Assembly: GCF_038002605.1 (NCBI RefSeq)
Contig: NZ_JBBOCT010000001.1
Location: forward strand, 2,294,001-2,358,000
From: Bacillus sp. FSL K6-3431
GTDB lineage: Bacteria > Bacillota > Bacilli > Bacillales > Bacillaceae_C
DNA: 64,000 bases
Direction of reading: 5' to 3'
Of this stretch, positions 1 through 64,000 are shown piece by piece; the first letter of the stretch is position 1; each line of letters begins with the position of its first letter. The notes under the pieces were generated by a model. It made no database searches. It had not been told where the DNA came from and was given only the letters and a program-made list of their open reading frames with translations. The position numbers and the translations under genes were made by a program.

Positions 1-196
1 ATAAATCAAGCCATTCCATAGTATATGGACCGCTTTCTATTCGTTTTCCCAATAGCTCTGATGCTTCTACCATCCATTCGCGTGTATGTGCTTTATACTG
101 TGAATCCCTTATATTTTTTATAGCATCAAATGTTCTTTTTAACCAATTCGAGGAATACGGACCTTCTTCTAGATGAATATGATAATCAACTTTCAA
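1..196 (-). CDS. PHP-domain phosphoesterase, N-terminal part (cut by window edge)
   Basis: Only the first 65 codons are in the window; the rest lies beyond base 1. The protein begins LKVDYHIHLEEGPYS. The DYHIH motif is the first metal-binding motif of PHP-domain hydrolases (the histidinol-phosphatase-like group), which cleave phosphate monoesters with a metal cluster. I chose the TTG at 194-196 because a GGGTGG ribosome binding site lies just upstream and no in-frame ATG precedes the motif. The metallophosphoesterase gene ends 36 nt upstream on the same strand, so this looks like the last visible gene of the importer operon. The substrate cannot be told from the fragment, and common annotation as histidinol phosphatase would be unsafe here. 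Confidence 0.72.
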   Translation of the reverse strand, partial: MKVDYHIHLEEGPYSSNWLKRTFDAIKNIRDSQYKAHTREWMVEASELLGKRIESGPYTMEWLDL

Positions 197-232
197 TTTG
201 TCCACCCTTTTTTTAGATTTTTAAATAGATTC

Positions 233-1153
233 TTATACTTTATTATGAGTATAGAAAGAGGTAATTTCTCCGTTATCAAGGCGAATCCATGATTCAAATC
301 GGCGTTCACCTTCAAAGAGACGAATCACTCTTGCTCCACGTTGCAACTCACCATAAGTGTTATACCCACTTACACGGCCATAACATAAGGATATACCGTA
401 TAGCTCCCCACAATAATCATTATCATGATCGTGTCCCACAAACGTTCCCATAACGTCCCCGGATTCAAGGAGTGCTGTAAATAATCCACTATTAATCTTA
501 GGGGCACAAACCTTTTCCATTCTAATTCCTGATACTTTTCCTACCTGTAAGACTTCATTATACTCAGGTATTGGAATATGAAAAAAGGCTAAAGCAGGAG
601 CTGGTTTTTCTTTTACTTTTGCATATTTCTGTGACTCCGAAACAAACCAATTCACTTGATCGGAATGGATCCATTCATACCCACCAATATCCTCTGGAGC
701 CAATGCTCCTGAATCTAAAAAGTATAGTAACGCTTCATTTTCTTCGCCTGTCGCTGATTGAATTGCTAGAGAGTAATTGCCCACACCATGTATATTTTCT
801 GGACCAGTTATAGACACAGAACTATGATATCCCTCTTGAATTAGATGCAGTTCTTTCCTCGTTATTCCCTCTTCGGTATCATGATTTCCATAAACAATAG
901 CAAATGGAATATCCCATTGAGAGATATGGTCCAATACTTTCCGATACGAATTATCTGGGCGATTAACACCTTCACTCCAGATAAGATCTCCTGTAATTAC
1001 GATTAAATCAGGCTGTTCTTGCTGGATAGATTCACTAATTAAAGTGAACGTCCGTGCATCATCTTTATGATCATCTTCACCGCTTACGTGCAAATCTGTA
1101 AACTGAATGATTTTAAATGACCGATCTTTACGAAACATTAGTTTTGATTCCAT
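233..1153 (-). CDS. Calcineurin-like metallophosphoesterase
   Basis: A 306-residue cytoplasmic hydrolase of the calcineurin-like metallophosphoesterase superfamily, which uses two metal ions to cleave phosphomonoesters or diesters. All blocks are visible in order: FTDLHV near residue 18, GDLIW near 56, YGNHD near 89, a histidine in FFHIP near 192 and GHDHDNDY near 240. There is no signal peptide, so it works inside the cell. It sits 14 nt after the LplC-type permease gene and before a PHP phosphoesterase, in one minus-strand operon. A role in dephosphorylating an imported compound is inferred from context only. The substrate is unknown; a phosphodiesterase is equally possible. Confidence 0.85.
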   Translation of the reverse strand: MESKLMFRKDRSFKIIQFTDLHVSGEDDHKDDARTFTLISESIQQEQPDLIVITGDLIWSEGVNRPDNSYRKVLDHISQWDIPFAIVYGNHDTEEGITRKELHLIQEGYHSSVSITGPENIHGVGNYSLAIQSATGEENEALLYFLDSGALAPEDIGGYEWIHSDQVNWFVSESQKYAKVKEKPAPALAFFHIPIPEYNEVLQVGKVSGIRMEKVCAPKINSGLFTALLESGDVMGTFVGHDHDNDYCGELYGISLCYGRVSGYNTYGELQRGARVIRLFEGERRFESWIRLDNGEITSFYTHNKV

Positions 1154-1167
1154 ATGTTCATCTCCTT

Positions 1168-2076
1168 TTATTCTTTTACAGAGCCGATATTGACCCCTTT
1201 GATGAAATGTTTTTGCAAGAGAGGATATACAAGAATAATTGGTGTTACGACAATGACAATTGTCGCCATTTTTAACGATTCACCGGTAATAAGAACTTTA
1301 TCTACTAGATCATAATTTGTACCTGATGAACGCAGCAATGCATTTTGCAATGCTTCTTGCCTCGTAAGCATTTCCTGAAGCAATGTGGACAAAGGCTTTA
1401 ATGATTGGTCACGCACATAGAAGGCACCTGAAAACCAGTCATTCCAATGTCCTACTGCGTTAAACAATCCAATTGCAGCGACAACCGGTATACTCATGGG
1501 CAATATAATTTTAAAGAAGATAGCAAAATCTCCACACCCATCAATTTTCGCCGCTTCTTCCACACTCTCTGGAATTTGATAAAAAAAAGTCCTCATAATA
1601 ATGATATTCCAGACGCTATATAATGAAGGAATAATATATACCCATATACTGTTAGTTAGTTGTAGTTCTTTTAACACCATATAATAAGGCACAATCCCAC
1701 CACTAAATAACATGGTAAAGAAAATAAAAAACGTAATTTGTTTTCTCCATGGCAATGTTTTACTTTTTAAAGCGTATGCAGCCATTGCCGTAAGAAAAAC
1801 ACTTATCAAGGTACCTAAAATTGTTCTGAATAATGATATATAAAAACCACCTAAAATACTTGATTGTGAAAATACTTCTTTAAAGTTGTCAAATGTCCAT
1901 TCTCTCGGCCAGAAATAAACTCCACCTTTTTGTGCATCTACACCGCTATTAAACGATAATGCAAATATGTTAATGAAAGGAAGTATGACTGTTAAACAAA
2001 AAGCAATAATAATAAAATAGTTAATATATGAAAAAACTTTTTCACCTTTGGAAGTTTGATAGTAATTATTTCCCAC
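1168..2076 (-). CDS. LplC-type carbohydrate ABC transporter permease
   Basis: A 302-residue inner-membrane permease of the CUT1 family, LplC/YtcP branch. The N-terminus has a hydrophobic helix (FIIIAFCLTVILPFINIFALS), and the cytoplasmic EAA loop reads EEAAKIDGCGDFAIFFKIILP near residues 175-195; this loop docks on the ATPase. It ends KHFIKGVNIGSVKE, typical of the family. It would pair with the LplB-type permease encoded at 4058-5038 and the lipoprotein at 2323-4035, although the binding-protein gene lies between the two permease genes. No ATPase gene is nearby. The long 246-nt gap upstream holds a strong hairpin. The substrate is unknown. Confidence 0.9.
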   Translation of the reverse strand: MGNNYYQTSKGEKVFSYINYFIIIAFCLTVILPFINIFALSFNSGVDAQKGGVYFWPREWTFDNFKEVFSQSSILGGFYISLFRTILGTLISVFLTAMAAYALKSKTLPWRKQITFFIFFTMLFSGGIVPYYMVLKELQLTNSIWVYIIPSLYSVWNIIIMRTFFYQIPESVEEAAKIDGCGDFAIFFKIILPMSIPVVAAIGLFNAVGHWNDWFSGAFYVRDQSLKPLSTLLQEMLTRQEALQNALLRSSGTNYDLVDKVLITGESLKMATIVIVVTPIILVYPLLQKHFIKGVNIGSVKE

Positions 2077-2131
2077 GATTTTGTCTCTCCTTGGTTAAGA
2101 GATGTTTTAGTTAGCTCCTCTTTTTAAAGAT

Positions 2132-2166
2132 AACTTCCTTCTTTATATGCAATGAAGAAGGAAGTT
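2132..2166 (-). terminator. Intercistronic hairpin after the solute-binding-protein gene
   Basis: Perfect 12-bp inverted repeat, AACTTCCTTCTT at 2132-2143 and AAGAAGGAAGTT at 2155-2166, with an 11-nt loop. On the minus strand it follows the binding-protein gene and precedes the permease gene, and is followed by ATCTTTAAAAAG rather than a clean U-run. It is more likely a leaky terminator or 3' mRNA stabiliser than a full stop. Confidence 0.6.
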
Positions 2167-2322
2167 TCTCATTTAAGAGATTAAGAACGATTAATACTGG
2201 ATAACTTCCATGCCCTTCGACTAGTATTGCTCCTTCATTTTGTACAAGATAAGTTATTGTTATCCTACACATAAATCTATGGGCAAGAGTGAGTGCCTTC
2301 GCTTTGCTTAGAAACTTAACAA

Positions 2323-4035
2323 TTAATACTTTAATTTAGTTTCTTCATTTTTATCTTTTTCTTCCAAGTACTTAATATATTTGTCAAGTCCTGCTCTATC
2401 CAATTGCTTTGCTGCCTCGTCCATAATATCTTGTGCTTCCTTCATATTTTTGCTATAAAATGCCCGTAGTAAGCTTTCGTTATAATTCTTAAGCGCGATA
2501 TCCAAATCTTCCCCTCCATCTACTTCATAAATAAAAGATGTTGGTGTATATCCATCCAACACTTTAGCGTTCGCAAGCTTTTCATCATATTTCCACATTT
2601 TTATAATATCCATTGCCGCTTTGTTTGTCTCACTAGATACCGCTTGTCCATATTCAGCTTCACCAAAATCTTCTTCAGGATGAAGGTCTGTATACCCTAA
2701 ATGCTCAGCCCAATAGGAGCGTACTCCCCTAAAGCCTAGTTCTTTTGCTGCTGCTGGATCTTCTTCTAGTAAATCAAGCACTTCCTGTTTAACTAATGGA
2801 TTCCCATGCTCATCGAGCGTGTAATCCCGCCCTTCTAACCCATACCATGAAAGCAATTTCCCTTCACGGGATGCCAGATAATCCGCAAATTTCACAATTT
2901 CTTCAGGATTCTTTGTAGTTGCCGGGATAGACCATCCAGAATATCCAGATTTATACGGGAGCTCCATTTGGTATTCACCTTCGATAGAGTTCAAAGGGCC
3001 TAGAGGGATATACTTCATGTCACTATTTGCAGATTCAAAATTATGCATATCTGCAACGATTCCAAATGATCGATTTACAACTCCTTCTTTTGCCCGATTT
3101 TCCTCCATTGTATAGAATTCTGGGTGCATTAATTTTTCTTTCAGTAGTTTCTGAACAAAATCTACTCTTTTAATGCCGTAATCTGTTTGACTTTCATGCT
3201 TGATTTTATCGTCTTTCGGATCACGGAAGAATTTCTCCCCACTATTACCTGTCCAGATCATATCCCTGTATAAATGATCACGGTCTGAACCACCCCAAAT
3301 TGTCGGACCAATCGGACTAATAGCTTTTCCATTATCATCCTTAAATTTTCCTGCTTGTATTTTTTTAGCGAGGTCATACATTTTTTCGGATGTATTAATT
3401 TCACTTGGGGTTATTGCCAATTCATCTGCAATATCTTTACGGATATATGGTCCTCCTACATACTTTCTAGACTCATAGCCTGGTTCTCTCGTAATAGACA
3501 TGTGAACTAGGTATGCTGCATCATCAAATTCCGGACGAAACATAATATTATTTTTCGTGTCTAATGGCAAATAGCCTTCTTCAAAATATTTACTATATAC
3601 TTTCGATTCTTTTAAGTAGGGATTCAAATCCGTAAACATTCCTTCTCTTGCCGCTTTTAATAGTACTTGCATTTCGGGACGTCCACTATTATTTAGGTAA
3701 TAAGCGATGAAGTCAGGCAAGTCTCCTGCTGCAATTCCTGCTGTAAGTGCCTGCAAAGAACTATCCGAGGAAACAGTTTGTAGTTCTAACGTAATTCCAG
3801 TTCTTTTCTTTAGTTCAGCAGCAATTTCAGGATTCATTTCTTTTGATGCATCACCATCACTCATGAATACTAAACCAGTAATTTTTCTATCTGCAATCCA
3901 TGTTGCCGGTTTATCCCCGTTGTCCTTTTCTACTTCACTACCAGCATCTTTTTTGAAGTTACAACCTGATATAAATAAAACTGTTATTAATGAAAGAATA
4001 AATAGTTTTCCTGCATTCCAATTAGATAATTTCAT
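2323..4035 (-). CDS. Solute-binding lipoprotein of an LplABC-type sugar importer
   Basis: A 570-residue extracytoplasmic binding protein (family 1, LplA/YtcQ-like, large). I start it at the ATG at 4033-4035 because GGGGG lies 6 nt upstream. An ATG two codons earlier overlaps that ribosome binding site, and a longer reading frame to 4098 runs into the upstream permease gene. The N-terminus is a lipoprotein signal: basic MKLSNWNAGK, hydrophobic LFILSLITVLF, lipobox ISGC. It should be anchored to the outer face of the membrane and deliver an oligosaccharide to the two permeases. The C-terminus is rich in lysine and glutamate. The ligand is unknown; proximity to alpha-mannosidase genes suggests, but does not show, a mannoside. 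Confidence 0.88.
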   Translation of the reverse strand: MKLSNWNAGKLFILSLITVLFISGCNFKKDAGSEVEKDNGDKPATWIADRKITGLVFMSDGDASKEMNPEIAAELKKRTGITLELQTVSSDSSLQALTAGIAAGDLPDFIAYYLNNSGRPEMQVLLKAAREGMFTDLNPYLKESKVYSKYFEEGYLPLDTKNNIMFRPEFDDAAYLVHMSITREPGYESRKYVGGPYIRKDIADELAITPSEINTSEKMYDLAKKIQAGKFKDDNGKAISPIGPTIWGGSDRDHLYRDMIWTGNSGEKFFRDPKDDKIKHESQTDYGIKRVDFVQKLLKEKLMHPEFYTMEENRAKEGVVNRSFGIVADMHNFESANSDMKYIPLGPLNSIEGEYQMELPYKSGYSGWSIPATTKNPEEIVKFADYLASREGKLLSWYGLEGRDYTLDEHGNPLVKQEVLDLLEEDPAAAKELGFRGVRSYWAEHLGYTDLHPEEDFGEAEYGQAVSSETNKAAMDIIKMWKYDEKLANAKVLDGYTPTSFIYEVDGGEDLDIALKNYNESLLRAFYSKNMKEAQDIMDEAAKQLDRAGLDKYIKYLEEKDKNEETKLKY

Positions 4036-4057
4036 ATTCATCCCCCATTTCAAATGA

Positions 4058-5038
4058 TCACCATAGTGAGGTATCAAACTTGCGCTTTGAAATTGCATTT
4101 ACGACTAATACAAGCATTAATCCAATTACTCCCTGTAACATCCCCACTGCTGTTGCATAACCAAACTGACCGCCTTGGAGACCTACTCGTATAACATAAG
4201 TATCAATAATCTCAGCTACATCAGCATTTCCTGGTGTTTTTAATAAATAAATTTGATCAAATCCCGCAGACAATATATTACCAAGAGATAGAATAAATAA
4301 AATGATAATTGTAGGTCTGATACATGGCAGGGTTACATGCCAAATTTGTCTCAATTTACTGGCACCATCTATTTTTGCTGCTTCGTAAAATTCCGGATTG
4401 ATCCCTGCAATGGCTGCAAAATAAATAATAGAGTTCCAGCCTATTTCTTTCCAAACATGACTCCAAAACATAACAGGATAAAAATAATCTCTTTCCATTA
4501 AAAAGAATGTATCACCCTTTCCCCCAAAAAGTTGAATTACTTGATTTAATAAACCTGTATCAGGTGCTAAAACCCTTTGTAAAAGTCCCACAATGATAAC
4601 CCAAGACAAAAAGTGTGGAAGATACGTTATACCTTGGAGTAAATTCCTTATTTTATTATTGGATATTTCTTTAAACATCAACGCTAAAAGTATAGGAAAT
4701 GGCAATCCTAAAAATAATTTCATGGAGCTGATGATTAATGTGTTTTTTATAAACACCCAACTTTGAGGATCCTTAAAAAATCTCTCAAAATAGGTAAAGC
4801 CAACCCATTCTCCACCCCAGATTCCTGTATTAAATTTAAACTCTTTGAAAGCTAACACTAATCCCGCCATAGGCATATAAGAAAAAAGAATAAAAAAGAT
4901 AAGACATGGCAAAAGCATAATATATAGTTGTTTGTGACGCCATAATTCTTTCCAACTATTACGTTGTTTACTGGTACGTAGTGCTCCGTTTTTATTTGCT
5001 CCTAGAGGATGTTTTTCGCTAATTGCTTTCAAGTTCAT
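4058..5038 (-). CDS. LplB-type carbohydrate ABC transporter permease
   Basis: A 326-residue CUT1 permease of the LplB/YteP branch and the first gene of the operon. After a basic cytoplasmic tail, the first membrane helix is LYIMLLPCLIFFILFSYMPM, followed by the family-typical segment GLVLAFKEFKFNTGIWG. The EAA loop reads EAAKIDGASKLRQIWHVTLP. The start is uncertain. The ATG at 5036-5038 is used, but the AAAGGTG ribosome binding site is only 2-3 nt away, and the in-frame TTG at 5030-5032 has better spacing. It overlaps no gene. The binding-protein gene starts 22 nt after its stop, so the two are coexpressed. Confidence 0.88.
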   Translation of the reverse strand: MNLKAISEKHPLGANKNGALRTSKQRNSWKELWRHKQLYIMLLPCLIFFILFSYMPMAGLVLAFKEFKFNTGIWGGEWVGFTYFERFFKDPQSWVFIKNTLIISSMKLFLGLPFPILLALMFKEISNNKIRNLLQGITYLPHFLSWVIIVGLLQRVLAPDTGLLNQVIQLFGGKGDTFFLMERDYFYPVMFWSHVWKEIGWNSIIYFAAIAGINPEFYEAAKIDGASKLRQIWHVTLPCIRPTIIILFILSLGNILSAGFDQIYLLKTPGNADVAEIIDTYVIRVGLQGGQFGYATAVGMLQGVIGLMLVLVVNAISKRKFDTSLW

Positions 5039-5041
5039 CAC

Positions 5042-5720
5042 CTTTCTAGAATTGCATTACTTTTTTGTAACAGAATTATGTTCTTGTTGTTTATTGTGGT
5101 TTTATGTAATTTATATAATCATTTGTAACTTCTTTTATGGAAATATAAACACTAGCAATACTCTTACACTAGTTCTCCCTTATAATCTGTAGGTTAATAA
5201 TCCTACTATTTGTTCGCTATTTTTTATGAAACCGCCTACGTTTTCTATTCATCTTAATCTAGGATCCTTTTATTGCTCCCTCCTTTACATTATTTATCAA
5301 TTTGTGGTTTTATGAATTTCTTTGTTGTTTGTTTTTTATTGTTGTTGTTATTATATCCACTTACTAATGAAGTTGTCAATTTAAATTTTTATATAATTTC
5401 AACTACTTTGTCTTTATTGAATACGTTATATAAACATAGGAATTGTCAGTATTTTGGCCGAGAATACCTTAGGACCTGATACATTGTAACAAGTGTGACC
5501 GGCGTGCATGCTACTGTTACATATGTAAATAAAACTTATTAGAAAGCATCCTCCTTTCAAATTAAAAGGAAATAGAGTTAACTTCTACTCTATTTCCTCT
5601 TAATATTTTTGGACATAACTCTTCAGTCATCTAATTCAAGTAGTCCGGCTTGATCCAGACTGTCAAAAAAAGGCTGCGGGGACCTTCATCCTGTTCAACA
5701 GTCCGAAAACTTCCTTTCTA
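5042..5720. other. 679-nt intergenic region, AT-rich
   Basis: It separates the importer operon from the CehA-type hydrolase gene. It should hold the importer promoter, but I found no convincing -35/-10 pair. A 68-codon plus-strand frame at 5273-5479 has no good ribosome binding site and no recognisable family, and is not called. The hairpin at 5567-5598 is listed separately. Bases 5650-5705 contain a GC-richer block with partly matching ends (GACTGT near the left, ACAGTC near the right) that could be a short dispersed repeat. Confidence 0.5.
5567..5598. terminator. Rho-independent terminator hairpin
   Basis: Perfect 12-bp inverted repeat AGGAAATAGAGT / ACTCTATTTCCT with an 8-nt loop. Read on the minus strand it is followed by TTTTAATTT and lies 123 nt after the CehA-type gene; on the plus strand a T-rich stretch also follows. 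It probably ends the mannoside operon and may act in both directions. Confidence 0.7.
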
Positions 5721-6710
5721 TTATTTTAAATAAATAGGATTAGTAAATCCGATCATAGTATAGACGCCCTCTATTACACCATGTAACTCGGCAATCACCC
5801 ACGAAACATTCTCTAATTTCGTATTACATTTGAGCGTATTATTCCTTAGTCTACTCTCTTCTAAAATCCCACAATTGCTCCTTACTCTAATTTTCAAATC
5901 TTGTTTATCTAGTTTCCATTGATTTTTCCTTACCGAAAAATCAACGTTTATCTTCAGCTTAAAATGATTTTCAAATGGTGCTTTTTCTATTTCATCACCT
6001 ATAGAATAGGATTTTCCTTGTTCATCAACTATATCCAACGTTATTAAAGGCCCCATAGTAATGGATAACCTACCTTTTTTTAGCGCATCTATCATACTCT
6101 TATCATTCACATCATTCTTCTCCAGAATATTGAGATAGGTGAGAGCAATCGTTTCCTTATTTTTTGATGATACATGCCAATCCCTTCCGCTCGTACCTGA
6201 AATTCGATAACCATCATTTAATTTATCGATCCATAAATCATACGCCCGTTTATTCTTTTTTCTAATCGAAGGAAAAGTCTCTGACCAAACCTCTATATAG
6301 TCAACATCATTCCAATCTGATATTTGATATTCCCAAAAACATCCCGTACAAATTGGGCTACCAATTTCGAATGGGTGGGCAATCCCCGCTAGCCCGCCTT
6401 GTTTATGTACATTGGCAATTCCTTTATGTATATCTAAAGGTGATAAATTTCTCCAATCCGCATAACCACTAATTCCTAATGTGACCATATGACCATAAAA
6501 TGTTGTCCATTCCAGTCCAGACAAGATATAAACACCTGTCTTTGCCATTACTTCCTCTTTATCCATAAGCCCCGACATTGTATTATGGTCCGTTAATGCA
6601 ATGCCCGTAATTTCAAGTTCCCTTGCTTTTTCTGCCATTTCTAATAAGGTATGCTTACCATCACTATGTACAGTGTGGGTATGCAGTTCAAAAGGAAGCC
6701 ACTTATTCAT
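5721..6710 (-). CDS. CehA/McbA-family PHP-type metallohydrolase
   Basis: A 329-residue PHP-fold hydrolase. The first metal motif ELHTHTVHSDG is at residues 8-18 and the second, GIALTDHNTMSG, near 37-48. LEWTTFYGH near 64 and the histidine in GIAHPFE near 111 complete the site, with a late GRDWH near 176. The CehA/McbA family contains esterase/phosphoesterase-like enzymes of mostly unknown substrate. The last 100 residues look like a beta-rich accessory domain. There is no signal peptide. It overlaps the upstream small gene by 8 nt, so the two are translationally coupled and probably act together. It is the last gene of the mannoside cluster before the terminator at 5567. Confidence 0.82.
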   Translation of the reverse strand: MNKWLPFELHTHTVHSDGKHTLLEMAEKARELEITGIALTDHNTMSGLMDKEEVMAKTGVYILSGLEWTTFYGHMVTLGISGYADWRNLSPLDIHKGIANVHKQGGLAGIAHPFEIGSPICTGCFWEYQISDWNDVDYIEVWSETFPSIRKKNKRAYDLWIDKLNDGYRISGTSGRDWHVSSKNKETIALTYLNILEKNDVNDKSMIDALKKGRLSITMGPLITLDIVDEQGKSYSIGDEIEKAPFENHFKLKINVDFSVRKNQWKLDKQDLKIRVRSNCGILEESRLRNNTLKCNTKLENVSWVIAELHGVIEGVYTMIGFTNPIYLK

Positions 6711-7152
6711 TTTGTTCGCCCCAAACTTTTAATTGATATTGGCAATTTTCCGTAACTAGAGAATGTATATCAAGACTCACTTTCCATAGTCCTCGTGGAT
6801 TTTTTTTAGATATCATTCCTAGTGACGATTTCGTTTGGCTCAAAGTTAATTCAATTTGTGAGAAATGTCGATGTGTTGCACCTCTACATGTATCAGGATC
6901 ATCAATGGAAAGGGTTATATGGTTCAACAAAGGTAACATTGACTTCCAATTATCGAACTTCTCATACCCGTATTTATCTATGCAGTTCAATATGAGATCT
7001 TTTGACAGCTCTTCGTCTTTTAATTGTTTAGGATTGTATTCGAACGCTACCTTCAACAAATCATATTCCTTGTCAATAAAGAATGAATAGGTAATATGGC
7101 TTTTGGAACAAGTCGGATTTATCGTTCCTTCTCCCTGGTATATCACTTTCAC
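6703..7152 (-). CDS. Small unknown protein coupled to the CehA-type hydrolase
   Basis: A 149-residue soluble protein that I do not recognise from sequence. It starts with an ATG behind AGGAGGAGATGA and ends inside the start of the CehA-type gene. It looks beta-rich, with segments such as ITYSFFIDKEYDLLKVAFEYNP near 20-41 and CQYQLKVWGEQ at the C-terminus. A conserved-looking centre, CRGATHRHFSQIEL, lies near residues 94-107. In larger CehA-type proteins a beta-sandwich domain precedes the PHP domain. This may be that domain encoded as a separate chain, which is an inference. It has no signal peptide or membrane helix. Confidence 0.7.
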   Translation of the reverse strand: MKVIYQGEGTINPTCSKSHITYSFFIDKEYDLLKVAFEYNPKQLKDEELSKDLILNCIDKYGYEKFDNWKSMLPLLNHITLSIDDPDTCRGATHRHFSQIELTLSQTKSSLGMISKKNPRGLWKVSLDIHSLVTENCQYQLKVWGEQNE

Positions 7153-7465
7153 TTCATCTCCTCCTAAGTATTCAGATAACTTCCCACCTTGTTAACAACA
7201 GGAATATCAAACAACAAAAACCACAAAGTAATTACAAAATTCACAAAACCAATATACACCTGGCAGAAATTTCAGTCAACAAAAACTGTTCTAATAATTA
7301 AAGATAAGCGCAGCCTACTATTAAGCGATCTATAAGCTACACCAGCCTACTTTGCCACTAGCACATCGAGTACGTCGAAGCTTGGGCAGATACATCTTTT
7401 AGAAATTGGATCTAAAGAAAGAGTCAGTCCCCGTGGCATTGTATGCCCGTTGAACTGACCCCATC
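7153..7465. other. 313-nt intergenic region with a degenerate dispersed repeat
   Basis: Bases about 7305-7395 contain GCGCAGCC, then CCACTAGCACATC, then GTACGTCGAAGCTTGG. A related order (GCGCAAGCG, GGCACTAGTACATC, GTACGTTGAAGCTAG) occurs near 46170-46282, so both are probably copies of one short Bacillaceae-type intergenic repeat. No gene, and no clear promoter or terminator, was found in this gap. Confidence 0.4.
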
Positions 7466-10400
7466 TTATTTCATATACAGTTTAATAGTTTTCACTTCAT
7501 ATGGCGTGATTGAAAAAGTAATTTGTGAATTACTTTGCTCTTTTCCAATGGCTTGTTCCATTAAATTAGTCTCTACCCACGATGAAATATTTTGCTGCAC
7601 ATCTAACGATACTTTCCCTCTACGCCCTTCATATTCATGGAGGCGAATAATCAGTCCATTGCCGTCTTGAGCAGGTTTAACCGCGTCAATCCACACATGG
7701 TCAGAATCGATATCCAGGAAAGAAGTTTCTTTATCCCATTTTCCATGGAGAGTTGCTATTGGGTCATTTAGATCCCATGCCTTTTCAACTGTTTTTGCTT
7801 TTCTCCAATCCCCAATATGTGGGTATAGTGAATAAACAAATGCATGTTCACCTTGGTCAGCCAGTGGATCTGGATAAATTGCCGATTTTAGTAGTGTTAA
7901 TCTCATATTACTTTCTTTAATATCATAGCCATACTTAGAATCATTTAGTAGACTTACACCGTAATCGGCTTCGGATAAATCTGCCCACTGATGGCCTACC
8001 GTTTCAAATCTCGCCATATCCCAACTCGTATTCCAATGTGTCGGTCTTTTTACATTACCAAATTGAATATCATATGTTGCTTCTGTTGCACGGATATCAA
8101 CGGGGAATGCGACCTTTAACATTTTTCGTTTTTCATGCCAATTCACTTCAGTGGCAAAGTCAACTCGTCTATCATTTGCATAAAAAGTGGATTTTTGCGA
8201 GATTTCGGAGTGATGATATTTCCATTTCATCTGGATACTAAAGCTAAGTTCGCCATTTTCTATTACATCAAACTCAAGAAGCTCTCGCACTTCCTCCATC
8301 TTTTCTTGATAAAAAATATCAATATCCCATGCATCATGAGCAAGTGGCTTATCTTCAAAAATTTGCAGTACATTGCCATTTTCATGATCGGATAATATAT
8401 TTCGGTCCGCTTCTTTATCGTATAAGCTTGATATCTGTCCCAATTCATTCCATTCTACAATATAAAATGGCGTTTCCAATCGCTTTTCATTGTAACGAAA
8501 GCTTGATATTGTTTCTGAAACTACTGATTGGTCAAAATGAAGTGTTTTCGCACCAAAAGAAGGAAGAGCATCCACTTCAACTAGCCAGCCTTCTCTGTTT
8601 TTCTGTGTTTTTAGCGCCATTCCATCACTTGTTCTCCAAATGCCATCCTCATGATTTTCCATTCCAGGGATCACTACATTACGCGATCCTTGTATGTGAG
8701 AAACATTTAATAAAGCAACAGTATTCGTTTCATTTATTATAGATTTGCTTATAATCTCTGACTCAACATCATTAACAATTTGAAAAGCCTCTGCGTATTC
8801 CAGCTTCGCATCATCATAAACCTCCGTAATCGAAGATCCCGGAATTATGTCATGAAATTGATTTCTAAGAATGATTTTCCAACCTGATTTTAAGTCGTCA
8901 TTGCCAATCCAATCTTTCTTGCCAGATAACCAAGTAGAAAGAAATTCCGCTCTACGGTATTGTAATTCCAATTGTCGATTCATTTTTTTCATAAACGCTT
9001 GGCTCGTATATGTACCACGATGGTATTCCAAATATAACTCGCCATCCCATTTATGAATATATCCATCAGATTCGCTTACATTCTGATGTAGTTTGTCAAA
9101 AAACTCTCCTGCCGTAGATGTCTTGACATTCGGCATTCCAGGCAGTTGATCAAATCTACGTCTCATCTCAAGCATGTGGCGGTTTACACCACCTCCGCCA
9201 TCTCCATATCCATATGAAAGAAGAAGATCCTTTGACAAGTCTTTATCCCGATATCCATCCCAAGATCCTTTGACCGTTTTCGCTGAAATAAAGCCGTTAT
9301 ATGTATAAAACCATGAGTCAGGCCCATTCCACGGTTCCGGTGTTGTAATAAAATGAGTGAGGATTTCAGAACCATCGATACCTTTCCAATTAAACGTATC
9401 ATGTGGCATCCGATTATATTGATTCCAGCTAATTTTCGTTGTCATCATCGTTTTAATGCCTGATTTTTTCAAAATTTGCGGAAGTGCCCAACTGTAACCA
9501 AATACGTCTGGTAGCCATAAATAATCACAGTCTACGCCAAATTCTTTTTTGTAAAACTCTTTACCATACAGTATTTGTCGTACGAGAGATTCACCGCTTG
9601 GAATATTACAGTCTGCTTCCAACCACATCGCTCCGCCAGCTTCCCATTGACCTTCTGCAATCCGATCCTGCATTTCCGTATAAATCTCTGGATAATCATC
9701 TTTGATATATTCATAAAGTTGCGGCTGCGTTTGTAAAAATAAATAATCAGGAAATCTCTTCATCAATTGCAGGACTGTAGAAAATGAACGTGCTGATTTT
9801 TCCCTTGTATGTTTTAATCTCCATAACCAAGCAACATCAATATGTGTATGCCCAACTGTATGAATCGTAATTTCCGATGTTTTATCGATCGCGCTAATTG
9901 TTTCTGTCAACAGCTTTTCAGCTTGATAGCAAGATTGATAAAAAGCTTCACTTCCTGGCTCTGTCCAATCAATAATAACAAGTGCGTCGGAGATCATTTT
10001 TTTCAATGAAACAAAAGCAGGATCTGCTTCATTCGTTTCCATTAATACTTCATAGGCAGCCAAAAGCGTAAAATATAAGTTATCCACTTTTGTATCGAGC
10101 CAGCCAATTTTTGCAGTTTCTAGCTTATACTCCTGCTCCTTCGGCTCGCCACCGCCTTCAAGTCCTGACCAAAGTCGAAAATCTAAACGCAATGATCCGT
10201 TACTGACCGTATCATCAAAAAGGACTTCCTCATGATTAGAATCCACCCCTTGATATGGTTTACCATTTACAAATAACAATGACTCAAATCCAGAGTTATT
10301 GCCACCACCAGTTCTTCCGAAGGAGAACAGTCCAACAATTTGACGATTGGCAAGTTGAATATGAGTGTCTATTTTTGAATGGAGCCACAGATAACGATCT

Positions 10401-10588
10401 CGCCCTCTCCAATACTCACCAAGAGCAAGTGTATCTCCAGCGTAATCAGCAGGTGGTTGTGCTCCAATTTCCCCATTATCTTCGCTTATATAAAATTGTT
10501 CGATAGATACACAATCGCGATAACGAAACCCAGCTAATTCCTGAATACGCGCCTCAAACTTTCTTTCTGTCAAAAACAAATCATTCAC
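7466..10588 (-). CDS. GH38 alpha-mannosidase, long form
   Basis: A 1040-residue alpha-mannosidase of glycoside hydrolase family 38, long type with an N-terminal beta domain as in yeast vacuolar Ams1-like enzymes. The zinc-binding motif HTVGHTHIDVAWLWR spans about residues 243-257. The catalytic nucleophile is the aspartate of LWLPDVFGYS, about D361. The alpha-mannosidase middle domain and C-terminal beta domains follow. There is no signal peptide, so it trims imported mannosides in the cytoplasm. Its start overlaps the stop of the DUF624 gene by 4 nt (ATGA), showing tight coupling. Linkage specificity cannot be read from the sequence. It works with the second GH38 and the GH125 upstream. Confidence 0.93.
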   Translation of the reverse strand: MNDLFLTERKFEARIQELAGFRYRDCVSIEQFYISEDNGEIGAQPPADYAGDTLALGEYWRGRDRYLWLHSKIDTHIQLANRQIVGLFSFGRTGGGNNSGFESLLFVNGKPYQGVDSNHEEVLFDDTVSNGSLRLDFRLWSGLEGGGEPKEQEYKLETAKIGWLDTKVDNLYFTLLAAYEVLMETNEADPAFVSLKKMISDALVIIDWTEPGSEAFYQSCYQAEKLLTETISAIDKTSEITIHTVGHTHIDVAWLWRLKHTREKSARSFSTVLQLMKRFPDYLFLQTQPQLYEYIKDDYPEIYTEMQDRIAEGQWEAGGAMWLEADCNIPSGESLVRQILYGKEFYKKEFGVDCDYLWLPDVFGYSWALPQILKKSGIKTMMTTKISWNQYNRMPHDTFNWKGIDGSEILTHFITTPEPWNGPDSWFYTYNGFISAKTVKGSWDGYRDKDLSKDLLLSYGYGDGGGGVNRHMLEMRRRFDQLPGMPNVKTSTAGEFFDKLHQNVSESDGYIHKWDGELYLEYHRGTYTSQAFMKKMNRQLELQYRRAEFLSTWLSGKKDWIGNDDLKSGWKIILRNQFHDIIPGSSITEVYDDAKLEYAEAFQIVNDVESEIISKSIINETNTVALLNVSHIQGSRNVVIPGMENHEDGIWRTSDGMALKTQKNREGWLVEVDALPSFGAKTLHFDQSVVSETISSFRYNEKRLETPFYIVEWNELGQISSLYDKEADRNILSDHENGNVLQIFEDKPLAHDAWDIDIFYQEKMEEVRELLEFDVIENGELSFSIQMKWKYHHSEISQKSTFYANDRRVDFATEVNWHEKRKMLKVAFPVDIRATEATYDIQFGNVKRPTHWNTSWDMARFETVGHQWADLSEADYGVSLLNDSKYGYDIKESNMRLTLLKSAIYPDPLADQGEHAFVYSLYPHIGDWRKAKTVEKAWDLNDPIATLHGKWDKETSFLDIDSDHVWIDAVKPAQDGNGLIIRLHEYEGRRGKVSLDVQQNISSWVETNLMEQAIGKEQSNSQITFSITPYEVKTIKLYMK

Positions 10589-11196
10589 TCCTTAGTAGCT
10601 AATTTATTTTCCAAGTAATGAAACCTCTTCATACACACCGTTATAATCCAATAGGCTGGAAGTGCGCCGCTGAAAAACGGAATAAGCCCTGGTATTTTCA
10701 AAAATAAAAATCCAATTAAAAATAAACCGAGTAAAATAAAGAAAGTAGCTTTCAAACTGACAAGTGAATAAATAAAAGATTGTTTAATATACTCTTTTAT
10801 ACTGAATTTGTATTGAACATAAATGGGAAAAAAGAAAATGAGCGTCATCATAAAAATTAGCATGAGAAAGATGAAAAAGATATAAAGAAAAAGCGATAAA
10901 AAGCCATCCATCTGTTCAGCAATGCTAAGATCAAAAAACAGGATAATACCGATCAACCAAAAAATAGCACCGATTTTATTACTGTTTTTCCATTCTTTAA
11001 AATACGTTTCTTTAAATAGCTTCCATATAGAGAAATCAAATTCTTTCATTGTCCACCTTCTAGCAACAGCAAATAACGCTATTGTCGCAGGCATGATTCC
11101 AAATATGACAAGCCCCAAAAGAGTAAATCCTAACCATAAAAAGTTTGTCCAAATCAATCTCATTATCCATTCGCTTACCTGTTGAAATACTCTCAT
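10585..11196 (-). CDS. YesL-like DUF624 membrane protein
   Basis: A 203-residue integral membrane protein of family DUF624 (YesL-like), found beside sugar importers in Bacilli; its molecular role is unknown. The start ATG at 11194-11196 has AAGGAG upstream; a longer frame to 11277 reads through non-coding sequence. The N-terminal block WTNFLWLGFTLLGLVIFG and PATIALFAVARRW are family hallmarks, followed by about four more helices including LYIFFIFLMLIFMMTLIFFF. It is coupled to the GH38 gene by a 4-nt overlap. A paralogue lies at 33093-33689 beside another importer. A role in transporter assembly or regulation is an inference. Confidence 0.85.
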   Translation of the reverse strand: MRVFQQVSEWIMRLIWTNFLWLGFTLLGLVIFGIMPATIALFAVARRWTMKEFDFSIWKLFKETYFKEWKNSNKIGAIFWLIGIILFFDLSIAEQMDGFLSLFLYIFFIFLMLIFMMTLIFFFPIYVQYKFSIKEYIKQSFIYSLVSLKATFFILLGLFLIGFLFLKIPGLIPFFSGALPAYWIITVCMKRFHYLENKLATKE

Positions 11197-11344
11197 TTGT
11201 AAAACTCCTTTATATAAAAGAGAGGACAAAGATACAATTACTTCTGTCCTCTCACAATCAGTTTGGATTCCAGCCAAATTGTAGTTGAATTCTGGGCATT
11301 AAGCAAATTTAGGGGTAACTCCACACCAGGTACTAGCTAATCAG

Positions 11345-11530
11345 CCAATTTATAAGCCACACATGTCTGATTACTAGCTACTCGGTATTTTTATGAGCCA
11401 CTCACTTCGATTGACTGGCCACTCGGCTTTTTTATGAGCCACTCGCGACTACTTACTGGCCGCTCGGCTTTTTTATGAGCCAAGTCGCGACGATTTACTG
11501 GCCGCTCGGCATTTTTATGAGCCACTCAAC
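11345..11530. repeat. 41-nt tandem repeat array, about 4.5 degenerate units
   Basis: Units of about 41 nt read TGGCCGCTCGGC, a T-run, ATGAGCCACTC and a variable tail ending CGAC..TTAC, in head-to-tail order. Units start near 11372, 11413, 11454 and 11496. The same family forms a longer array at 46395-46790. It lies between the GH125 stop and the DUF624 start. There are no unique spacers, so it is not CRISPR. Function unknown. Confidence 0.85.
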
Positions 11531-11562
11531 AAATTTCACAGCTATACGCCCAGACTGTTACA

Positions 11563-12876
11563 TCACTTCGTTATTTGTTTATGCAATGGGCTGCCTTCTA
11601 CTGCCATATCACACATGCTTAGGACAAATTCGCTAAACATGGAGTTCGACCAGGCAAACCAATCTCGGGTAAATTCTTCAGGTTTACTTGCATTGAATCC
11701 TTCATGCATAAAGCCTGTACCGCCGTCAGTTGCAATCATCGTTTGTAAGATTTTTGCTTTTTCTTCGGTACTAATACTTGTCATTCCTTGAATAGATAAT
11801 GCGATATGCCAAATATAATGATCTGGTGTATGCGGACTGCCAATTCCGGATGCTTTTTTACCTTCATAATAATACGGATTGTCTCTGCTCAACAAAAAGT
11901 TTCTCGTATTTTGATATATTGGGTCGTCAAATGAACAATAGCCCAAATAAGGAGCGGCAAGCAAGCTTGGTACGTTTGCATCGTCCATTAAATTATACCC
12001 TCCTGCACCATCTGTTTCATATACATATATTTCCCCATAAACCGGATGTTCAATCGTTCCATATATCTCAATACCAGTACGAATTTCTTGGCCTAGGTTT
12101 TTACACGCTAGTGATAAAGCTTCGTCTTGTAATACGACTTCACATATTTCAGCAGCATAATCCAATACAACAGCTGCGAACATATTAGCTGGAACGAGAT
12201 AACCATACGTACATGCATCATCACTTGGTCTAAACGCACTCCAAGTCATGCCTGTAGGAACGACTTTACTTCCTTTTCCTTCACGAGTTAGCGTATCAGA
12301 CTGTCTGACGTCCTTGCGCTCAAAACGATATGGTGACTGTTCTTCGTGGTCTTGTTCGGTTTTCCACACATTTATAATCGTTTTAATCGCTTCATGAAAA
12401 TCTTCTTCTAAATGAGCGGTTTCTCCCGTTGCTTTCCACAATAAATATCCAAGCTGTATCGGATAACATAATGAATCAATTTCATATTTCCGCTCCCAAA
12501 CATGCGGTGACATCTCTGTCACATCCGTTTGAAATCCTTTTCCGTTTGGAGAATCATTAAACGCATTTGCATATGGGTCATGTAAGATAAATTTCAGTTG
12601 CCTCTTCACAACACCAGCAAGCATATTTTTAACTTCTTCGTCTTGATTAGCGACCATTAAATATGGACGAACTTGGGCTGCTGAATCACGTAACCACATC
12701 GCAGGAATATCCCCAGTGATAACGAAGGTTGTTCCATCATCTAAATGTTTTAATGTAGTAGAAAAGGTGTTTACATAGCACTGAGCAAACATATCATGTA
12801 GCTTCGTCTCATCTGGAAATGCTACTTTGACCTTTTCGATAGTTTCTTGCAATGAATTCGGTAATATTGAGTTCAT
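11563..12876 (-). CDS. GH125 exo-alpha-1,6-mannosidase
   Basis: A 437-residue family 125 glycoside hydrolase, the metal-independent inverting exo-alpha-1,6-mannosidase family. The signature FVITGDIPAMWLRDS spans residues 51-65, DPYANAFN near 105, WERKYEIDSLCYP near 133, TGMTWSAFRPSDDA near 215 and FTRDWFAWSNS near 413. The length is normal for the family. There is no signal peptide, so it acts on imported oligomannosides. Its start codon shares one base with the stop of the GH38 gene upstream (TAATG), a sign of coupled translation. The GH38/GH125 pairing resembles streptococcal N-glycan-degrading loci, so high-mannose N-glycan or alpha-mannan fragments are likely substrates. Confidence 0.94.
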   Translation of the reverse strand: MNSILPNSLQETIEKVKVAFPDETKLHDMFAQCYVNTFSTTLKHLDDGTTFVITGDIPAMWLRDSAAQVRPYLMVANQDEEVKNMLAGVVKRQLKFILHDPYANAFNDSPNGKGFQTDVTEMSPHVWERKYEIDSLCYPIQLGYLLWKATGETAHLEEDFHEAIKTIINVWKTEQDHEEQSPYRFERKDVRQSDTLTREGKGSKVVPTGMTWSAFRPSDDACTYGYLVPANMFAAVVLDYAAEICEVVLQDEALSLACKNLGQEIRTGIEIYGTIEHPVYGEIYVYETDGAGGYNLMDDANVPSLLAAPYLGYCSFDDPIYQNTRNFLLSRDNPYYYEGKKASGIGSPHTPDHYIWHIALSIQGMTSISTEEKAKILQTMIATDGGTGFMHEGFNASKPEEFTRDWFAWSNSMFSEFVLSMCDMAVEGSPLHKQITK

Positions 12877-15584
12877 TATTTTTTTCCCTCCATGGCAACT
12901 GTCATAATTTTATATTTACTTACAGGCATATTTGTATAAGTCTCGCCGACCTGTTCTAATTTCTCCTCGATAATATTGCTCGAAAAGTAATTAGCAATAT
13001 GTGGACTTTCAATGGATAAACTCTTTTCAGCGTCTGCTGGATTGTAAAATCTCATCAAAATATCGTCTTGTTTTTCTCCCTTTTTCAAGCTTGTAAAAAC
13101 TAATCCATCACTGTTCCAATCTATAAATGAACCATTTGTAGGAATAGATCCTGCTCTCATCTCAGTTTGTTGGCAGACAATAGGGGTTTGGAAATCATAT
13201 GCTTGCTCATACACTTTTGCCTGAATGGCATTACCTTTATGTGGAATGACAAACCATTCAGCTGTCTGGGTTCCTAAACATTGTGCTTCCGGTGTTGGGA
13301 AATAACCCCAATCACCAAGCTCTGACACGGATCGTAACACGGTTACAGCCAATGTCGTTTGTTCTTCAAGTACTTCATATTCATGTAAGCCTTTTGTCGC
13401 AACTGCTAAACCATATTCTCCATCAGATAATGATGCAAAGGATTGTTGATGATGATCAAAGCTAGGATTTTCCCATTCTGCTTCAGGCTTATTTGGTCTT
13501 TGTACAATCTCGAAGGCACTCTCTGCTAAATGATAATCTGTTTGTAAATTTGTTGGATAAAGTACGCGCAGTCGATGATCTTTAGCTGTATTGTCAATGT
13601 TTACTTTTACAGCTAATCCTTCTGAATCTTTGTCTAATGTTAAAATTGTTTTCAACACAAGCGTTGTCATTTCTTCAGATCTTCCTACTTCGCGATCACG
13701 ATGCCAAACAAGTCGATCTTTCATATCCTCTAGCTCAGCCGCAGCTGATACTGGGATTTCCCATTCATGTGTTATTTCCATCATTGCCCTTGCCGCATTG
13801 TTTTCGATAATTTGGATATCCGCTTTGAGCGATGATGTTGTATAAGGTTTTTCATTCATACCTTTCTTAAACATATATTCATTACCGATGTCGCTCGTAT
13901 TCTCATATCCGCCAACATGATAATAACCTTTTCCAGACGACTTATGTTCAATGTCGTATGTACCATTATCATGAACGGAAATCCGTATATGATCATTTTC
14001 CATCACGCGATCATTTTTCATCATGAACGTTTCATCCGTCTTAGCTAGCTTTTCTACAAGAAAATACGTTTGATAACCCAATGCTGGAAGTTCGTCAGTT
14101 GCAAAAACAATTTTCAATTTCCTAGCGAAGTAAGGCTGTCTAAATGCATCATCTGGCAAGTCATAACCAAATTCCACACCTGCATCTTCAATCGAAGCGG
14201 CTTGTACTTCTCCGGAAGCATTAACGATTGCTAGTTCTGGTAATACTTTTTCTTTTAGATAATCTGGTATTTTAGTAAATGACATATCTCTAAAATACAC
14301 ACGCTCATAATCTATCACTTTTTCAATCACTGTATGTCTATCATGACCAACAGTATTGAAGACAACGAGCGGTTTTGCATGACTAAATCCTACAGGTGCA
14401 TTTATTTCTATTTTATCGGTCAATTTCTCCATTTGTTCTTGAATGATCATATCTGTCATTTGCTCGACTTTTTTAAACCTTGTCACCATTTCTTCATGTA
14501 CTTCATCAATAGAACAGCCACAAATACTATCATGTGGATGATTCTGCATTAACTGTTTCCATGCAAAACGCAAATAGTCTTCTGGATATTCTTCACCAAG
14601 CATGTAGACAAATGTCGATAGTGGCTCTGCAAGTCTTTCCAATTTAATTTGGCAAAGATGGTTCATTTGTTTCAAATAAATTCGAGCGGAAGCTGTATTT
14701 ACAAGTGTTGACCAGCCATCCGTTCTTTGATTTCTTAATTCACCTTGAACCGTTTGTAAATTTTCCGGCAAGGTTTTCTGCACAGCTTCCATATAATCAG
14801 AAAAATTAGAATGAACGAATTCGATATCTGGATATAAATTCTGCGCCATTCGAATTGCTTCAGGTAAATCTTTTTGTAATGGCTGATGATCGCAACCATT
14901 CATATATAATAAATGCGGTGTAGAAGCATATTTCCTAGCATCAGATAGTTTTTGCTCCCAGAACTGCTGTGCTTCCTCTTTTGAAGTCGGCACTTCATTA
15001 CCATTTGAATACCAGTTAGCTAGTAATATACCAAGTACACTTGATCCATCTGGAGATTGCCATTCCAATTCTGAAAATGGTGATTCGAAATTGACACTAT
15101 CGCTAACCATATTGTTGAAACCTGTTGGCTTTACACCTCTTCCAAATGTCGCAGTTGAAATCCCAGCCTGCTGTAACATCTGTGGCGCTTGTCCATACAC
15201 TCCAAATGTATCAGGAAAATAACCCAGTTTTGAGAAAGAACCAAATTTCTCTGCGTCATGCATACCAATAATTAGATTACGTACATTTGCCTCTGCGCTT
15301 GTTAAAAAGGCATCCTGCAAAATATACCATGGGCCAATAATAATTTTATTTTCTTCAATATACTTTTTTAGTATTTCACGTTTCTCCGGTCTAATTTCTA
15401 AATAATCATCTACCGCAATGGTTTGACCATCCAAGTGAAAGCTTTTATATTCAGGATCATTTTCTAGCTTTTCTAGTAAATCATCCATTAGTTTTACTAA
15501 GTAATAACGATGCTTTTCAAAAGGTAAATACCATTCCCTGTCCCAATGTGAGTGGGAGATAATATGAGCTGTTGTTTTTGTCAT
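12876..15584 (-). CDS. GH38 alpha-mannosidase, short form
   Basis: A 902-residue GH38 enzyme of the bacterial short type (MngB/SpGH38-like). The N-terminal zinc motif HIISHSHWDREWYLP covers residues 7-21 and the nucleophile is D125 in GYFPDTFGVYGQ; NHPHDSICGCSIDEVHEEM near 345 is also typical. I start it at the ATG at 15582-15584, directly before the motif. AAGGGA lies 13 nt upstream, a little far, and an in-frame GTG at 15648-15650 would add 22 residues encoded by a region that holds a cre site. It heads the mannoside operon and has no signal peptide. The likely role is exo-trimming of alpha-1,2/1,3-mannose. Confidence 0.92.
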   Translation of the reverse strand: MTKTTAHIISHSHWDREWYLPFEKHRYYLVKLMDDLLEKLENDPEYKSFHLDGQTIAVDDYLEIRPEKREILKKYIEENKIIIGPWYILQDAFLTSAEANVRNLIIGMHDAEKFGSFSKLGYFPDTFGVYGQAPQMLQQAGISTATFGRGVKPTGFNNMVSDSVNFESPFSELEWQSPDGSSVLGILLANWYSNGNEVPTSKEEAQQFWEQKLSDARKYASTPHLLYMNGCDHQPLQKDLPEAIRMAQNLYPDIEFVHSNFSDYMEAVQKTLPENLQTVQGELRNQRTDGWSTLVNTASARIYLKQMNHLCQIKLERLAEPLSTFVYMLGEEYPEDYLRFAWKQLMQNHPHDSICGCSIDEVHEEMVTRFKKVEQMTDMIIQEQMEKLTDKIEINAPVGFSHAKPLVVFNTVGHDRHTVIEKVIDYERVYFRDMSFTKIPDYLKEKVLPELAIVNASGEVQAASIEDAGVEFGYDLPDDAFRQPYFARKLKIVFATDELPALGYQTYFLVEKLAKTDETFMMKNDRVMENDHIRISVHDNGTYDIEHKSSGKGYYHVGGYENTSDIGNEYMFKKGMNEKPYTTSSLKADIQIIENNAARAMMEITHEWEIPVSAAAELEDMKDRLVWHRDREVGRSEEMTTLVLKTILTLDKDSEGLAVKVNIDNTAKDHRLRVLYPTNLQTDYHLAESAFEIVQRPNKPEAEWENPSFDHHQQSFASLSDGEYGLAVATKGLHEYEVLEEQTTLAVTVLRSVSELGDWGYFPTPEAQCLGTQTAEWFVIPHKGNAIQAKVYEQAYDFQTPIVCQQTEMRAGSIPTNGSFIDWNSDGLVFTSLKKGEKQDDILMRFYNPADAEKSLSIESPHIANYFSSNIIEEKLEQVGETYTNMPVSKYKIMTVAMEGKK

Positions 15585-15630
15585 GTAATATTCACAATCC
15601 CTTCCATAATTGAGCTTTTTTCCAACACAC

Positions 15631-15646
15631 TGGAAAGCGCTGTCAA
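15631..15646 (-). promoter_or_regulatory. Candidate CcpA cre site, proximal
   Basis: On the minus strand TTGACAGCGCTTTCCA matches the cre consensus WTGNNARCGNWWWCAW at 15 of 16 positions. It lies 47 nt before the GH38 start codon and downstream of the candidate promoter, so it would act as a roadblock for catabolite repression. Confidence 0.6.
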
Positions 15647-15700
15647 CCACGCTTAAACTTCTTGTTAAAAATAAACTTTTATCTGTATATTACTTTAGTT

Positions 15701-15716
15701 TTATATACGCTTTCAT
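15701..15716 (-). promoter_or_regulatory. Candidate CcpA cre site, distal
   Basis: On the minus strand ATGAAAGCGTATATAA matches the cre consensus at 15 of 16 positions. It lies 70 nt from the proximal site. Two sites in one leader fit tight carbon catabolite control of the mannoside operon. Confidence 0.55.
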
Positions 15717-15752
15717 TTCCTATTTCTATTAATTATCTTCTCTTGCATCTCT

Positions 15753-15781
15753 ACATTAGTTTTCTACAAACGTAAAGTCAA
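15753..15781 (-). promoter_or_regulatory. Candidate sigma-A promoter of the mannoside operon
   Basis: On the minus strand TTGACT (15776-15781), a 17-nt spacer and TAATGT (15753-15758). The -35 is good and the -10 is weak. Transcription would start near 15745 and run through both cre sites into the GH38 gene. Confidence 0.4.
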
Positions 15782-15894
15782 TAAGGCTGAAACAATGCAT
15801 AAGTTTTTTTCACTAATTCTAAATTATGTGCATATGAATAAATACTTTATACAGATTCGGCTATCCTACGATAAATGTTATTTTATAAAAAACA

Positions 15895-15961
15895 AAAAGA
15901 ATCATTCCTTTCGATATGGTGTTGTCTCTACAGCAAACACCGCGAAAGGAATGATTCTTTT
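15895..15961. terminator. Long bidirectional terminator hairpin
   Basis: A 19-bp perfect outer stem (15895-15913 with 15943-15961, core GAATCATTCCTTTCG) plus an inner stem GGTGTT / AACACC. Oligo-A/T tracts flank both ends. It separates the oxidoreductase operon from the mannoside operon; the element at 15968 abuts it. Confidence 0.8.
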
Positions 15962-15967
15962 ATAAAG

Positions 15968-16178
15968 TGAAACTTCAATCAGTGAGGGTTTTCTATCATC
16001 CCGCACTGATTGTTAAGGAACTCAGGCTAAGGTCGCCGCGTCCTGCGGCAACGCCTGAGTGACCAACATCCTGTTGGCCTGAACCAATCGGGTCTTTACG
16101 GGCAGTTGATCCCCCAATTTCTCTTCATTACTTTTACTAGGATCCTTGAAGTGGGGTTTTTACTGCGCGTTAATCTGC
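15968..16178 (+). mobile_element. IS200/IS605-like non-autonomous element, copy 1
   Basis: A 211-nt structured element with no reading frame, about 85-90% identical by eye to the copy at 25132-25342. In order: hairpin CAGTGAGGG/CCCGCACTG (one mismatch); a stem CTCAGGC/GCCTGAG enclosing GCCGC/GCGGC; hairpin CCAACA/TGTTGG; and a right-end hairpin ending AAGTGGGG, then TTTTTACTGC and TTAATCTGC. Both copies follow the hexamer ATAAAG (here 15962-15967) and show no target duplication. This suits single-strand transposition by a Y1 transposase supplied in trans. The middle part resembles a TnpB guide-RNA scaffold in layout; this is an inference. Confidence 0.55.
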
Positions 16179-16223
16179 GAAAAATTATTGTACTGAGCTA
16201 ACGTTTTCTCACAAAGAGTATAA

Positions 16224-17210
16224 TTAACTTAGTTCAACTCTTGTCTTTTCCTGATGTGACTTTGCTGCCGCTTCATTAATCAAAGTTAAGTTCAAGACGT
16301 CTTCTTTCGTAATAGATGGTGTTGTTTCGTTCTGGATCGCCTGCACCCATTGTTCCATCGGCATTGGTAATGAGCTAACTGTCTCCGCAGAAATTACTTC
16401 ATCACCATGACGACTACTTAGACGGATCTGGCCTTCTTCAATCATGATTGATCCTTCTGTGCCATAAAGTTCTAACTGAAACGGGCTGCCATGAGAAACG
16501 AAGCTTGTTTCAATTATACCAAGTGCTCCAGATTCATACTCGACTAATACAACCGCATTATCGTCTACACCGTGATTATTAATTTCTTGTAAACGCGCTT
16601 GTACAGCTGTAGCCTTGCCAGCTAAACGATTTGTTAAATAAATCGGATGTGCGCCAAGGTCCATCAGAGCTCCGCCACCAGTCTCTTCCAAATTAAAGAA
16701 ACGTTCTGGAAGCCAACCGCTTGCTTGTCCTTCTGGAGCAACTGCGCCATTATGAGCGAAGCGACAACGGATCGTCGTTAATTTCCCTAATTTTCCTGCT
16801 TGCAATGCTTTTTCTGCATATACAAATGGGCTATCTGTTAACTTAGGCAATGATACCATTAGCTTTACGCCTTGCTCCTCTACAGCTTGATAGATTTGCT
16901 CGCAAGCTTCTGTCGAAAAAGCTAATACCTTTTCAGTGAAAATATGTTTCTTATGATTTGCCGCAGCAACCATTACTTCTGTGTGCAAATTTGTTGGTGT
17001 AGTAACAATAACAGCGTCGATTTCAGGATTCGCAAGTACAGATTCTAATTCTTGTTCAAAAGGCACTCCCAATTCATCTGCCCATTGTTTACCACGTTCC
17101 GCATCTTCATCCCATACTAATTCAATGGAAATTTGATCGTTTGCCTTTGCACCTCTTGCATAATCATCCGCATGTACATGCCATCTACTTAATAATGCTA
17201 CCTTAATCAT
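16224..17210 (-). CDS. Gfo/Idh/MocA-family sugar oxidoreductase
   Basis: A 328-residue NAD(P)-dependent dehydrogenase of the Gfo/Idh/MocA family. The N-terminal Rossmann segment is atypical, MIKVALLSRWHVHADDYARG, lacking the usual GxGxxG. TPTNLHTEVMVAAANHKKHIFTEK near residues 74-97 carries the family's EK signature, and GGALMDLGAHPIYLTNRL near 180 carries the catalytic-site histidine. The start ATG at 17208-17210 has GGGAGAGG upstream; a longer frame reaches into a repeat. It is the last gene of the importer operon after a second paralogue. It may oxidise or epimerise an imported sugar, cyclitol or sugar acid; the substrate is unknown. Confidence 0.85.
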   Translation of the reverse strand: MIKVALLSRWHVHADDYARGAKANDQISIELVWDEDAERGKQWADELGVPFEQELESVLANPEIDAVIVTTPTNLHTEVMVAAANHKKHIFTEKVLAFSTEACEQIYQAVEEQGVKLMVSLPKLTDSPFVYAEKALQAGKLGKLTTIRCRFAHNGAVAPEGQASGWLPERFFNLEETGGGALMDLGAHPIYLTNRLAGKATAVQARLQEINNHGVDDNAVVLVEYESGALGIIETSFVSHGSPFQLELYGTEGSIMIEEGQIRLSSRHGDEVISAETVSSLPMPMEQWVQAIQNETTPSITKEDVLNLTLINEAAAKSHQEKTRVELS

Positions 17211-17240
17211 AAAAACCTCTCCCTTTTTAAGAAAAGCAGA

Positions 17241-17300
17241 AGCGCCTTGACAGCCGGACAAGACCCACAAGGATACGGATCCCTCGGTATACTAGGCGCT
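17241..17300. repeat. Short Bacillaceae-type intergenic repeat
   Basis: Bounded by inverted ends AGCGCCT (17241-17247) and AGGCGCT (17294-17300), with GACAGCCGGACAAG inside and TAGAGCTAAA after. It resembles the common small palindromic repeats seen between Bacillus genes. It lies between the two oxidoreductase genes and could form a hairpin in the mRNA. Confidence 0.5.
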
Positions 17301-17347
17301 AGAGCTAAATTAATTTAATTTATATATTTTATTTTACCTGTCTCATA

Positions 17348-18430
17348 TCAATCGAAATAAACAGCTTTTCCTGTTTTTGCAGATTCATAGATTGCTTCTA
17401 AAATTTGAGTAACAACGAGCGCTTCCGCAGGTTTTACAACCGGTTCTGTGTCATTAATAACACTTTCCACCCATAAGCGTGCTTCTAAGTCTGAATCATT
17501 TTCTACTTTACCGTCATAAAATGCAACGCCACCGGCACCAAGTTCAATTTTATTCGTGTAAAGTTTACCCATATCTTCCCCATTCAAGCGCAAACCATCT
17601 TTCATATCTGCTCCGCCTTCTGTCCCACTAAGGCTACATTTCGCTTCATCCACATCAAGCGAATTCAATGCCCAGCTTGATTCAAGCACAATCGTTGCAC
17701 CATTTTCCATTGTAATAAATCCGAATGCAGAGTCCTCTACAGTAAATTTCTCTGGATCCCAAGGACCCCATGCATTTGCAGCATCTTTCTTTTTCCCTAA
17801 TTTATGATTGACCGAACCCATAACAGACTTTGGCTTGTAGTTATCCATCATCCATAGCGTTAAATCAAGTGCATGTGTACCAATATCAATTAGTGGACCG
17901 CCGCCTTGCTTTTCTTCATCTAGAAACACGCCCCATGTCGGAACAGCTCTTCTACGAATTGCATGTGCTTTCGCGTAATATACTTCACCTAGATCTCCGC
18001 GTTTACACACATTATGTAAGTATTGGCTATCCGGTCTGAAACGATTATTATAACCAACAGTCAACTTTTTGCCTGTCCGTTCCGAAGCTTCCACCATTAA
18101 TTTTGCTTGTTCTGTGTTGATTGCCATTGGCTTTTCACACATTACATGCTTGTCAGCTTCCATCGCTGCAATGGAGATTTCCGCATGAGAAATATTAGGT
18201 GTCAATACGTGAACAATATCAATCTCTTTATCTTGCAAAAGTTCTTCATAATTTTCATACACTTTCGCGTCAGCGCTTCCATATTGAGCAGCAGCTTTCT
18301 CCGCTTTTTCTATTTCAATATCACAAAATGCAACCATTTCTACTTGGTCTACCTTGCTAAGACTGGGCATATGCTTGCCATTAGCAATTCCCCCACAACC
18401 GACGATAGCAACTTTTAATTTTTTCGTCAT
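17348..18430 (-). CDS. Gfo/Idh/MocA-family sugar oxidoreductase
   Basis: A 360-residue NAD(P)-dependent oxidoreductase. The dinucleotide-binding motif VAIVGCGGIANGKHMPS is at residues 7-23; HVMCEKPMAI near 94-103 contains the conserved EKP, and GGGPLIDIGTHALDLTLW near 177 supplies the catalytic-site aspartate and histidine. The sequence fits the large branch that includes inositol 2-dehydrogenase-like and glucose-fructose-oxidoreductase-like enzymes. It follows the permease genes by 62 nt and precedes a divergent paralogue, so the pair may catalyse successive steps such as oxidation and re-reduction. The exact substrate is not evident. Confidence 0.88.
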   Translation of the reverse strand: MTKKLKVAIVGCGGIANGKHMPSLSKVDQVEMVAFCDIEIEKAEKAAAQYGSADAKVYENYEELLQDKEIDIVHVLTPNISHAEISIAAMEADKHVMCEKPMAINTEQAKLMVEASERTGKKLTVGYNNRFRPDSQYLHNVCKRGDLGEVYYAKAHAIRRRAVPTWGVFLDEEKQGGGPLIDIGTHALDLTLWMMDNYKPKSVMGSVNHKLGKKKDAANAWGPWDPEKFTVEDSAFGFITMENGATIVLESSWALNSLDVDEAKCSLSGTEGGADMKDGLRLNGEDMGKLYTNKIELGAGGVAFYDGKVENDSDLEARLWVESVINDTEPVVKPAEALVVTQILEAIYESAKTGKAVYFD

Positions 18431-18492
18431 GATTCATTCTCCTTTTAAACTAAATATTTTTTATTTGATACATTGTAATACCTTCTCACATT

Positions 18493-19329
18493 TTAACCTT
18501 TTATTCCACTAAAAGTAATACCATTAATAAATGTTTTTTGCATAAAAAAGAACATAATTATAATTGGCAAGGTCATCATCGTTGCCACTGACATCATTAA
18601 GCCCCACTCTGTACCCATCTGTGTTTGGAATTGCTGAAGACCTAAAGATAAAGTGTATTGAAATTCATCTGTTAAATATAGTAATGGGCCAATAAAATCT
18701 GTCCAGCTATTCATAAATTGGAATAATGCAACGGCTAAAACGGCTGGTTTTGCTAATGGTAACATAATCTGCCAATAAATCCTAAACTCTCCTGCTCCAT
18801 CTATTTTAGCAGCATCCCTTAGTGTATTCGGCAGTCCCATGAAGAATTGACGCAATAAAAAGATGAAAAATGGTACACCGAAAAATGCAGGAACGATCAA
18901 TGGTAAAGGTGTTCCTACCCAGCCAATTTTATTAAATAATAAAAACAACGGAATCATCGTTACTTGCGCTGGGATCATCATGACCGCAATCGTAATAATA
19001 AATAACACGTTACGTCCTTTCCATTCCAGTTTCGCGAAGCTATATGCGACCAAAGGACACGAAATAGCTACCCCTATTGTACTTAAAACAGTAATGACCA
19101 CTGTGTTTTTTAGAAATGTAAAAAATGGTATGTATTCCATTGCATCTAAGTAATTCATCCATCGAAATGGACTAGGAAGCCATTCAGGCGGATAAGAAAA
19201 GATCTGTGTAATTGGCTTTAATGAAGTAGATACCATCCAAATAAACGGAATTAAAAAGAACATCGAAGCAATAATGAGACATATATGAGCTACTGTAAAC
19301 TTAAATCTTTTTTTTACTATAGGTTGCAT
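18493..19329 (-). CDS. Carbohydrate ABC transporter permease, MalG-type
   Basis: A 278-residue CUT1 permease of the MalG/AraQ type. Helix 1 is HICLIIASMFFLIPFIWMVS, followed by TSLKP; the EAA loop is RDAAKIDGAGEFRIYWQIMLP near residues 165-185, and the C-terminus FINGITFSGIKG is typical. It lies 15 nt after the MalF-type gene with overlapping operon logic. With the permease at 19345 and the lipoprotein at 20336 it forms one importer whose ATPase is not encoded here. The substrate is unknown, but the two downstream oxidoreductases suggest a monosaccharide, cyclitol or sugar acid derivative. Confidence 0.92.
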   Translation of the reverse strand: MQPIVKKRFKFTVAHICLIIASMFFLIPFIWMVSTSLKPITQIFSYPPEWLPSPFRWMNYLDAMEYIPFFTFLKNTVVITVLSTIGVAISCPLVAYSFAKLEWKGRNVLFIITIAVMMIPAQVTMIPLFLLFNKIGWVGTPLPLIVPAFFGVPFFIFLLRQFFMGLPNTLRDAAKIDGAGEFRIYWQIMLPLAKPAVLAVALFQFMNSWTDFIGPLLYLTDEFQYTLSLGLQQFQTQMGTEWGLMMSVATMMTLPIIIMFFFMQKTFINGITFSGIKG

Positions 19330-19344
19330 TTATAACACTCCTTT

Positions 19345-20280
19345 CTACTCTCCTTGATAATGAACCCAACGTTTAGAGGTCATAAATATGACAGCTGTTA
19401 ATGCCATAATAATAATAAACAAAATCCAAGCCATCGCTGATGCGTAACCCATCTTAAAAAATTTAAATCCATTATCATACAAATACATAACATAAAATGT
19501 TAGTGAGTTTGCCGGAGTACCCTGCCCTGAAGTCATTGTGTATGGCAGTGTGAACTGCTGAAACGCCCCAATTGCGCCCATGACTAAATTAAAGAATATA
19601 ACAGGAGTCAGCAATGGTATTGTGATATTAATTGTCTTTTGAAACCAGTTGGCACCATCCACATCTGCAGCTTCATAGTATTCATCTGAGATATCAGCAA
19701 GCCCAGCAAGATAAATGATAACAGCCTGCCCTATTCCCCATAATGACATCAATATAAGTGATGGTTTAGACCAAGCCACACTACCAAGCCAGTTCGGTCC
19801 TTGTATGCCGATTAATTCTAGCATCCCATTGACAAGACCAAACCCTGGGTTTAGTAGCCACATCCAAAGAACAGCTAGAGCAACATGCGGCACAAGGGTT
19901 GGTAGAAAAAATATCGTCCGATATACTGCCATGCCTTTGATCTTCATATTTAACATCATAGCTAGAGCAACACCAAAGATAATACTTAAAGGGACGAAAT
20001 ATACGGCAAAATAAATAGTATTATAGATAGACTTCCAAAATAAATCATCTTTAAAAAGATCCTTATAGTTTTGGAGTCCAACATATTTACCAGGTTGTAA
20101 AATACTATAGTCAGTAAAACTAAAGTAAATGGAAGATACTAACGGTACAGCATAGAACATAACCAAACCAATGATCCACGGAGAGGCAAACAGCCAACCG
20201 GTTCTATTTGATGCAGAAAATGTTTTTTTCTTGTTGATGGGTAAGCCTACGACACTAGTAGATTTGTCTGTCTTCGCCAA
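19345..20280 (-). CDS. Carbohydrate ABC transporter permease, MalF/UgpA-type
   Basis: A 311-residue CUT1 permease. After a cytoplasmic tail, helix 1 is WLFASPWIIGLVMFYAVPLV, then SSIYFSFTDYSILQPGKYVG, a hallmark of the family. The EAA loop reads YEAADVDGANWFQKTINITIP near residues 200-220. It starts 55 nt after the binding-protein stop, a gap filled by a strong GC-rich hairpin that probably reduces its expression relative to the lipoprotein. It pairs with the MalG-type permease downstream. Confidence 0.92.
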   Translation of the reverse strand: MAKTDKSTSVVGLPINKKKTFSASNRTGWLFASPWIIGLVMFYAVPLVSSIYFSFTDYSILQPGKYVGLQNYKDLFKDDLFWKSIYNTIYFAVYFVPLSIIFGVALAMMLNMKIKGMAVYRTIFFLPTLVPHVALAVLWMWLLNPGFGLVNGMLELIGIQGPNWLGSVAWSKPSLILMSLWGIGQAVIIYLAGLADISDEYYEAADVDGANWFQKTINITIPLLTPVIFFNLVMGAIGAFQQFTLPYTMTSGQGTPANSLTFYVMYLYDNGFKFFKMGYASAMAWILFIIIMALTAVIFMTSKRWVHYQGE

Positions 20281-20302
20281 TTTCAGAAACCCCTTCCTTC
20301 TT

Positions 20303-20331
20303 AAATGGGAGGGGGGTACCCCTCCCCATTT
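20303..20331 (-). terminator. Intercistronic GC-rich hairpin after the binding-protein gene
   Basis: Near-perfect inverted repeat: AAATGGGAGGGG pairs with CCCCTCCCCATTT with one bulged base. It lies in the 55-nt gap between the binding-protein stop and the permease start. It is too tightly placed for a true operon end and most likely protects the upstream message or attenuates readthrough. Confidence 0.65.
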
Positions 20332-20335
20332 ATAA

Positions 20336-21637
20336 TTATTTCTTCAACGCTTTATTTACAGCGTCAGTGGCCTTATCTAAATTTTCTTGTGGCGTACCAT
20401 TACCTCTAGTAGCGTTTTCAACAGCAGTAACTAATTCATTCCATAACAGTTGACCTTCCGTAATAACTGGTCTAGAGTTTGAAACCGGTAATATTTCAAT
20501 AAACTCTTTTAGAATTGGATCATCTTTATGACCTAATTTCTCATTAACTGAATCTATAACGGAGAAATCACCAGATAGTTCTCCATAATAAACCTCTTGC
20601 CCTTCTTCACTACCATAATATTTCAAAAAGTCCCATGCTTCCTCAACATTTTTTGCACCTTTGGGTATAATAACAGCCCCACCACCAGACCATGATGTGA
20701 AATCAGTTCCAGTTGGTGTAGGAATTGGCGCAACACCATAATTTAAGTCCGGCTTGAATTTGTTTATCGCTGATACTGTCCAGTTCCCATCTACTTTCAT
20801 ACTAATTTGTCCTGCAATAAATGGATCCATTGCATCACTTCCTGCAGAACTTTCAAATCCAGAAATATCCTCAACATTGTATTTTTTACCAAAGTCAACC
20901 ATCCACTGTAGGGCATCTACAATCTTAGGATCATTCGCAGTCACTTCCCCAGTTTCCTTATTATAAAAGTCACCGCCGAATCCCCAGCCCCAACTATACA
21001 ACCACCCTTGACCATACCATGGAATAAAACCGATTCTCTTGAAACGCTTTCCTTCTTTTATCGTTAATTTCTCAGCTGCGTCTTCCAATTCCGCAATTGT
21101 TTTAGGCGGATTTTCCGGATCTAATCCAACTTCCTTAAAATGATCTTTATTATAGTAAAGCATGCGTGCATCAGTAGAAGTTGGGATTCCATATAATTTC
21201 CCATCATAATTCGCTTCTTCCCAAGCATAAGGATAATACAAATCCTCTGACACACCATCTGCAGCCGCCATTTCTGTTAAATCTGTCAATGAACCTTGAG
21301 CCGCCCATGATCCAACTTTGAATCTATCAAAAGTTGCTACATCAGGTGGATTGCCGCCTGCTACCGCAGTAAGTAGCTTTTGGTCTGCTCCTTCGCTAGC
21401 TTCCGTGTATACCATTTTCACCTTAATATCAGGATTCTTCTCTTCATAACTTTTCACTAACACTTTTAGTGCATTTAAACCAATTCCCGTACTACCATGC
21501 CACAATGTAATTTCCTTTTTACCCGAACTTGACCCACCGTTTGCTTTTTCCTTCGAGGAACACCCTACTAGAAATAAAGACATAGTAAGAATTAAGAGCA
21601 CAATCAACTGTCCCATCTTTTTTACTTTTCCATTCAT
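20336..21637 (-). CDS. Sugar-binding lipoprotein, family 1
   Basis: A 433-residue extracellular solute-binding protein. I start it at the ATG at 21635-21637 with GGGGGTG 6 nt upstream. The signal MNGKVKKMGQLIVLLILTM is followed by lipobox LVGC and a serine-rich linker. KKEITLWHGSTGIGLNALKVL opens the mature fold, and the protein ends in the usual helical tail. It captures an oligosaccharide or monosaccharide at the membrane surface. Upstream are a candidate cre site and a palindrome resembling the operator of the GntR-type regulator gene next door, so expression is probably induced by substrate and repressed by preferred sugars. Confidence 0.92.
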   Translation of the reverse strand: MNGKVKKMGQLIVLLILTMSLFLVGCSSKEKANGGSSSGKKEITLWHGSTGIGLNALKVLVKSYEEKNPDIKVKMVYTEASEGADQKLLTAVAGGNPPDVATFDRFKVGSWAAQGSLTDLTEMAAADGVSEDLYYPYAWEEANYDGKLYGIPTSTDARMLYYNKDHFKEVGLDPENPPKTIAELEDAAEKLTIKEGKRFKRIGFIPWYGQGWLYSWGWGFGGDFYNKETGEVTANDPKIVDALQWMVDFGKKYNVEDISGFESSAGSDAMDPFIAGQISMKVDGNWTVSAINKFKPDLNYGVAPIPTPTGTDFTSWSGGGAVIIPKGAKNVEEAWDFLKYYGSEEGQEVYYGELSGDFSVIDSVNEKLGHKDDPILKEFIEILPVSNSRPVITEGQLLWNELVTAVENATRGNGTPQENLDKATDAVNKALKK

Positions 21638-21696
21638 CTTTACACCCCCATTTTTTCTAGCACACTCACAAACTACTAAATTCAAAAACCCGATTC

Positions 21697-21712
21697 TTCA
21701 AACGCTTACATT
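21697..21712 (+). promoter_or_regulatory. Candidate CcpA cre site in the importer leader
   Basis: TTCAAACGCTTACATT matches the cre consensus WTGNNARCGNWWWCAW at 15 of 16 positions. It lies between the candidate regulator operator and the binding-protein start codon. Confidence 0.5.
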
Positions 21713-21736
21713 TTCATTTGTGTAACTTCCTAAGAT

Positions 21737-21760
21737 GTTGGTATATTCAGTATACACAAC
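21737..21760. promoter_or_regulatory. Candidate operator of the GntR/LacI-type regulator (importer)
   Basis: Reads GTTGGTATATTCAG then TATACACAAC, an imperfect palindrome with GTTG/CAAC outer arms and TATA inner arms. It closely matches the perfect palindrome upstream of the regulator gene at 22980-23008, so both probably bind the same protein. Confidence 0.6.
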
Positions 21761-21818
21761 ATAATATATTATCATATATCAACATGTCAACTATAATTAA
21801 AAAAAATGAAGAATATAA

Positions 21819-22967
21819 TTAATTCTTCATTTCTAATTTAATAGATGCGGTAGACAATCCTTCAACTAAATCAAAATCCATAAATTCTGTTAGAATGTCC
21901 CTCTCACCCAATATTTGTGCCATTAGAATCTGTACAGCCTTTTCACCTAATTTATCTTCTTTTTGATGAACATGGGTGAATCGAGGCTTCGCAAAAACCG
22001 AAGGTGGAGAATCAAAACAAATAATAGAGTAATCTTCTGGCACTCTTTTGTTCATAGAATGAATTACATGAGCTAGAATTTCTCCAAAAGAATATCTACA
22101 TACAAAAAAGGCCGTTATATCAGGATTGTCCATGATAAATTTTTTTATTTTTGCAAGCTCCTTATTAAGTTCCTCGCTTTTTGTTGGTTTATATGCGACT
22201 TCGCTGGCATTATTCGTAAAAAGGTAATCGGGATTAAGCGGTAGTTTCCGTTTTGTATGTGCAAGTTGATAACCTTTCATTCTATCTTCTAATACAGTTG
22301 TGCCGTCGTAAGGAAGCGTAATGTAGGCAATATGTTGGTGTCCAAGCGAAATTAAATAATCCGTTGCTTCTCTGGCTGCTTGCATATTATTTGTTGAGAC
22401 TGAACTTGCAGGAATTCCACGTAAATAGCGATCAACTAGAACAATTGGAAACTTTTGTAGCACAAGTTCAAGTATTTTCGGATTATAAAGTTCTCCATGA
22501 ATCGGAAGAACAATCATTCCATCCACTCCTACTTGCAAAAGTTCTGTAATGGCTTTTTCCTCATTTTCAATCATCTCATGTGTAAACTTAATGAGCAATT
22601 GCGCACCATAAATACCGACATTACTTTCAACTACCTTGATTAATTCCGTGCCATAACTATCAGATATGTCTGTAATAACCAATCCAATTTTCAGTATTTT
22701 TATTTCTGCATTCCCAAGATCGGAATTAGAGGTAGTTATAGTCGTTTCATTAGAATATATAACAAATGACCCTTTCCCTTGGACCCTTTCGATAATTTTA
22801 TTTTGCGCTAAAAGATCTAATGCTTTTTTAGAAGTAATTCTACTTACATCAAATTGTTTAGCTAAATCTTTTTCCGAGGGAATCTTTTGACCTTTTTTTA
22901 GCTCTCCTCGAATGATTTGATTTAATACATTCTTATAAATTTGTTTATACAATGGCACATTCATCAT
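21819..22967 (-). CDS. GntR-HTH/LacI-sensor transcriptional regulator (AraR-type)
   Basis: A 382-residue repressor with an N-terminal GntR winged helix (residues about 5-70: PLYKQIYKNVLNQIIRGEL, KIPSEKDLAKQFDVSRIT) fused to a LacI-type periplasmic-binding sensor domain (about 85-375; GLVITDISDSYGTELIK, IVLVDRYLRG, DYSIICFDSPP). This fusion is the AraR architecture. It would bind a sugar effector in the cytoplasm and release its operator. The gene lies immediately upstream of the importer genes on the same strand, and matching palindromes precede both, indicating autoregulation and importer control. The effector is unknown; L-arabinose is plausible given the GH127 neighbours but not proven. 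Confidence 0.9.
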   Translation of the reverse strand: MMNVPLYKQIYKNVLNQIIRGELKKGQKIPSEKDLAKQFDVSRITSKKALDLLAQNKIIERVQGKGSFVIYSNETTITTSNSDLGNAEIKILKIGLVITDISDSYGTELIKVVESNVGIYGAQLLIKFTHEMIENEEKAITELLQVGVDGMIVLPIHGELYNPKILELVLQKFPIVLVDRYLRGIPASSVSTNNMQAAREATDYLISLGHQHIAYITLPYDGTTVLEDRMKGYQLAHTKRKLPLNPDYLFTNNASEVAYKPTKSEELNKELAKIKKFIMDNPDITAFFVCRYSFGEILAHVIHSMNKRVPEDYSIICFDSPPSVFAKPRFTHVHQKEDKLGEKAVQILMAQILGERDILTEFMDFDLVEGLSTASIKLEMKN

Positions 22968-22979
22968 AACATCACCTTA

Positions 22980-23008
22980 TTAGTTGTTATGTTCACTATA
23001 ACAACTAA
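22980..23008. promoter_or_regulatory. Candidate operator of the GntR/LacI-type regulator (own gene)
   Basis: Perfect 11-bp inverted repeat TTAGTTGTTAT / ATAACAACTAA separated by 7 nt, starting 13 nt upstream of the regulator's start codon. The inner part GTTGTTATGTTCACTATA with ACAAC aligns with the site at 21737-21760. Confidence 0.7.
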
Positions 23009-23147
23009 TTCGTTTAATGAAAAGTTTTATTCCCTTTCCATAGGGCACTTTTTACTATATAAAATCTATTGTTCATCTCTCTAATCTTTCAATCAGATTA
23101 TTAGTTTTGTTACAATAAAAATAGATAGAACTCGATATAGTATGCTG

Positions 23148-25049
23148 TTAAATTTCTGGAATCCACACACGCATTTGCCCTGGATCACGATTGTCCCATG
23201 AATAATATGGGATTGCAGTTAAATTATATCGCGCGACTTCCGCATTTTTGGATCTATAAAGACTTCCTTCCCAGCCATTATCTTCAATAATAGATGCATT
23301 TCCTTCAATCTTTATTACTCCCCCCAGTAACGCTTGATCGAAAGAACAGTTCAATTCTCCACCTTTTCGAAGCCCAATTGTATGAAGTAAATTAATATTA
23401 TCAATAGACTCCAGACAATATAATATTGGTCCTCTTTGAATAGCAACATGATTTATATTTTGTCGTACTTTTGGATTTGAATAATAACGTTCTACAGGCA
23501 TTGGCAGTGTGAGCTTAATGGTGTCAGTGTTAGACCATTCCCTATCGATTGTTATATATCCTTTAACGATCCTATCTTCAATATCGACCTTTTCCTCATT
23601 AACTTCTAACTGAGCTCCATGACACCATTCCGGAATTCTAAGTTTTAAGCCAAATTTCTGCGTTTTATATGTATCTATTGTAAATGTGATTTCACCATTC
23701 CATGGATAGTTTGTCTTTTGGTGTAAAGTAATTTCTTGATTATTTACTTTGAATTTTCCACTTCCCTGAATATATAAATGTGTTACTATCTCATTATCAT
23801 TTTGCGAATATATATATTCCCCCAAAGAGGCAAATAACCTAGCAATGTTAGGAGGGCAACAAGAACAGCCAAACCAATCTTTACGATGAACATTTCCGAG
23901 ACTGCTTAGCGGATTTTCATAGAAAAATTTTTTACCATCTAGTGATATACCACTTATAACCCCATTATAAAGTGCTCGTTCTAATGCGTCTGCATATTTC
24001 CCATCACACTCCAGCTGTAAAAGGCGATGGTTCCAAAAAACTACTGCTACAGATGCACATGTTTCTGCATATGCCGTTTCATTCGGCAAGTCATAATCAA
24101 ATGTAAATCCTTCATTATTCCTTGTAGACCCAATTCCACCTGTAATATACATATTCTTATTGTGAAGATTATCCCATAAACGTTCACATGCTGCGATTAA
24201 AGATACATCATTATACTCTCCTGCTAAATCTGTCATTGCAGCATACATATACAGTGCTCGTACAGCATGACCTACTACTTCACTTTGCTCCCTAACTGGT
24301 AGATGGGATTGATTATATGCGTTCATATCATGGAGAGAATTCATAAATGGATCAAAATAACCCGGCACTTCCTTTTTTTCAAGTTCAAAGTAATGAGGTT
24401 GCCTTCCTCTTTCGTCTATGAAATATATACTTAGACGTAAATATTTCTCTTCATTCGTTACTTTGTATAGTTTTACTAAAGCCAGTTCAATTTCCTGATG
24501 TCCTGGATAACCTTTTAACTTATTTTCCTCGGGGCCAAAAACTGTATCTATATAATCGGCGTAGCGACAAACTACATCAAATAAAGTTCGCTTTTTCGTT
24601 GCTTTAAAGTGAGCTACTCCTGCCTCGATAAGATGTCCAGCACAGTATAATTCGTGCGCATCTCGTAAATCCTTCCATCTTTTTTCTGGCTCCACAACAG
24701 TAAAATAAATATTTAAATATCCATCAGATTGCTGTGCAGATACTATCGTTTCAATCACTTCGTCTAATAAAGAATCGAGCTTTTGATCTGGATTGGTTGC
24801 AAGACTATAACTCGCAGCTTCAATCCATTTTGCTACATCGGAGTCCCAAAATATATGAGGTTTTGGGTCCATTCCTGGCTTCCATTTAAGCCCAAATGCA
24901 TCAATGCGACCGGTATTTTTACATTGATCGTATTGATATGGTATTGTTTGTTCGCGATTAACTTTTAGTTTCGGTGCCCAAAATTCATCTTTTATTAATA
25001 CATCCGTAAATGAGATTGGTTTTAGTAAAGTACTAGATTTTGTTTCCAT
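23148..25049 (-). CDS. GH127 beta-L-arabinofuranosidase
   Basis: A 633-residue glycoside hydrolase of family 127, cysteine-dependent retaining beta-L-arabinofuranosidases. Key residues are visible: the acid/base region NETAYAETCASVA (E329 and C331 from this start) and the zinc/nucleophile cluster FGCSCCPPNIARL (C395, C397, C398). These match the Glu/Cys/Cys/Cys set of the bifidobacterial enzyme HypBA1. I start at the ATG at 25047-25049 with AAGGAG 9 nt upstream; an in-frame start 18 nt earlier is possible. There is no signal peptide. It should release L-arabinose from imported beta-linked arabino-oligosaccharides. The permease gene just upstream is broken. Confidence 0.9.
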   Translation of the reverse strand: METKSSTLLKPISFTDVLIKDEFWAPKLKVNREQTIPYQYDQCKNTGRIDAFGLKWKPGMDPKPHIFWDSDVAKWIEAASYSLATNPDQKLDSLLDEVIETIVSAQQSDGYLNIYFTVVEPEKRWKDLRDAHELYCAGHLIEAGVAHFKATKKRTLFDVVCRYADYIDTVFGPEENKLKGYPGHQEIELALVKLYKVTNEEKYLRLSIYFIDERGRQPHYFELEKKEVPGYFDPFMNSLHDMNAYNQSHLPVREQSEVVGHAVRALYMYAAMTDLAGEYNDVSLIAACERLWDNLHNKNMYITGGIGSTRNNEGFTFDYDLPNETAYAETCASVAVVFWNHRLLQLECDGKYADALERALYNGVISGISLDGKKFFYENPLSSLGNVHRKDWFGCSCCPPNIARLFASLGEYIYSQNDNEIVTHLYIQGSGKFKVNNQEITLHQKTNYPWNGEITFTIDTYKTQKFGLKLRIPEWCHGAQLEVNEEKVDIEDRIVKGYITIDREWSNTDTIKLTLPMPVERYYSNPKVRQNINHVAIQRGPILYCLESIDNINLLHTIGLRKGGELNCSFDQALLGGVIKIEGNASIIEDNGWEGSLYRSKNAEVARYNLTAIPYYSWDNRDPGQMRVWIPEI

Positions 25050-25076
25050 TTTATTCGTCTCCTTCAATTCTCTTTT

Positions 25077-25510
25077 TTAACCTTTTGTTCCTGTTAACGC
25101 AATACCCTTTATAAAGTAGCGCTGCATAAAGTTCAACTAACAATCAGTGGGGGTTTTCTATCATCCCCCACTGATTGTTAAGGAACTCAGGCTAAGGTCG
25201 CCGCGTCCTGCTGCAACGCCTGAGTGACCAACATCCTGTTGGCCGGAACCAATCGGGCCTTTACGGGCAGTTATCCCCCACTTACTTTTCATTGCTTAAA
25301 CTTGAATCCTTGAAGTGGGGGTTTTACTGCTCGTTAATCTGCTAAAAAGAAAAATAAAAGAATAATAGGTGTTACTACTGTAGCAGAAGCCGCCATTAAG
25401 TATCTCCTCCAAGAAAATCTTTCCATATGCCTGTAAACGTAAAGAGCCCAACTACAATTAACTTCGGCTTCGAGAACGGAATAATTACCTTGACCTGAGA
25501 AGAACGAACA
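25077..25510 (-). pseudogene. Broken MalG-type ABC permease gene
   Basis: Three permease fragments survive in order. QVKVIIPFSKPKLIVVGLFT and FTGIWKDFLG (about 25400-25500) is the end of the EAA-loop region. MAASATVVTPIILLFFF (about 25344-25395) is in another frame after an internal deletion. MQRYFIKGIALTGTKG with its stop (25077-25127) is the normal C-terminus. The 5' two thirds are gone, and the element at 25132-25342 splits the last two fragments inside the codon run FFF-MQRYF. The remnant shows that the GH127 genes once had their own importer. No reading frame here should be treated as a live gene. Confidence 0.88.
25132..25342 (+). mobile_element. IS200/IS605-like non-autonomous element, copy 2
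   Basis: 211 nt, no reading frame. Left hairpin CAGTGGGGG / CCCCCACTG is perfect; then comes CTCAGGC...GCCTGAG with an inner stem; CCAACA/TGTTGG; and right hairpin CCCCCACTT / AAGTGGGGG, then TTTTACTGC and TTAATCTGC. It is inserted after ATAAAG (25126-25131) in a permease gene, and the flanking codons rejoin exactly if it is removed, with no target-site duplication. That is the behaviour of IS200/IS605-type single-strand transposition. The autonomous parent is not in the window. Confidence 0.6.
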
Positions 25511-25520
25511 AACGAATGCA

Positions 25521-27398
25521 CTATCTCAAAACTGGAAACTCGCCAATCCGCAGCCGTGCGCAGCCATAAGGCACGAGTTCGATTGTTTCTAATAATGCAT
25601 CGGGATATGGTTGTGGATTCAACGGAGGTTCTGAGGCAGAGTTTTTCTCCATAATCCAATTCGATAATAGTTTTCCCTTTGTTATCAATTTAATTGGAGC
25701 ATCTTCAGTCTTATAGGGCTGCTTTGTCATTTCGTGGGTCTCTACTTTAAATCCAGTATCGTTAACCAAAGCATAGCGCCATGCTGTTGTAGGATATATT
25801 TCCCAGTCGTGGAAACGTTCACGTTCTTGAACGCGCACCCATTGTTCTCCTATTGGCATTACATATACAAGTGGTCCACGATTTACACTCATTGCGAAGT
25901 TATTACGTTCTTCCATTTTAATTTCCATAGGCAGGACTATTTCTATTTGATCATTAGGATGCCATTCACGTTCAAGACGTGCAAATCCATTTACTGCTTG
26001 AATATGTTGGATTTCTCCATTTACACTCACTTCGATATTGTCACACCAATTTGGCACTCGTAATAAAATTGGGAATATTGCTTTTTCGGATACATTTATA
26101 TGAATAGATACTTGCTCACGAAATGGATAGTTACTAGTTACCAAAACATCAACTTGGATGTTGTTCGCAATCGTTGTTTGAATGTGGCATGGTGCATACG
26201 AAATAGCAGCTAGCCCCCCGTCATGGGTCGCCATCCATAGACTTGCTGCAAACTTCGGCCATCCTTGGTGCATATTGGCCGTACAGCATCCGAAATTTGG
26301 TTCTAATCCAAACATGTTGGAATCAGGGGCGTTTGACCATGGGCGTTTCGCCGCATTACAGATGATTTGGTTCACCTGTTGGTCATACTGATGGGAATCC
26401 CATTCAGGAGATATCGTTGCAGGGAGTGCATTAAATGCAACTTTTTCAAGGATATCTCCAAACTTTCCATCGCCTAGAATCCTGACCAAGTTTTCCATAC
26501 TAAACATGTATTCTACAACGGCACATAATTCAACACCTTGACTAGGATGTGTCCCAGACAACCATTCATCACCAGAAAACATTCCGTGTGCTTGACCATG
26601 ATATGTCATCAAACTTTCAATCCCTTTATAGACCGCTTCTTTCTCCCATTCCTGACCAGTCTGCCGATAAAAAACAGCCGGTGTCTTCATTCCCATCGCC
26701 ACGTTTACAACATGAATACGATGATCCCATTGTGTTTGTTTACGCCAATATGGAAATCTTGTAAAAATAGTACTCCAATCAATTGTTTGTTCTCGAACAA
26801 TTTCGGCCAACTCAAGGAATTTCGACTCTTTTGTCCGTTCGTATAGCCAATGAATGGACAATAGCAAATCCGCTCCTCGTGCTTCGGCCCATTCTTTTAA
26901 AGGATAGTGAGTTAAAGCATTTGTGAGATAATCAAAATACTTTGTCATAAAGGGAATCACACGCTCGTCTTTTGTAACTTCTTCGTATTGGGTCAACACT
27001 TTAAGCATGATCATTTCTTGCCACCAGTCCTGATTATCATGCACAACTTCATTCAGCTGCTTCAAATTACTTGGACCAAATGATCCATCCTCACGTTGAC
27101 TGGTTAGCGTCCATTCAATCCAAGGCTGTACTTTTTCAATTAGGTTTTTATCCTCTAATAGATATGCTAACGGAAGAAGTCCATCTAAATAATATGGACC
27201 GCGTTCCCAACTTTCTCCATCTCCCCCTAGCCATCCATTGTTTGTACCAACGTCTTGCCATTGTTCATCTAAATGCCCACTGAACCCCCTTGCCTGGATT
27301 TCCAATTGATCCCGCAGCCACCCCTCTGGTTTAATACTTCCAAGGGGTAATGAGTGAAATGCACTTTCTTTTAATATTCGATTCACAGTTTTAGTCAT
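25521..27398 (-). CDS. GH127/DUF1680-type glycoside hydrolase
   Basis: A 625-residue enzyme of the beta-L-arabinofuranosidase (DUF1680) superfamily, only distantly similar to the GH127 at 23148. The catalytic set is recognisable: GVELCAVVEYMFS (E290, C292) and NFGCCTANMHQGWPKF (C371, C372). The N-terminus LPLGSIKPEGWLRDQLEIQA is typical of this branch. There is no signal peptide. It precedes the permease pseudogene and the GH127 on the minus strand and is divergent from an AraC regulator. It may cleave a beta-L-arabinofuranoside or another furanoside; family membership alone does not fix the substrate. Confidence 0.86.
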   Translation of the reverse strand: MTKTVNRILKESAFHSLPLGSIKPEGWLRDQLEIQARGFSGHLDEQWQDVGTNNGWLGGDGESWERGPYYLDGLLPLAYLLEDKNLIEKVQPWIEWTLTSQREDGSFGPSNLKQLNEVVHDNQDWWQEMIMLKVLTQYEEVTKDERVIPFMTKYFDYLTNALTHYPLKEWAEARGADLLLSIHWLYERTKESKFLELAEIVREQTIDWSTIFTRFPYWRKQTQWDHRIHVVNVAMGMKTPAVFYRQTGQEWEKEAVYKGIESLMTYHGQAHGMFSGDEWLSGTHPSQGVELCAVVEYMFSMENLVRILGDGKFGDILEKVAFNALPATISPEWDSHQYDQQVNQIICNAAKRPWSNAPDSNMFGLEPNFGCCTANMHQGWPKFAASLWMATHDGGLAAISYAPCHIQTTIANNIQVDVLVTSNYPFREQVSIHINVSEKAIFPILLRVPNWCDNIEVSVNGEIQHIQAVNGFARLEREWHPNDQIEIVLPMEIKMEERNNFAMSVNRGPLVYVMPIGEQWVRVQERERFHDWEIYPTTAWRYALVNDTGFKVETHEMTKQPYKTEDAPIKLITKGKLLSNWIMEKNSASEPPLNPQPYPDALLETIELVPYGCARLRIGEFPVLR

Positions 27399-27481
27399 AC
27401 AGTCCTCCTACTTGATTAATCAGTAAAATTGCAATAATCTTAAATTAATTATAGTGATATATTTAAGGGACAGTAATGCAG

Positions 27482-27514
27482 AATCATAACAATAAATTGT
27501 ACAATCATAACAAT
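27482..27514. promoter_or_regulatory. Direct repeats, candidate AraC-regulator binding site
   Basis: AATCATAACAAT occurs at 27482-27493 and 27503-27514, a 21-bp period (two helical turns) as expected for AraC-family half-sites. It lies between the divergent GH127-type gene and the AraC gene, just ahead of the AraC ribosome binding site. Confidence 0.5.
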
Positions 27515-27529
27515 TCAAAGGAGGACATC

Positions 27530-28399
27530 ATGCTACAATTAATCGCTCCGCCTTTACCAACCCTTTTAGAAACTGGGGAGGATACATATTCATCTGGTCA
27601 ATCACACCCAAATCGTAGTCAGATTGGAGTATTTGATTTACTTATCGTCACACAGGGATGTTTAGTGATGGGAGAAGACCAAAAGCAGTTTCACATAGAG
27701 GCGATGCAAGCTCTTATACTTTATCCAGATCGACACCATTTTTCGGTAATACCATGTGAATCAACGACTCATTTTTATTGGTTTCATTTTACAACATCAA
27801 AGGAATGGTCAGAATTAAGTGAAGTTTCTCCTAAACAAGGGATGGAATACATGATAAACAGCAATAGAAATCCCTTTTCGGAACTTCCATTCTGGATAAG
27901 GCTTCCTAAACATTGCAAAATACATAATTGGAATGTTGTTGATCTTTTATGTAAACAAATACTATCTTCTGAAGTCGAATCTACTTATTCTTCGGAATGG
28001 CAAAGGCAAATGCTGTTTCAACAATTATTGCAGGAACTGGCAAGCACTACTCACTTGGAAAAGTCCTTACCTACATTAGCGGTGGCAGAACAGGCTGCGG
28101 ATTATTTACGAAGGAATTTTTCGCGAAAAGTTAGCTATAAGGAGCTTGGCGAATCACTTTGTTATCACCCTAATCATATTGCCAGATGCATGATCAATAC
28201 GTTAGGTTGTACCCCAATTGAATATGTCAATAGGGTTCGTTTGGAACAAGCAAAGGTTTTATTGGTTTCAACGAATTGGAGCATTGAAAAGATTGCTGAA
28301 AACTGTGGCTTTTCACAAACAGCTTATTTCAGCCGATTTTTCAAAAAGGAAGAAGGCATGTCTCCAAAAGAGTTTAAACAACAGTATGTAAGATGTTGA
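27530..28399 (+). CDS. AraC-family transcriptional regulator
   Basis: A 289-residue regulator with an N-terminal cupin-type sugar-sensing domain (residues about 1-160; FDLLIVTQGCLVMGEDQ, DRHHFSVIP, FYWFHF) and a C-terminal pair of HTH motifs (about 190-285; VAEQAADYLRRNFSRKVSYK, then IEKIAENCGFSQTAYFSRFF). The ATG at 27530 is chosen because GGAGG lies 5 nt before it; an in-frame ATG 54 nt earlier has no ribosome binding site and lies in the direct repeats. It is divergent from the GH127-type gene and probably activates it in response to a released sugar. Confidence 0.9.
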   Translation: MLQLIAPPLPTLLETGEDTYSSGQSHPNRSQIGVFDLLIVTQGCLVMGEDQKQFHIEAMQALILYPDRHHFSVIPCESTTHFYWFHFTTSKEWSELSEVSPKQGMEYMINSNRNPFSELPFWIRLPKHCKIHNWNVVDLLCKQILSSEVESTYSSEWQRQMLFQQLLQELASTTHLEKSLPTLAVAEQAADYLRRNFSRKVSYKELGESLCYHPNHIARCMINTLGCTPIEYVNRVRLEQAKVLLVSTNWSIEKIAENCGFSQTAYFSRFFKKEEGMSPKEFKQQYVRC

Positions 28400-28535
28400 C
28401 AGGAAAAAACTATTTTGTTCTGTAGGTGGTAAAAGTCAAAAAACTGACTTCCAAATGGACAGCCAGTTAATTGATTTAATATAAAAGTCGTACCTTTTTA
28501 ATCGTCCCACCTAAGCATTACTCGTTGCAATAGTC

Positions 28536-30035
28536 TTATCTCCTAAACTCACTCAATTGCTCATTTAAATCCTTTGTTTTGCTATACACATCTTGATAAA
28601 TAGGGAAAAGCTTTTCGTATGTAGCAACATTATCTGGATTTGGATGATAGGTTTCCACGACTTGTACAAATGTATCAGCACATGCTTGAAGTGATGTAAA
28701 CCAGCCGCTTCCATACGCTGCGAGCATTGCAGCTCCCATTCCTGGCCCTTGTTCGCTGGCAAGTCTTACGATTTCCACATTAAAAATATCTGCCTGCATT
28801 TGCAGCCAATGTTTATTTTTGGCACCGCCGCCGATCGAGACAACTGTTTCGATCTTTTTGCCATTGTCTCTAAATATTTCAATCGACTCATGCAAAGAAA
28901 AAGTAATTCCTTCAAGAACTGCACGGACAAAGTCCTTTCTTTCATGAGCTGCATCCATTCCAATAAAACTTGCTCGAATGGTTGAATCAGCATGCGGACT
29001 TCTTTCTCCTGCCAAATAAGGCGTGAATAATAAACCGTTTGCGCCAATTGGAACTTCGTTCAAATCTTTAAGTAAACTGTCGAAATCTACATCTGCTGCA
29101 AAGGTTTCTTTAAACCAGCTTAAGCTATAACCAGCGGACAAAGTGACACCCATTGTGTAGAACCCTGCCTCTTCTCCATGGTTAAAATAATGAACTTTCC
29201 CTTTGAAATCTTGATCGCTTCTTTCCTCATATGAAAGGACAACCCCGGATGTACCAATGCTGCACAACGTTTTCCCTTCAAACAAAATTCCCGAACCGAT
29301 TGCACCGCAAGCATTATCTGCTCCACCTGCAAAAACTTTTACCGATTCATTTAAACCAGTATTCATTGCAACTTCATTTGTAATCGCTCCTGTTTGCTCA
29401 TGTGAGGCAATAAGCGGTGGACAAAGATCCAAATCAATGTTCAAAAGCTCGCATATTTCCTTACTCCATTTTTTCTCCCCGACATCAAGTAGTAATGTCC
29501 CTGCCGCATCGGAATATTCACTATGTATAAGTCCAGTCAGCCTGTATCGCAAATAATCCTTTGGGAGGAGAAAGACTGTTGCTTTTTCATATATAGTAGG
29601 TTCATTTTCCTTTACCCATAAAAGCTTTGGTAATGTAAATCCTTCTAACGCAGGATTTTTAGTAATTTTCAAAAGTGTATCAATTCCTACTTGTTCCTCA
29701 ATATCCCTACACTGTTTTGTTGTTCTCGTATCATTCCAAAGGATAGCATTTCTTAATACTTGATGTTCATCATCAAGTAAAACGAGACCGTGCATTTGCC
29801 CAGAAAAGCTCATTCCTTCAATATCTTCTACATTTCCAGCGAAATTTTTTACAAGTTCAGCAAGTCCTTCTATCGTCTTTTCTACCCACTCTTCAGGATT
29901 TTGTTCACTATAGCCAGATTTTTCTTGAATGAGAGGATAAGATTTTGAGACCTCTTGACACACCTCACCATTTTGATTCATGAGTAAAATTTTCACTGCA
30001 CTCGTTCCAAGATCGACACCGATTACATATTTCAT
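28536..30035 (-). CDS. xylB: Xylulokinase
   Basis: A 499-residue FGGY-family kinase that phosphorylates D-xylulose to xylulose 5-phosphate, the second step of xylose catabolism. The N-terminal ATP-site motif YVIGVDLGTSAVKILLM is at residues 3-19. SGQMHGLV near 80, the catalytic aspartate segment AGGADNACGAIGSG near 235 and GGGAKNKHWLQMQADI near 400 are all typical. The start is the second of two adjacent ATGs, 6-7 nt after AAGGGTG. It follows xylA on the minus strand with a hairpin in the 70-nt gap, so xylB may be made at a lower level than xylA. Confidence 0.95.
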   Translation of the reverse strand: MKYVIGVDLGTSAVKILLMNQNGEVCQEVSKSYPLIQEKSGYSEQNPEEWVEKTIEGLAELVKNFAGNVEDIEGMSFSGQMHGLVLLDDEHQVLRNAILWNDTRTTKQCRDIEEQVGIDTLLKITKNPALEGFTLPKLLWVKENEPTIYEKATVFLLPKDYLRYRLTGLIHSEYSDAAGTLLLDVGEKKWSKEICELLNIDLDLCPPLIASHEQTGAITNEVAMNTGLNESVKVFAGGADNACGAIGSGILFEGKTLCSIGTSGVVLSYEERSDQDFKGKVHYFNHGEEAGFYTMGVTLSAGYSLSWFKETFAADVDFDSLLKDLNEVPIGANGLLFTPYLAGERSPHADSTIRASFIGMDAAHERKDFVRAVLEGITFSLHESIEIFRDNGKKIETVVSIGGGAKNKHWLQMQADIFNVEIVRLASEQGPGMGAAMLAAYGSGWFTSLQACADTFVQVVETYHPNPDNVATYEKLFPIYQDVYSKTKDLNEQLSEFRR

Positions 30036-30066
30036 CATTCTCACCCTTTTTTTAATTGTAATGAAG

Positions 30067-30099
30067 AAAATGTGCGGGAATTAGATTCCAGCACATTTT
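30067..30099 (-). terminator. Attenuator-like hairpin between xylA and xylB
   Basis: Stem AAAATGTGC / GCACATTTT with an extended inner pairing GGAAT / ATTCC. On the minus strand it is followed by ATTTTCTTC, a weak U-tract, 10-40 nt after the xylA stop. It may limit readthrough into xylB. Confidence 0.55.
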
Positions 30100-30105
30100 T
30101 TCAAC

Positions 30106-31437
30106 TTATTTTCCTTGATTAGCAAGTGTTTCAAGTAAATATTGGTTGACGATACCTTGTAGGCGTTCTTGTCTACCAGAAATATTTTTAATTTCGCCTA
30201 ATTCCAATGCATACTTTTCAAGTTTATGGAAGTCAGCGCGACCTTCAACGATATCAAGTCCGATTCCTTCTGTATAACTTTGGTAGCGTTTATCAATGAA
30301 TTCTTCCAATGCACGATCTTCTAAAAGTTTGTTAGCTACTTTTAAACCAACCGCAAAGCTATCCATTCCTGCAATATGAGCATAGAACAAGTCTTCCGGT
30401 TCAAATGAACCTCTGCGCACTTTTGCATCAAAGTTCAATCCACCTTTACCTAGTCCACCATTTTGTAAGATTTCATACATCGCTAGTGTAGTAGAATACA
30501 AATCTGTCGGAAATTCATCTGTATCCCAACCTAGTAATGTATCACCTTGGTTAGCGTCGACTGATCCAAGCATGCCATTGATACGAGCAACTCTTAGTTC
30601 ATGTTCAAATGTATGGCCAGCTAATGTCGCATGATTCGCTTCGATGTTAAATTTAAAGTGCTCGTCAAGACCATAATTTTTCAGGAAAGCAAGTCCAGTT
30701 GCAACATCAAAGTCGTATTGGTGTTTCGTAGGCTCTTTAGGTTTTGGCTCAATAAGGAATGGGCCATCAAAACCAATTTCCTTGGCATAATCAACTGCCA
30801 TATGGAAGAAACGCGCTAGATTATCTTGCTCAAGCTTCATGTCTGTATTTAAAAGTGTGTCATAACCTTCGCGGCCACCCCAGAACACATAGTTTTCCGC
30901 TCCAAGTTCTTTTGCCGTCTCTAATCCTTTTTTCACTTTAGCAGCAGAAAATGCATAAACATCTGCGTTACTGGAAGTAGCAGCACCATGTACATAACGC
31001 GGATGTGTAAACATATTTGCTGTATTCCAAAGCAATTTTACTTTGCTGTCTTTCATATAATCTTTAATCATTGCTGTAATAACATCAAGATTTTCATACG
31101 TTCCTTTTAACGTATCAGCCTCGGGAGCAATATCGGCATCATGGAAGCAGAAAAATGGAACATCTATTTTTTCAAACAGTTCGAACGCTGCTTCAACACG
31201 TGCTTTCGCAAGGTCCATTCCTTGGAGATTATTCCAGGGGCGAACCGCCGTACCTACACCAAATGGATCTGTTCCATCTGCTGTGAATGTATGCCAATAT
31301 GCTACTGAGAAACGTAGTAGCTCCTCCATTGTTTGGCCATTTACTATTTCCTTAGGATTGTAATATTTAAAAGCAAGCGGATTTTTTGAACCAGAACCTT
31401 CATACTGAATATTGTTTACTTTTTCGAAATAAGCCAT
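30106..31437 (-). CDS. xylA: Xylose isomerase
   Basis: A 443-residue class II xylose isomerase converting D-xylose to D-xylulose with divalent metal. The active-site histidine is in [13 protein letters not shown] near residue 102. The metal ligands are in the run [20 protein letters not shown] near 225-245, [17 protein letters not shown] near 268 and GSVDANQGD near 296. The length is normal for Bacillus. It starts behind GGAGGT and is divergent from xylR. The 166-nt intergenic region holds a large perfect palindrome and a possible cre site, so expression is expected to be xylose-induced and catabolite-repressed. Confidence 0.97.
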
Positions 31438-31461
31438 TTTAATACCTCCAAATATAATTAG

Positions 31462-31477
31462 TTGAATACGGTTACAC
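31462..31477 (+). promoter_or_regulatory. Possible CcpA cre site upstream of xylA
   Basis: TTGAATACGGTTACAC matches the cre consensus at 14 of 16 positions. It lies 25 nt upstream of the xylA start, between the start codon and the XylR operator. Weak on sequence alone. Confidence 0.35.
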
Positions 31478-31507
31478 TTTATCTCTGAACAAAGTATACC
31501 ATATAAA

Positions 31508-31542
31508 AATAAACTTTGTCTATTGATTAAACAAAGTTTATT
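31508..31542. promoter_or_regulatory. XylR operator
   Basis: Perfect 12-bp inverted repeat AATAAACTTTGT / ACAAAGTTTATT with an 11-nt spacer, in the xylA-xylR intergenic region. Outer half-sites AACAAAG (31491-31497) and CTTTGTT (31548-31554) extend the symmetry. The AAACTTTGT/ACAAAGTTT core resembles the Bacillus XylR box layout. Confidence 0.8.
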
Positions 31543-31603
31543 AAGTGCTTTGTTCCGTGTATGATAAGTCTAGATTAATTTTTGCGGCTAAAAGGAGAAA
31601 TCA

Positions 31604-32785
31604 ATGAAAATTTCAACATGGAATCAGCAGTTAATAAAAATAGAAAATAAAACAATTGTGCTTCAACTGGTTAGAAATAAAGCTCCCCTTTCTCGTGCAG
31701 ACATTGCCCAATTGTCTGGTTTAAATAAAGGAACAGTTTCAACTTTAGTTGCTGAATTGCTTAAAGAGCAACTTATTTTAGAGACAGGACCTGGTGTATC
31801 CAGCGGTGGAAGACGCCCAGTCATGCTAATTTTCAATCAAAAGGCAGGCTGCGCAATCGGCATTGACCTTGGGGTTAACTATATTCGTGGCATCCTAACA
31901 GATCTTCAAGGCAATATTTTACTACAGGAGCAACATTCCTATATATCATCATCCATCACTCAAACATTGAAATATGTAAAAGCTAATATCACTCAATTAC
32001 TATCACAAGCCCCTTCTACACCATATGGAATCGTAGGTGTCGGCATTGGCGTCCCAGGAATTGTTGATAATAACAATGATTTGTTACTTGCACCAAATCT
32101 TGGCTGGAAAAACTCCTCGATAAAAAAAGAAATCGAAGCCGAATTTAATATTCCCGTTATTATAGAAAACGAAGCAAATGCAGGCGCTTATGGAGAGAAA
32201 ATGTTTGGATTAGGCAAAGATGTAAATGATCTCGTCTATATTAGTGCTGGAATGGGGATAGGAACTGGCATTCTTTTCAATGGTCAATTGTACAAAGGTT
32301 CTGGCGGGTTTTCCGGAGAATTTGGCCATATGACGATGAATATAAATGGAGAAAAATGTCGTTGTGGAAACATTGGATGTTGGGAATTATACGCATCTGA
32401 ACAATATTTAATCAATAAAGCCACCAAACTAAACCTAATTACGCGGGAGGAGAGATACGTCGATCAAATCATCGAATTGGCCGAGAATAATAACGAAAAG
32501 GCTATCGCACTTCTCAATGAAATTGCCACACATCTTGGTATGGGAATCGTTAATATTGTCCATGCCCTTAATCCGAAAAAAATTATCGTTGGCAATATAT
32601 TATCTGGAGCAAAAAAGTGGATTGAAGAATCTGTACAAAATTATGTTAAAAAACATGCAATGATTTCTCTTCAAGCGGAGGTAAGTATCCAATTTTCTAC
32701 CCCCTCTAAACCATCAACTGCCTTAGGTGTATCTGCCTTTTCTGTAGAACACTTTCTTAATAGTACGTTGGGGGATAGTGAATAA
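31604..32785 (+). CDS. xylR: XylR, ROK-family xylose repressor
   Basis: A 393-residue ROK-family repressor. The N-terminal winged HTH (residues about 15-75; RADIAQLSGLNKGTVSTLVA, then GGRRPVMLIFN) is followed by a ROK sugar-binding domain with GIGVPGIVD, the zinc motif CRCGNIGCWELYAS near residue 255, and the GEFGHM block. It represses xylAB and relieves repression on binding xylose. Divergent placement from xylA across a perfect palindrome makes the assignment firm. The start ATG follows AAAGGAG by 8 nt. Confidence 0.93.
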   Translation: MKISTWNQQLIKIENKTIVLQLVRNKAPLSRADIAQLSGLNKGTVSTLVAELLKEQLILETGPGVSSGGRRPVMLIFNQKAGCAIGIDLGVNYIRGILTDLQGNILLQEQHSYISSSITQTLKYVKANITQLLSQAPSTPYGIVGVGIGVPGIVDNNNDLLLAPNLGWKNSSIKKEIEAEFNIPVIIENEANAGAYGEKMFGLGKDVNDLVYISAGMGIGTGILFNGQLYKGSGGFSGEFGHMTMNINGEKCRCGNIGCWELYASEQYLINKATKLNLITREERYVDQIIELAENNNEKAIALLNEIATHLGMGIVNIVHALNPKKIIVGNILSGAKKWIEESVQNYVKKHAMISLQAEVSIQFSTPSKPSTALGVSAFSVEHFLNSTLGDSE

Positions 32786-33092
32786 TTATCTTTGGAGATA
32801 GAAAGATAAACCAGAAATTATGTTTAATGAAATCTAGTTATTTTCATGTCAGTACGGATCATCTTGATGCTGAAACGGTATTATACTCAATTTTTGTTAG
32901 TAAGAAATCATCCTTCCTTCGAGAATAATTATGTTATTTTGGTAAGGTAGAGTAATTCAGATAAAACACGCGCAAAACTTTAATGTACATTTTCTATTCC
33001 ATTTGTAGAAGGTATCAATACAATCGGTACAAGAAAATCATTGTACCCTATGATTCGAACAATTCTATTTAACCTATAGGAGGATATGCAGG
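32786..33092. other. 307-nt intergenic region upstream of the DUF624 gene
   Basis: AT-rich. Apart from the palindrome at 33026-33047 and the strong AGGAGG at 33079-33084, I see no gene, repeat family or clear terminator. It presumably holds the promoter of the following gene. Confidence 0.4.
33026..33047. promoter_or_regulatory. Candidate operator upstream of the DUF624 gene
   Basis: Perfect inverted repeat GGTACAA / TTGTACC with an 8-nt spacer, 46 nt before the start codon. It shares GGTA/TACC ends and the 8-nt spacer with the palindrome at 33810-33845, so the GntR-type regulator downstream may bind both. Confidence 0.45.
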
Positions 33093-33689
33093 ATGAATTA
33101 TGGTGACCTATTTTATGAAGTATGTATGAATGTTTTGCGGTTAGTTTATGTGAACTTGCTATGGATTGCTTTTACTTTACTAGGACTTGGCCTTTTCGGC
33201 TTCTTTCCCGCGACAGCCGCTATGTTCGCCGTGATTAGAAAATGGATCATGAAAGAGACAGAGATTGCTATTTTCCAGACTTTTTGGAAGCATTATAAGT
33301 CGGACTTTATGAAGATGAATGCGTTTGGGTTCTTTTTTAGTATTATTGGATTATTCTTTATATACGATTTAAGTTTAATTAAATTTCAAGAAGGGACTTT
33401 GTTCATTTTTCTTTATTACTTTGTTCTTCTATTGTTTCTTCTTTTTATTCTATCATTATTATTTTTCTTTCCGATATATGTCCAATATGAATTCTCATGG
33501 AAACAATATATTAAACAGTCATTATTAATGGCGCTTTCAAGTCCGATAGAATCATTGATGATAGTCGGTGGGCTTATTATTGTTTGGTTTACTATCACTT
33601 TCGTTCCTAGTTTAATACTACTGGTTAGCGGCGCGACATCAGCATATTTAATAATGTGGATTACCTATCATCGAAAACTAGAAAAGTAA
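33093..33689 (+). CDS. YesL-like DUF624 membrane protein
   Basis: A 198-residue DUF624 membrane protein. VYVNLLWIAFTLLGLGLFGF and PATAAMFAVIRKWIMKE at the N-terminus are family hallmarks; helices near residues 82-102, 105-130 and 155-190 follow. It is paralogous to the protein encoded at 10585-11196, with the same PIYVQYEFSWKQYIKQS block. It lies ahead of a regulator gene and an LplABC-type importer, again placing the family beside sugar transport. The start has AGGAGG 8 nt upstream. The function of the family is not established. Confidence 0.85.
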   Translation: MNYGDLFYEVCMNVLRLVYVNLLWIAFTLLGLGLFGFFPATAAMFAVIRKWIMKETEIAIFQTFWKHYKSDFMKMNAFGFFFSIIGLFFIYDLSLIKFQEGTLFIFLYYFVLLLFLLFILSLLFFFPIYVQYEFSWKQYIKQSLLMALSSPIESLMIVGGLIIVWFTITFVPSLILLVSGATSAYLIMWITYHRKLEK

Positions 33690-33809
33690 TATAGAATCCT
33701 ATAATTGATATACCAATCGAACTTAACAAAGCAAAAGCGTTTAAGGAAGGCGAATATTAAAAATATATATTTTATATTGACTATTCAGATTAGATATTTT
33801 AAACTAGGG

Positions 33810-33845
33810 TATACCAAAGTAAGCAATATTTCTTACAATGGTATA
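33810..33845. promoter_or_regulatory. Candidate autoregulatory operator of the GntR/LacI-type regulator
   Basis: TATACCAAAGTAAG, 8-nt spacer, CTTACAATGGTATA: a 14-bp inverted repeat with two central mismatches per arm, 34 nt before the TTG start of the regulator. Its size and symmetry suit a dimeric repressor. Confidence 0.6.
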
Positions 33846-33879
33846 TCTTATTTTTTAAAAAAAAGGTAGTGCATACATA

Positions 33880-35004
33880 TTGAAAAACAACAAACCGTTA
33901 TACAGAAAAATTATTGATTATCTAAAAGAAAAAATAGCAAATGAAGAGTATCTTCCTGGAGAGCGTATTCCATCAGAGATTGAATTAGCAGAACAATTTG
34001 ACGTAAGTAGAATAACTTCGAAAAGAGCACTTGTAGAGTTAGAACTAGAAGGGATTATTTATCGTGCTAGAGGAAAAGGTAGTTTCGTTAAAGGTGATAA
34101 TAGATTGAATATCCAATCAAAGGATGTCAAGAACAAATCAAAGATGATTTCTATGATTCTACCATTTAAAGATGAAAATGGATCCCTTGATTATATTAAA
34201 GGAGCCTCTAGCTTTCTTGAATCGAAAGGCTACTACCTCACCATCCAAACAACGGATCAAGATTGGCAAAAAGAAAAGAAATTCCTTGAGGAACTACCAT
34301 TAAAAGGAATCGAAGGTATTATCTTTTACCCACAAACAACTAACCGCCATTTGGAAATATTAAATACTCTAGCTATGAATAAGTATCCGGTTGTAACGAT
34401 AGATAAACATTTTGAAAGCGCTTCATTGATTAGTGTTATATCAGACAATTTCCAAGGAGGGTATGAATGTGCTTCCCACTTAATTAAACTAAAACATCGA
34501 AGAATTGCTTTCGTGTCCTACCGTAGTATTGAAACACTCCCAACAGTAAGAGATCGTTATTTCGGATATTGTCAAGCCTTATTAGATCATAGCATAGAGG
34601 TTAATCCTACTATTGTAAAAATTAATTTCAGTGTTGAAATTAGTCAAAAGGATTTAAAAACATTTTATACAGATCTAATAAGAAACTTTTTAAAGAATGG
34701 GGTGACTGCAATACAGTCAGAAAATGATATTATCGCTATTGGTTTAATTAATACGGCAGGAGAAATGGGGTTAAACATACCCAGAGATTTGTCCATAATA
34801 GGCTTTGACAATCTGCCCATATCAGAAAACTTAGAACCGCCATTGACAACGATTGCACAAAATTTTGAACAGATTGGAAAGTGTGCAGCTAAGTTAATAG
34901 TAAAACAGATTGAAAGAAGAACAAGTGAGACTAAAAATATTATACTTCCCGTAAAATTAATTAGTCGGGATTCTACATCCACTAGAAATGTTCTAGAAAA
35001 CTAA
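33880..35004 (+). CDS. GntR-HTH/LacI-sensor transcriptional regulator (AraR-type)
   Basis: A 374-residue AraR-architecture repressor. The GntR winged helix occupies residues about 3-72 (YRKIIDYLKEKIANEEYLPG, then SEIELAEQFDVSRITSKRAL) and the LacI-type sensor about 85-370 (SMILPFKDENGSLDYIKGAS, VVTIDKHF, DLSIIGFDNLP, PLTTIAQ). It starts with TTG behind AAAGGTAG. It precedes the LplBCA-type importer and GH43 genes on the same strand and probably controls them; a large palindrome sits in its own leader. It is a paralogue of the regulator at 21819. The effector is unknown, perhaps a xylose- or arabinose-derived sugar. Confidence 0.88.
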   Translation: MKNNKPLYRKIIDYLKEKIANEEYLPGERIPSEIELAEQFDVSRITSKRALVELELEGIIYRARGKGSFVKGDNRLNIQSKDVKNKSKMISMILPFKDENGSLDYIKGASSFLESKGYYLTIQTTDQDWQKEKKFLEELPLKGIEGIIFYPQTTNRHLEILNTLAMNKYPVVTIDKHFESASLISVISDNFQGGYECASHLIKLKHRRIAFVSYRSIETLPTVRDRYFGYCQALLDHSIEVNPTIVKINFSVEISQKDLKTFYTDLIRNFLKNGVTAIQSENDIIAIGLINTAGEMGLNIPRDLSIIGFDNLPISENLEPPLTTIAQNFEQIGKCAAKLIVKQIERRTSETKNIILPVKLISRDSTSTRNVLEN

Positions 35005-35065
35005 AAATATTCACCGGACTCGACTACACGGTCCTTAATTCTATACAAAGGGGATGATTTAGCCG

Positions 35066-36022
35066 ATGAACATTGTTCGTAAAACTGAATCAATGGTTGT
35101 AACTAAACAAAGTCGTTTTACTATTATGAAGAAACAATTAAAGAAAAACCTTGGTTTGTATCTTATTATTGCGCCTGTAATACTTTATTTTGCAATTTGG
35201 CATTATTGGCCAATGTATGGAGTGATAATTGCTTTTAAAGATTTTTTGCCTGGAGTCGGGATTTCACAAAGTCCCTGGGTTGGATTTGCACATTTTGAAC
35301 GTTTCTTTAATTCTTACTACTTTTGGCGTTTAATAAAAAATACGCTTGGGATTAGTTTGTATGGGTTAATTGTTAGCATCCCCCTCCCTATTATTTTAGC
35401 CTTAATGTTCAATGAACTTAGAAATAAACGTTTTAAGACAATAGTACAAACTATATCTTACGCACCGCATTTTATATCTGTAGTTGTTGTAGTTGGTATG
35501 TTGATGTTCTTTATATCCCCTTCTTCGGGTGTGATCAACGCGGTAATTGAATTTTTTGGCGGGGAAAGCAAAGATTTTTTAGCTGATCCAAAATCTTTTT
35601 GGCATTTGTTTGTATGGTCTGGAACATGGCAGTCTATAGGCTGGGCATCACTGATCTATACAGCTGCTATGTCAGGTATTCCTCCCGAGCAATATGAAGC
35701 AGCCTATATTGATGGTGCAAGTAAAATCCAACGAATGTGGCATGTCACTGTTCCAGGAATTGCACCAACAATTATCATTCTTGCTATTTTAAGTGCAGGG
35801 GGAATTATGGCAGTTGGATTCGAAAAGATCTTATTAATGCAAAATGGGCAAAACTTGAATGCTTCAGAAGTTATTTCCACATATATGTATAAGAGTGGGA
35901 TTTTGAATGCACAATACAGTTTCTCTGCAGCTGTTGGAGTATTTAATAACGTAATAAACTTTATTATATTGATTATCGTAAATGCAATTGCTAGGAGAAT
36001 AAGTAGTACAAGTCTATGGTAA
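35066..36022 (+). CDS. LplB-type carbohydrate ABC transporter permease
   Basis: A 318-residue CUT1 permease of the LplB branch. LGLYLIIAPVILYFAIWHYW then PMYGVIIAFKDFLPGVGISQ forms helix 1 and the following loop, and the EAA loop is YEAAYIDGASKIQRMWHVTVP near residues 210-230. The start follows AAAGGGGATG by 9-10 nt; in-frame ATGs at codons 10 and 21 are less likely. It is the first gene of an importer operon continuing with an LplC-type permease and a lipoprotein. The C-terminus IARRISSTSLW matches the paralogue at 4058 (ISKRKFDTSLW). Confidence 0.92.
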   Translation: MNIVRKTESMVVTKQSRFTIMKKQLKKNLGLYLIIAPVILYFAIWHYWPMYGVIIAFKDFLPGVGISQSPWVGFAHFERFFNSYYFWRLIKNTLGISLYGLIVSIPLPIILALMFNELRNKRFKTIVQTISYAPHFISVVVVVGMLMFFISPSSGVINAVIEFFGGESKDFLADPKSFWHLFVWSGTWQSIGWASLIYTAAMSGIPPEQYEAAYIDGASKIQRMWHVTVPGIAPTIIILAILSAGGIMAVGFEKILLMQNGQNLNASEVISTYMYKSGILNAQYSFSAAVGVFNNVINFIILIIVNAIARRISSTSLW

Positions 36023-36049
36023 TATCACGCTGAGAAAGGAGAAATAGCC

Positions 36050-36946
36050 ATGTTACATAACATTAATCGAACAACAGGAGATAAAGTTTTTGATAGCTTA
36101 AATGTTTTCCTCATTTTAATTTTCACATTTATTATATTATATCCTTTAATGTTTGTAGTTTTTGCTTCCGTGAGCGATCCAAGATTAGTTTTTTCAAATC
36201 CAATACTTTTATGGCCAAGAGGGTTTCATCTTGAAAGCTATATAACAGTATTCAACAATCAAGATATTTGGAAAGGTTTTTTTAACTCTGTTATTTATAC
36301 GACGGTTGGTACCACAATTAACATTTTTATGACAGTATTGGGCGCGTATCCATTATCAAGAAAAGATTTCTATGGCCGTGGGATAATTACTTTTATCATT
36401 ACATTCACAATGTTCTTTAGTGGTGGATTGATTCCTTTATATTTGGTTAATCAATCGCTCGGTATTGTTAATTCCATGTGGGTACTTGTTCTTCCTGGAG
36501 CTATTAGTGTATTTAACTTAATTATTATGCGTACATACTTTCAAACGAGAATTCCTCGCGAATTAGAGGAAAGTGCTTTTATGGACGGCTGTAATAACAT
36601 AAAATTGCTATATAAAATTGTACTTCCCCTTTCAACACCGATTATTGCTGTTATGGTCCTTTTTTACGGTGTTGGCCATTGGAATAACTATTTTGAAGCT
36701 ATGATATATATTTCCGATCGTGGCAAATATCCCTTGCAGCTCATTTTGCGCGAAATATTAATTCAAAACGAGCTAAAGGACATGCTATCTGTTGCCACTG
36801 ATGGTGAGTATGCAAATCGAATGATGTCGAGGGAGGGAATTAAGTATGCCGTTGTCGTAGTTTCTACATTACCATTACTGATTCTATACCCTCTTTTATC
36901 TAAATTCTTTGAAAAGGGAATTTTAGTTGGTTCAATTAAAGGTTAA
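36050..36946 (+). CDS. LplC-type carbohydrate ABC transporter permease
   Basis: A 298-residue CUT1 permease of the LplC branch, starting 27 nt after the LplB-type stop behind AAAGGAG. The N-terminus DKVFDSLNVFLILIFTFIIL gives helix 1; the EAA loop reads LEESAFMDGCNNIKLLYKIVLP near residues 170-192 with serine replacing the usual second alanine. The C-terminus FFEKGILVGSIKG is typical. It pairs with the LplB-type permease and the lipoprotein that follows. No ATPase is present in the operon. Confidence 0.92.
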   Translation: MLHNINRTTGDKVFDSLNVFLILIFTFIILYPLMFVVFASVSDPRLVFSNPILLWPRGFHLESYITVFNNQDIWKGFFNSVIYTTVGTTINIFMTVLGAYPLSRKDFYGRGIITFIITFTMFFSGGLIPLYLVNQSLGIVNSMWVLVLPGAISVFNLIIMRTYFQTRIPRELEESAFMDGCNNIKLLYKIVLPLSTPIIAVMVLFYGVGHWNNYFEAMIYISDRGKYPLQLILREILIQNELKDMLSVATDGEYANRMMSREGIKYAVVVVSTLPLLILYPLLSKFFEKGILVGSIKG

Positions 36947-37022
36947 GACCGCCTCACATCTCTTGAAAGGGGGGAGAAACGAAATACATGTTATCCAAAT
37001 TAAAAACGTGGAGGGTGGAAAA

Positions 37023-38621
37023 ATGAAGAAATTTTTAAGTGCTTTTTTATCTATTACACTAGTTTCTGTTATTTTGCTGCTTACGGGCTGCCAATCTAAG
37101 GAGCCTGCATCAAAAGACAAAGAATCAGATGACAACAGTTTTAAAATTGCCCGTAAAGGTTTTAATGATGTCCATCCAGCATCAAAGGATTTATGGATGT
37201 GGAAAAAATACGAAGAAATGACAGGTGTTCATATCGAATGGGAAGAAATTCCTGACGCAAGTATGGATGAACGGAAAAATATTATACTCGCATCCAATGA
37301 TTTACCAGATGCATTTTATCAAATAGGATTTTCCCAGGATGAGTTAAATAAGTACGGGAAACAAGGCCTCTTCATACCATTAGAGGATTTGATTGAAGAA
37401 CACGCCCCTAATATAAGGGAACTTTTTAAAGACAATCCTGATATTAAACAAGCGCTTACGATGCCCGATGGTCATATTTATTCCTTACCATATGTCGACT
37501 TTTCAAAAGAATATGCTTCCATTCGCTATTATATCAATAAGAAATGGCTAGATAATTTAGGACTTTCAGTTCCAGAAACAACAGAGGAATTTGCAAATGC
37601 CTTAAAAGCGTTTGTAGACAAGGATGCAAATGGAAACGGAGATTCAGATGATGAGCATGGTTGGTATATGTCAAGCGGTACACTTAACTGGGCATTAGAA
37701 AGACAGTTATTTGGTAGCTTTGGGATGGGCAATGGTGGTGGAAATGCAGCAGAACAATTTATTTATAAAGATGAAAGCGGTGAGCTTCAAACAATTTTTG
37801 ATGATGAAAAGTATAAAAAAGTATGGAAATATTTAAATGAACTTTGGGTGGATGGAGCACTCCATCCACAAACATTTTCTGGTGCTGACTATGCCCAGTG
37901 GGTATCAGATGCTAACGAAGATAAAGTTGGGGCTTTTTCGTGGGTAGGGCCTGGATATATCGGAGAAAATATTAGAAAAGATTTTGTTGGGATAAACGCA
38001 TTAAAAGGACCAGAAGGCGACCAGCTATTAAACTGGTTAGATCCTCCTACAAGAGGTATTTCTTCATTTATTATAACAAATGTTAATAAAGATCCAGCGG
38101 AAACACTTAAATGGGTCGATTATTTCTACGGTGAAGAAGGTTCGATGTTTGGATTTATTGGTCTGGAAGGAGAGACTTACAATCTAGTAGATGGAGAGCC
38201 TGTTTATATTGATGAGATTAAAGATTACAAAGGAGGGCAGCAGCTTGGTGCTTTCCAGTATGTTGATAATGTTTACGGCGGTGGCTACCCGTATGTTGAG
38301 CCACCAGTAGAACTTCGCGTCGGAATAAGAGGAATGACTATAGAGGATGATATACAGGCAAACGCTGAAGAAACAGAAAAATATGCACCTGATGAATTAT
38401 GGCCGACTTTTGCACCGACAGAAGAGGAAAGCAATGAATTAAGTGCCATCTTTACAGATATCAGCAACTATATTGAAGAAATGCGCGCTCAATTTATTAC
38501 AGGTGAATTAAGCCTTGATAAAGATTGGGATAATTATGTAAATACATTAAAGAAAATGGGATCCGAACGGTATCTAGAAATTAAAAGGGAACAATATGAA
38601 AGATATAAAAGTTCTAACTAA
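37023..38621 (+). CDS. Solute-binding lipoprotein of an LplABC-type importer
   Basis: A 532-residue extracellular solute-binding protein. The start ATG at 37023 has GGAGGGTGG just upstream; a longer frame overlaps the permease gene and lacks a ribosome binding site. The signal MKKFLSAFLSITLVSVILL leads to lipobox LTGC, then an acidic linker. DVHPASKDLWMWKKYEEMTG and WEEIPDASMDERKNI near residues 45-85 are typical of LplA-type proteins. It should bind oligosaccharides for the two permeases. The GH43 enzyme downstream suggests xylo- or arabino-oligosaccharides. A hairpin follows the stop. Confidence 0.9.
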   Translation: MKKFLSAFLSITLVSVILLLTGCQSKEPASKDKESDDNSFKIARKGFNDVHPASKDLWMWKKYEEMTGVHIEWEEIPDASMDERKNIILASNDLPDAFYQIGFSQDELNKYGKQGLFIPLEDLIEEHAPNIRELFKDNPDIKQALTMPDGHIYSLPYVDFSKEYASIRYYINKKWLDNLGLSVPETTEEFANALKAFVDKDANGNGDSDDEHGWYMSSGTLNWALERQLFGSFGMGNGGGNAAEQFIYKDESGELQTIFDDEKYKKVWKYLNELWVDGALHPQTFSGADYAQWVSDANEDKVGAFSWVGPGYIGENIRKDFVGINALKGPEGDQLLNWLDPPTRGISSFIITNVNKDPAETLKWVDYFYGEEGSMFGFIGLEGETYNLVDGEPVYIDEIKDYKGGQQLGAFQYVDNVYGGGYPYVEPPVELRVGIRGMTIEDDIQANAEETEKYAPDELWPTFAPTEEESNELSAIFTDISNYIEEMRAQFITGELSLDKDWDNYVNTLKKMGSERYLEIKREQYERYKSSN

Positions 38622-38676
38622 GTAATATGTATTTGCAGTTTAGAAGTAAAATAGGTACACTGATGTCTATTTATCA

Positions 38677-38719
38677 CCAGAATTTTGAGCTCTTTAAAGA
38701 AGCACGCTGAGAATTCTGG
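38677..38719 (+). terminator. Hairpin between the binding-protein and GH43 genes
   Basis: CCAGAATTTTGAGC pairs with GCTGAGAATTCTGG at 12 of 14 positions, followed by CTCCTTTCTCT. It lies 55 nt after the lipoprotein gene. It is probably a leaky terminator or stabilising 3' structure that lowers GH43 expression relative to the lipoprotein. Confidence 0.6.
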
Positions 38720-38794
38720 CTCCTTTCTCTAAATAGGTTGTATACACTATTAAAATTTATATATTGATAAAAATAATATTTAGGAGAATTTATT

Positions 38795-39730
38795 ATGGAA
38801 AATACAACTAAAATAACATCAGGTAATCCAGTTTTCCCAGGATGGTACGCGGATCCAGAGGCAAGGATTTTCGATAATCTATACTGGATTTATCCAACTT
38901 ATTCAGCTTCATATGATGAACAAACATTTTTTGATGCCTTTTACTCAGAGAATCTAGTGGATTGGACAAAGGTAGAACGTATTTTGGAACTTAAGGATAT
39001 CTCATGGGCTAATCGAGCGTTGTGGGCACCATCCCCAATTGAACGGAATGGAAAATACTATTATTACTTTGCTGCCAATGATATTCAGAGCAATGAAGAA
39101 CTCGGTGGGATAGGAGTCGCAGTTTCTAATCGACCTGAAGGACCTTTTAAAGACGCTTTAGGTCGACCATTAATAGACAAATTTCATCACGGTGCTCAAC
39201 CAATCGATCCACATGTATTTATAGATGATGATAATAATGCTTATTTATACTATGGAGGCTGGGGATATTGTAATGTTGTTAAATTAAACGATGATATGAT
39301 AAGTATTGGCACTTTCGAGGATGGGTCCATTTATAAGGAAATTACGCCTAGTGGATTCGTTGAAGGCCCTTGCATGATAAAAAGAAATAACAAGTACTAT
39401 TTTATGTGGGCAGAAGGCGGTTGGGGTGGTCCAAATTATTCAGTTGCATACGCTATTTCCACATCCCCGCTTGGACCATTCGAAAGAGTTGGAAAGATTC
39501 TAGAACAAAATCCGGAAGTAGCTACAGGGGCTGGACATCACGGAATGATTCAAATACCTGGCAAAGATGAGTGGTATATTGTATACCATAGAAGGCCTCT
39601 AACTGAGACGCAAGCAAACCATCGTGAGGTCTGTATCGATCGACTATATTTTGATAAAGATGGATATATTATCCCTGTAGATATTACATTTGAAGGTGTA
39701 TCCAATCGACCATTATTAAAGGAAATATAG
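38795..39730 (+). CDS. GH43 glycoside hydrolase
   Basis: A 311-residue five-bladed beta-propeller enzyme of family 43 (arabinofuranosidase/xylosidase group), an inverting glycosidase. The catalytic residues can be placed: general base aspartate in WYADPEARIF near residue 19, the pKa-modulating aspartate in IDPHVFIDDDNNAYLYYG near 134, and the acid glutamate in FVEGPCMIKRNNKYYFMW near 189. There is no signal peptide, so it acts on imported oligosaccharides. It is the last gene of the importer operon. Alpha-L-arabinofuranosidase or beta-xylosidase activity are both possible; the family label does not decide. Confidence 0.88.
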   Translation: MENTTKITSGNPVFPGWYADPEARIFDNLYWIYPTYSASYDEQTFFDAFYSENLVDWTKVERILELKDISWANRALWAPSPIERNGKYYYYFAANDIQSNEELGGIGVAVSNRPEGPFKDALGRPLIDKFHHGAQPIDPHVFIDDDNNAYLYYGGWGYCNVVKLNDDMISIGTFEDGSIYKEITPSGFVEGPCMIKRNNKYYFMWAEGGWGGPNYSVAYAISTSPLGPFERVGKILEQNPEVATGAGHHGMIQIPGKDEWYIVYHRRPLTETQANHREVCIDRLYFDKDGYIIPVDITFEGVSNRPLLKEI

Positions 39731-39796
39731 AATAGCTAAAATTTACATAGACATTAAAGATAGTAGTGACTTTTTGATCCTATCAAAGGTTGATGA

Positions 39797-39836
39797 TCAT
39801 ATAGTGCAAGATCATTCTTGTACTATATGAATTTTA
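39797..39836. terminator. Bidirectional terminator between GH43 and galT
   Basis: TCATATAGTGCAAG pairs with CTTGTACTATATGA at 13 of 14 positions, loop of 6, then ATTTTAAAA. It lies between two convergent genes, so it probably serves both. Confidence 0.7.
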
Positions 39837-39877
39837 AAAAACAGCTCTCCACCGCATCACTGCGATGAAGAACTGCC

Positions 39878-41389
39878 TCACTTAATAGAATCAATGAATC
39901 GCTGAAAGGCTTCTTGCCCCTCCTGCGTCCGTTTATAAACTCCCGCATGTTCAAGGACAGTAGAAAACACACGTCCTACTTCGCTTCTAATAATATCTTG
40001 CACATTTTCTTCATTTATATCACTATGTGCTTCTTTAATTCCTAGAGCCCATGAAGCATGCTTATTCGTGAGTTCGTCGGTACGTAGTTGCTCGTAGGCT
40101 GACTCAAGTAAATAAGTAGCTACTTTATGCAGTTCTTCTTTTAATCTACCTGGCAGGACTGCTAGCCCCATTACCTCGATTAAACCAATGTTTTCTTTTT
40201 TTATATGATGAACTTCTTCATGCGGATGGAAAATCCCCATTGGATGTTCATCATTTGTCCGGTTATTGCGCAAAACAATATCAAACTCAAAGTTTTCGCC
40301 GGAACGTCGGACGATTGGTGTTACAGTATTATGTGGTTCCATATCACTAAATGCGTGAATATCAGCTCCTGGATCACTGTAGTTTTTCCATGCGTTTGTA
40401 ATATAATCTGCAAGTTCAGCGATTTGGTAACGATCTTTTCCACTTAGACGAATGACGGACATTGGCCAGTGGACAATCCCTGCCTCCACCTCTTCATACC
40501 CTTCGATAGTAAAGGTCGATTCCAACTTTGCTTTTGCCATTGGAAATGCATGGTTTCCACCTTGGAAATGGTCGTGGCTAAGGATGGATCCGCCAACGAT
40601 TGGTAAATCTGCATTCGAGCCAACAAAATAATGTGGGTACTGATCGACGAAATCTAGTAGTCGCTGAAAACCGACTTTTGATATTTTCATTGGTTCATGT
40701 TCTCCAGAAAACACAATCGCATGCTCATTGTAATACACATATGGTGAAAATTGGAGATACCATTGTTCCTCATTCAGAGATACGGGAATGATCCGATGAT
40801 TTTGTCTCGCAGGGTGATCGACTCTCCCAGCATACCCCACGTTTTCCTTACATAACAAACAGTCCGGATAAGCAATCTTTACTTTGTCTTTTTCAACTGC
40901 AATCGCAACTGGATCCTTCTCCGGTTTTGATAAATTGATTGTAATTTCTAGATCTCCATAAGGTGTTCCTGCATACCAATGTTCATTTTTTGCTACTCTA
41001 TCTGTTCTTATATAATTAGAGTCTTGTGATAAACGATAAAAATAGTTTGTCGCCTCTTCCGGACCCTCAGATTGATACAATTCATTAAAGGTTCGAATCA
41101 CTGTGGATGGACGAGCAATAAATGCAGCCATTATTTTAGTATCGAGCATGTCACGGTATGTGATCGTATTATGCGAAATTTTTCTATTCTCTGCGGCCCA
41201 ATCTAAAATTCGTTTTAAAATGAGAACAGGCGATTCATCATTTATTTGCGCTACTTCAACCGATTTCCACTCGTCAAGACCTAATGTTGCTAGCAAGTCA
41301 TTGCGAACAAAGTCGACATCCCATTTTTCAATTAAACCCTTTTTCAATCCATATTGTATGAGTAGCTCTAATGATTCATATATATCCAT
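39878..41389 (-). CDS. galT: Galactose-1-phosphate uridylyltransferase, class II
   Basis: A 503-residue UDP-glucose--hexose-1-phosphate uridylyltransferase of the Gram-positive class II type. It exchanges galactose 1-phosphate with UDP-glucose in the Leloir pathway. GSILSHDHFQGGNH near residue 275 and GIFHPHEEVHHIKKENIGLI near 405 are diagnostic. The start ATG at 41387-41389 has AGGAAGG 7 nt upstream; the longer frame overlaps galE. It is the last gene of galK-galE-galT, 22 nt after galE, and is followed by the terminator at 39797. Confidence 0.95.
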   Translation of the reverse strand: MDIYESLELLIQYGLKKGLIEKWDVDFVRNDLLATLGLDEWKSVEVAQINDESPVLILKRILDWAAENRKISHNTITYRDMLDTKIMAAFIARPSTVIRTFNELYQSEGPEEATNYFYRLSQDSNYIRTDRVAKNEHWYAGTPYGDLEITINLSKPEKDPVAIAVEKDKVKIAYPDCLLCKENVGYAGRVDHPARQNHRIIPVSLNEEQWYLQFSPYVYYNEHAIVFSGEHEPMKISKVGFQRLLDFVDQYPHYFVGSNADLPIVGGSILSHDHFQGGNHAFPMAKAKLESTFTIEGYEEVEAGIVHWPMSVIRLSGKDRYQIAELADYITNAWKNYSDPGADIHAFSDMEPHNTVTPIVRRSGENFEFDIVLRNNRTNDEHPMGIFHPHEEVHHIKKENIGLIEVMGLAVLPGRLKEELHKVATYLLESAYEQLRTDELTNKHASWALGIKEAHSDINEENVQDIIRSEVGRVFSTVLEHAGVYKRTQEGQEAFQRFIDSIK

Positions 41390-41411
41390 GGATATACCTT
41401 CCTCCTTCATC

Positions 41412-42401
41412 TCACTGTCCGTAGCCTTCAGGATGTTTCTGGAACCATGCCCATGCACTTTCGATCATTGACTCTAATGATTCAAATTTCGGTTTCCAAC
41501 CTAGTTCTGTTTTTGCCTTTTCTGATGAAGCAACAAGTCTAGCTGGATCACCACCACGGCGTGGAGCGATAACTGCTGGAATTTCCTTGCCAGTGACTTC
41601 TCTAGCAGCTGCAAGCACTTCGCTAACGCTATATCCATTACCGTTACCTAAATTATAAATAGCGCTCGTACCAGATTTACGCAATTTTTCAATCGCTAAA
41701 ATATGTGCTCCAACCAAGTCGATGACGTGAATATAATCCCTAATACATGTCCCATCAGGTGTTTCATAATCATCACCAAAAATAGAAATCTGATCACGTT
41801 TACCTAGAGCGGCTTCTAAAATGATTGGGATTAAATGTGTTTCCGGATTATGATCCTCTCCGATCACACCATTTGGATGTGCTCCCGCAACATTGAAATA
41901 ACGAAGAACAACATAGTTGATTCCATATGCCTGTTCACTCCACTTCAACAACTTTTCGATCGCAAGCTTCGTTTCACCATATGGATTTGTTGGTACAGTT
42001 TCAGCTGTCTCGGTGATTGGGCTTTCCTTTGGTTCACCATACGCTGCAGCGGTGGATGAAAATACAATGTTTTTTATGCAATGCTTTTGCATTGCCTTCA
42101 ACAAAGAAATCGCTCCGCCAACATTATTATCATAATACTGCAATGGCTCTTGGACGCTTACGCCTACAAGTGAATCGGCAGCAAAATGCATGACAGCATC
42201 GATCTTATTTTCTGCAAAAACAAGATCAAGAAAAGATTCATTACGTAAATCACCTTTGTAAAATTTAGCCCCTTCTGTTAATGCAGCAGCATGACCTGTT
42301 TGCAGATTGTCCACAACGACAACATCTTCTCCGTTTGCAATCAATTCCGCCACAGCATGACTACCAATAAACCCAGCTCCACCACAAACTAAAATCGCCA
42401 T
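41412..42401 (-). CDS. galE: UDP-glucose 4-epimerase
   Basis: A 329-residue extended SDR epimerase interconverting UDP-galactose and UDP-glucose. The NAD-binding motif CGGAGFIGSHAVAEL is at residues 6-20, the catalytic serine in VFSSTAAAYGEP near 120, and the YxxxK pair in NPYGETKLAIEKLLKW near 146. GDDYETPDGTCIRDYIHVID near 220 is a galE signature. The ATG at 42399-42401 is used, 8 nt after GGAGG; a TTG directly before it is less likely. It is the middle gene of the Leloir operon. Confidence 0.97.
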   Translation of the reverse strand: MAILVCGGAGFIGSHAVAELIANGEDVVVVDNLQTGHAAALTEGAKFYKGDLRNESFLDLVFAENKIDAVMHFAADSLVGVSVQEPLQYYDNNVGGAISLLKAMQKHCIKNIVFSSTAAAYGEPKESPITETAETVPTNPYGETKLAIEKLLKWSEQAYGINYVVLRYFNVAGAHPNGVIGEDHNPETHLIPIILEAALGKRDQISIFGDDYETPDGTCIRDYIHVIDLVGAHILAIEKLRKSGTSAIYNLGNGNGYSVSEVLAAAREVTGKEIPAVIAPRRGGDPARLVASSEKAKTELGWKPKFESLESMIESAWAWFQKHPEGYGQ

Positions 42402-42438
42402 CAATGATTCCTCCGCTTCCTTTTGCTATTTATAAATA

Positions 42439-43617
42439 TTATTCAACAAAGCTAGGGAGAGGCCTAGCACTAGCACCATCGCCAATTTTCACGATATAAA
42501 AGTCGGCTTTGATTCCCGTTTTTGTTTCGTATTGTTCGCCCACATTTTTTATGAATTCTTCGCTTTCTTCTGTATTTACAAGATTGATCGTGCAACCGCC
42601 AAAGCCTGCACCTGTCATGCGTGCACCAACGGCACCAGCATTCCAAGCCGCTTCAACGAGCGCATCCAACTCAGCGCCTGTCACAGCATAATCATCTCTT
42701 AGTGAAATATGTGATTCATTCATCAATTTTCCAAATGCTTCAATATCTCCACCATTTAACCTCTCAACAGCTGCCAATGTTCGCTGATTTTCATAAACCG
42801 CATGTTTTGCACGTTTACGATCTACCTCATCTTGAATAAGATGTTTATTTTCTTCAAACAGATCTAGCGATAAATCTCCAAGTGAAGCAATCTTAAGCTC
42901 GCTCTGTAACTGATCTAAGGCACGGTCACATTGCTCTCGTCGCTCGTTATATTTAGAATCAGCTAAACCACGACGCTTATTCGTATTCGCAATAACGAGC
43001 GTATGTTTCTCAAGACGGATAGGGCTATATTGATAATCTAATGTTTGGCAATCTAGTAATATAGCATGGTCAGCTCTTCCCATTCCGCTTGCAAACTGGT
43101 CCATAATACCACAATTCACACCAATGAATTCATTCTCTGCTTGCTGTCCCATTTTAACAAGCTTAACCATATCTTGGCGAAGATCAAATAGATCATTTAG
43201 CATGACAGCGGTTACCATTTCAATGGACGCTGACGAAGACAAACCTGCACCATTAGGGATATTGCCAAAGTATAAAACATCGAATCCAGCATCTAGCTTA
43301 ATATTATTTTTTTGGAAGATGGCAGCTACACCTTTCGGATAGTTCGCCCAATTATCTTCTTCCTTAAAAACAAGCGATTCCAAACTTACTTCAATAACTC
43401 CGTGATCAGGAAAATTGATCGAATAAAAATGCAACTTCTGATCCTTTCTTTTTCTTGCCACCGCTGTGGTTCCTATATCAAGTGCACATGGAAACACATG
43501 GCCTCCGTTATAATCTGTATGTTCCCCAATTAAGTTGACACGTCCTGGGGCAAAATAACAATGAATTTCTCCCTCTGCACCAAATACTTCTATGAACTTC
43601 TCTTTTAACTTTTCCAT
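42439..43617 (-). CDS. galK: Galactokinase
   Basis: A 392-residue GHMP kinase that phosphorylates galactose at C1. The galactokinase signature GRVNLIGEHTDYNGGHVFP spans about residues 26-44, the GHMP ATP motif is NGAGLSSSASIEM near 120, and MTGAGFGGCTINLV near 335 is the third motif. Two adjacent ATGs begin the frame; the second (43615-43617) has better spacing from AGAAGG. It is the first gene of the galKET operon and is divergent from a ROK regulator gene, which probably represses it in the absence of galactose. Confidence 0.97.
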   Translation of the reverse strand: MEKLKEKFIEVFGAEGEIHCYFAPGRVNLIGEHTDYNGGHVFPCALDIGTTAVARKRKDQKLHFYSINFPDHGVIEVSLESLVFKEEDNWANYPKGVAAIFQKNNIKLDAGFDVLYFGNIPNGAGLSSSASIEMVTAVMLNDLFDLRQDMVKLVKMGQQAENEFIGVNCGIMDQFASGMGRADHAILLDCQTLDYQYSPIRLEKHTLVIANTNKRRGLADSKYNERREQCDRALDQLQSELKIASLGDLSLDLFEENKHLIQDEVDRKRAKHAVYENQRTLAAVERLNGGDIEAFGKLMNESHISLRDDYAVTGAELDALVEAAWNAGAVGARMTGAGFGGCTINLVNTEESEEFIKNVGEQYETKTGIKADFYIVKIGDGASARPLPSFVE

Positions 43618-43658
43618 CATGACACCTTCTTTTTATTTATTTTCAAAAAAATACTTTG

Positions 43659-43691
43659 TTAATTAATTTAATTTACTTTTTATGTTATAAT
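43659..43691. promoter_or_regulatory. Divergent galK / ROK-regulator promoter region
   Basis: A TATAAT hexamer (43686-43691) could be the -10 of the plus-strand regulator gene, and the complementary TATAAC of galK overlaps it. Next to it is the palindromic AT-rich stretch TTAATTAATTTAATTTAC (43660-43677), a possible ROK operator. No good -35 was found. Confidence 0.3.
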
Positions 43692-43738
43692 AACTTCATC
43701 ATATTTGCAATGGTTTTCTTATAAAAAGGTGGTATTTT

Positions 43739-44917
43739 ATGAAAAAGGGTAGCTTTCAATGGATGGAGTCGCTAAATCGATCCATTGTTTTAAATAAAAT
43801 TCGCGTTGGTGGTCCGATTTCTCGAGCAGAAATTGCTAGAGATACAAAACTGACTCCACCGACTGTTAGTAAACTGGTGAGTGAATTATTAAGCTCTGAA
43901 CTAATAATGGAAAGTGAAATTGGTGAGTCACTTGGTGGACGTAAGCCAACGATGCTTATTATTAACAGCGACCGTTTCTTTGTCATTGGTTTAGATATTG
44001 GAACGAAGTCTGTTCGCGGGACTTTGACGAACTTAACTGGAGAGTTGATAGAACATAATCATTGTCCAATACCTAAATTGATCACGAATGATACACTTGT
44101 TATTTTAATAAAAAATGTCATTAGTCAACTTATTTCAGCACACGAAGATATAGAAGTAATTGGTATCGGTGTGGGCATGCACGGGGCTGTCGATGTGGAT
44201 AATGGTATTGCACTATATGCTCCAATGCTCAACTTGAAAAATGTGATGTTAAAGTCTGAACTCGAATTAGCATTTGATTTACCTGTAATAGTAGATAATG
44301 ATGTTAGAGCAATGGCTTTTGGAGAATATTGGTACGCACATGGCGAAAGCAATGAGAATATGGTGACGGTCAATCTTGGACATGGTGTCGGCGCTGGAAT
44401 TATCTCGAACGGGAAACTTTTTCACGGTGAACATGATCTTGCCGGAGAAATTGGCCATATGACAGTCGATCTATCAGGTAAACAATGTTCATGTGGAAAT
44501 ATTGGCTGCTGGCAGACACTTGTTTCTGGTCCCGCAATTGCTGATGAAGCCAAACTTGCTCTCGCGCGTGGAAGAATTAGTATATTAGAAAATAAAGATT
44601 TGGAAGGAAAAACAGTGTACGATGCAGCGGTAGCAGGAGATCTGTTAGCGATTGAAATATTATCAAAAACCGGAGAATACATTGGTATAGGTCTAACTAA
44701 TTTAATTCATATATTAAACCCCGAAAAAATTATTATTGGTGGTGGCGTATCTGGTGCGAGTAAATTTATTTTACAAAACATTAAAGAAGCTATTAAGAAT
44801 AGAGGGTTGACGGAACAAGCACGATCGACTGAAATTTTTTGTTCTAATAGAGGTCCATACAGCACAGCAATGGGAGCAGCTTCCCTGATGTTAGCAAATG
44901 TCTTTTTAGAAAACTAA
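43739..44917 (+). CDS. ROK-family transcriptional regulator, likely of galactose genes
   Basis: A 392-residue ROK repressor with N-terminal winged HTH (residues about 15-75; SRAEIARDTKLTPPTVSKLV) and ROK domain. GLDIGTKSVRGTLTNL opens the domain, GIGVGMHGAVDVD follows, and the zinc motif CSCGNIGCWQTLVSGPAIAD lies near residue 250. It is a paralogue of XylR at 31604. It is divergent from galK across 121 nt, so it is the obvious regulator of galKET, with galactose or a related sugar as effector. That assignment is by position, not by a proven operator. Confidence 0.85.
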   Translation: MKKGSFQWMESLNRSIVLNKIRVGGPISRAEIARDTKLTPPTVSKLVSELLSSELIMESEIGESLGGRKPTMLIINSDRFFVIGLDIGTKSVRGTLTNLTGELIEHNHCPIPKLITNDTLVILIKNVISQLISAHEDIEVIGIGVGMHGAVDVDNGIALYAPMLNLKNVMLKSELELAFDLPVIVDNDVRAMAFGEYWYAHGESNENMVTVNLGHGVGAGIISNGKLFHGEHDLAGEIGHMTVDLSGKQCSCGNIGCWQTLVSGPAIADEAKLALARGRISILENKDLEGKTVYDAAVAGDLLAIEILSKTGEYIGIGLTNLIHILNPEKIIIGGGVSGASKFILQNIKEAIKNRGLTEQARSTEIFCSNRGPYSTAMGAASLMLANVFLEN

Positions 44918-44981
44918 CTGTCATTGACTTTCCTTTTCTCACATACATCTAAACTGATGACGATTTTGAGGGGGAATGCTT

Positions 44982-46163
44982 ATGGATGTACGTGTTCGAT
45001 CCGGCGATACGCTTTGGCATTATAGCCAGCTATTTTATATACCGCTAGTATTACTAATTGATTCAAATCCAAACATCGATCCAAATGCACTTCCGTTGGG
45101 TGAATTCGTTAAAATACCCGGTTTTTTAACGAACGAATACACGATTCAAAACGGCGATACTTACTGGAAGCTAGCACGTGCACGAAATGTAGACATCGAT
45201 GTTTTAATGCTATTAAATCAAGATGCAAACCCAACCCATTTGAAAAAAGGAACAATCATCCGGTTACCATCAAGGGTGACAAATATTATCGTTAACGGCA
45301 ATCAAGCATATGATTTTCAAAAAATGAGTAATGATTTAAAACAACTTCGATCCATTTATCCGTTTATGAAATGTGATAATATAGGAAAAAGTGTACTTCA
45401 ATTACCACTTCATCAAGTAAGGATTGGAAAAAGTAGTAGAAAGGTAAATATCAACGCTTCCTTTCATGCGAATGAATGGATTACGACACCAATTCTTATG
45501 AAATTTTTAAATGAATACTTACTCGCATTAACAAATGGGCAAACCGTTAAAGGAATATCTGCTCTTACTCTATATTTCCGATTTCAGCTATTCGCTGTTC
45601 CTATAGTGAATCCAGACGGTGTAAATCTCGTGTTGAACGGTCCACCTGCTCCTGTAAGGGAGGAAGTGCTTACCATGAATAAAGGTAGCAGTGATTTTTC
45701 CGGCTGGAAAGCGAATATTCGTGGAGTCGATTTAAATAAACAGTTTCCTGCAAAGTGGGAACTTGAAAAAGAGCGCAAACAGAAAGAACCCGGCCCCCGT
45801 GACTTTTCAGGTTACGCTCCCTTATCACAACCAGAATCGCAAGCAATGGCAGCATTAGCCGAGCAAATCAAATTCGAGCGACTGCTAGCCTTACACACAC
45901 AAGGAAAAGAGATATACTGGGGCTATGAAGGCCATGAACCAGCCGAATCAGAAATACTTGCAAACGATTTCTCGATGGTGAGTGGTTATAAGGCTGTTCG
46001 TTACGTAGACAACTTCGCTGGATATAAAGATTGGTTTATTCAGCAGTTCCACAAACCTGGATTTACACTAGAGCTTGGAAATGGGCAAAACCCGCTACCC
46101 ATTGAACAATTTGATGAAATTTACGAGCATGTATCAGGCATTTTTGTGAGGTCACTTATGTAA
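44982..46163 (+). CDS. LysM-containing M14 peptidase (gamma-D-glutamyl-diamino-acid type)
   Basis: A 393-residue zinc carboxypeptidase-fold enzyme like Bacillus endopeptidase I (YqgT), which cuts gamma-D-Glu-diaminopimelate bonds of peptidoglycan stem peptides. Two LysM motifs occupy residues about 2-48 (VRSGDTLWHYSQLF) and 50-95 (YTIQNGDTYWKLARARN). The M14 domain follows with zinc ligands in NASFHANEWITT near 165 and LLALHTQGKEIYWG near 302, and the catalytic glutamate in FTLELGNGQ near 365. There is no signal peptide. It is not related to the gal genes next to it and is followed by a strong terminator. Confidence 0.9.
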   Translation: MDVRVRSGDTLWHYSQLFYIPLVLLIDSNPNIDPNALPLGEFVKIPGFLTNEYTIQNGDTYWKLARARNVDIDVLMLLNQDANPTHLKKGTIIRLPSRVTNIIVNGNQAYDFQKMSNDLKQLRSIYPFMKCDNIGKSVLQLPLHQVRIGKSSRKVNINASFHANEWITTPILMKFLNEYLLALTNGQTVKGISALTLYFRFQLFAVPIVNPDGVNLVLNGPPAPVREEVLTMNKGSSDFSGWKANIRGVDLNKQFPAKWELEKERKQKEPGPRDFSGYAPLSQPESQAMAALAEQIKFERLLALHTQGKEIYWGYEGHEPAESEILANDFSMVSGYKAVRYVDNFAGYKDWFIQQFHKPGFTLELGNGQNPLPIEQFDEIYEHVSGIFVRSLM

Positions 46164-46311
46164 AAAAAGCGCAAGCGATCTGTTCAGACGTACAAATTGC
46201 TCCCACATGAAGTTAAGTGCGTTGTCGCCACGTCACGTTTAGGAGGTGGCACTAGTACATCCTGTACGTTGAAGCTAGAACATCAAAACTGCAAAACTTA
46301 TACTTATCTTG

Positions 46312-46347
46312 AAAAAAAGTTGACTCGATTATGAGTCAACTTTTTTT
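46312..46347 (+). terminator. Rho-independent terminator
   Basis: AAAAAAAGTTGACTC pairs perfectly with GAGTCAACTTTTTTT around a 6-nt loop, with a T-run on both strands. It ends the M14 peptidase transcript. Confidence 0.85.
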
Positions 46348-46394
46348 AAACCATATTTTTCATATAAGCTAATCGCTTTATGATTTGCTGTTTG

Positions 46395-46790
46395 CGTGGT
46401 TTTATCAGCCGCTCGCAACTATTGATTGGCCACTTGGTGTTCTTATGAAGCCTCTCGCGACTTTTTACTGGCCACTCGGCATTTTTATGAGCCGCTCACG
46501 ACTAATTACTGGCCGCTCAGCGTTTTTATGAGCCACACACAACTTTTTACTGGCCACTCAGCATTTTATGAGCCGCTCACGACTTTTTATTGGCCACTCG
46601 GCATTTTTATGAGCCGCTCGCGACTAGTTACTGGCCACTCGGCATTTTTATGAGTCTTTCACGACTAGTTACTGGCCACTCGGCATTTTTATGAGCCGCT
46701 CACGACTAGTTACTGGCCACTCGCCATTTTTATAAGCCACTCACGACTAGTTACTGGCCACTCGCCATTTTATAAGCCACTTACGACTTT
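46395..46790. repeat. 41-nt tandem repeat array, about 9.5 units
   Basis: Head-to-tail units of 40-41 nt: TGGCCACTCGGCAT, a T-run, ATGAGCCGCTC, then ACGACTAGTTAC. Units start near 46427, 46469, 46510, 46551, 46590, 46631, 46672, 46713 and 46754, with a degraded half unit before. The array ends exactly where the manA stop codon begins. The period is not a multiple of three, and the only frame through it is spurious. The same unit forms the array at 11345-11530. No unique spacers, so not CRISPR. Confidence 0.92.
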
Positions 46791-47735
46791 TTATACATGC
46801 GAAACAATCAACATTGCTTTGCCGTCTATTTCAAATTCACCGGAATTAGCTGGAATGATGAAATGCTCGCCTTTTGTGATAGGATATGTTTGTCCAGCTA
46901 AGGTTAATGTTCCCTCGCCATCTAACACACTGGCCAATAAAAATGGTGTAAATTCAAATTGTGCTTTTCCGTCAATATCCCATTTATAGACAGTAAAGTA
47001 CTCCGCTTCCACGAATTTTGTTATATCGGCACCTGGGATTGTGCTTTGCTCTGGAGTTGCCACTGCATCACGATGTGGAATTGTACTTACTGCTATCGAT
47101 TTATCTATATGTAGTTCACGTAATTTTCCATCTTGACCAACACGATCATAATCATATAGGCGGTAGGTTGTATCAGAACTTTGCTGCGTTTCAAGCACGA
47201 CGGTTCCTTCACCTAACGCATGAATTGTTCCACTTGGAACATAGAAAAAGTCCCCTGGTTTTATCTTCACTTTTCGCAATAATTGGTCCCATTCTCCTTT
47301 TTCAACCCGCTCTATAAATGCTTCTTTCGTATTAGCATTATGACCGAATATGATTTCCGCATCTTCGTCACAATCTACTATATACCAGCACTCTGTTTTT
47401 CCAAGTTCCCCATTTTCATGAAGGTCCGCGTATTCGTCATTTGGGTGAACCTGTACAGATAAATCTGTATTCGCATCTAAGATTTTTGTTAAAAGTGGAA
47501 ATACCTCCGTATCATAATTTCCGAATAATTCCGGTTGTTCTTCCCAAAGATCAATTAACGTTCTTCCGGTAAACTCTCCGTTCTTCACGATGGAAGGTCC
47601 ATTCGGATGTGCAGATATCGCCCAACATTCTCCAGTTAGATCAGATGGAATATCATACCCAAATTTTTCTTTCAGAGCAGTACCGCCCCAAATTCTTTCT
47701 TGAAATACTGGTTCTAAAAATAATGGTTGTTTCAT
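46791..47735 (-). CDS. manA: Mannose-6-phosphate isomerase, class I
   Basis: A 314-residue cupin-fold zinc enzyme interconverting mannose 6-phosphate and fructose 6-phosphate. The N-terminal block LEPVFQERIWGGTALKEKFG is typical, the zinc ligands are in LSVQVHPNDEYAD near residue 97 and in FFYVPSGTIHALGEG near 165, and ETQQSSDTTYRLYDYDR near 185 is a class I hallmark. The ATG at 47733-47735 has AAAGG 9 nt upstream; an earlier ATG overlaps that ribosome binding site. It would complete use of mannose released by the mannoside operon at 7466-15584, after phosphorylation by a kinase or PTS not seen here. Confidence 0.95.
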   Translation of the reverse strand: MKQPLFLEPVFQERIWGGTALKEKFGYDIPSDLTGECWAISAHPNGPSIVKNGEFTGRTLIDLWEEQPELFGNYDTEVFPLLTKILDANTDLSVQVHPNDEYADLHENGELGKTECWYIVDCDEDAEIIFGHNANTKEAFIERVEKGEWDQLLRKVKIKPGDFFYVPSGTIHALGEGTVVLETQQSSDTTYRLYDYDRVGQDGKLRELHIDKSIAVSTIPHRDAVATPEQSTIPGADITKFVEAEYFTVYKWDIDGKAQFEFTPFLLASVLDGEGTLTLAGQTYPITKGEHFIIPANSGEFEIDGKAMLIVSHV

Positions 47736-47786
47736 TTCTATCATCCTTTCAATGCATATCTAACCTATCTCATATTTTAACTCACT

Positions 47787-48278
47787 TTAACTTCTATTCA
47801 TATGTTGCTGTTGTTTTTTCTTTATGTATATAAGGCCAAATAAGGCGAGCAGTGCGCCAATAGAATCTAGTCCAACATCAAAAATAGCACCTGTACGATC
47901 CGGTAAAAACGCCTGATGGATTTCATCAGTTATAGCGTAAATTGTTGTAAGCAACCAAGCCAACCACAACTTTTTTTGTTCAAAACCGTTATAAAATAAA
48001 ATGGCAAGAAGTCCGTATGCACTTAAATGAACGAATTTCCGAAAAACCACATTAACAAATACAGCCTGACTATCTGTAAGTTGAAAAAGCTGCTGAATGA
48101 GGATTCCGGTATTACCTCCCGTTGCGGAAGGAGATGAGGCAGCTAAATAAATAGCAACACACCAAATAATTGCAACTGCTAACCAAAGGTATTTTTTGTT
48201 TATTTTATGTTCACCTACTTTTCTGAGAATATAGTGGGCCCCCTTTGGGTTTTCTAATTCCAATGTTGTTTTGTACAA
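47787..48278 (-). CDS. VanZ-family membrane protein
   Basis: A 163-residue membrane protein of the VanZ family, of unclear function. The hallmarks are FRKFVHLSAYGLLAILFYNG near residues 85-104 and AITDEIHQAFLPDRTGAIFD near 118-137, with helices near 30-48, 88-102, 108-124 and 140-155. The TTG start at 48276-48278 is doubtful: there is no clear ribosome binding site, and the first 25 residues do not look like the family. Translation may begin nearer 48205, where an AGGTGA is present but no normal start codon follows. It is a single gene, 51 nt upstream of manA. Confidence 0.8.
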   Translation of the reverse strand: MYKTTLELENPKGAHYILRKVGEHKINKKYLWLAVAIIWCVAIYLAASSPSATGGNTGILIQQLFQLTDSQAVFVNVVFRKFVHLSAYGLLAILFYNGFEQKKLWLAWLLTTIYAITDEIHQAFLPDRTGAIFDVGLDSIGALLALFGLIYIKKKQQQHMNRS

Positions 48279-48852
48279 TTACTTTAAAAGGTCTATCCAT
48301 GGATCCATATAGAGTTCCTCTTAGACAAGGATAATCTAATATTAACATTTCTTGCAAATAAAACTCTACCTTTGCAGCGCCTATCCCCCAATATCTCATA
48401 TCAATTTTCTTTCGATTTTTCACTGTTTGCTCCGAAGCTCATCTGATTAGCGGTCTGCACAGCGCCCAAACATACGGATAAATTGATTTACTTGAATTGG
48501 TGTCCTCTTTTTCTAACATATTTCATACTCCATCTCACGTTGATGAATAATACTACTAGTCTTATAAAAAAGGCATTATGCCTTTTATTCTATTTATTGA
48601 AAGTAGTTCTGTCTATACGGAATATAGCTTCTACCTACATTATTTAATGGAATCCTAATTGAGCTTACCAAAAATAAAAAAAGCCTATAAAACATGTTAT
48701 TTATTTACCTTATTAGTACGAAAAGGATTAGTCTCAGTATTGATATTCCGATCTTGGGTATTATGTTGACAATTAAACTGAAAACATTAAAAAAAAGATA
48801 GGGTCAAATCGAATAGCACTTTTATTTTTAAAACTTTCAAAAAAGAGGTAAG
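48279..48852. other. Intergenic region before the SLAP gene
   Basis: 574 nt, AT-rich. It contains a small terminator hairpin (48568-48586) and a TTGACA at 48768-48773 that could be a -35 for the downstream genes, but no clear -10. A 70-codon minus-strand frame overlapping the VanZ start matches no family I know. Confidence 0.4.
48568..48586. terminator. Small terminator hairpin
   Basis: AAAAGGCAT / ATGCCTTTT with minimal loop, flanked by A and T runs. Short but suitable as a weak terminator on either strand. Confidence 0.45.
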
Positions 48853-48927
48853 ATGAGGATGAAGACAAAACATAGGACCATTTCCATTCTGGATCCCATT
48901 TTTAGGTGGTGGATCAATCATGCATAA
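48853..48927 (+). CDS. Possible 24-residue leader peptide upstream of the SLAP gene
   Basis: A 24-codon frame beginning MRMKTKHRTISILDPIFRWW behind AAAGAGGTAAG. Its stop TAA lies inside the first codons of the SLAP gene, an 8-nt overlap. It has a better ribosome binding site than many genes here and no similarity that I recognise. It could be a translated leader that couples into the SLAP gene, or chance. Confidence 0.35.
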   Translation: MRMKTKHRTISILDPIFRWWINHA

Positions 48928-49312
48928 ATATCAACTACAATTTCAGTCTGTTTGGGAACAAACAATGTCCGATGATCAAAAAAAGAAATTCGCTCGTATC
49001 GTCTCTTCTCTTCCTTTTGTAGAAAACCAATTAACAACTAAATCAGTGATCGCAAACTATAAAGAAAATGGTGGGTTCGTTGTAACTGTTTTACTTAATA
49101 ACGGTTATCCACATTCTTTTGAAATCCATCAAGCCTTCGTAAAAGTTACAAACTCAGATAATGTTTTAATAGCTGAAGGAAGATTCAAACCCGGACTTAC
49201 TATTGATCGACATTGTTCACAGCCATGGTCATTTGTTTTTTCAAAAGAAATGGTACTACATCCAAACGGAGCGTTATATCAAGTTAATGTGGAGGTTTTT
49301 ACTAATGATTAA
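48920..49312 (+). CDS. SLAP-domain protein
   Basis: A 130-residue soluble protein consisting of one SLAP domain, a family found in Bacillaceae proteins linked to S-layer/accessory secretion and otherwise poorly understood. The pattern FQSVWEQTMSDDQKKKF near residues 8-24, GGFVVTVLLNNGYPHSFEI near 51-69, GRFKPGLTIDRHCSQPWSFV near 87-106 and FSKEMVLHPNGALY near 107-120 fits the family well. The start has GGTGGTGG 7 nt upstream. It overlaps the phosphatase gene by 8 nt, so the two are made together. There is no signal peptide. Confidence 0.78.
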   Translation: MHKYQLQFQSVWEQTMSDDQKKKFARIVSSLPFVENQLTTKSVIANYKENGGFVVTVLLNNGYPHSFEIHQAFVKVTNSDNVLIAEGRFKPGLTIDRHCSQPWSFVFSKEMVLHPNGALYQVNVEVFTND

Positions 49313-49763
49313 TGTACTTTTTGTTTGTCTAGGAAACATATGCCGCTCACCAATGGCAGAAGCAATGTTCAAGGATATGGTGAAAAAAGAAGGACTAGAG
49401 GAGCAGATTTCTACTGATTCTGCAGGTACTGGAGATTGGCATATCGGTTCTCCCCCTCATAAAGGAACATTAAGTAAACTGAGTGAATACGGAATCAATG
49501 CTGAGGGGCTCGTTGGGAGACAGTTTGCGAGTGAAGACTTTGAAAAATTTGATTACATCGTCGGGATGGACGAAAGTAATATCCGCAATATGTACGAAAT
49601 ACTCGGCCAGCCAAAACATCCAAAAATCTTTCGCTTGCTAGATCTAACAGATCATAAATCTGATGTTCCTGACCCTTATTATACTGGTGATTTTCAGGAA
49701 ACGTATGACCTTGTTGGCGAGGGCTGTAGAGTATTGCTAGAAAAAATAAAAGAAGAATTATAA
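49305..49763 (+). CDS. Low-molecular-weight protein tyrosine phosphatase
   Basis: A 152-residue phosphatase. The P-loop VCLGNICRSPMAEAMF (Cys and Arg of CX5R near residues 8-14) is complete, and the acid aspartate loop is SDVPDPYYTGDF near 120. It most resembles Bacillus YfkJ-type enzymes that dephosphorylate phosphotyrosine or phosphoarginine-type residues; which is not decided by sequence. The ATG at 49305 is chosen because GGAGG lies 9 nt upstream; a longer frame runs through the SLAP gene. It is followed by a terminator. Confidence 0.92.
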   Translation: MINVLFVCLGNICRSPMAEAMFKDMVKKEGLEEQISTDSAGTGDWHIGSPPHKGTLSKLSEYGINAEGLVGRQFASEDFEKFDYIVGMDESNIRNMYEILGQPKHPKIFRLLDLTDHKSDVPDPYYTGDFQETYDLVGEGCRVLLEKIKEEL

Positions 49764-49840
49764 TATGAAATCATGCTGCATCTGATAAACATGGAATCAC
49801 GAGTCACTCTTGAGGTTATACGCGTTTTTGGTAAAAAAAT

Positions 49841-49880
49841 AAAAGCATGGGCTGATTTTCGAAGGCAGCCATGCTTTTTT
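49841..49880 (+). terminator. Rho-independent terminator
   Basis: AAAAGCATGGGCTG pairs with CAGCCATGCTTTTTT with one bulged G, followed by a T-run. It lies between convergent genes (phosphatase and GH172) and may serve both. Confidence 0.8.
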
Positions 49881-49912
49881 TGATTTGGGCGTTTTATAGC
49901 AGCTAAACCATC

Positions 49913-51037
49913 TTACTTTCTCTGTTCATTCCCCCATAATTTGCTTCCGTTCCCCATTGCTCTTCTCCATTCATGACGCCATTTGTGTACATCAGCTACT
50001 GTAATTTCCGGCATATTTTGACGATGTATCTTGCTAGGTATAGGTGGGAATATCTTATGTGGCTCTGTTTGATACCAATAAGATACTGTACTTAGATCTA
50101 ATGTCAGGTTATTATCATGTCCATGTTCTATACTGGCGCGTAATGATTTATTAAAATAAATAGGATCTTCTAGAAGAAATCTGTAACAGTGTGTTCTTCC
50201 CATCCATCCGAGTTTATCGGGAACTCTGGCATATCCAAAGTATGGATGAAGGTAAAGTTCATTTGGACACCAGGAACTGTTAAAAAAGTCCTCTGTCCCT
50301 GTTCCATGTAAAGATCCTGGCCATGTTTCTCCATCAACCATAAACATATCGTCCCCTTCTCCATACCACATTGGACCAGGGCTATCTACATAATAATTCA
50401 CACCAACAAAATGGCCTGTTCCTTCAATATCTGCAAATAGATAATTATGCTCATCTGTTTTATTATTCCCTTGTGGCCCTACAACACCCCATTCAGTCTC
50501 ACCCGCTTTAGGATTTACTCCTGTTAACTCCTTGTTCCACCATGCATGAAAACGTCCTGCTGATTGTGGCATTGACGGATGAACCTCATAATCAATGTAA
50601 AAATAGAAACTATCAATGTTTACATCCGCTTGATTTTCAATTGTAATTCTTGCTCCATTTCCGAAAGGCATTGGAAAATAACAATTTAAAGCTTTACCTG
50701 CTGCTGGTGCCGCAGCCAATGGAAGTGAAATGAAGTTGTATTCCTCTCCCCACCCTTGTCCAAAAAAGTCACCGATGGGAGACTCAACACTAGGATTCTC
50801 TTCGCCATCCCAATACATCCTTATTATTGCATTCCGGCGAATAAAAGGATCTAGAGTAGCAATCGTTATCCATATATGCTTAACAATACCCGCGCCATTA
50901 ATATTAGCAATCTCAGAAATTTCTCCAGACTCTATGACAATTTTATCTGAATTTCCTCCAGTTTTATCATAACTAGAAACACGTTTAGTTTTTATATCCG
51001 CTTTTATCTGATAAATATTACCTAATGGTCCTAACAT
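49913..51037 (-). CDS. GH172 (DUF2961) glycoside hydrolase
   Basis: A 374-residue protein of family DUF2961, now GH172, whose known members act on alpha-D-fructofuranosides, difructose anhydrides or alpha-D-arabinofuranosides. IWITIATLDPFIRRNAIIRM near residues 54-73, SPIGDFFGQGWGEEYNF near 85, and the highly conserved LHGTGTEDFFNSSW near 239 with its glutamate define the family. There is no signal peptide, so it acts on imported material. It is the last gene of an importer operon and has a paralogue at 55840. The start has GAGGTG upstream. Confidence 0.88.
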   Translation of the reverse strand: MLGPLGNIYQIKADIKTKRVSSYDKTGGNSDKIVIESGEISEIANINGAGIVKHIWITIATLDPFIRRNAIIRMYWDGEENPSVESPIGDFFGQGWGEEYNFISLPLAAAPAAGKALNCYFPMPFGNGARITIENQADVNIDSFYFYIDYEVHPSMPQSAGRFHAWWNKELTGVNPKAGETEWGVVGPQGNNKTDEHNYLFADIEGTGHFVGVNYYVDSPGPMWYGEGDDMFMVDGETWPGSLHGTGTEDFFNSSWCPNELYLHPYFGYARVPDKLGWMGRTHCYRFLLEDPIYFNKSLRASIEHGHDNNLTLDLSTVSYWYQTEPHKIFPPIPSKIHRQNMPEITVADVHKWRHEWRRAMGNGSKLWGNEQRK

Positions 51038-51077
51038 ATCGCTACACCTCTTTTAATTTTTTTAATATCATCTCTGC

Positions 51078-51959
51078 TTACCCTTTAATACCAGTCATCG
51101 CAATCCCCTCAATGAAGTATCGTTGTCCCATAAAAAACACAATAATAACAGGCAAGGTTACAAACGTAGCAGCTGCCATTAAAATCGGCCAACTTTGTAC
51201 ATACTGCCCGGCTGCCAATGAAGCAATAGCTAAAGGGAGTGTTTTCATAGAATCACTACTTATTACTAGTAATGGAAATAAAAAGTCATTCCATGCACCT
51301 ACAAAGGTAAATATCCCCAATGCTGATAAAGCTGGCTTACTAATAGGGAGAACAATTTGAAAAAAAATTCTAGCTTCTCCAGCACCGTCAATCCTCGCCG
51401 CATCCAAAAAATCATCTGGAATATTTAACATAAACTGTCTCATAATGAATATCCCAAATGCTGTTGCTAAACCTGGTGCGATCAAACCATAATAAGTATC
51501 TAAAAAACCTATATTTTTTAAAATTAGATATACTGGTATCATTGTAACTTGTCCAGGAATCATCATTGTCGAAAGGAGTAAAAGAAAGAGTAGTTCCCTT
51601 CCTCGAAACCTAAATTTTGCGAATGCATAACCCGCCATACTATTGAATAATAAACTAAATATCATAATTGTTGATGTAATAAAAACACTATTAAATATAT
51701 ATCTACTGAAATCAGCGATCTTCCATGCCTCTATATAATTATGCCACTGCATATCTTCTGGTAACCATGTAATTGGAATTGTAAATACGGTTTGATCCGT
51801 TTTTAATGAGGTTAATATCATCCAAATAAATGGTATTAACATCGTAAACGCTCCCAGAAATACAATAATAACGACTGTTAACCTTATTGGTATACGTAGC
51901 GATTGTACTAAACTTTTCTTTTGCACACTTTCTTCAGAATTAGTATCAGAAGCCATCAA
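51078..51959 (-). CDS. Carbohydrate ABC transporter permease, MalG-type
   Basis: A 293-residue CUT1 permease. Helix 1 is VVIIVFLGAFTMLIPFIWMI followed by LTSLKTDQ. The EAA loop is LDAARIDGAGEARIFFQIVLP near residues 180-200, and the protein ends YFIEGIAMTGIKG. It lies 44 nt after the MalF-type permease gene and 40 nt before the GH172 gene, so the importer and the hydrolase form one operon. No ATPase is encoded nearby. Confidence 0.93.
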   Translation of the reverse strand: MMASDTNSEESVQKKSLVQSLRIPIRLTVVIIVFLGAFTMLIPFIWMILTSLKTDQTVFTIPITWLPEDMQWHNYIEAWKIADFSRYIFNSVFITSTIMIFSLLFNSMAGYAFAKFRFRGRELLFLLLLSTMMIPGQVTMIPVYLILKNIGFLDTYYGLIAPGLATAFGIFIMRQFMLNIPDDFLDAARIDGAGEARIFFQIVLPISKPALSALGIFTFVGAWNDFLFPLLVISSDSMKTLPLAIASLAAGQYVQSWPILMAAATFVTLPVIIVFFMGQRYFIEGIAMTGIKG

Positions 51960-52003
51960 AGAAACCCCCTATTGTTTAATTACTATAATTATCTTGTATA
52001 TTA

Positions 52004-52933
52004 TTAGTAATGTACTCTACCCATAAATCTGTATTGAATCAGAGTAATTGCCAGAATTATTAAAAATAAGATCATTGATAAAGCAGACGCATAACCAAAT
52101 ATCAACTCTTTAAATGCCTTTTGATAAATATAAAATACAATAGCATATGTGGATTGTGCTGGGCCTCCACCAGTAATAATGAAAATTTGATCAAAAATTT
52201 GAAATCCACCTATAACTCCCATCGTACAAACAAAAAAAGTCGTTGGTATTAAAAGGGGCCATGTAATAAATCGAAATTTTTGAAGTGAATTTGCACCATC
52301 CATTTCTGCTGCTTCATAATAACTTTTATCAATCCCCTGTAATCCTGCTAAGTAGATAACCATATTAAAACCTATCGCTTTCCAAACTCCAATGATAATT
52401 AACATTGGCATTGCTAACTTTGGATCACCAAAAAATTGTTGATTGGAAATCCCAAACGTTGATAACCACTCATTAATTGGGCCAAACTGTGGATTAAAAA
52501 GCCACATCCATACAAAAGCTACTGCTACCATCGAAACAATAGTAGGTAGAAAATATGTAGCTCTAATAATATTTTTAAATGGAAACCATTTCTTATTTAA
52601 TACAATTGCAATTGCTAATGAAATAACTACTGCTGGAACTAACGATCCGAATACATAATACACCGTTACAAGGAGTGACTTTATGAATAATTCGTCCTCT
52701 AATAAGTAAGCGAAGTTTTCTAAACCTACAAATTTAGCTGGATTCAATGCATCGTAGTTAAAAAAGCTCAATCCCAAACCTGCTACTGCAGGTATAGCAA
52801 CAAAAATAAGAACTATTGTAATAGCTGGAGCCATAAATAACCATGGTGCAATATTTCTCGATGTTAATTTTCTTTTTCTATTTACCACTTTTATTAAATC
52901 AACAGAGGTTATTCCTTTATTCATTTCTGACAT
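52004..52933 (-). CDS. Carbohydrate ABC transporter permease, MalF/UgpA-type
   Basis: A 309-residue CUT1 permease. APWLFMAPAITIVLIFVAIP is helix 1, followed by LGLSFFNYDALNPAKFVGLE. The EAA loop reads YEAAEMDGANSLQKFRFITWP near residues 200-220. The ATG at 52931-52933 is chosen because AGGGG lies 8 nt upstream; a GTG three codons earlier overlaps it. It is separated from the binding-protein gene by a perfect hairpin. It belongs to the GH172-linked importer. Confidence 0.93.
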   Translation of the reverse strand: MSEMNKGITSVDLIKVVNRKRKLTSRNIAPWLFMAPAITIVLIFVAIPAVAGLGLSFFNYDALNPAKFVGLENFAYLLEDELFIKSLLVTVYYVFGSLVPAVVISLAIAIVLNKKWFPFKNIIRATYFLPTIVSMVAVAFVWMWLFNPQFGPINEWLSTFGISNQQFFGDPKLAMPMLIIIGVWKAIGFNMVIYLAGLQGIDKSYYEAAEMDGANSLQKFRFITWPLLIPTTFFVCTMGVIGGFQIFDQIFIITGGGPAQSTYAIVFYIYQKAFKELIFGYASALSMILFLIILAITLIQYRFMGRVHY

Positions 52934-52983
52934 TTGCTTCACCCCTAACTATTAATTTCTCATAATGTATGATATTTCCGTAA

Positions 52984-53017
52984 TGTACAGCACAAGAAGT
53001 TATCCTTGTGCTGTACA
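52984..53017 (-). terminator. Intercistronic hairpin after the binding-protein gene
   Basis: Perfect 13-bp inverted repeat TGTACAGCACAAG / CTTGTGCTGTACA with an 8-nt loop, 8 nt after the binding-protein stop on the minus strand. No U-run follows, so it is more likely a stabiliser or processing barrier than a terminator. Confidence 0.7.
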
Positions 53018-53025
53018 AGTACTTC

Positions 53026-54360
53026 CTACTTTTGTTGCTGTTTTATCGACTTATTGATATTTTTTGTAGCTTTTTCTAGTGCCTCTTTTGGTGTAACTTT
53101 TGAACCTTCTACCAATACAGATTGAATCGCATTATCAACTTCCGGCCCATAAATAGATGTATAAGGACCTATCCATTCTTGGGTATCCCACTCGTTTTCA
53201 AATGTATCGATAATCCATGCACCTTTATCTTCAAATTCTTCGGCGTCCATTCCTGGAATGTCTTTGAATCCCGTCACATTCTTAAATTCGTCACTTTGCA
53301 CTGCTGAATATCTAGCTGGAGGTGCAACCCACAAAGTTTGCCAATACTTAGTTAATGCCTCTTTCGATGATAAATATTCAGCTAGCTTATATGCGGCATC
53401 TGGCTGTTTTGAATCATTATTTACTCCCCAGAGAACGGATCGAGCAGTGACTACCTTCCTTTCTCCTGCTGGAAAACTAGTAGCTTTGAATTTTAAATCT
53501 GGTGCAGCTTTAGTAATGGATGGGGAGATCCAAGAACCCTCAATAAACATAGCTGCTTTTCCCGTTTGAAAGTATACATCTGGTCCAATTTGTCCCATTT
53601 CGGATTGATAAGGAGTTAAATTGAAGTCGACCATTAACTGCTTCCAATATTCTAACGCCTTAATTGATTCATCAGAATCGACCGTTGATGTTTGCTTGTC
53701 TTCACTCCATAAAGATCCACCAAATGCCATGACATAATTACTAAAAGTAAAGGAATTCCATGCTTGTACTAAACCATATCGCTCAATTTTGTCTCCATTT
53801 TTTTTCGTTAACTTTTCAGCATCTTTTAACATTTGATCTAATGTATAATCGTGATCAGGTTCTTTTAACCCAGCTTCCTTAAAGGCGGCCGGGTCAAAAT
53901 ATAAAGTCAACAAAGCTTCATCTTGTGGAAGTCCATATGTTTTTCCATCTTCTGTAGCTATATCCCATACAGTTTTTACAAAGTCATCTTTATCTAGAGC
54001 CGACTTAGTAATATAGTCATCTAAAGGCAATAACATCCCTTTAGATAATAGCTGAGGTAATCCATCTCCTCCCACCCTCATTACATCAGGAGCATTTCCT
54101 CCAGCTGCCAATGTGATCAATTTTTCTTGATATTTTGTATAGTTATTAAAAACTACTTTAATATCAGGGTTTTGCTTTTCAAATTCCGGTATATATATAT
54201 CTTTATATAGAGCGTCTTCCCAAGGCATCCCCCAAACTGACATGCTAATTTTGGTTTTCCCACTATCACTGTCTCCTGAAGCTTTATCATCAGAACTACA
54301 CCCTGCGATTAACGCCATGACCAAAAGAAGCATCAGTCCTATATTATATTTAGCTTTCAT
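53026..54360 (-). CDS. Sugar-binding lipoprotein of the GH172-linked importer
   Basis: A 444-residue family 1 extracellular solute-binding protein. The start ATG at 54358-54360 has AAGGAGG 6 nt upstream; a longer frame to 54441 has no ribosome binding site. The signal MKAKYNIGLMLLLVMALI leads to lipobox IAGC, then SSDDKASGD. The mature domain opens KISMSVWGMPWEDALYKDI, and IEGSWISPSITKAAPDLKF near residue 285 is typical. It captures the substrate for the two permeases. A LacI-type operator lies 410 nt upstream in the long leader, linking it to the regulon at 57718-59997. Confidence 0.92.
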   Translation of the reverse strand: MKAKYNIGLMLLLVMALIAGCSSDDKASGDSDSGKTKISMSVWGMPWEDALYKDIYIPEFEKQNPDIKVVFNNYTKYQEKLITLAAGGNAPDVMRVGGDGLPQLLSKGMLLPLDDYITKSALDKDDFVKTVWDIATEDGKTYGLPQDEALLTLYFDPAAFKEAGLKEPDHDYTLDQMLKDAEKLTKKNGDKIERYGLVQAWNSFTFSNYVMAFGGSLWSEDKQTSTVDSDESIKALEYWKQLMVDFNLTPYQSEMGQIGPDVYFQTGKAAMFIEGSWISPSITKAAPDLKFKATSFPAGERKVVTARSVLWGVNNDSKQPDAAYKLAEYLSSKEALTKYWQTLWVAPPARYSAVQSDEFKNVTGFKDIPGMDAEEFEDKGAWIIDTFENEWDTQEWIGPYTSIYGPEVDNAIQSVLVEGSKVTPKEALEKATKNINKSIKQQQK

Positions 54361-54769
54361 GTTTATCCTCCTTGGAATGATTCGTCTAGTGAAAAGTTGT
54401 GGTATTAAATCTAGATGATGTGGTTTTTCATTGCAAAACAACCTTAACCTTAATTTTCAGCAGTAAGTTATCACACAATGTTGTAAGAGTTCGTAGATGA
54501 TCTTGAGGAAATACTTCGTTGCTATTCGCCATATTAAAGTTTGTGGTTTTTTAATGGCGAGAACAAATGCTATGCAGCAGATTAAATAATTGATCCCCTA
54601 TGGTGTTTGTAATTTTTTCTCATTATTTTTCTAAATTACTGTCACCTCCATTTGGTAAATTAAACACATATTTATTAATAAACTAGGAACTTCTAATAAA
54701 CCATATCCTCAATTAACCCCCTCCTTTTTTGAGGAATTCTGTTTAGGCGAGTATACCGGTACATAATAG

Positions 54770-54781
54770 GTAATCGTTTAC
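54770..54781. promoter_or_regulatory. LacI-type operator 1 (importer/GH172 operon)
   Basis: GTAATCGTTTAC, followed by ACAC. Identical in its 12-bp core to four more sites near the lacI and kinase genes. It overlaps the likely promoter of the importer operon. Confidence 0.75.
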
Positions 54782-54790
54782 ACACAGTTT

Positions 54791-54829
54791 AAATAAATGA
54801 GTAAAAATAATATTAATACTCATTTATTT
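54791..54829 (-). terminator. Terminator-like hairpin after the SDR gene
   Basis: Perfect 13-bp inverted repeat AAATAAATGAGTA / TACTCATTTATTT around a 13-nt AT-rich loop, 127 nt after the SDR stop. AT-rich and without a clean U-run, so moderately strong. Confidence 0.55.
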
Positions 54830-54955
54830 GGAAAACACGCCTATCATAATACCTGATATTATGAATTCCTATTCCTAGTACAATAGTAGATCTTTATTGT
54901 CTGTTTACAATATTCCATTTAATTTATTCGTATGTCATATTAGCTACGGCTTAAC

Positions 54956-55735
54956 CTACAACGCCGTATATCCCCCATCAACAGAAAATACAGAGCCTGT
55001 AACAAATGATGATGCTTCGGATGCTAAGTATAGGGCTATCGCACCCAACTCATCAGGCGTACCTGGTCTTCCCATTGGGGTTGAATTCATCCACGTTTCA
55101 ACCATATTCTGATTCTGTTCGAAAAACTTTTTTGTCAGTTCTGTTTTCATATAACCCGGTGCTATTGTATTGACTCTAATATTATGCTGCGCCCATTCCA
55201 TCGCCAAACTTTTGGTAAGCATAATAACTCCCGCTTTCGATGCATTATAAGAAGACTGACATTGTGGAGTATTAGCAATCAACCCTGACATGGAAGATAT
55301 ATTTACAATGCAACCTTTCTTTTGCTTTATCATGACTTTTCCAATAGCCTTGGAAACGATAAAAACACCATTTAAATTAATATCAATTACTTTATACCAA
55401 TCCTCAAAAGACGTATCTTCAGCTTTTTCATTAATGACGATTCCTGCATTATTGATTAACACATCAATTTTTCCAAAATGATCTAATACATCATTCACCA
55501 TTGCGTTTACTTGGTCTTCTTTTGTGACATCCATAGCTAAAGCAATTGCTTCTATTCCTTCATTTCTTTTTAACTCGTCAGCCGTTTTTTGAGCTTCACT
55601 AAAATTGATATCTGCAATTACAATATTTGATCCAGCTTGAGATAGTGCTGTTGCCATTGCTTTTCCCAATCCTGTAGCAGCACCTGTAATAACCGTGACT
55701 TGATCTTTTAGATTAAATCGATCTAATACTTTCAT
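54956..55735 (-). CDS. SDR-family oxidoreductase
   Basis: A 259-residue classical short-chain dehydrogenase/reductase. The cofactor motif TGAATGLGKAMA is at residues 17-28, NNAGIV near 92, the catalytic serine in NISSMSG near 145 and the YxxxK pair in SSYNASKAG near 160. IADIN after the second strand, with an acidic residue, suggests NAD(H) preference. It lies between two GH172 genes in the LacI-controlled locus. It may oxidise or reduce a released pentose, hexose or polyol; the substrate is not clear. Members of this group are often labelled gluconate 5-dehydrogenase or 3-oxoacyl-ACP reductase without proof. Confidence 0.88.
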   Translation of the reverse strand: MKVLDRFNLKDQVTVITGAATGLGKAMATALSQAGSNIVIADINFSEAQKTADELKRNEGIEAIALAMDVTKEDQVNAMVNDVLDHFGKIDVLINNAGIVINEKAEDTSFEDWYKVIDINLNGVFIVSKAIGKVMIKQKKGCIVNISSMSGLIANTPQCQSSYNASKAGVIMLTKSLAMEWAQHNIRVNTIAPGYMKTELTKKFFEQNQNMVETWMNSTPMGRPGTPDELGAIALYLASEASSFVTGSVFSVDGGYTAL

Positions 55736-55839
55736 GATTGTACACTCCTCTGATCGGTGATAGATTTACATTGTTCTTTTAAAACGTCCTCCGGTTTTAT
55801 TATCTTCCTTCCATAGAGCCACGATCTTTTAATATTAGT

Positions 55840-56931
55840 TTATATAATTTCAAGTTCATCTTTACTTGAAAGCTTCGGAAAAACAGTATGTGGTTCTAAT
55901 TGATACCAATACGCAACAGACGCAATATCATCTTGTAACGGAAGATACCTTCCTTCAGAGCGCCAACCAAGAGCTTGAATTGTTACTTTCAAATCCTCTT
56001 CAAAGCGAATTGGATCCATCACATGCCATCTATACATTCCAAATCGTTGTTGGCTACGGTAAAGACCATCCGCTTTAATCACTTGTGGCATCCCTAGATA
56101 TGCAGTAGAGTAAGCACAATACTCACCCTTAGGTTGCTCAAAATTCCAAGCGCCTCCGAAATAATCCTCTGTACCCGTTCCAACAATCGTTGGAAAATCA
56201 TCATCTCCATCCATATAAAATTTAATTTCACCTTCTCCCCACCACCCATTATTGTTAACACCCCAAGCAATATATGTTCCTACATAGTGACCCACGCCTG
56301 TTATTCCATCTACGATTGTATGAACATCTTTGTATTTAAGCGGATTGCTCCTATTCCATTGAGCATGGAAATAAGCCATATCTTCAGGAATTTCCGTTAG
56401 GGCATAGTCAAATTGGTAATATAGAGGGAACTCTACTTCATCTAGATTTTCAATTGTAATCTTAGCCGATTTTCTAAATGGCATTTCCCAATAGGAGTTC
56501 ATCCCTCCAGCTGGATTAACTGCGATTGGCAATGAATTCACATTACAACGTTCATTCCATCCATTACAGAAAAAGTCGCCAAATGGAACTTCGACTGAAG
56601 GCGTTTCTTCTTCATCCCAATACATTCGGATAATCGCACTTCGCCAATGAGCAGGGAAACAAGTCATCCAAATATGCTGTATCACACCCGGCCCTTCAAT
56701 TTCTGCCAAAGTGATTGTACTTTTCGGTTGAAGCATAATGGACGGGGATACTTTCCATCCTTTCCCTAAGTCACGAGCAGCATTTTTCCCTGTTCCTTCT
56801 GTAGCCATTGCTCCTTTGCCTTTTTCACCTGTAAAATTTTCCGCACTAATCGACCTTGTTTTTGCTTTTGATACTCTTGACAGATTTCCCAACCCCATAC
56901 CTAATCCGTTAAATTCACTCATTTTTTTCAT
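55840..56931 (-). CDS. GH172 (DUF2961) glycoside hydrolase, second copy
   Basis: A 363-residue GH172-family protein. IWMTCFPAHWRSAIIRMYWD near residues 89-108, VPFGDFFCNGWNERCN near 120 and the conserved IVGTGTEDYFGGAWNF near 235 with its glutamate match the family. It shares the YWYQLEPHTVFPKL C-terminal block with the paralogue at 49913 (YWYQTEPHKIFPPI). It is cytoplasmic. The gene follows the isomerase gene and precedes the SDR gene in the same operon. Two GH172 paralogues could differ in linkage or chain-length preference, or form mixed oligomers; the known family members are multimeric. Confidence 0.88.
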   Translation of the reverse strand: MKKMSEFNGLGMGLGNLSRVSKAKTRSISAENFTGEKGKGAMATEGTGKNAARDLGKGWKVSPSIMLQPKSTITLAEIEGPGVIQHIWMTCFPAHWRSAIIRMYWDEEETPSVEVPFGDFFCNGWNERCNVNSLPIAVNPAGGMNSYWEMPFRKSAKITIENLDEVEFPLYYQFDYALTEIPEDMAYFHAQWNRSNPLKYKDVHTIVDGITGVGHYVGTYIAWGVNNNGWWGEGEIKFYMDGDDDFPTIVGTGTEDYFGGAWNFEQPKGEYCAYSTAYLGMPQVIKADGLYRSQQRFGMYRWHVMDPIRFEEDLKVTIQALGWRSEGRYLPLQDDIASVAYWYQLEPHTVFPKLSSKDELEII

Positions 56932-57080
56932 CCTTTCGCCTATTTTTTATATGTTTCTATTAAACCCCAATACAAAATGGAAACTCGGGCAATATATTTT
57001 CTCCGTGATAATTAAATTCTTCTTTATTTTTCATATTTATATTTCCAATATATGAACACGCTTACAAATAACCTTTTAAA

Positions 57081-57671
57081 TTACTTTTTTGATAATTGTT
57101 TGCCTAGACTCCCACCTGGATGATATAGGTGAAAGTCTTCTTTAGTGAAAAACTTCAATTTCGAAAGTGCAATTGCTAAAGCATCCCCAATAACTAGAGT
57201 AATAGTTGAGCTTGTAGAAGGTGCTAGCCCTAGGTGATCAGCTTCAGATACGTACTCATAAGTTAAGGCAACATCACATGATTTTGCTAGCGTAGACGCC
57301 CCCTTAGAAGTAATCGCAATTTTTTTAGAGCCTATTTTAGATAGGGATGGAAGAAGATTTAACACTTCTACAGTTTCACCACTATTAGATATCAAAATGA
57401 CAATATCTTCTTTTTCAATCATGCCTAAATCACCATGCACCCCTTCTGTACTGTGCAGAAAAAATGCAGGGGTCCCTGTACTTGCGAGCGATGCAGCAAT
57501 TTTCTTACCGACATGCCCTGATTTACCTACACCGGTAATAATCACTTTCCCATTGCTATTTTGAATTAAATTTACGGCTGTTTCATAATTTGGACCAATT
57601 TGTTCTAACATTCCTTTAATAGCAGTCGCTTCTGTTTCAATGGTCTTTTTTATATCGTGTAGGACTGTCAT
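57081..57671 (-). CDS. CBS-less KdsD-like arabinose-5-phosphate isomerase (SIS domain)
   Basis: A 196-residue SIS-domain isomerase closely resembling the N-terminal part of KdsD/GutQ, which interconverts D-arabinose 5-phosphate and D-ribulose 5-phosphate. The residues known to matter in KdsD are present: lysine in GVGKSGHVGKKIA near 49, glutamate in SNSGETVEVLNL near 100, glutamate in VSEADHLGLAPSTSS near 141 and histidine in FHLYHPGGSLGKQL near 184. It stops where the two CBS domains of KdsD would begin. A Gram-positive cell makes no Kdo, so a catabolic role is inferred. It sits between the LacI regulator and GH172 genes. Confidence 0.87.
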   Translation of the reverse strand: MTVLHDIKKTIETEATAIKGMLEQIGPNYETAVNLIQNSNGKVIITGVGKSGHVGKKIAASLASTGTPAFFLHSTEGVHGDLGMIEKEDIVILISNSGETVEVLNLLPSLSKIGSKKIAITSKGASTLAKSCDVALTYEYVSEADHLGLAPSTSSTITLVIGDALAIALSKLKFFTKEDFHLYHPGGSLGKQLSKK

Positions 57672-57717
57672 CTCTCGTCTCCTTTATATATAGTAAATAC
57701 CATTCGATTTCCATTGC

Positions 57718-58731
57718 TTAATGAAAAGTATTCATATTTATATTGATGCTAGGACGAAATTTTTCATGGGTAGGTGTCTGCACTTTATTTATCAATCTAT
57801 CAATTAAAATTTCCCCCACACGGACACCCATCTCATATGGAACTTGTATAATGTTCACAATGCCAGGAGGTTTTAGAAATTGTGCTGCATCAGTTTCGCC
57901 ATAAGATGCAACAACCAGATCTTTAGGTATGTCCTTTCCCATCCTTGTTAACTGAAGAATGACACCAAATGTCATTGTGTTATTAAAAGATAGAATTGCT
58001 GTCGGCGGCTTAATAATTCTATTAAAAAAATGTGCTACTGCTTCAATGCCATCTTCCTGTGTAAAATGACCGTTAAAAACTAAGTCGGGATTAAGTTCAA
58101 CTTCATGTTCATTCATTGCATTTTCATACCCTAAATAGCGTTCCTTACCTGTACTTACATTCAATGGACCGTTGACTACGCCAATCCTCTTATGTCCTTG
58201 TTCGATTAGATACTTTGTTAATTGATATGAACCATCAATATTGTCTTCTTCAACTAAATCAAAATCAACTGCTTCATTCTCTAACTTCCTATCAATTAGA
58301 ATGATTGGTACTTCTGCTTCTTTTATTTTATAAATAGTCTCTTCATTTCCACCAGATGTTGCTAAAACAATGGCATCAACCCTCTTCTCTATCAACACTT
58401 GTAACATCCTTTTTTCTTTATCGGGATTTTCATCGCCACTAACAAATATTAAGTTATAATCATGTTTTTGAATTGTATCTTCTATTCCTCTAGAAATTCT
58501 CATGAAGTATGGGTTAGATATATCAGGAATAATCACCCCAATTGTATTTGTTCTATCTGTTTTTAAACTTCTGGCAATTGCATTTGGCTGATAATTTAAT
58601 TTCTTCGCAACCGAATGTACTTTTTCTTTGATCTTATCACTTGCATACCCTGTATTAGTCAGAACTCTAGATACAGTTGCAGTAGAGACTCCGGCTTCTT
58701 TAGCAATATCTTTTATTGTTATTTTATTCAT
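57718..58731 (-). CDS. LacI-family transcriptional repressor
   Basis: A 337-residue LacI-family regulator. The HTH is at residues 3-25 (ITIKDIAKEAGVSTATVSRV), the hinge YQPNAIARSLKTDRTNTIGV near 46-65 contains the minor-groove leucine motif, and the sensor domain covers about 65-330. It would bind a sugar or sugar phosphate and release GTAATCGTTTAC operators, two of which lie within 65 nt upstream of its own start. Three more lie upstream of the kinase and importer operons. It is followed 46 nt later by the isomerase gene. It has no HPr-interaction signs and is not CcpA. Confidence 0.93.
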   Translation of the reverse strand: MNKITIKDIAKEAGVSTATVSRVLTNTGYASDKIKEKVHSVAKKLNYQPNAIARSLKTDRTNTIGVIIPDISNPYFMRISRGIEDTIQKHDYNLIFVSGDENPDKEKRMLQVLIEKRVDAIVLATSGGNEETIYKIKEAEVPIILIDRKLENEAVDFDLVEEDNIDGSYQLTKYLIEQGHKRIGVVNGPLNVSTGKERYLGYENAMNEHEVELNPDLVFNGHFTQEDGIEAVAHFFNRIIKPPTAILSFNNTMTFGVILQLTRMGKDIPKDLVVASYGETDAAQFLKPPGIVNIIQVPYEMGVRVGEILIDRLINKVQTPTHEKFRPSININMNTFH

Positions 58732-58748
58732 TTAAGCACTTCCTAGGT

Positions 58749-58760
58749 GTAATCGTTTAC
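58749..58760. promoter_or_regulatory. LacI-type operator 2 (lacI leader)
   Basis: GTAATCGTTTAC within TGTAATCGTTTACAT, 17 nt upstream of the lacI start codon. Same 12-bp core and orientation as operators 1 and 3-5. Confidence 0.8.
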
Positions 58761-58783
58761 ATATTACAAATAACATTATATGT

Positions 58784-58795
58784 GTAATCGTTTAC
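58784..58795. promoter_or_regulatory. LacI-type operator 3 (lacI leader)
   Basis: GTAATCGTTTAC within GTGTAATCGTTTACAC, 35 bp from operator 2, a spacing near three helical turns that could allow cooperative binding. Confidence 0.8.
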
Positions 58796-58997
58796 ACTAT
58801 GATAATATAAATTAACTTTCTTTTCAAGCCATTTTTATAATTTTTAGAAAGTATTTCCTGACTTTAATATGAGCTACAGTTCACGTTCACTTCGTTTATC
58901 AAAAGAAGTTAATCAGGTAATCCTTTATATCATTTGAATAAAGATAAGTAGACATATATTCATTTAAAGCTATTAATATTAAGAGGACAACTCTCTA

Positions 58998-59933
58998 TTA
59001 TCCTTCTACGAAATTATATTTATTTATAAATTCATCTACATCTTTATCAGTAGGCAAGGATGGAATCGCCCCTCCTTTTGTTACAGTTAAGGCACCAACC
59101 GCATTGGCATACTTCACCGCGTCCTTTAATGGTTTTCCTTTCAAAATCCCAATAGAGAGCGCCCCATTAAAAGCATCGCCTGCGGCCACTGAGTCAATAG
59201 GGGTAACAGAAAATCCATTGACATAACAAATTTCGTTTTCATTAACGATTAACGATCCTTTTTCAGCAAGTGTAATAATAACATTTTTAACTCCCTTATC
59301 CAAGAGAACATTCCCTGCTCTTTCTGCATCTTCTTTAGAAGCAATCTTAATTCCAGTTAACATTTCAGCCTCTGTTTCATTAGGAGTAAGATATGTTATG
59401 TTCCTAAGTAAATCATCACTTAATACTTGGGCAGGTGCAGGGTTTAAAATAACTGGAACTTGATAAAATGCCGCATAAGATACTGCTTGTTCAATCATAT
59501 TGAGTTCCATCTCCAGTTGAACGATTAATATTTTGGAATTTCTAATCAAACCTTTTATTTTTTCCAAATCTGATGATTTATAGTTCATATTAGCACCAGG
59601 GACTACGATAATACGATTGCTTCCATTTTCCTCCAATGTGACAAAACCGACCCCAGTAGCAAAGTTCTTATCACGTAAAAGATATTGCGTATTAATCTGC
59701 TCTTTTTTTAATGTAGCTAACGCCTCGTCACCATATAGATCTGTACCTACTTTACCAACCATTGTTACCTTTCCACCTAGTCTAGCTGCTGAAACCGCTT
59801 GATTTGCCCCTTTACCACCAGGAAATCTAGAAAAGCTATTACCAATAATGGTTTCTCCGTCTTTAGGCGCTCGAGGTGTATAAACAACTAAATCCATCAT
59901 AAAACTTCCAATCACTAAAATCCCCACAAGCAT
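58998..59933 (-). CDS. rbsK: Ribokinase-like PfkB sugar kinase
   Basis: A 311-residue PfkB-family kinase most like ribokinase, which transfers phosphate to O5 of D-ribose and in known enzymes also accepts D-arabinose. Motif 1, GGKGANQAVSAARLGG, spans about residues 38-53; motif 2, DSVAAGDAFNGAL, near 251-263, holds the catalytic aspartate. The start is uncertain: ATG at 59931-59933 lies right on GGGAG, while the in-frame GTG at 59925-59927 is 6 nt from it. No ribose transporter is near. Two LacI-type operators lie just upstream. Together with the KdsD-like isomerase it suggests D-arabinose rather than ribose use. Confidence 0.87.
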   Translation of the reverse strand: MLVGILVIGSFMMDLVVYTPRAPKDGETIIGNSFSRFPGGKGANQAVSAARLGGKVTMVGKVGTDLYGDEALATLKKEQINTQYLLRDKNFATGVGFVTLEENGSNRIIVVPGANMNYKSSDLEKIKGLIRNSKILIVQLEMELNMIEQAVSYAAFYQVPVILNPAPAQVLSDDLLRNITYLTPNETEAEMLTGIKIASKEDAERAGNVLLDKGVKNVIITLAEKGSLIVNENEICYVNGFSVTPIDSVAAGDAFNGALSIGILKGKPLKDAVKYANAVGALTVTKGGAIPSLPTDKDVDEFINKYNFVEG

Positions 59934-59953
59934 CTCCCTTTATTTATTTTTAA

Positions 59954-59965
59954 GTAATCGTTTAC
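59954..59965. promoter_or_regulatory. LacI-type operator 4 (kinase leader)
   Basis: GTAATCGTTTAC followed by ATATA, 20 nt upstream of the kinase start. It would block transcription initiation or early elongation. Confidence 0.78.
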
Positions 59966-59985
59966 ATATACAGATCCCAAAATAG

Positions 59986-59997
59986 GTAATCGTTTAC
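59986..59997. promoter_or_regulatory. LacI-type operator 5 (kinase leader)
   Basis: GTAATCGTTTAC followed by ATAAAT, 32 bp from operator 4. The same paired arrangement occurs upstream of lacI. Confidence 0.78.
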
Positions 59998-60333
59998 ATA
60001 AATATAATCTGTATATTTAATTAAGTCAACATATTTTTGTAATTTTTATAAAAGTCTAGCCTGATGATGAACAAAGCATATATATGCAGCCCCATCTGTT
60101 TGAGCATGTAAAAAGTTTATAAGGAAGTACATATTCCATCTATATACCTACCCACCATGAATTAGAACTACCTGATTATATTCACACAATTAGCTTCCTT
60201 TAACCATTCATTTTGATCGCATAACGTAGTTGTGACCAGCCCTAACCCTAGGACTGGCCACTTTTGGCTAGTATTATACTATACTATTAATCGCCGAGAT
60301 TTGGATAGTATCCCTTCTTTTTAGCGAATTTTC

Positions 60334-61872
60334 TTATTTTCCCATTACTTCAACAGAAGCATTGCTTATTTTCATATTCCTATATTGAGTTGGAGTAATA
60401 TTAGTCAACTTTTTAAAAATATGGACAAAGTATTTATAATCTTTATAACCGACCATTTCTGCTATTTCAAAGATATGATAGGGTGTTTCTTTCAACAGTA
60501 TTTTTGCATTGTTAATCCGAATAGCATGTAAATAATCGTTAAAATGCTGCCCTGTTTCCTGTTTAATTAATTGGCTAAAATAATTGGCTGATACATTAAT
60601 CGCATCTGCCACCTCTGTTGCTTTTATGTCACTTGAAAAATGTTCATTCATATATATAGTCGCCTGTTTTGCCAGCGTTTGCTGGCTACTATGCGCGAGT
60701 GTTTTTCGATAAGTAAAATATTCTTGAAGGTCTTCTAAAAATAGACGTTCCATTTGGTCATATGAATTGTAGATATCTACTTCTATTTGATGAAGTAAAT
60801 TAAAATGTAATATATCCATAAATTCTTTGAAGTGTTTTTCTTCCATTGCTTTTAAATAACCTACGATTTCTTTCATAGACCAATGATTTTCTCGAAAGTA
60901 TTGAAATAGACTATTGGAGAATGGAATAAAATCCTCTGAAACCTCGTCAATCTTTTTAAACTGATGCTCAAAAAAGTCAGGTGCTGCTTTTTCAGATAAT
61001 ATTGCTACCTCATTTGATTTATATACATTTTCCTCTGTAAATGGATGTGCCTGCATTCCATTGTTCGTTATTTTAAACAAATTAGGTAATTCACTTGCTG
61101 ATTCCGAATAAGCCGAAAAACATATATTGAGTTCATATCCGATCTTTTTATTAACTACCAAGATTGCTTCGTTTAACACAGATAATGTTTGATTATCATC
61201 GAGATTAAGTTTGCTACAAGTAATCAAGCGATTTTTGCTGATAAAAACGGAAGTGCAATAAATACCTTTCTTTACAAGTTCTATTTCTAATTGCTGAACC
61301 CATTGCTGCTTAATATAGTTTTTTTCCTCATCAGATAAAGGGTGGATCTCCCTAGCATACTCCTTTATTTCACTGCCAATCAGCCTGTAGCCTTTCATTA
61401 ATAATCGATTTGTGGAATCCCTTTTTTCTAATACATGTTTCATAGCCAACGAGGTTAAAGATTGACTAATAGAATATTCCCATCCCTGCTGTTTCTCTTG
61501 TTCATCCTCATTTTTAATTGTTTTTACTAGCTTTAACAACTCGTCAATATCAACCGGTTTTAGTAAATAATCTCTTACTCTATATTTGAGTGCACGCTTA
61601 GCATAGTTAAATTCATCATAGCCGCTGATAATAATCATTCTGATATAGGGATACCGATTCGCAATTTGCTCGGCCAATTTTAGTCCATCCATTACAGGCA
61701 TTTTGACATCCGAGATGACTAAATTCACTTCCATACGCTCAATTATTTCAAGTGCTTCTTCACCGTCATATGCTTCACCTATCACTTCCGCCCCAAAATC
61801 TTCCCAGGGAACTGTCTGCCTAAGTCCCTTACATATAATTTGTTCATCATCAACAAGTAAAACTTTAAACAT
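60334..61872 (-). CDS. YesN-type response regulator with AraC DNA-binding domain
   Basis: A 512-residue response regulator. The receiver domain covers residues about 1-120: acidic pair in LLVDDEQ, phosphoacceptor D55 or nearby in NLVISDVKMPVMDG, threonine/serine in IIISGYDEF and lysine in YLLKPVD. A long middle region and a C-terminal AraC-type double HTH (about 410-505; ATEVADAINVSANYFSQLIK, FEIAEMVGYKDYKYFVHIFK) follow. The ATG at 61870-61872 has GGAGGTGGG upstream and overlaps the kinase stop by 8 nt. It is expected to activate the importer genes at the right edge in response to an extracellular sugar. Confidence 0.93.
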   Translation of the reverse strand: MFKVLLVDDEQIICKGLRQTVPWEDFGAEVIGEAYDGEEALEIIERMEVNLVISDVKMPVMDGLKLAEQIANRYPYIRMIIISGYDEFNYAKRALKYRVRDYLLKPVDIDELLKLVKTIKNEDEQEKQQGWEYSISQSLTSLAMKHVLEKRDSTNRLLMKGYRLIGSEIKEYAREIHPLSDEEKNYIKQQWVQQLEIELVKKGIYCTSVFISKNRLITCSKLNLDDNQTLSVLNEAILVVNKKIGYELNICFSAYSESASELPNLFKITNNGMQAHPFTEENVYKSNEVAILSEKAAPDFFEHQFKKIDEVSEDFIPFSNSLFQYFRENHWSMKEIVGYLKAMEEKHFKEFMDILHFNLLHQIEVDIYNSYDQMERLFLEDLQEYFTYRKTLAHSSQQTLAKQATIYMNEHFSSDIKATEVADAINVSANYFSQLIKQETGQHFNDYLHAIRINNAKILLKETPYHIFEIAEMVGYKDYKYFVHIFKKLTNITPTQYRNMKISNASVEVMGK

Positions 61873-63646
61873 TACTTGTCCCACCTCCGCTAGCTTCGCT
61901 CTCGCTTTCCAATGGGTTTTCTGTATATGGATGTGTAATTCGCACCCATGCTCCAGGTTCATCCTTTTGAATGATCGCGATGTGTGCAGTGTCACCAAAT
62001 GCCGTTTGTAATCTAGTCTGAATATTTTGCAGAGCGAATCCCTTTTTTATAGCTGTGTCTAAATGATCCGTCTCAAAACCATTTCCATTATCTATGACAT
62101 CAATGACCAGCATGTCTTCATCCTGAAAACATCGAATATATATATGACGTATAGTTCGCATGTTTTCAAAACCATGCTGAAGACTGTTCTCAATTAATGG
62201 CTGAATGGTTAGTTTTAACACGAAGCTCTCTAATACATTATGGTCACAGTAAAGCGTAAATTGTAACTTATCCCCAAGTCTATTTCTTTGTAATTCTAAA
62301 TAGCTTTGGCTATATGTTAGTTCATCCTTTAATGTTAGCCATGGTTTTCCACGATTTAAGCTGATACGAAACATTTTGGAAAGCTGTTCAATTGATTTGC
62401 TCGTATCCAGCGCATTTTCAAGACGGGCCGTCCAACGAATCATATCTAAAGTGTTATATAAAAAGTGAGGATTGATTTGACTTTGCAGCATTTTTAATTC
62501 AGATTCACGATTCCTAATTTCCATTTGGTATTCATTTTCTATCAAATGCTTCAAACGAGTCACCATTGCATTAAATCTTAAACCCAAAAGGCCAATTTCA
62601 TCACCGGATTTTACGGAAACATTAGCAGAAAAGTCTCCCTTCTCCACTTGTTTCGTTTGCTTCGCCAAATCTTTAATTCGTTTAATATTAAAATGGTAAA
62701 AACCAAGCAATGCGAGCAAACCAAAAATGCTTAAAACGACCATCATGGTCCTAATGGAATTTTGCATTGGTGATATACCTTCCGCTACACTTGCCTTATT
62801 CACAATCCCAAGCACAATTGCGTTCGTACCTTCCACTCGATCTGCAACAGCAGTATACTTTATATTATCTTTTAGAAAGCTAAACGAAGCTGATTTTTCC
62901 TTATTTTTGCGAATAGTGTGAATGACTTTCTGCTCTGGGTAAGGTTGACCAATTAACCTAGGATCAGAATGAAGCAGAACATTTCCATTCACGTTAAGAA
63001 CGATAATTTCATCTAAACTTTGAAGATCTGGTTCCATTACGCGATACAACTTTTCCGCATCAAGGCGGATCATAACCATTCCTAGTGGCGAAGTAAAATT
63101 GTTAATATCATTAATGACTCGATAAAGTGTCAACACCTTTTTTTCCCTATCCCAATGATCGACAATGGAGTAAGCATCGCTCCAAAAAACCTTACCTTCT
63201 AGATTCTGCGCTTTATTTTCCCATATACTTTCATCATTCTTGCCAAGATTTGTTCCAATATCGATCTGATTCCCGTTGATGCTTTGTAGTGAAATAGAAT
63301 CCAAATATGGTTTGGATGTAAGATGAAATACGGCAAACCCATTAATCCGCTTCTCAAAAATATTGCGATCTATCGGATTAGATGCCTGTAAAAAAGCACG
63401 GATATCTTCGCTATATATCATATATGCTGAAATATCTTCTATATCTTGTATAGCGGTCAGAAAGTTTTGATCCATCTTTTCAAGATGACTTTTGACATTA
63501 TTAATGGCTTGGAGCTGAACAGCTTTATTCGCTTGAGCGTAAATATACATGCTGAAAGCAAGCATAGGCAGTAATACGAGTACCAAAAATATGAATAGAA
63601 ATTTCCACTGAAGTTTCCATCTGGAAAAAAACAGAATATTTTTCAT
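61865..63646 (-). CDS. YesM-type sensor histidine kinase
   Basis: A 593-residue membrane histidine kinase. TM1 is FLFIFLVLVLLPMLAFSMYI (about 17-36), then an extracellular sensing domain to about 280, TM2 near 290-310, and a HAMP domain (IKRIKDLAKQTKQVEKGDFS). The YesM-type phosphoacceptor block SQINPHFLYNTLDMIRW lies near residue 395. The ATPase N box is IQPLIENSLQHGFEN near 490, with a DNGNGF G box. The ATG at 63644-63646 has GAGG 8 nt upstream. It is coupled to the YesN-type regulator and lies just after an importer permease gene. Confidence 0.93.
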   Translation of the reverse strand: MKNILFFSRWKLQWKFLFIFLVLVLLPMLAFSMYIYAQANKAVQLQAINNVKSHLEKMDQNFLTAIQDIEDISAYMIYSEDIRAFLQASNPIDRNIFEKRINGFAVFHLTSKPYLDSISLQSINGNQIDIGTNLGKNDESIWENKAQNLEGKVFWSDAYSIVDHWDREKKVLTLYRVINDINNFTSPLGMVMIRLDAEKLYRVMEPDLQSLDEIIVLNVNGNVLLHSDPRLIGQPYPEQKVIHTIRKNKEKSASFSFLKDNIKYTAVADRVEGTNAIVLGIVNKASVAEGISPMQNSIRTMMVVLSIFGLLALLGFYHFNIKRIKDLAKQTKQVEKGDFSANVSVKSGDEIGLLGLRFNAMVTRLKHLIENEYQMEIRNRESELKMLQSQINPHFLYNTLDMIRWTARLENALDTSKSIEQLSKMFRISLNRGKPWLTLKDELTYSQSYLELQRNRLGDKLQFTLYCDHNVLESFVLKLTIQPLIENSLQHGFENMRTIRHIYIRCFQDEDMLVIDVIDNGNGFETDHLDTAIKKGFALQNIQTRLQTAFGDTAHIAIIQKDEPGAWVRITHPYTENPLESESEASGGGTSNV

Positions 63647-63682
63647 AACATTCGCCTCTTTATGATGATCTGTCACTCCAGA

Positions 63683-64000
63683 TTATCCTTTTACTGCCCC
63701 TGCTGTCATCCCTTTTACGAGATATTCTTCAAGCAGCATATAAATTACGATCGTCGGAATGATCGCGAGCGTCAATCCAGCCATTTGCGCACCATAATTT
63801 GTTGTGTACTGTCCTGCAAAATTAGCAAGCCCCAATGGCAGTGTCTTCAACGCGTCATCATTGATTAAGACTAGTGCGAATGAGAATTCATTCCAGTTAT
63901 TAATGAAATTCAAAATGACGACTGTTGCTAATGCTGGCATGGTCATTGGTAAAATAATCGACCAGAATATGCGAAACACACCACATCCATCCATGATGGC
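63683..64000 (-). CDS. Carbohydrate ABC transporter permease, C-terminal part (cut by window edge)
   Basis: The last 105 codons of a CUT1 MalG-type permease; the start lies beyond base 64000. The EAA loop (AIMDGCGVFRIFWSIILP) begins at the edge, FINNWNEFSFALVLINDDAL and TLPLGLANFAGQYTTNYGAQ follow, and the C-terminus EEYLVKGMTAGAVKG is typical. It lies 36 nt before the histidine kinase gene on the same strand, so importer and sensor genes probably share an operon. Nothing can be said about its substrate. Confidence 0.9.
   Translation of the reverse strand, partial: AIMDGCGVFRIFWSIILPMTMPALATVVILNFINNWNEFSFALVLINDDALKTLPLGLANFAGQYTTNYGAQMAGLTLAIIPTIVIYMLLEEYLVKGMTAGAVKG

Follow-up and report, generated by a model that had tools for sequence, protein, structure and literature searches.

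Related Systems

The D-arabinan locus of Microbacterium arabinogalactanolyticum, for which the accessible part of the report proposes D-ribulose 5-phosphate as the end product (PMC10509167), contains an ABC importer with a solute-binding protein and a cytoplasmic GH172 enzyme, ExoMA1. Both components recur in the locus described here, and GH183 and GH116, also part of the Microbacterium system, are found in relatives of our locus. For the later steps, that part of the report names only "a putative isomerase and kinase," whereas the present locus encodes a ribokinase-type kinase and a KdsD-type isomerase, and it has no GH183. In PUL42 of Dysgonomonas gadei, GH172 enzymes likewise act on α-D-arabinofuranosides, and DgGH172c (8AH3), with published activity on pNP-α-D-arabinofuranoside, is the nearest solved relative of one of our GH172 proteins. 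PUL42 is, however, a Bacteroidota PUL with an isomerase-first route; according to the accessible part of that paper, a predicted fucose isomerase is the most abundant carbohydrate-active enzyme on D-arabinan (PMC10115798).

The isomerases KdsD, GutQ, and KpsF and the CBS-less protein c3406 (5UQI/5VHU) share a SIS fold and a set of K/H/E/E/H residues with the SIS protein of the locus. KdsD serves Kdo synthesis. The published equilibrium, as given in the available text, favors D-arabinose 5-phosphate over D-ribulose 5-phosphate (Keq 0.48–0.5; PMC11591822), so flux in the catabolic direction must be pulled downstream. Phosphorylation before isomerization was not found as a natural D-arabinose route in the open-access literature, which was seen mostly as listings. 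An isomerase of Clostridium tetani is reportedly the subject of a published paper, to judge by the title, and that paper may discuss a related role.

Gene Content and Regulation of the Locus

The window analyzed here is a stretch of 64,000 nucleotides from Bacillus sp. FSL K6-3431. The locus consists of nine genes at 49913–59933, all on the minus strand and positioned as in the preliminary description. By Pfam content, they encode two DUF2961 (GH172) proteins, two BPD_transp_1 permeases, an SBP_bac_1 binding protein, a LacI regulator, a PfkB kinase, an SDR, and a protein with a SIS domain alone. After the last gene comes a terminator-like hairpin and then a run of T (49841–49878, minus strand; −15 kcal/mol, z −3.70). 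This inventory, together with the identical operators reported earlier, was confirmed, and five operator copies were found.

The operon is very probably dedicated to D-arabinofuranoside import and cleavage and to kinase-first catabolism of D-arabinose under LacI control, with the enzyme activities, the imported substrate, and the inducer all predicted. The observations behind this reading are the gene content, the operators, the residue signatures, the gene pairing, the linkage to GH183 and GH116, the separation from Kdo genes, and the alternation with FucI. The ABC importer would take up oligosaccharides or glycosides with α-D-arabinofuranosyl ends, and two cytoplasmic GH172 exo-α-D-arabinofuranosidases would release D-arabinose. 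The ribokinase-family kinase would convert this to D-arabinose 5-phosphate by phosphorylation at O5, and the CBS-less KdsD-type enzyme would then form D-ribulose 5-phosphate, which would enter the pentose phosphate pathway. The same series of intermediates had been put forward in the preliminary description, and the residue-level and comparative tests strongly support it as a prediction. A LacI-family repressor would act on a dedicated operator before three gene groups, and the genes appear to behave as one tightly controlled set serving the rare sugar D-arabinose.

The operator, TGTAAACGATTAC, is present in five exact copies in the window, against an expectation of 0.14 when up to one mismatch is allowed. 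All five are at the locus and on the minus strand, and the 5.5-Mb genome contains no further exact copy. Two copies precede the kinase gene (distal, 59986–59998; proximal, 59954–59966), where a promoter-like TTGACT-17-TATATT is located at 60029–60001. Two more precede lacI (distal, 58784–58796; proximal, 58749–58761), with a promoter-like TTGAAA-17-TATCAT at 58827–58799. The fifth (54770–54782), with a promoter-like TTTCCA-16-TATTAT at 54834–54807, is situated 329–410 bases before the binding protein, for which a start at ATG 54360 is favored over TTG 54441 from the translation. The motif resembles the cre consensus. General cre sites were nevertheless rejected as an explanation, and a local operator is likelier, because exact copies are confined to the locus. 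In relatives, the operator stands before GH183, SIS, GH172a, lacI, or kinase genes, and 38 sites (palindromic sites merged) were counted in 13 of 21 linked loci; of the 21 control loci, 4 carry one site each. The LacI-family regulator itself (57718–58731, minus strand; Pfam LacI and Peripla_BP) has relatives of 62–72% identity in five of the loci (L039, L041, L043, L044, and L058).

GH172 Glycosidases, Importer, and SDR

The two GH172 proteins score 281.8 and 328.5 bits with the DUF2961 model, for which the curated cut-off is 27. GH172a (55840–56931, minus strand) matches the exo-α-D-arabinofuranosidase ExoMA1 (8IC8) with 474 bits and 59.6% identity, and GH172c (49913–51037, minus strand) matches DgGH172c (8AH3) with 498 bits and 60.3% identity. 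In the GH172 founder αFFase1, the accessible text assigns E270 as the acid/base and E291 as the nucleophile (PMC8605356). This pair aligns in both window proteins, within WWGEG or WYGEG and GTGTED motifs. Specificity has been ascribed to one position, at which fructofuranose is excluded by Asn253 in ExoMA1 but accommodated by Gly299 in αFFase1. The equivalent residue is Asn263 in GH172a, as in ExoMA1, and Cys257 in GH172c. GH172a is thus predicted to be an ExoMA1-type α-D-arabinofuranosidase that would hydrolyze such linkages.

The importer genes encode a sugar-binding lipoprotein (53026–54360, minus strand; SBP_bac_1, 134.6 bits), with a lipobox, LIAGC, also taken from the translation, and two BPD_transp_1 permeases (52004–52942 and 51078–51959, both minus strand). 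No ATP-binding subunit is encoded in the operon, so the set described earlier as complete is complete with respect to the binding protein and permeases. The SDR oxidoreductase (54956–55735, minus strand; adh_short_C2) has counterparts of 75–80% identity near GH172 or GH183 genes in L042, L048, and L193; the D-arabinose pathway gives it no explanation.

Conservation of GH172 with the CBS-less isomerase had been proposed earlier as a check. In a sample of 397 genomes of the order, GH172 was present in all six genomes with a short SIS gene, or in six of eight once two matches of 35–36% identity (G014:C22 and G030:C38), left out as probably another SIS isomerase, are counted. Among the best 80 of at least 590 loci with ExoMA1-clade GH172, some of them on short contigs, SIS was found in three and FucI in four. 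GH172 presence was therefore rejected as a predictor of the pathway, since most of these loci lack the kinase-SIS pair.

The Kinase Carries a Distinct Residue Signature

The kinase (58998–59933, minus strand) exceeds the cut-off of the ribokinase model TIGR02152 (343.8 versus 299.65 bits), is 38% identical to E. coli RbsK, and contains the AAGD motif. It differs from RbsK in two ribose-contact residues, where Ala98 and Asn14 of RbsK are replaced by Gly96 and Met12 (positions 98 and 14 in RbsK numbering). These two positions rank first and second of 309 for separating kinases linked to SIS or D-arabinan genes from other ribokinases. Gly98 is found in 18 of 18 linked kinases and in 1 of 30 others, and position 14 is Met or Ile in all 18 but Met in one of the others, with a gap in another. 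The 30 other ribokinases retain Asn14 in 23 and Ala98 in 27 cases; among them, L209 has Gly98 and L161 has Met14.

The linked set comprises 15 kinases whose genes are no more than 10 kb from a short SIS gene and three further D-arabinan-linked kinases, namely L017/L043 (GH172a and lacI), L193 (GH183), and L170/L197 (GH183 and lacI at 7–8 kb); without these three, the Gly98 count is 15 of 15. Six of the 18 (L213–L218) were fetched after the pattern had been noticed, and all six fit. The ribokinase of L063, near a GH172c-like gene but with neither SIS nor GH183, has Ala98 and was counted among the 30 others. In the kinase tree, from which E. coli RbsK of L158 was omitted as a duplicate, most linked kinases fall into one clade, so the counts are not independent events.

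Exchange of Ala98 for Gly in E. coli ribokinase has been published to raise kcat for D-arabinose 15-fold, although Km for arabinose stayed very high, and Asn14 has been named as a residue that does not bond arabinose. We infer that the window kinase is a ribokinase-family enzyme specialized for D-arabinose, phosphorylating O5. Such a native D-arabinose 5-kinase would be useful in making arabinosides, a synthesis for which the available text names the poor activity of ribokinase toward D-arabinose as the obstacle (PMC9604405).

The Proposed CBS-less Isomerase Stands Apart from Kdo-linked KdsD

The SIS protein (57081–57671, minus strand) has 196 residues and matches KdsD/KpsF models. Its score of 202.5 bits with TIGR00393 (KpsF/GutQ) is just under the cut-off of 203.7, and the match covers profile positions 1–154 of 268. 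Pfam detects a lone SIS domain and no CBS match, in agreement with the preliminary description. The protein is 53% identical to the 5UQI stretch, and all 24 proteins in the alignment, the window protein included, share the residues chosen to represent KdsD (K59, H88, E111, E152, and H193). Based on these features, it would isomerize D-arabinose 5-phosphate to D-ribulose 5-phosphate. No other gene in this genome gives a strong KpsF-type match.

Long KdsD homologues also exist in Bacilli, with 27 matches in frames of 327–369 residues in the order sample. Neighbors were examined for 5 of the 29 different long matches (27 in the order sample and 4 in a class sample of 398 genomes, with G113 and G153 in both; the two samples overlap in genomes), and kdsA and kdsC adjoin the long gene in all five. 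The earlier premise that Gram-positive cells make no Kdo is therefore too broad. The need for another job for the short form is, in turn, sharpened, because it stands apart: kdsA, kdsB, and kdsC were absent near short SIS genes in the 18 stretches searched, which stand for 17 loci, and from the window. In 15 of these 17 loci, the short SIS gene has a ribokinase gene no more than 10 kb away (the stretches of L048 and L077 contain no kinase gene), compared with none of the five long-SIS loci. The short KdsD homologues of Gram-positive bacteria would thereby gain a concrete role apart from Kdo.

E. coli CFT073 c3406, whose gene product contains the 5UQI stretch exactly, was considered as a hidden member of the pathway and rejected. 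It lies in a PTS operon with PRD, MalY/PatB, and dehydrogenase genes and without a ribokinase.

D-Arabinan Genes and FucI in Relatives

GH183 and GH116 adjoin the SIS-kinase pair in relatives, and in L048, L058, L077, L191, and L192, no more than 10 kb separates GH183 from short SIS. In the class sample, GH183 exceeds the cut-off in three genomes, one of them weakly, always within 10 kb of short SIS, and all three are among the 9 of 398 genomes with short SIS (hypergeometric 8e-6). A fourth match (G469, 21.5 bits), in a genome without an SIS match, is below the cut-off. The window genome contains no GH183 (DUF4185) endo-D-arabinanase, so the strain probably scavenges oligosaccharides, and D-arabinan polymer is unsupported as its food.

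The fucose/D-arabinose isomerase FucI was found in none of 15 genomes with short SIS, but in five of five related genomes without it. The window genome has no FucI (PF07881) match, and the five FucI genomes, all Paenibacillus or Cohnella, have no SIS match in genome-wide searches. An AraB-like kinase accompanies FucI in L091, L092, and L136. In L091 and L092, both from Paenibacillus, genes for GH172a, a GH172c-like protein, GH183, and an ABC importer are nearby, and the LacI protein is 51–55% identical to ours; there, however, isomerization would come first and phosphorylation second. It is likely, all parts taken jointly, that a natural kinase-first D-arabinose route exists with a dedicated D-arabinose 5-kinase subfamily and a CBS-less KdsD subfamily apart from the Kdo-linked long forms, that evolution reached in these kinases the same Ala98-to-Gly change that engineers put into E. 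coli ribokinase, and that FucI, in some loci together with an AraB-like kinase, replaces the kinase and SIS protein in otherwise similar D-arabinan loci.

Alternative Explanations

The preliminary description offered difructose anhydride or another α-D-fructofuranoside as an alternative substrate, in which case GH172 would free fructose, the kinase would make fructose 6-phosphate, and the SIS protein would act on another sugar phosphate. Both GH172 proteins do match αFFase1, an α-D-fructofuranosidase, and the Cys in GH172c is fairly small compared with Asn. GH172a, however, carries the fructose-blocking Asn, the kinase scores 98.4 with the fructokinase model PRK09434, far below its ribokinase score, fructose catabolism leaves the SIS protein without a step, and GH183 or GH116 lies beside the same SIS-kinase pair in relatives. 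We regard fructofuranoside use as highly improbable. Catabolism of D-ribose or a ribofuranoside, with an ordinary ribokinase and an incidental SIS protein, is very unlikely. It would accord with the clear ribokinase score and with the best models of the regulator, PurR and RbsR, both below their cut-offs. Yet two further kinases of the genome exceed the ribokinase cut-off, one of them encoded next to rbsA/C-like genes, and the window kinase lacks the Asn14 and Ala98 that most other ribokinases keep. Ribose 5-phosphate, moreover, requires no arabinose-5-phosphate isomerase, and the frequent proximity of ribokinase and short SIS genes would have no reason.

The isomerase could also run in reverse and supply D-arabinose 5-phosphate to the synthesis of Kdo or some other compound, as the biosynthetic role of KdsD in Gram-negatives, the published equilibrium, and the long Bacilli homologues beside kdsA and kdsC would allow. 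The presence of kdsA and kdsC at all five long-SIS loci examined and, in the neighborhoods searched, at none of the short ones weakens this explanation and strengthens the D-arabinose reading. The SIS gene also lies within an importer and hydrolase operon under a dedicated operator, and four loci consist of LacI-SIS-kinase-MFS. Reverse isomerization is accordingly extremely improbable.

For the D-arabinose pathway, the LacI-SIS-kinase arrangement would provide a genomic marker for bacteria that may eat D-arabinose or pieces of D-arabinan from the walls of actinobacteria. Assembly of the module may have occurred repeatedly, as L191 suggests. It is coupled to importers of monosaccharides (MFS or RbsABC-like) or of oligosaccharides.

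Gene content and regulation of the operon

The gene set of the preliminary description is present on the minus strand, from 49913 to 59933. It comprises a kinase (58998..59933), lacI, a CBS-less KdsD-like isomerase (short SIS, 57081..57671), GH172a (55840..56931), an SDR, a binding protein, two permeases and GH172c (49913..51037). The families were backed by Pfam and NCBIfam profile searches, with GH172 having no NCBIfam model. The identical operators described for this locus were also recovered: a motif search of the window revealed TGTAAACGATTAC in two copies 5' of the kinase gene, two 5' of lacI and one 5' of the binding protein gene; the 5.5-Mb genome has no exact copy beyond these five. 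Each of the three gene groups has promoter-like boxes directly upstream; as the scan gave 31 boxes overall versus 46 in shuffled sequence, their support is their position only. The operon ends in a hairpin with a T run. When the translations were read by eye, no signal peptide was seen on either GH172 protein and a lipobox was seen on the binding protein, which suggests that sugar cleavage is probably cytoplasmic.

Glycosidases and kinase

From its genes, residues and comparisons, the operon is predicted to be a D-arabinose route that runs, kinase first, through D-arabinose 5-phosphate to D-ribulose 5-phosphate. Over 349 residues, GH172a shares 59.6% identity with the characterised exo-alpha-D-arabinofuranosidase ExoMA1 (8IC8). 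According to excerpts of PMC10509167, Asn253 of ExoMA1 blocks the hydroxymethyl group of fructose, whereas Gly299 of the GH172 founder alphaFFase1, an alpha-D-fructofuranosidase, admits it. In the alignment this position is Asn263 in GH172a, as in ExoMA1 and unlike alphaFFase1, and Cys257 in GH172c. GH172c shares 60.3% identity with 8AH3 (title DG02479), which is the D. gadei enzyme DgGH172c, which an excerpt of PMC10115798 describes as active on pNP-alpha-D-arabinofuranoside.

The kinase shares 38% identity with E. coli RbsK and has Gly at RbsK position 98 and Met at position 14. In E. coli ribokinase, A98G raises the D-arabinose kcat 15-fold and lowers ribose activity, and Asn14 makes no bond to arabinose (PMC9604405, in part). 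Among 48 different ribokinases from the collected loci, E. coli RbsK included, Gly98 occurs in all 18 linked kinases (those with SIS, the endo-D-arabinanase GH183, or ExoMA1-type GH172 plus LacI) versus 1 of the 30 others. Position 14 is Met in 17 linked kinases and Ile in one, compared with one Met and one gap among the others. When the count is confined to kinases with a short SIS gene no farther than 10 kb away, Gly98 is found in 15 of 15. A contrast ranking of all 309 positions placed 98 first and 14 second, and the six linked kinases fetched once the pattern was known all fit it. The first 12 linked kinases include ten that belong to a single clade (SH-aLRT 95), so these counts do not represent independent events. 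However, the kinases of L069 and L215-L217, which are 43-47% identical to the window kinase (the nearest Ala98 controls reaching 43%), and that of L191, at 37%, have Gly98 together with Met14 or Ile14. The genome encodes two further ribokinases, one adjoining rbsA/C-like genes, so that the window kinase could be available for another sugar.

Short and long forms of the isomerase

Five KdsD residues, which we take to be catalytic, are kept in all 24 aligned proteins, including the window SIS. The order sample (397 genomes) contains 37 SIS matches, of which 27 have frames of 327-369 aa (long form) and 8, in six genomes, are short with at least 59% identity; two short matches at 35-36% were set aside. 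All six short-SIS genomes fall among the 17 with GH172 (hypergeometric 2e-9), or 6 of 8 once the set-aside matches count.

Using E. coli KdsA, KdsB and KdsC as queries, kdsA (47-51% identical) and kdsC were found adjoining the isomerase gene in all five long-SIS loci examined, two of which have a clear kdsB. None of these genes was found in 18 short-SIS stretches (17 loci, one present twice) or in the window. Bacilli thus do possess Kdo-type clusters, which contain the long isomerase, and the short one is something different. These five loci (L074, L075, L220, L221 and L222) are all from Gram-positive Bacilli, which makes the earlier premise that Gram-positive cells make no Kdo too broad.

The window SIS is 53% identical to the stretch of 5UQI, a CBS-less isomerase of E. 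coli CFT073. The 5UQI gene (L223:15610-16206) adjoins a PTS EIIC, a PRD regulator, a MalY/PatB-like gene and a dehydrogenase, a context that suggests uptake of an already phosphorylated sugar.

Neighborhoods and alternation with FucI

The 17 short-SIS loci came from the samples plus GH172 searches, with two genomes contributing two loci each. Fifteen have a ribokinase gene no more than 10 kb away; the L048 genome has its single match at E 1e-50 on another contig, with GH183 and a similar LacI, and none was seen in L077/L219. Within the same distance, GH172 occurs in 11 loci, GH183 in five (L048, L058, L077, L191, L192) and GH116 in L058; the five long-SIS loci have none of these four families. 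An ExoMA1-type glycosidase by itself is no predictor of the pathway: the best 80 of at least 590 ExoMA1-clade loci, in named genomes, have SIS in three, the fucose/D-arabinose isomerase FucI in four, and both in none. L069 and L215-L217 (LacI, SIS, kinase and MFS transporter) and L068 (SIS and kinase alongside RbsABC-like genes) are versions of the module for free monosaccharide.

In a blind test on the class sample (398 genomes), GH183 exceeds the cut-off in three genomes, one match being weak (G697, 46.2 bits, part of the profile only), and short SIS occurs in nine. All three GH183 genomes have a short SIS within 10 kb (L191, L192, L213; hypergeometric 8e-6). L191 (G725) has a SIS (45% identical) and a kinase (37% identical, Gly98/Ile14), both on long branches outside the main groups and adjoining GH183 and GH172; it is possibly the same module assembled independently.

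Exact or one-mismatch operators lie 5' of SIS, GH172a, GH183, lacI or kinase genes in relatives (e.g. L039, L048, L058, L077, L218), and the operator common to GH183 and SIS genes links the endo-D-arabinanase to the isomerase. With each palindromic site counted once, 38 sites occur in 13 of 21 linked loci versus 4 in 4 of 21 controls.

A genome-wide profile search found FucI (PF07881) in none of 15 short-SIS genomes and in all five related genomes without SIS, three of which were picked for FucI already seen near GH172a (G778 and G779 were not). Paenibacillus L091 and L092 combine FucI and an AraB-like kinase with LacI (51-55%), GH172a, GH172c-like and GH183 neighbors. In Paenibacillus sp. CC-CFT747 (L123:8066-9855), fucI beside GH172a is split into two open frames, perhaps by a frameshift or sequencing error.

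Substrate and additional loci

As the window genome has no GH183, the strain probably feeds on oligosaccharides released by other organisms or on small D-arabinofuranosides. Excerpts on published D-arabinan loci mention "an isomerase and a kinase" (PMC10509167) or abundant fucose isomerase (PMC10115798), whereas the window pairs its kinase with a SIS isomerase. In the open-access literature searched, neither GH172 together with ribokinase nor a natural kinase-first D-arabinose route was found, and the sole match for D-arabinose kinase concerns Leishmania. The individual parts are already known; the kinase/SIS pairing, the residue signature and the alternation with FucI appear to be new.

A family of ~645 aa, not seen among the window proteins, recurs in Bacilli GH172/GH183 loci (L076:8065-10017, equal to L041:6884-8836; also L039, L043, L048, L058, L077, L079, L104, L125, L129, L213). 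It has no Pfam/NCBIfam match over the cut-off (best PF09492, E 0.0096). The predicted model (pLDDT 74.5, pTM 0.83) has a strand-rich N-terminal part and a helical barrel, and Foldseek ranks sugar 2-epimerases, a polysaccharide lyase, GH76 and GH116 highest among solved structures (8-13% identity). The family is a candidate new glycosidase, perhaps acting on beta-D-arabinofuranosyl ends.

At 23148-31437 the window has a separate sugar locus, with two GH127-type genes, an AraC regulator, an FGGY kinase and a TIM-barrel isomerase-like gene. A further GH172 context is a five-gene array (about 633-662, 332-349, 274-332, 318-327 and 337-356 aa) 5' of a GH172 gene, in stretches without FucI, from Lederbergia, Paenibacillus and Chloroflexota (L041/L042, L119, L120, L143, L147, L151, L153, L154); it looks like a putative oligopeptide-type ABC transporter.
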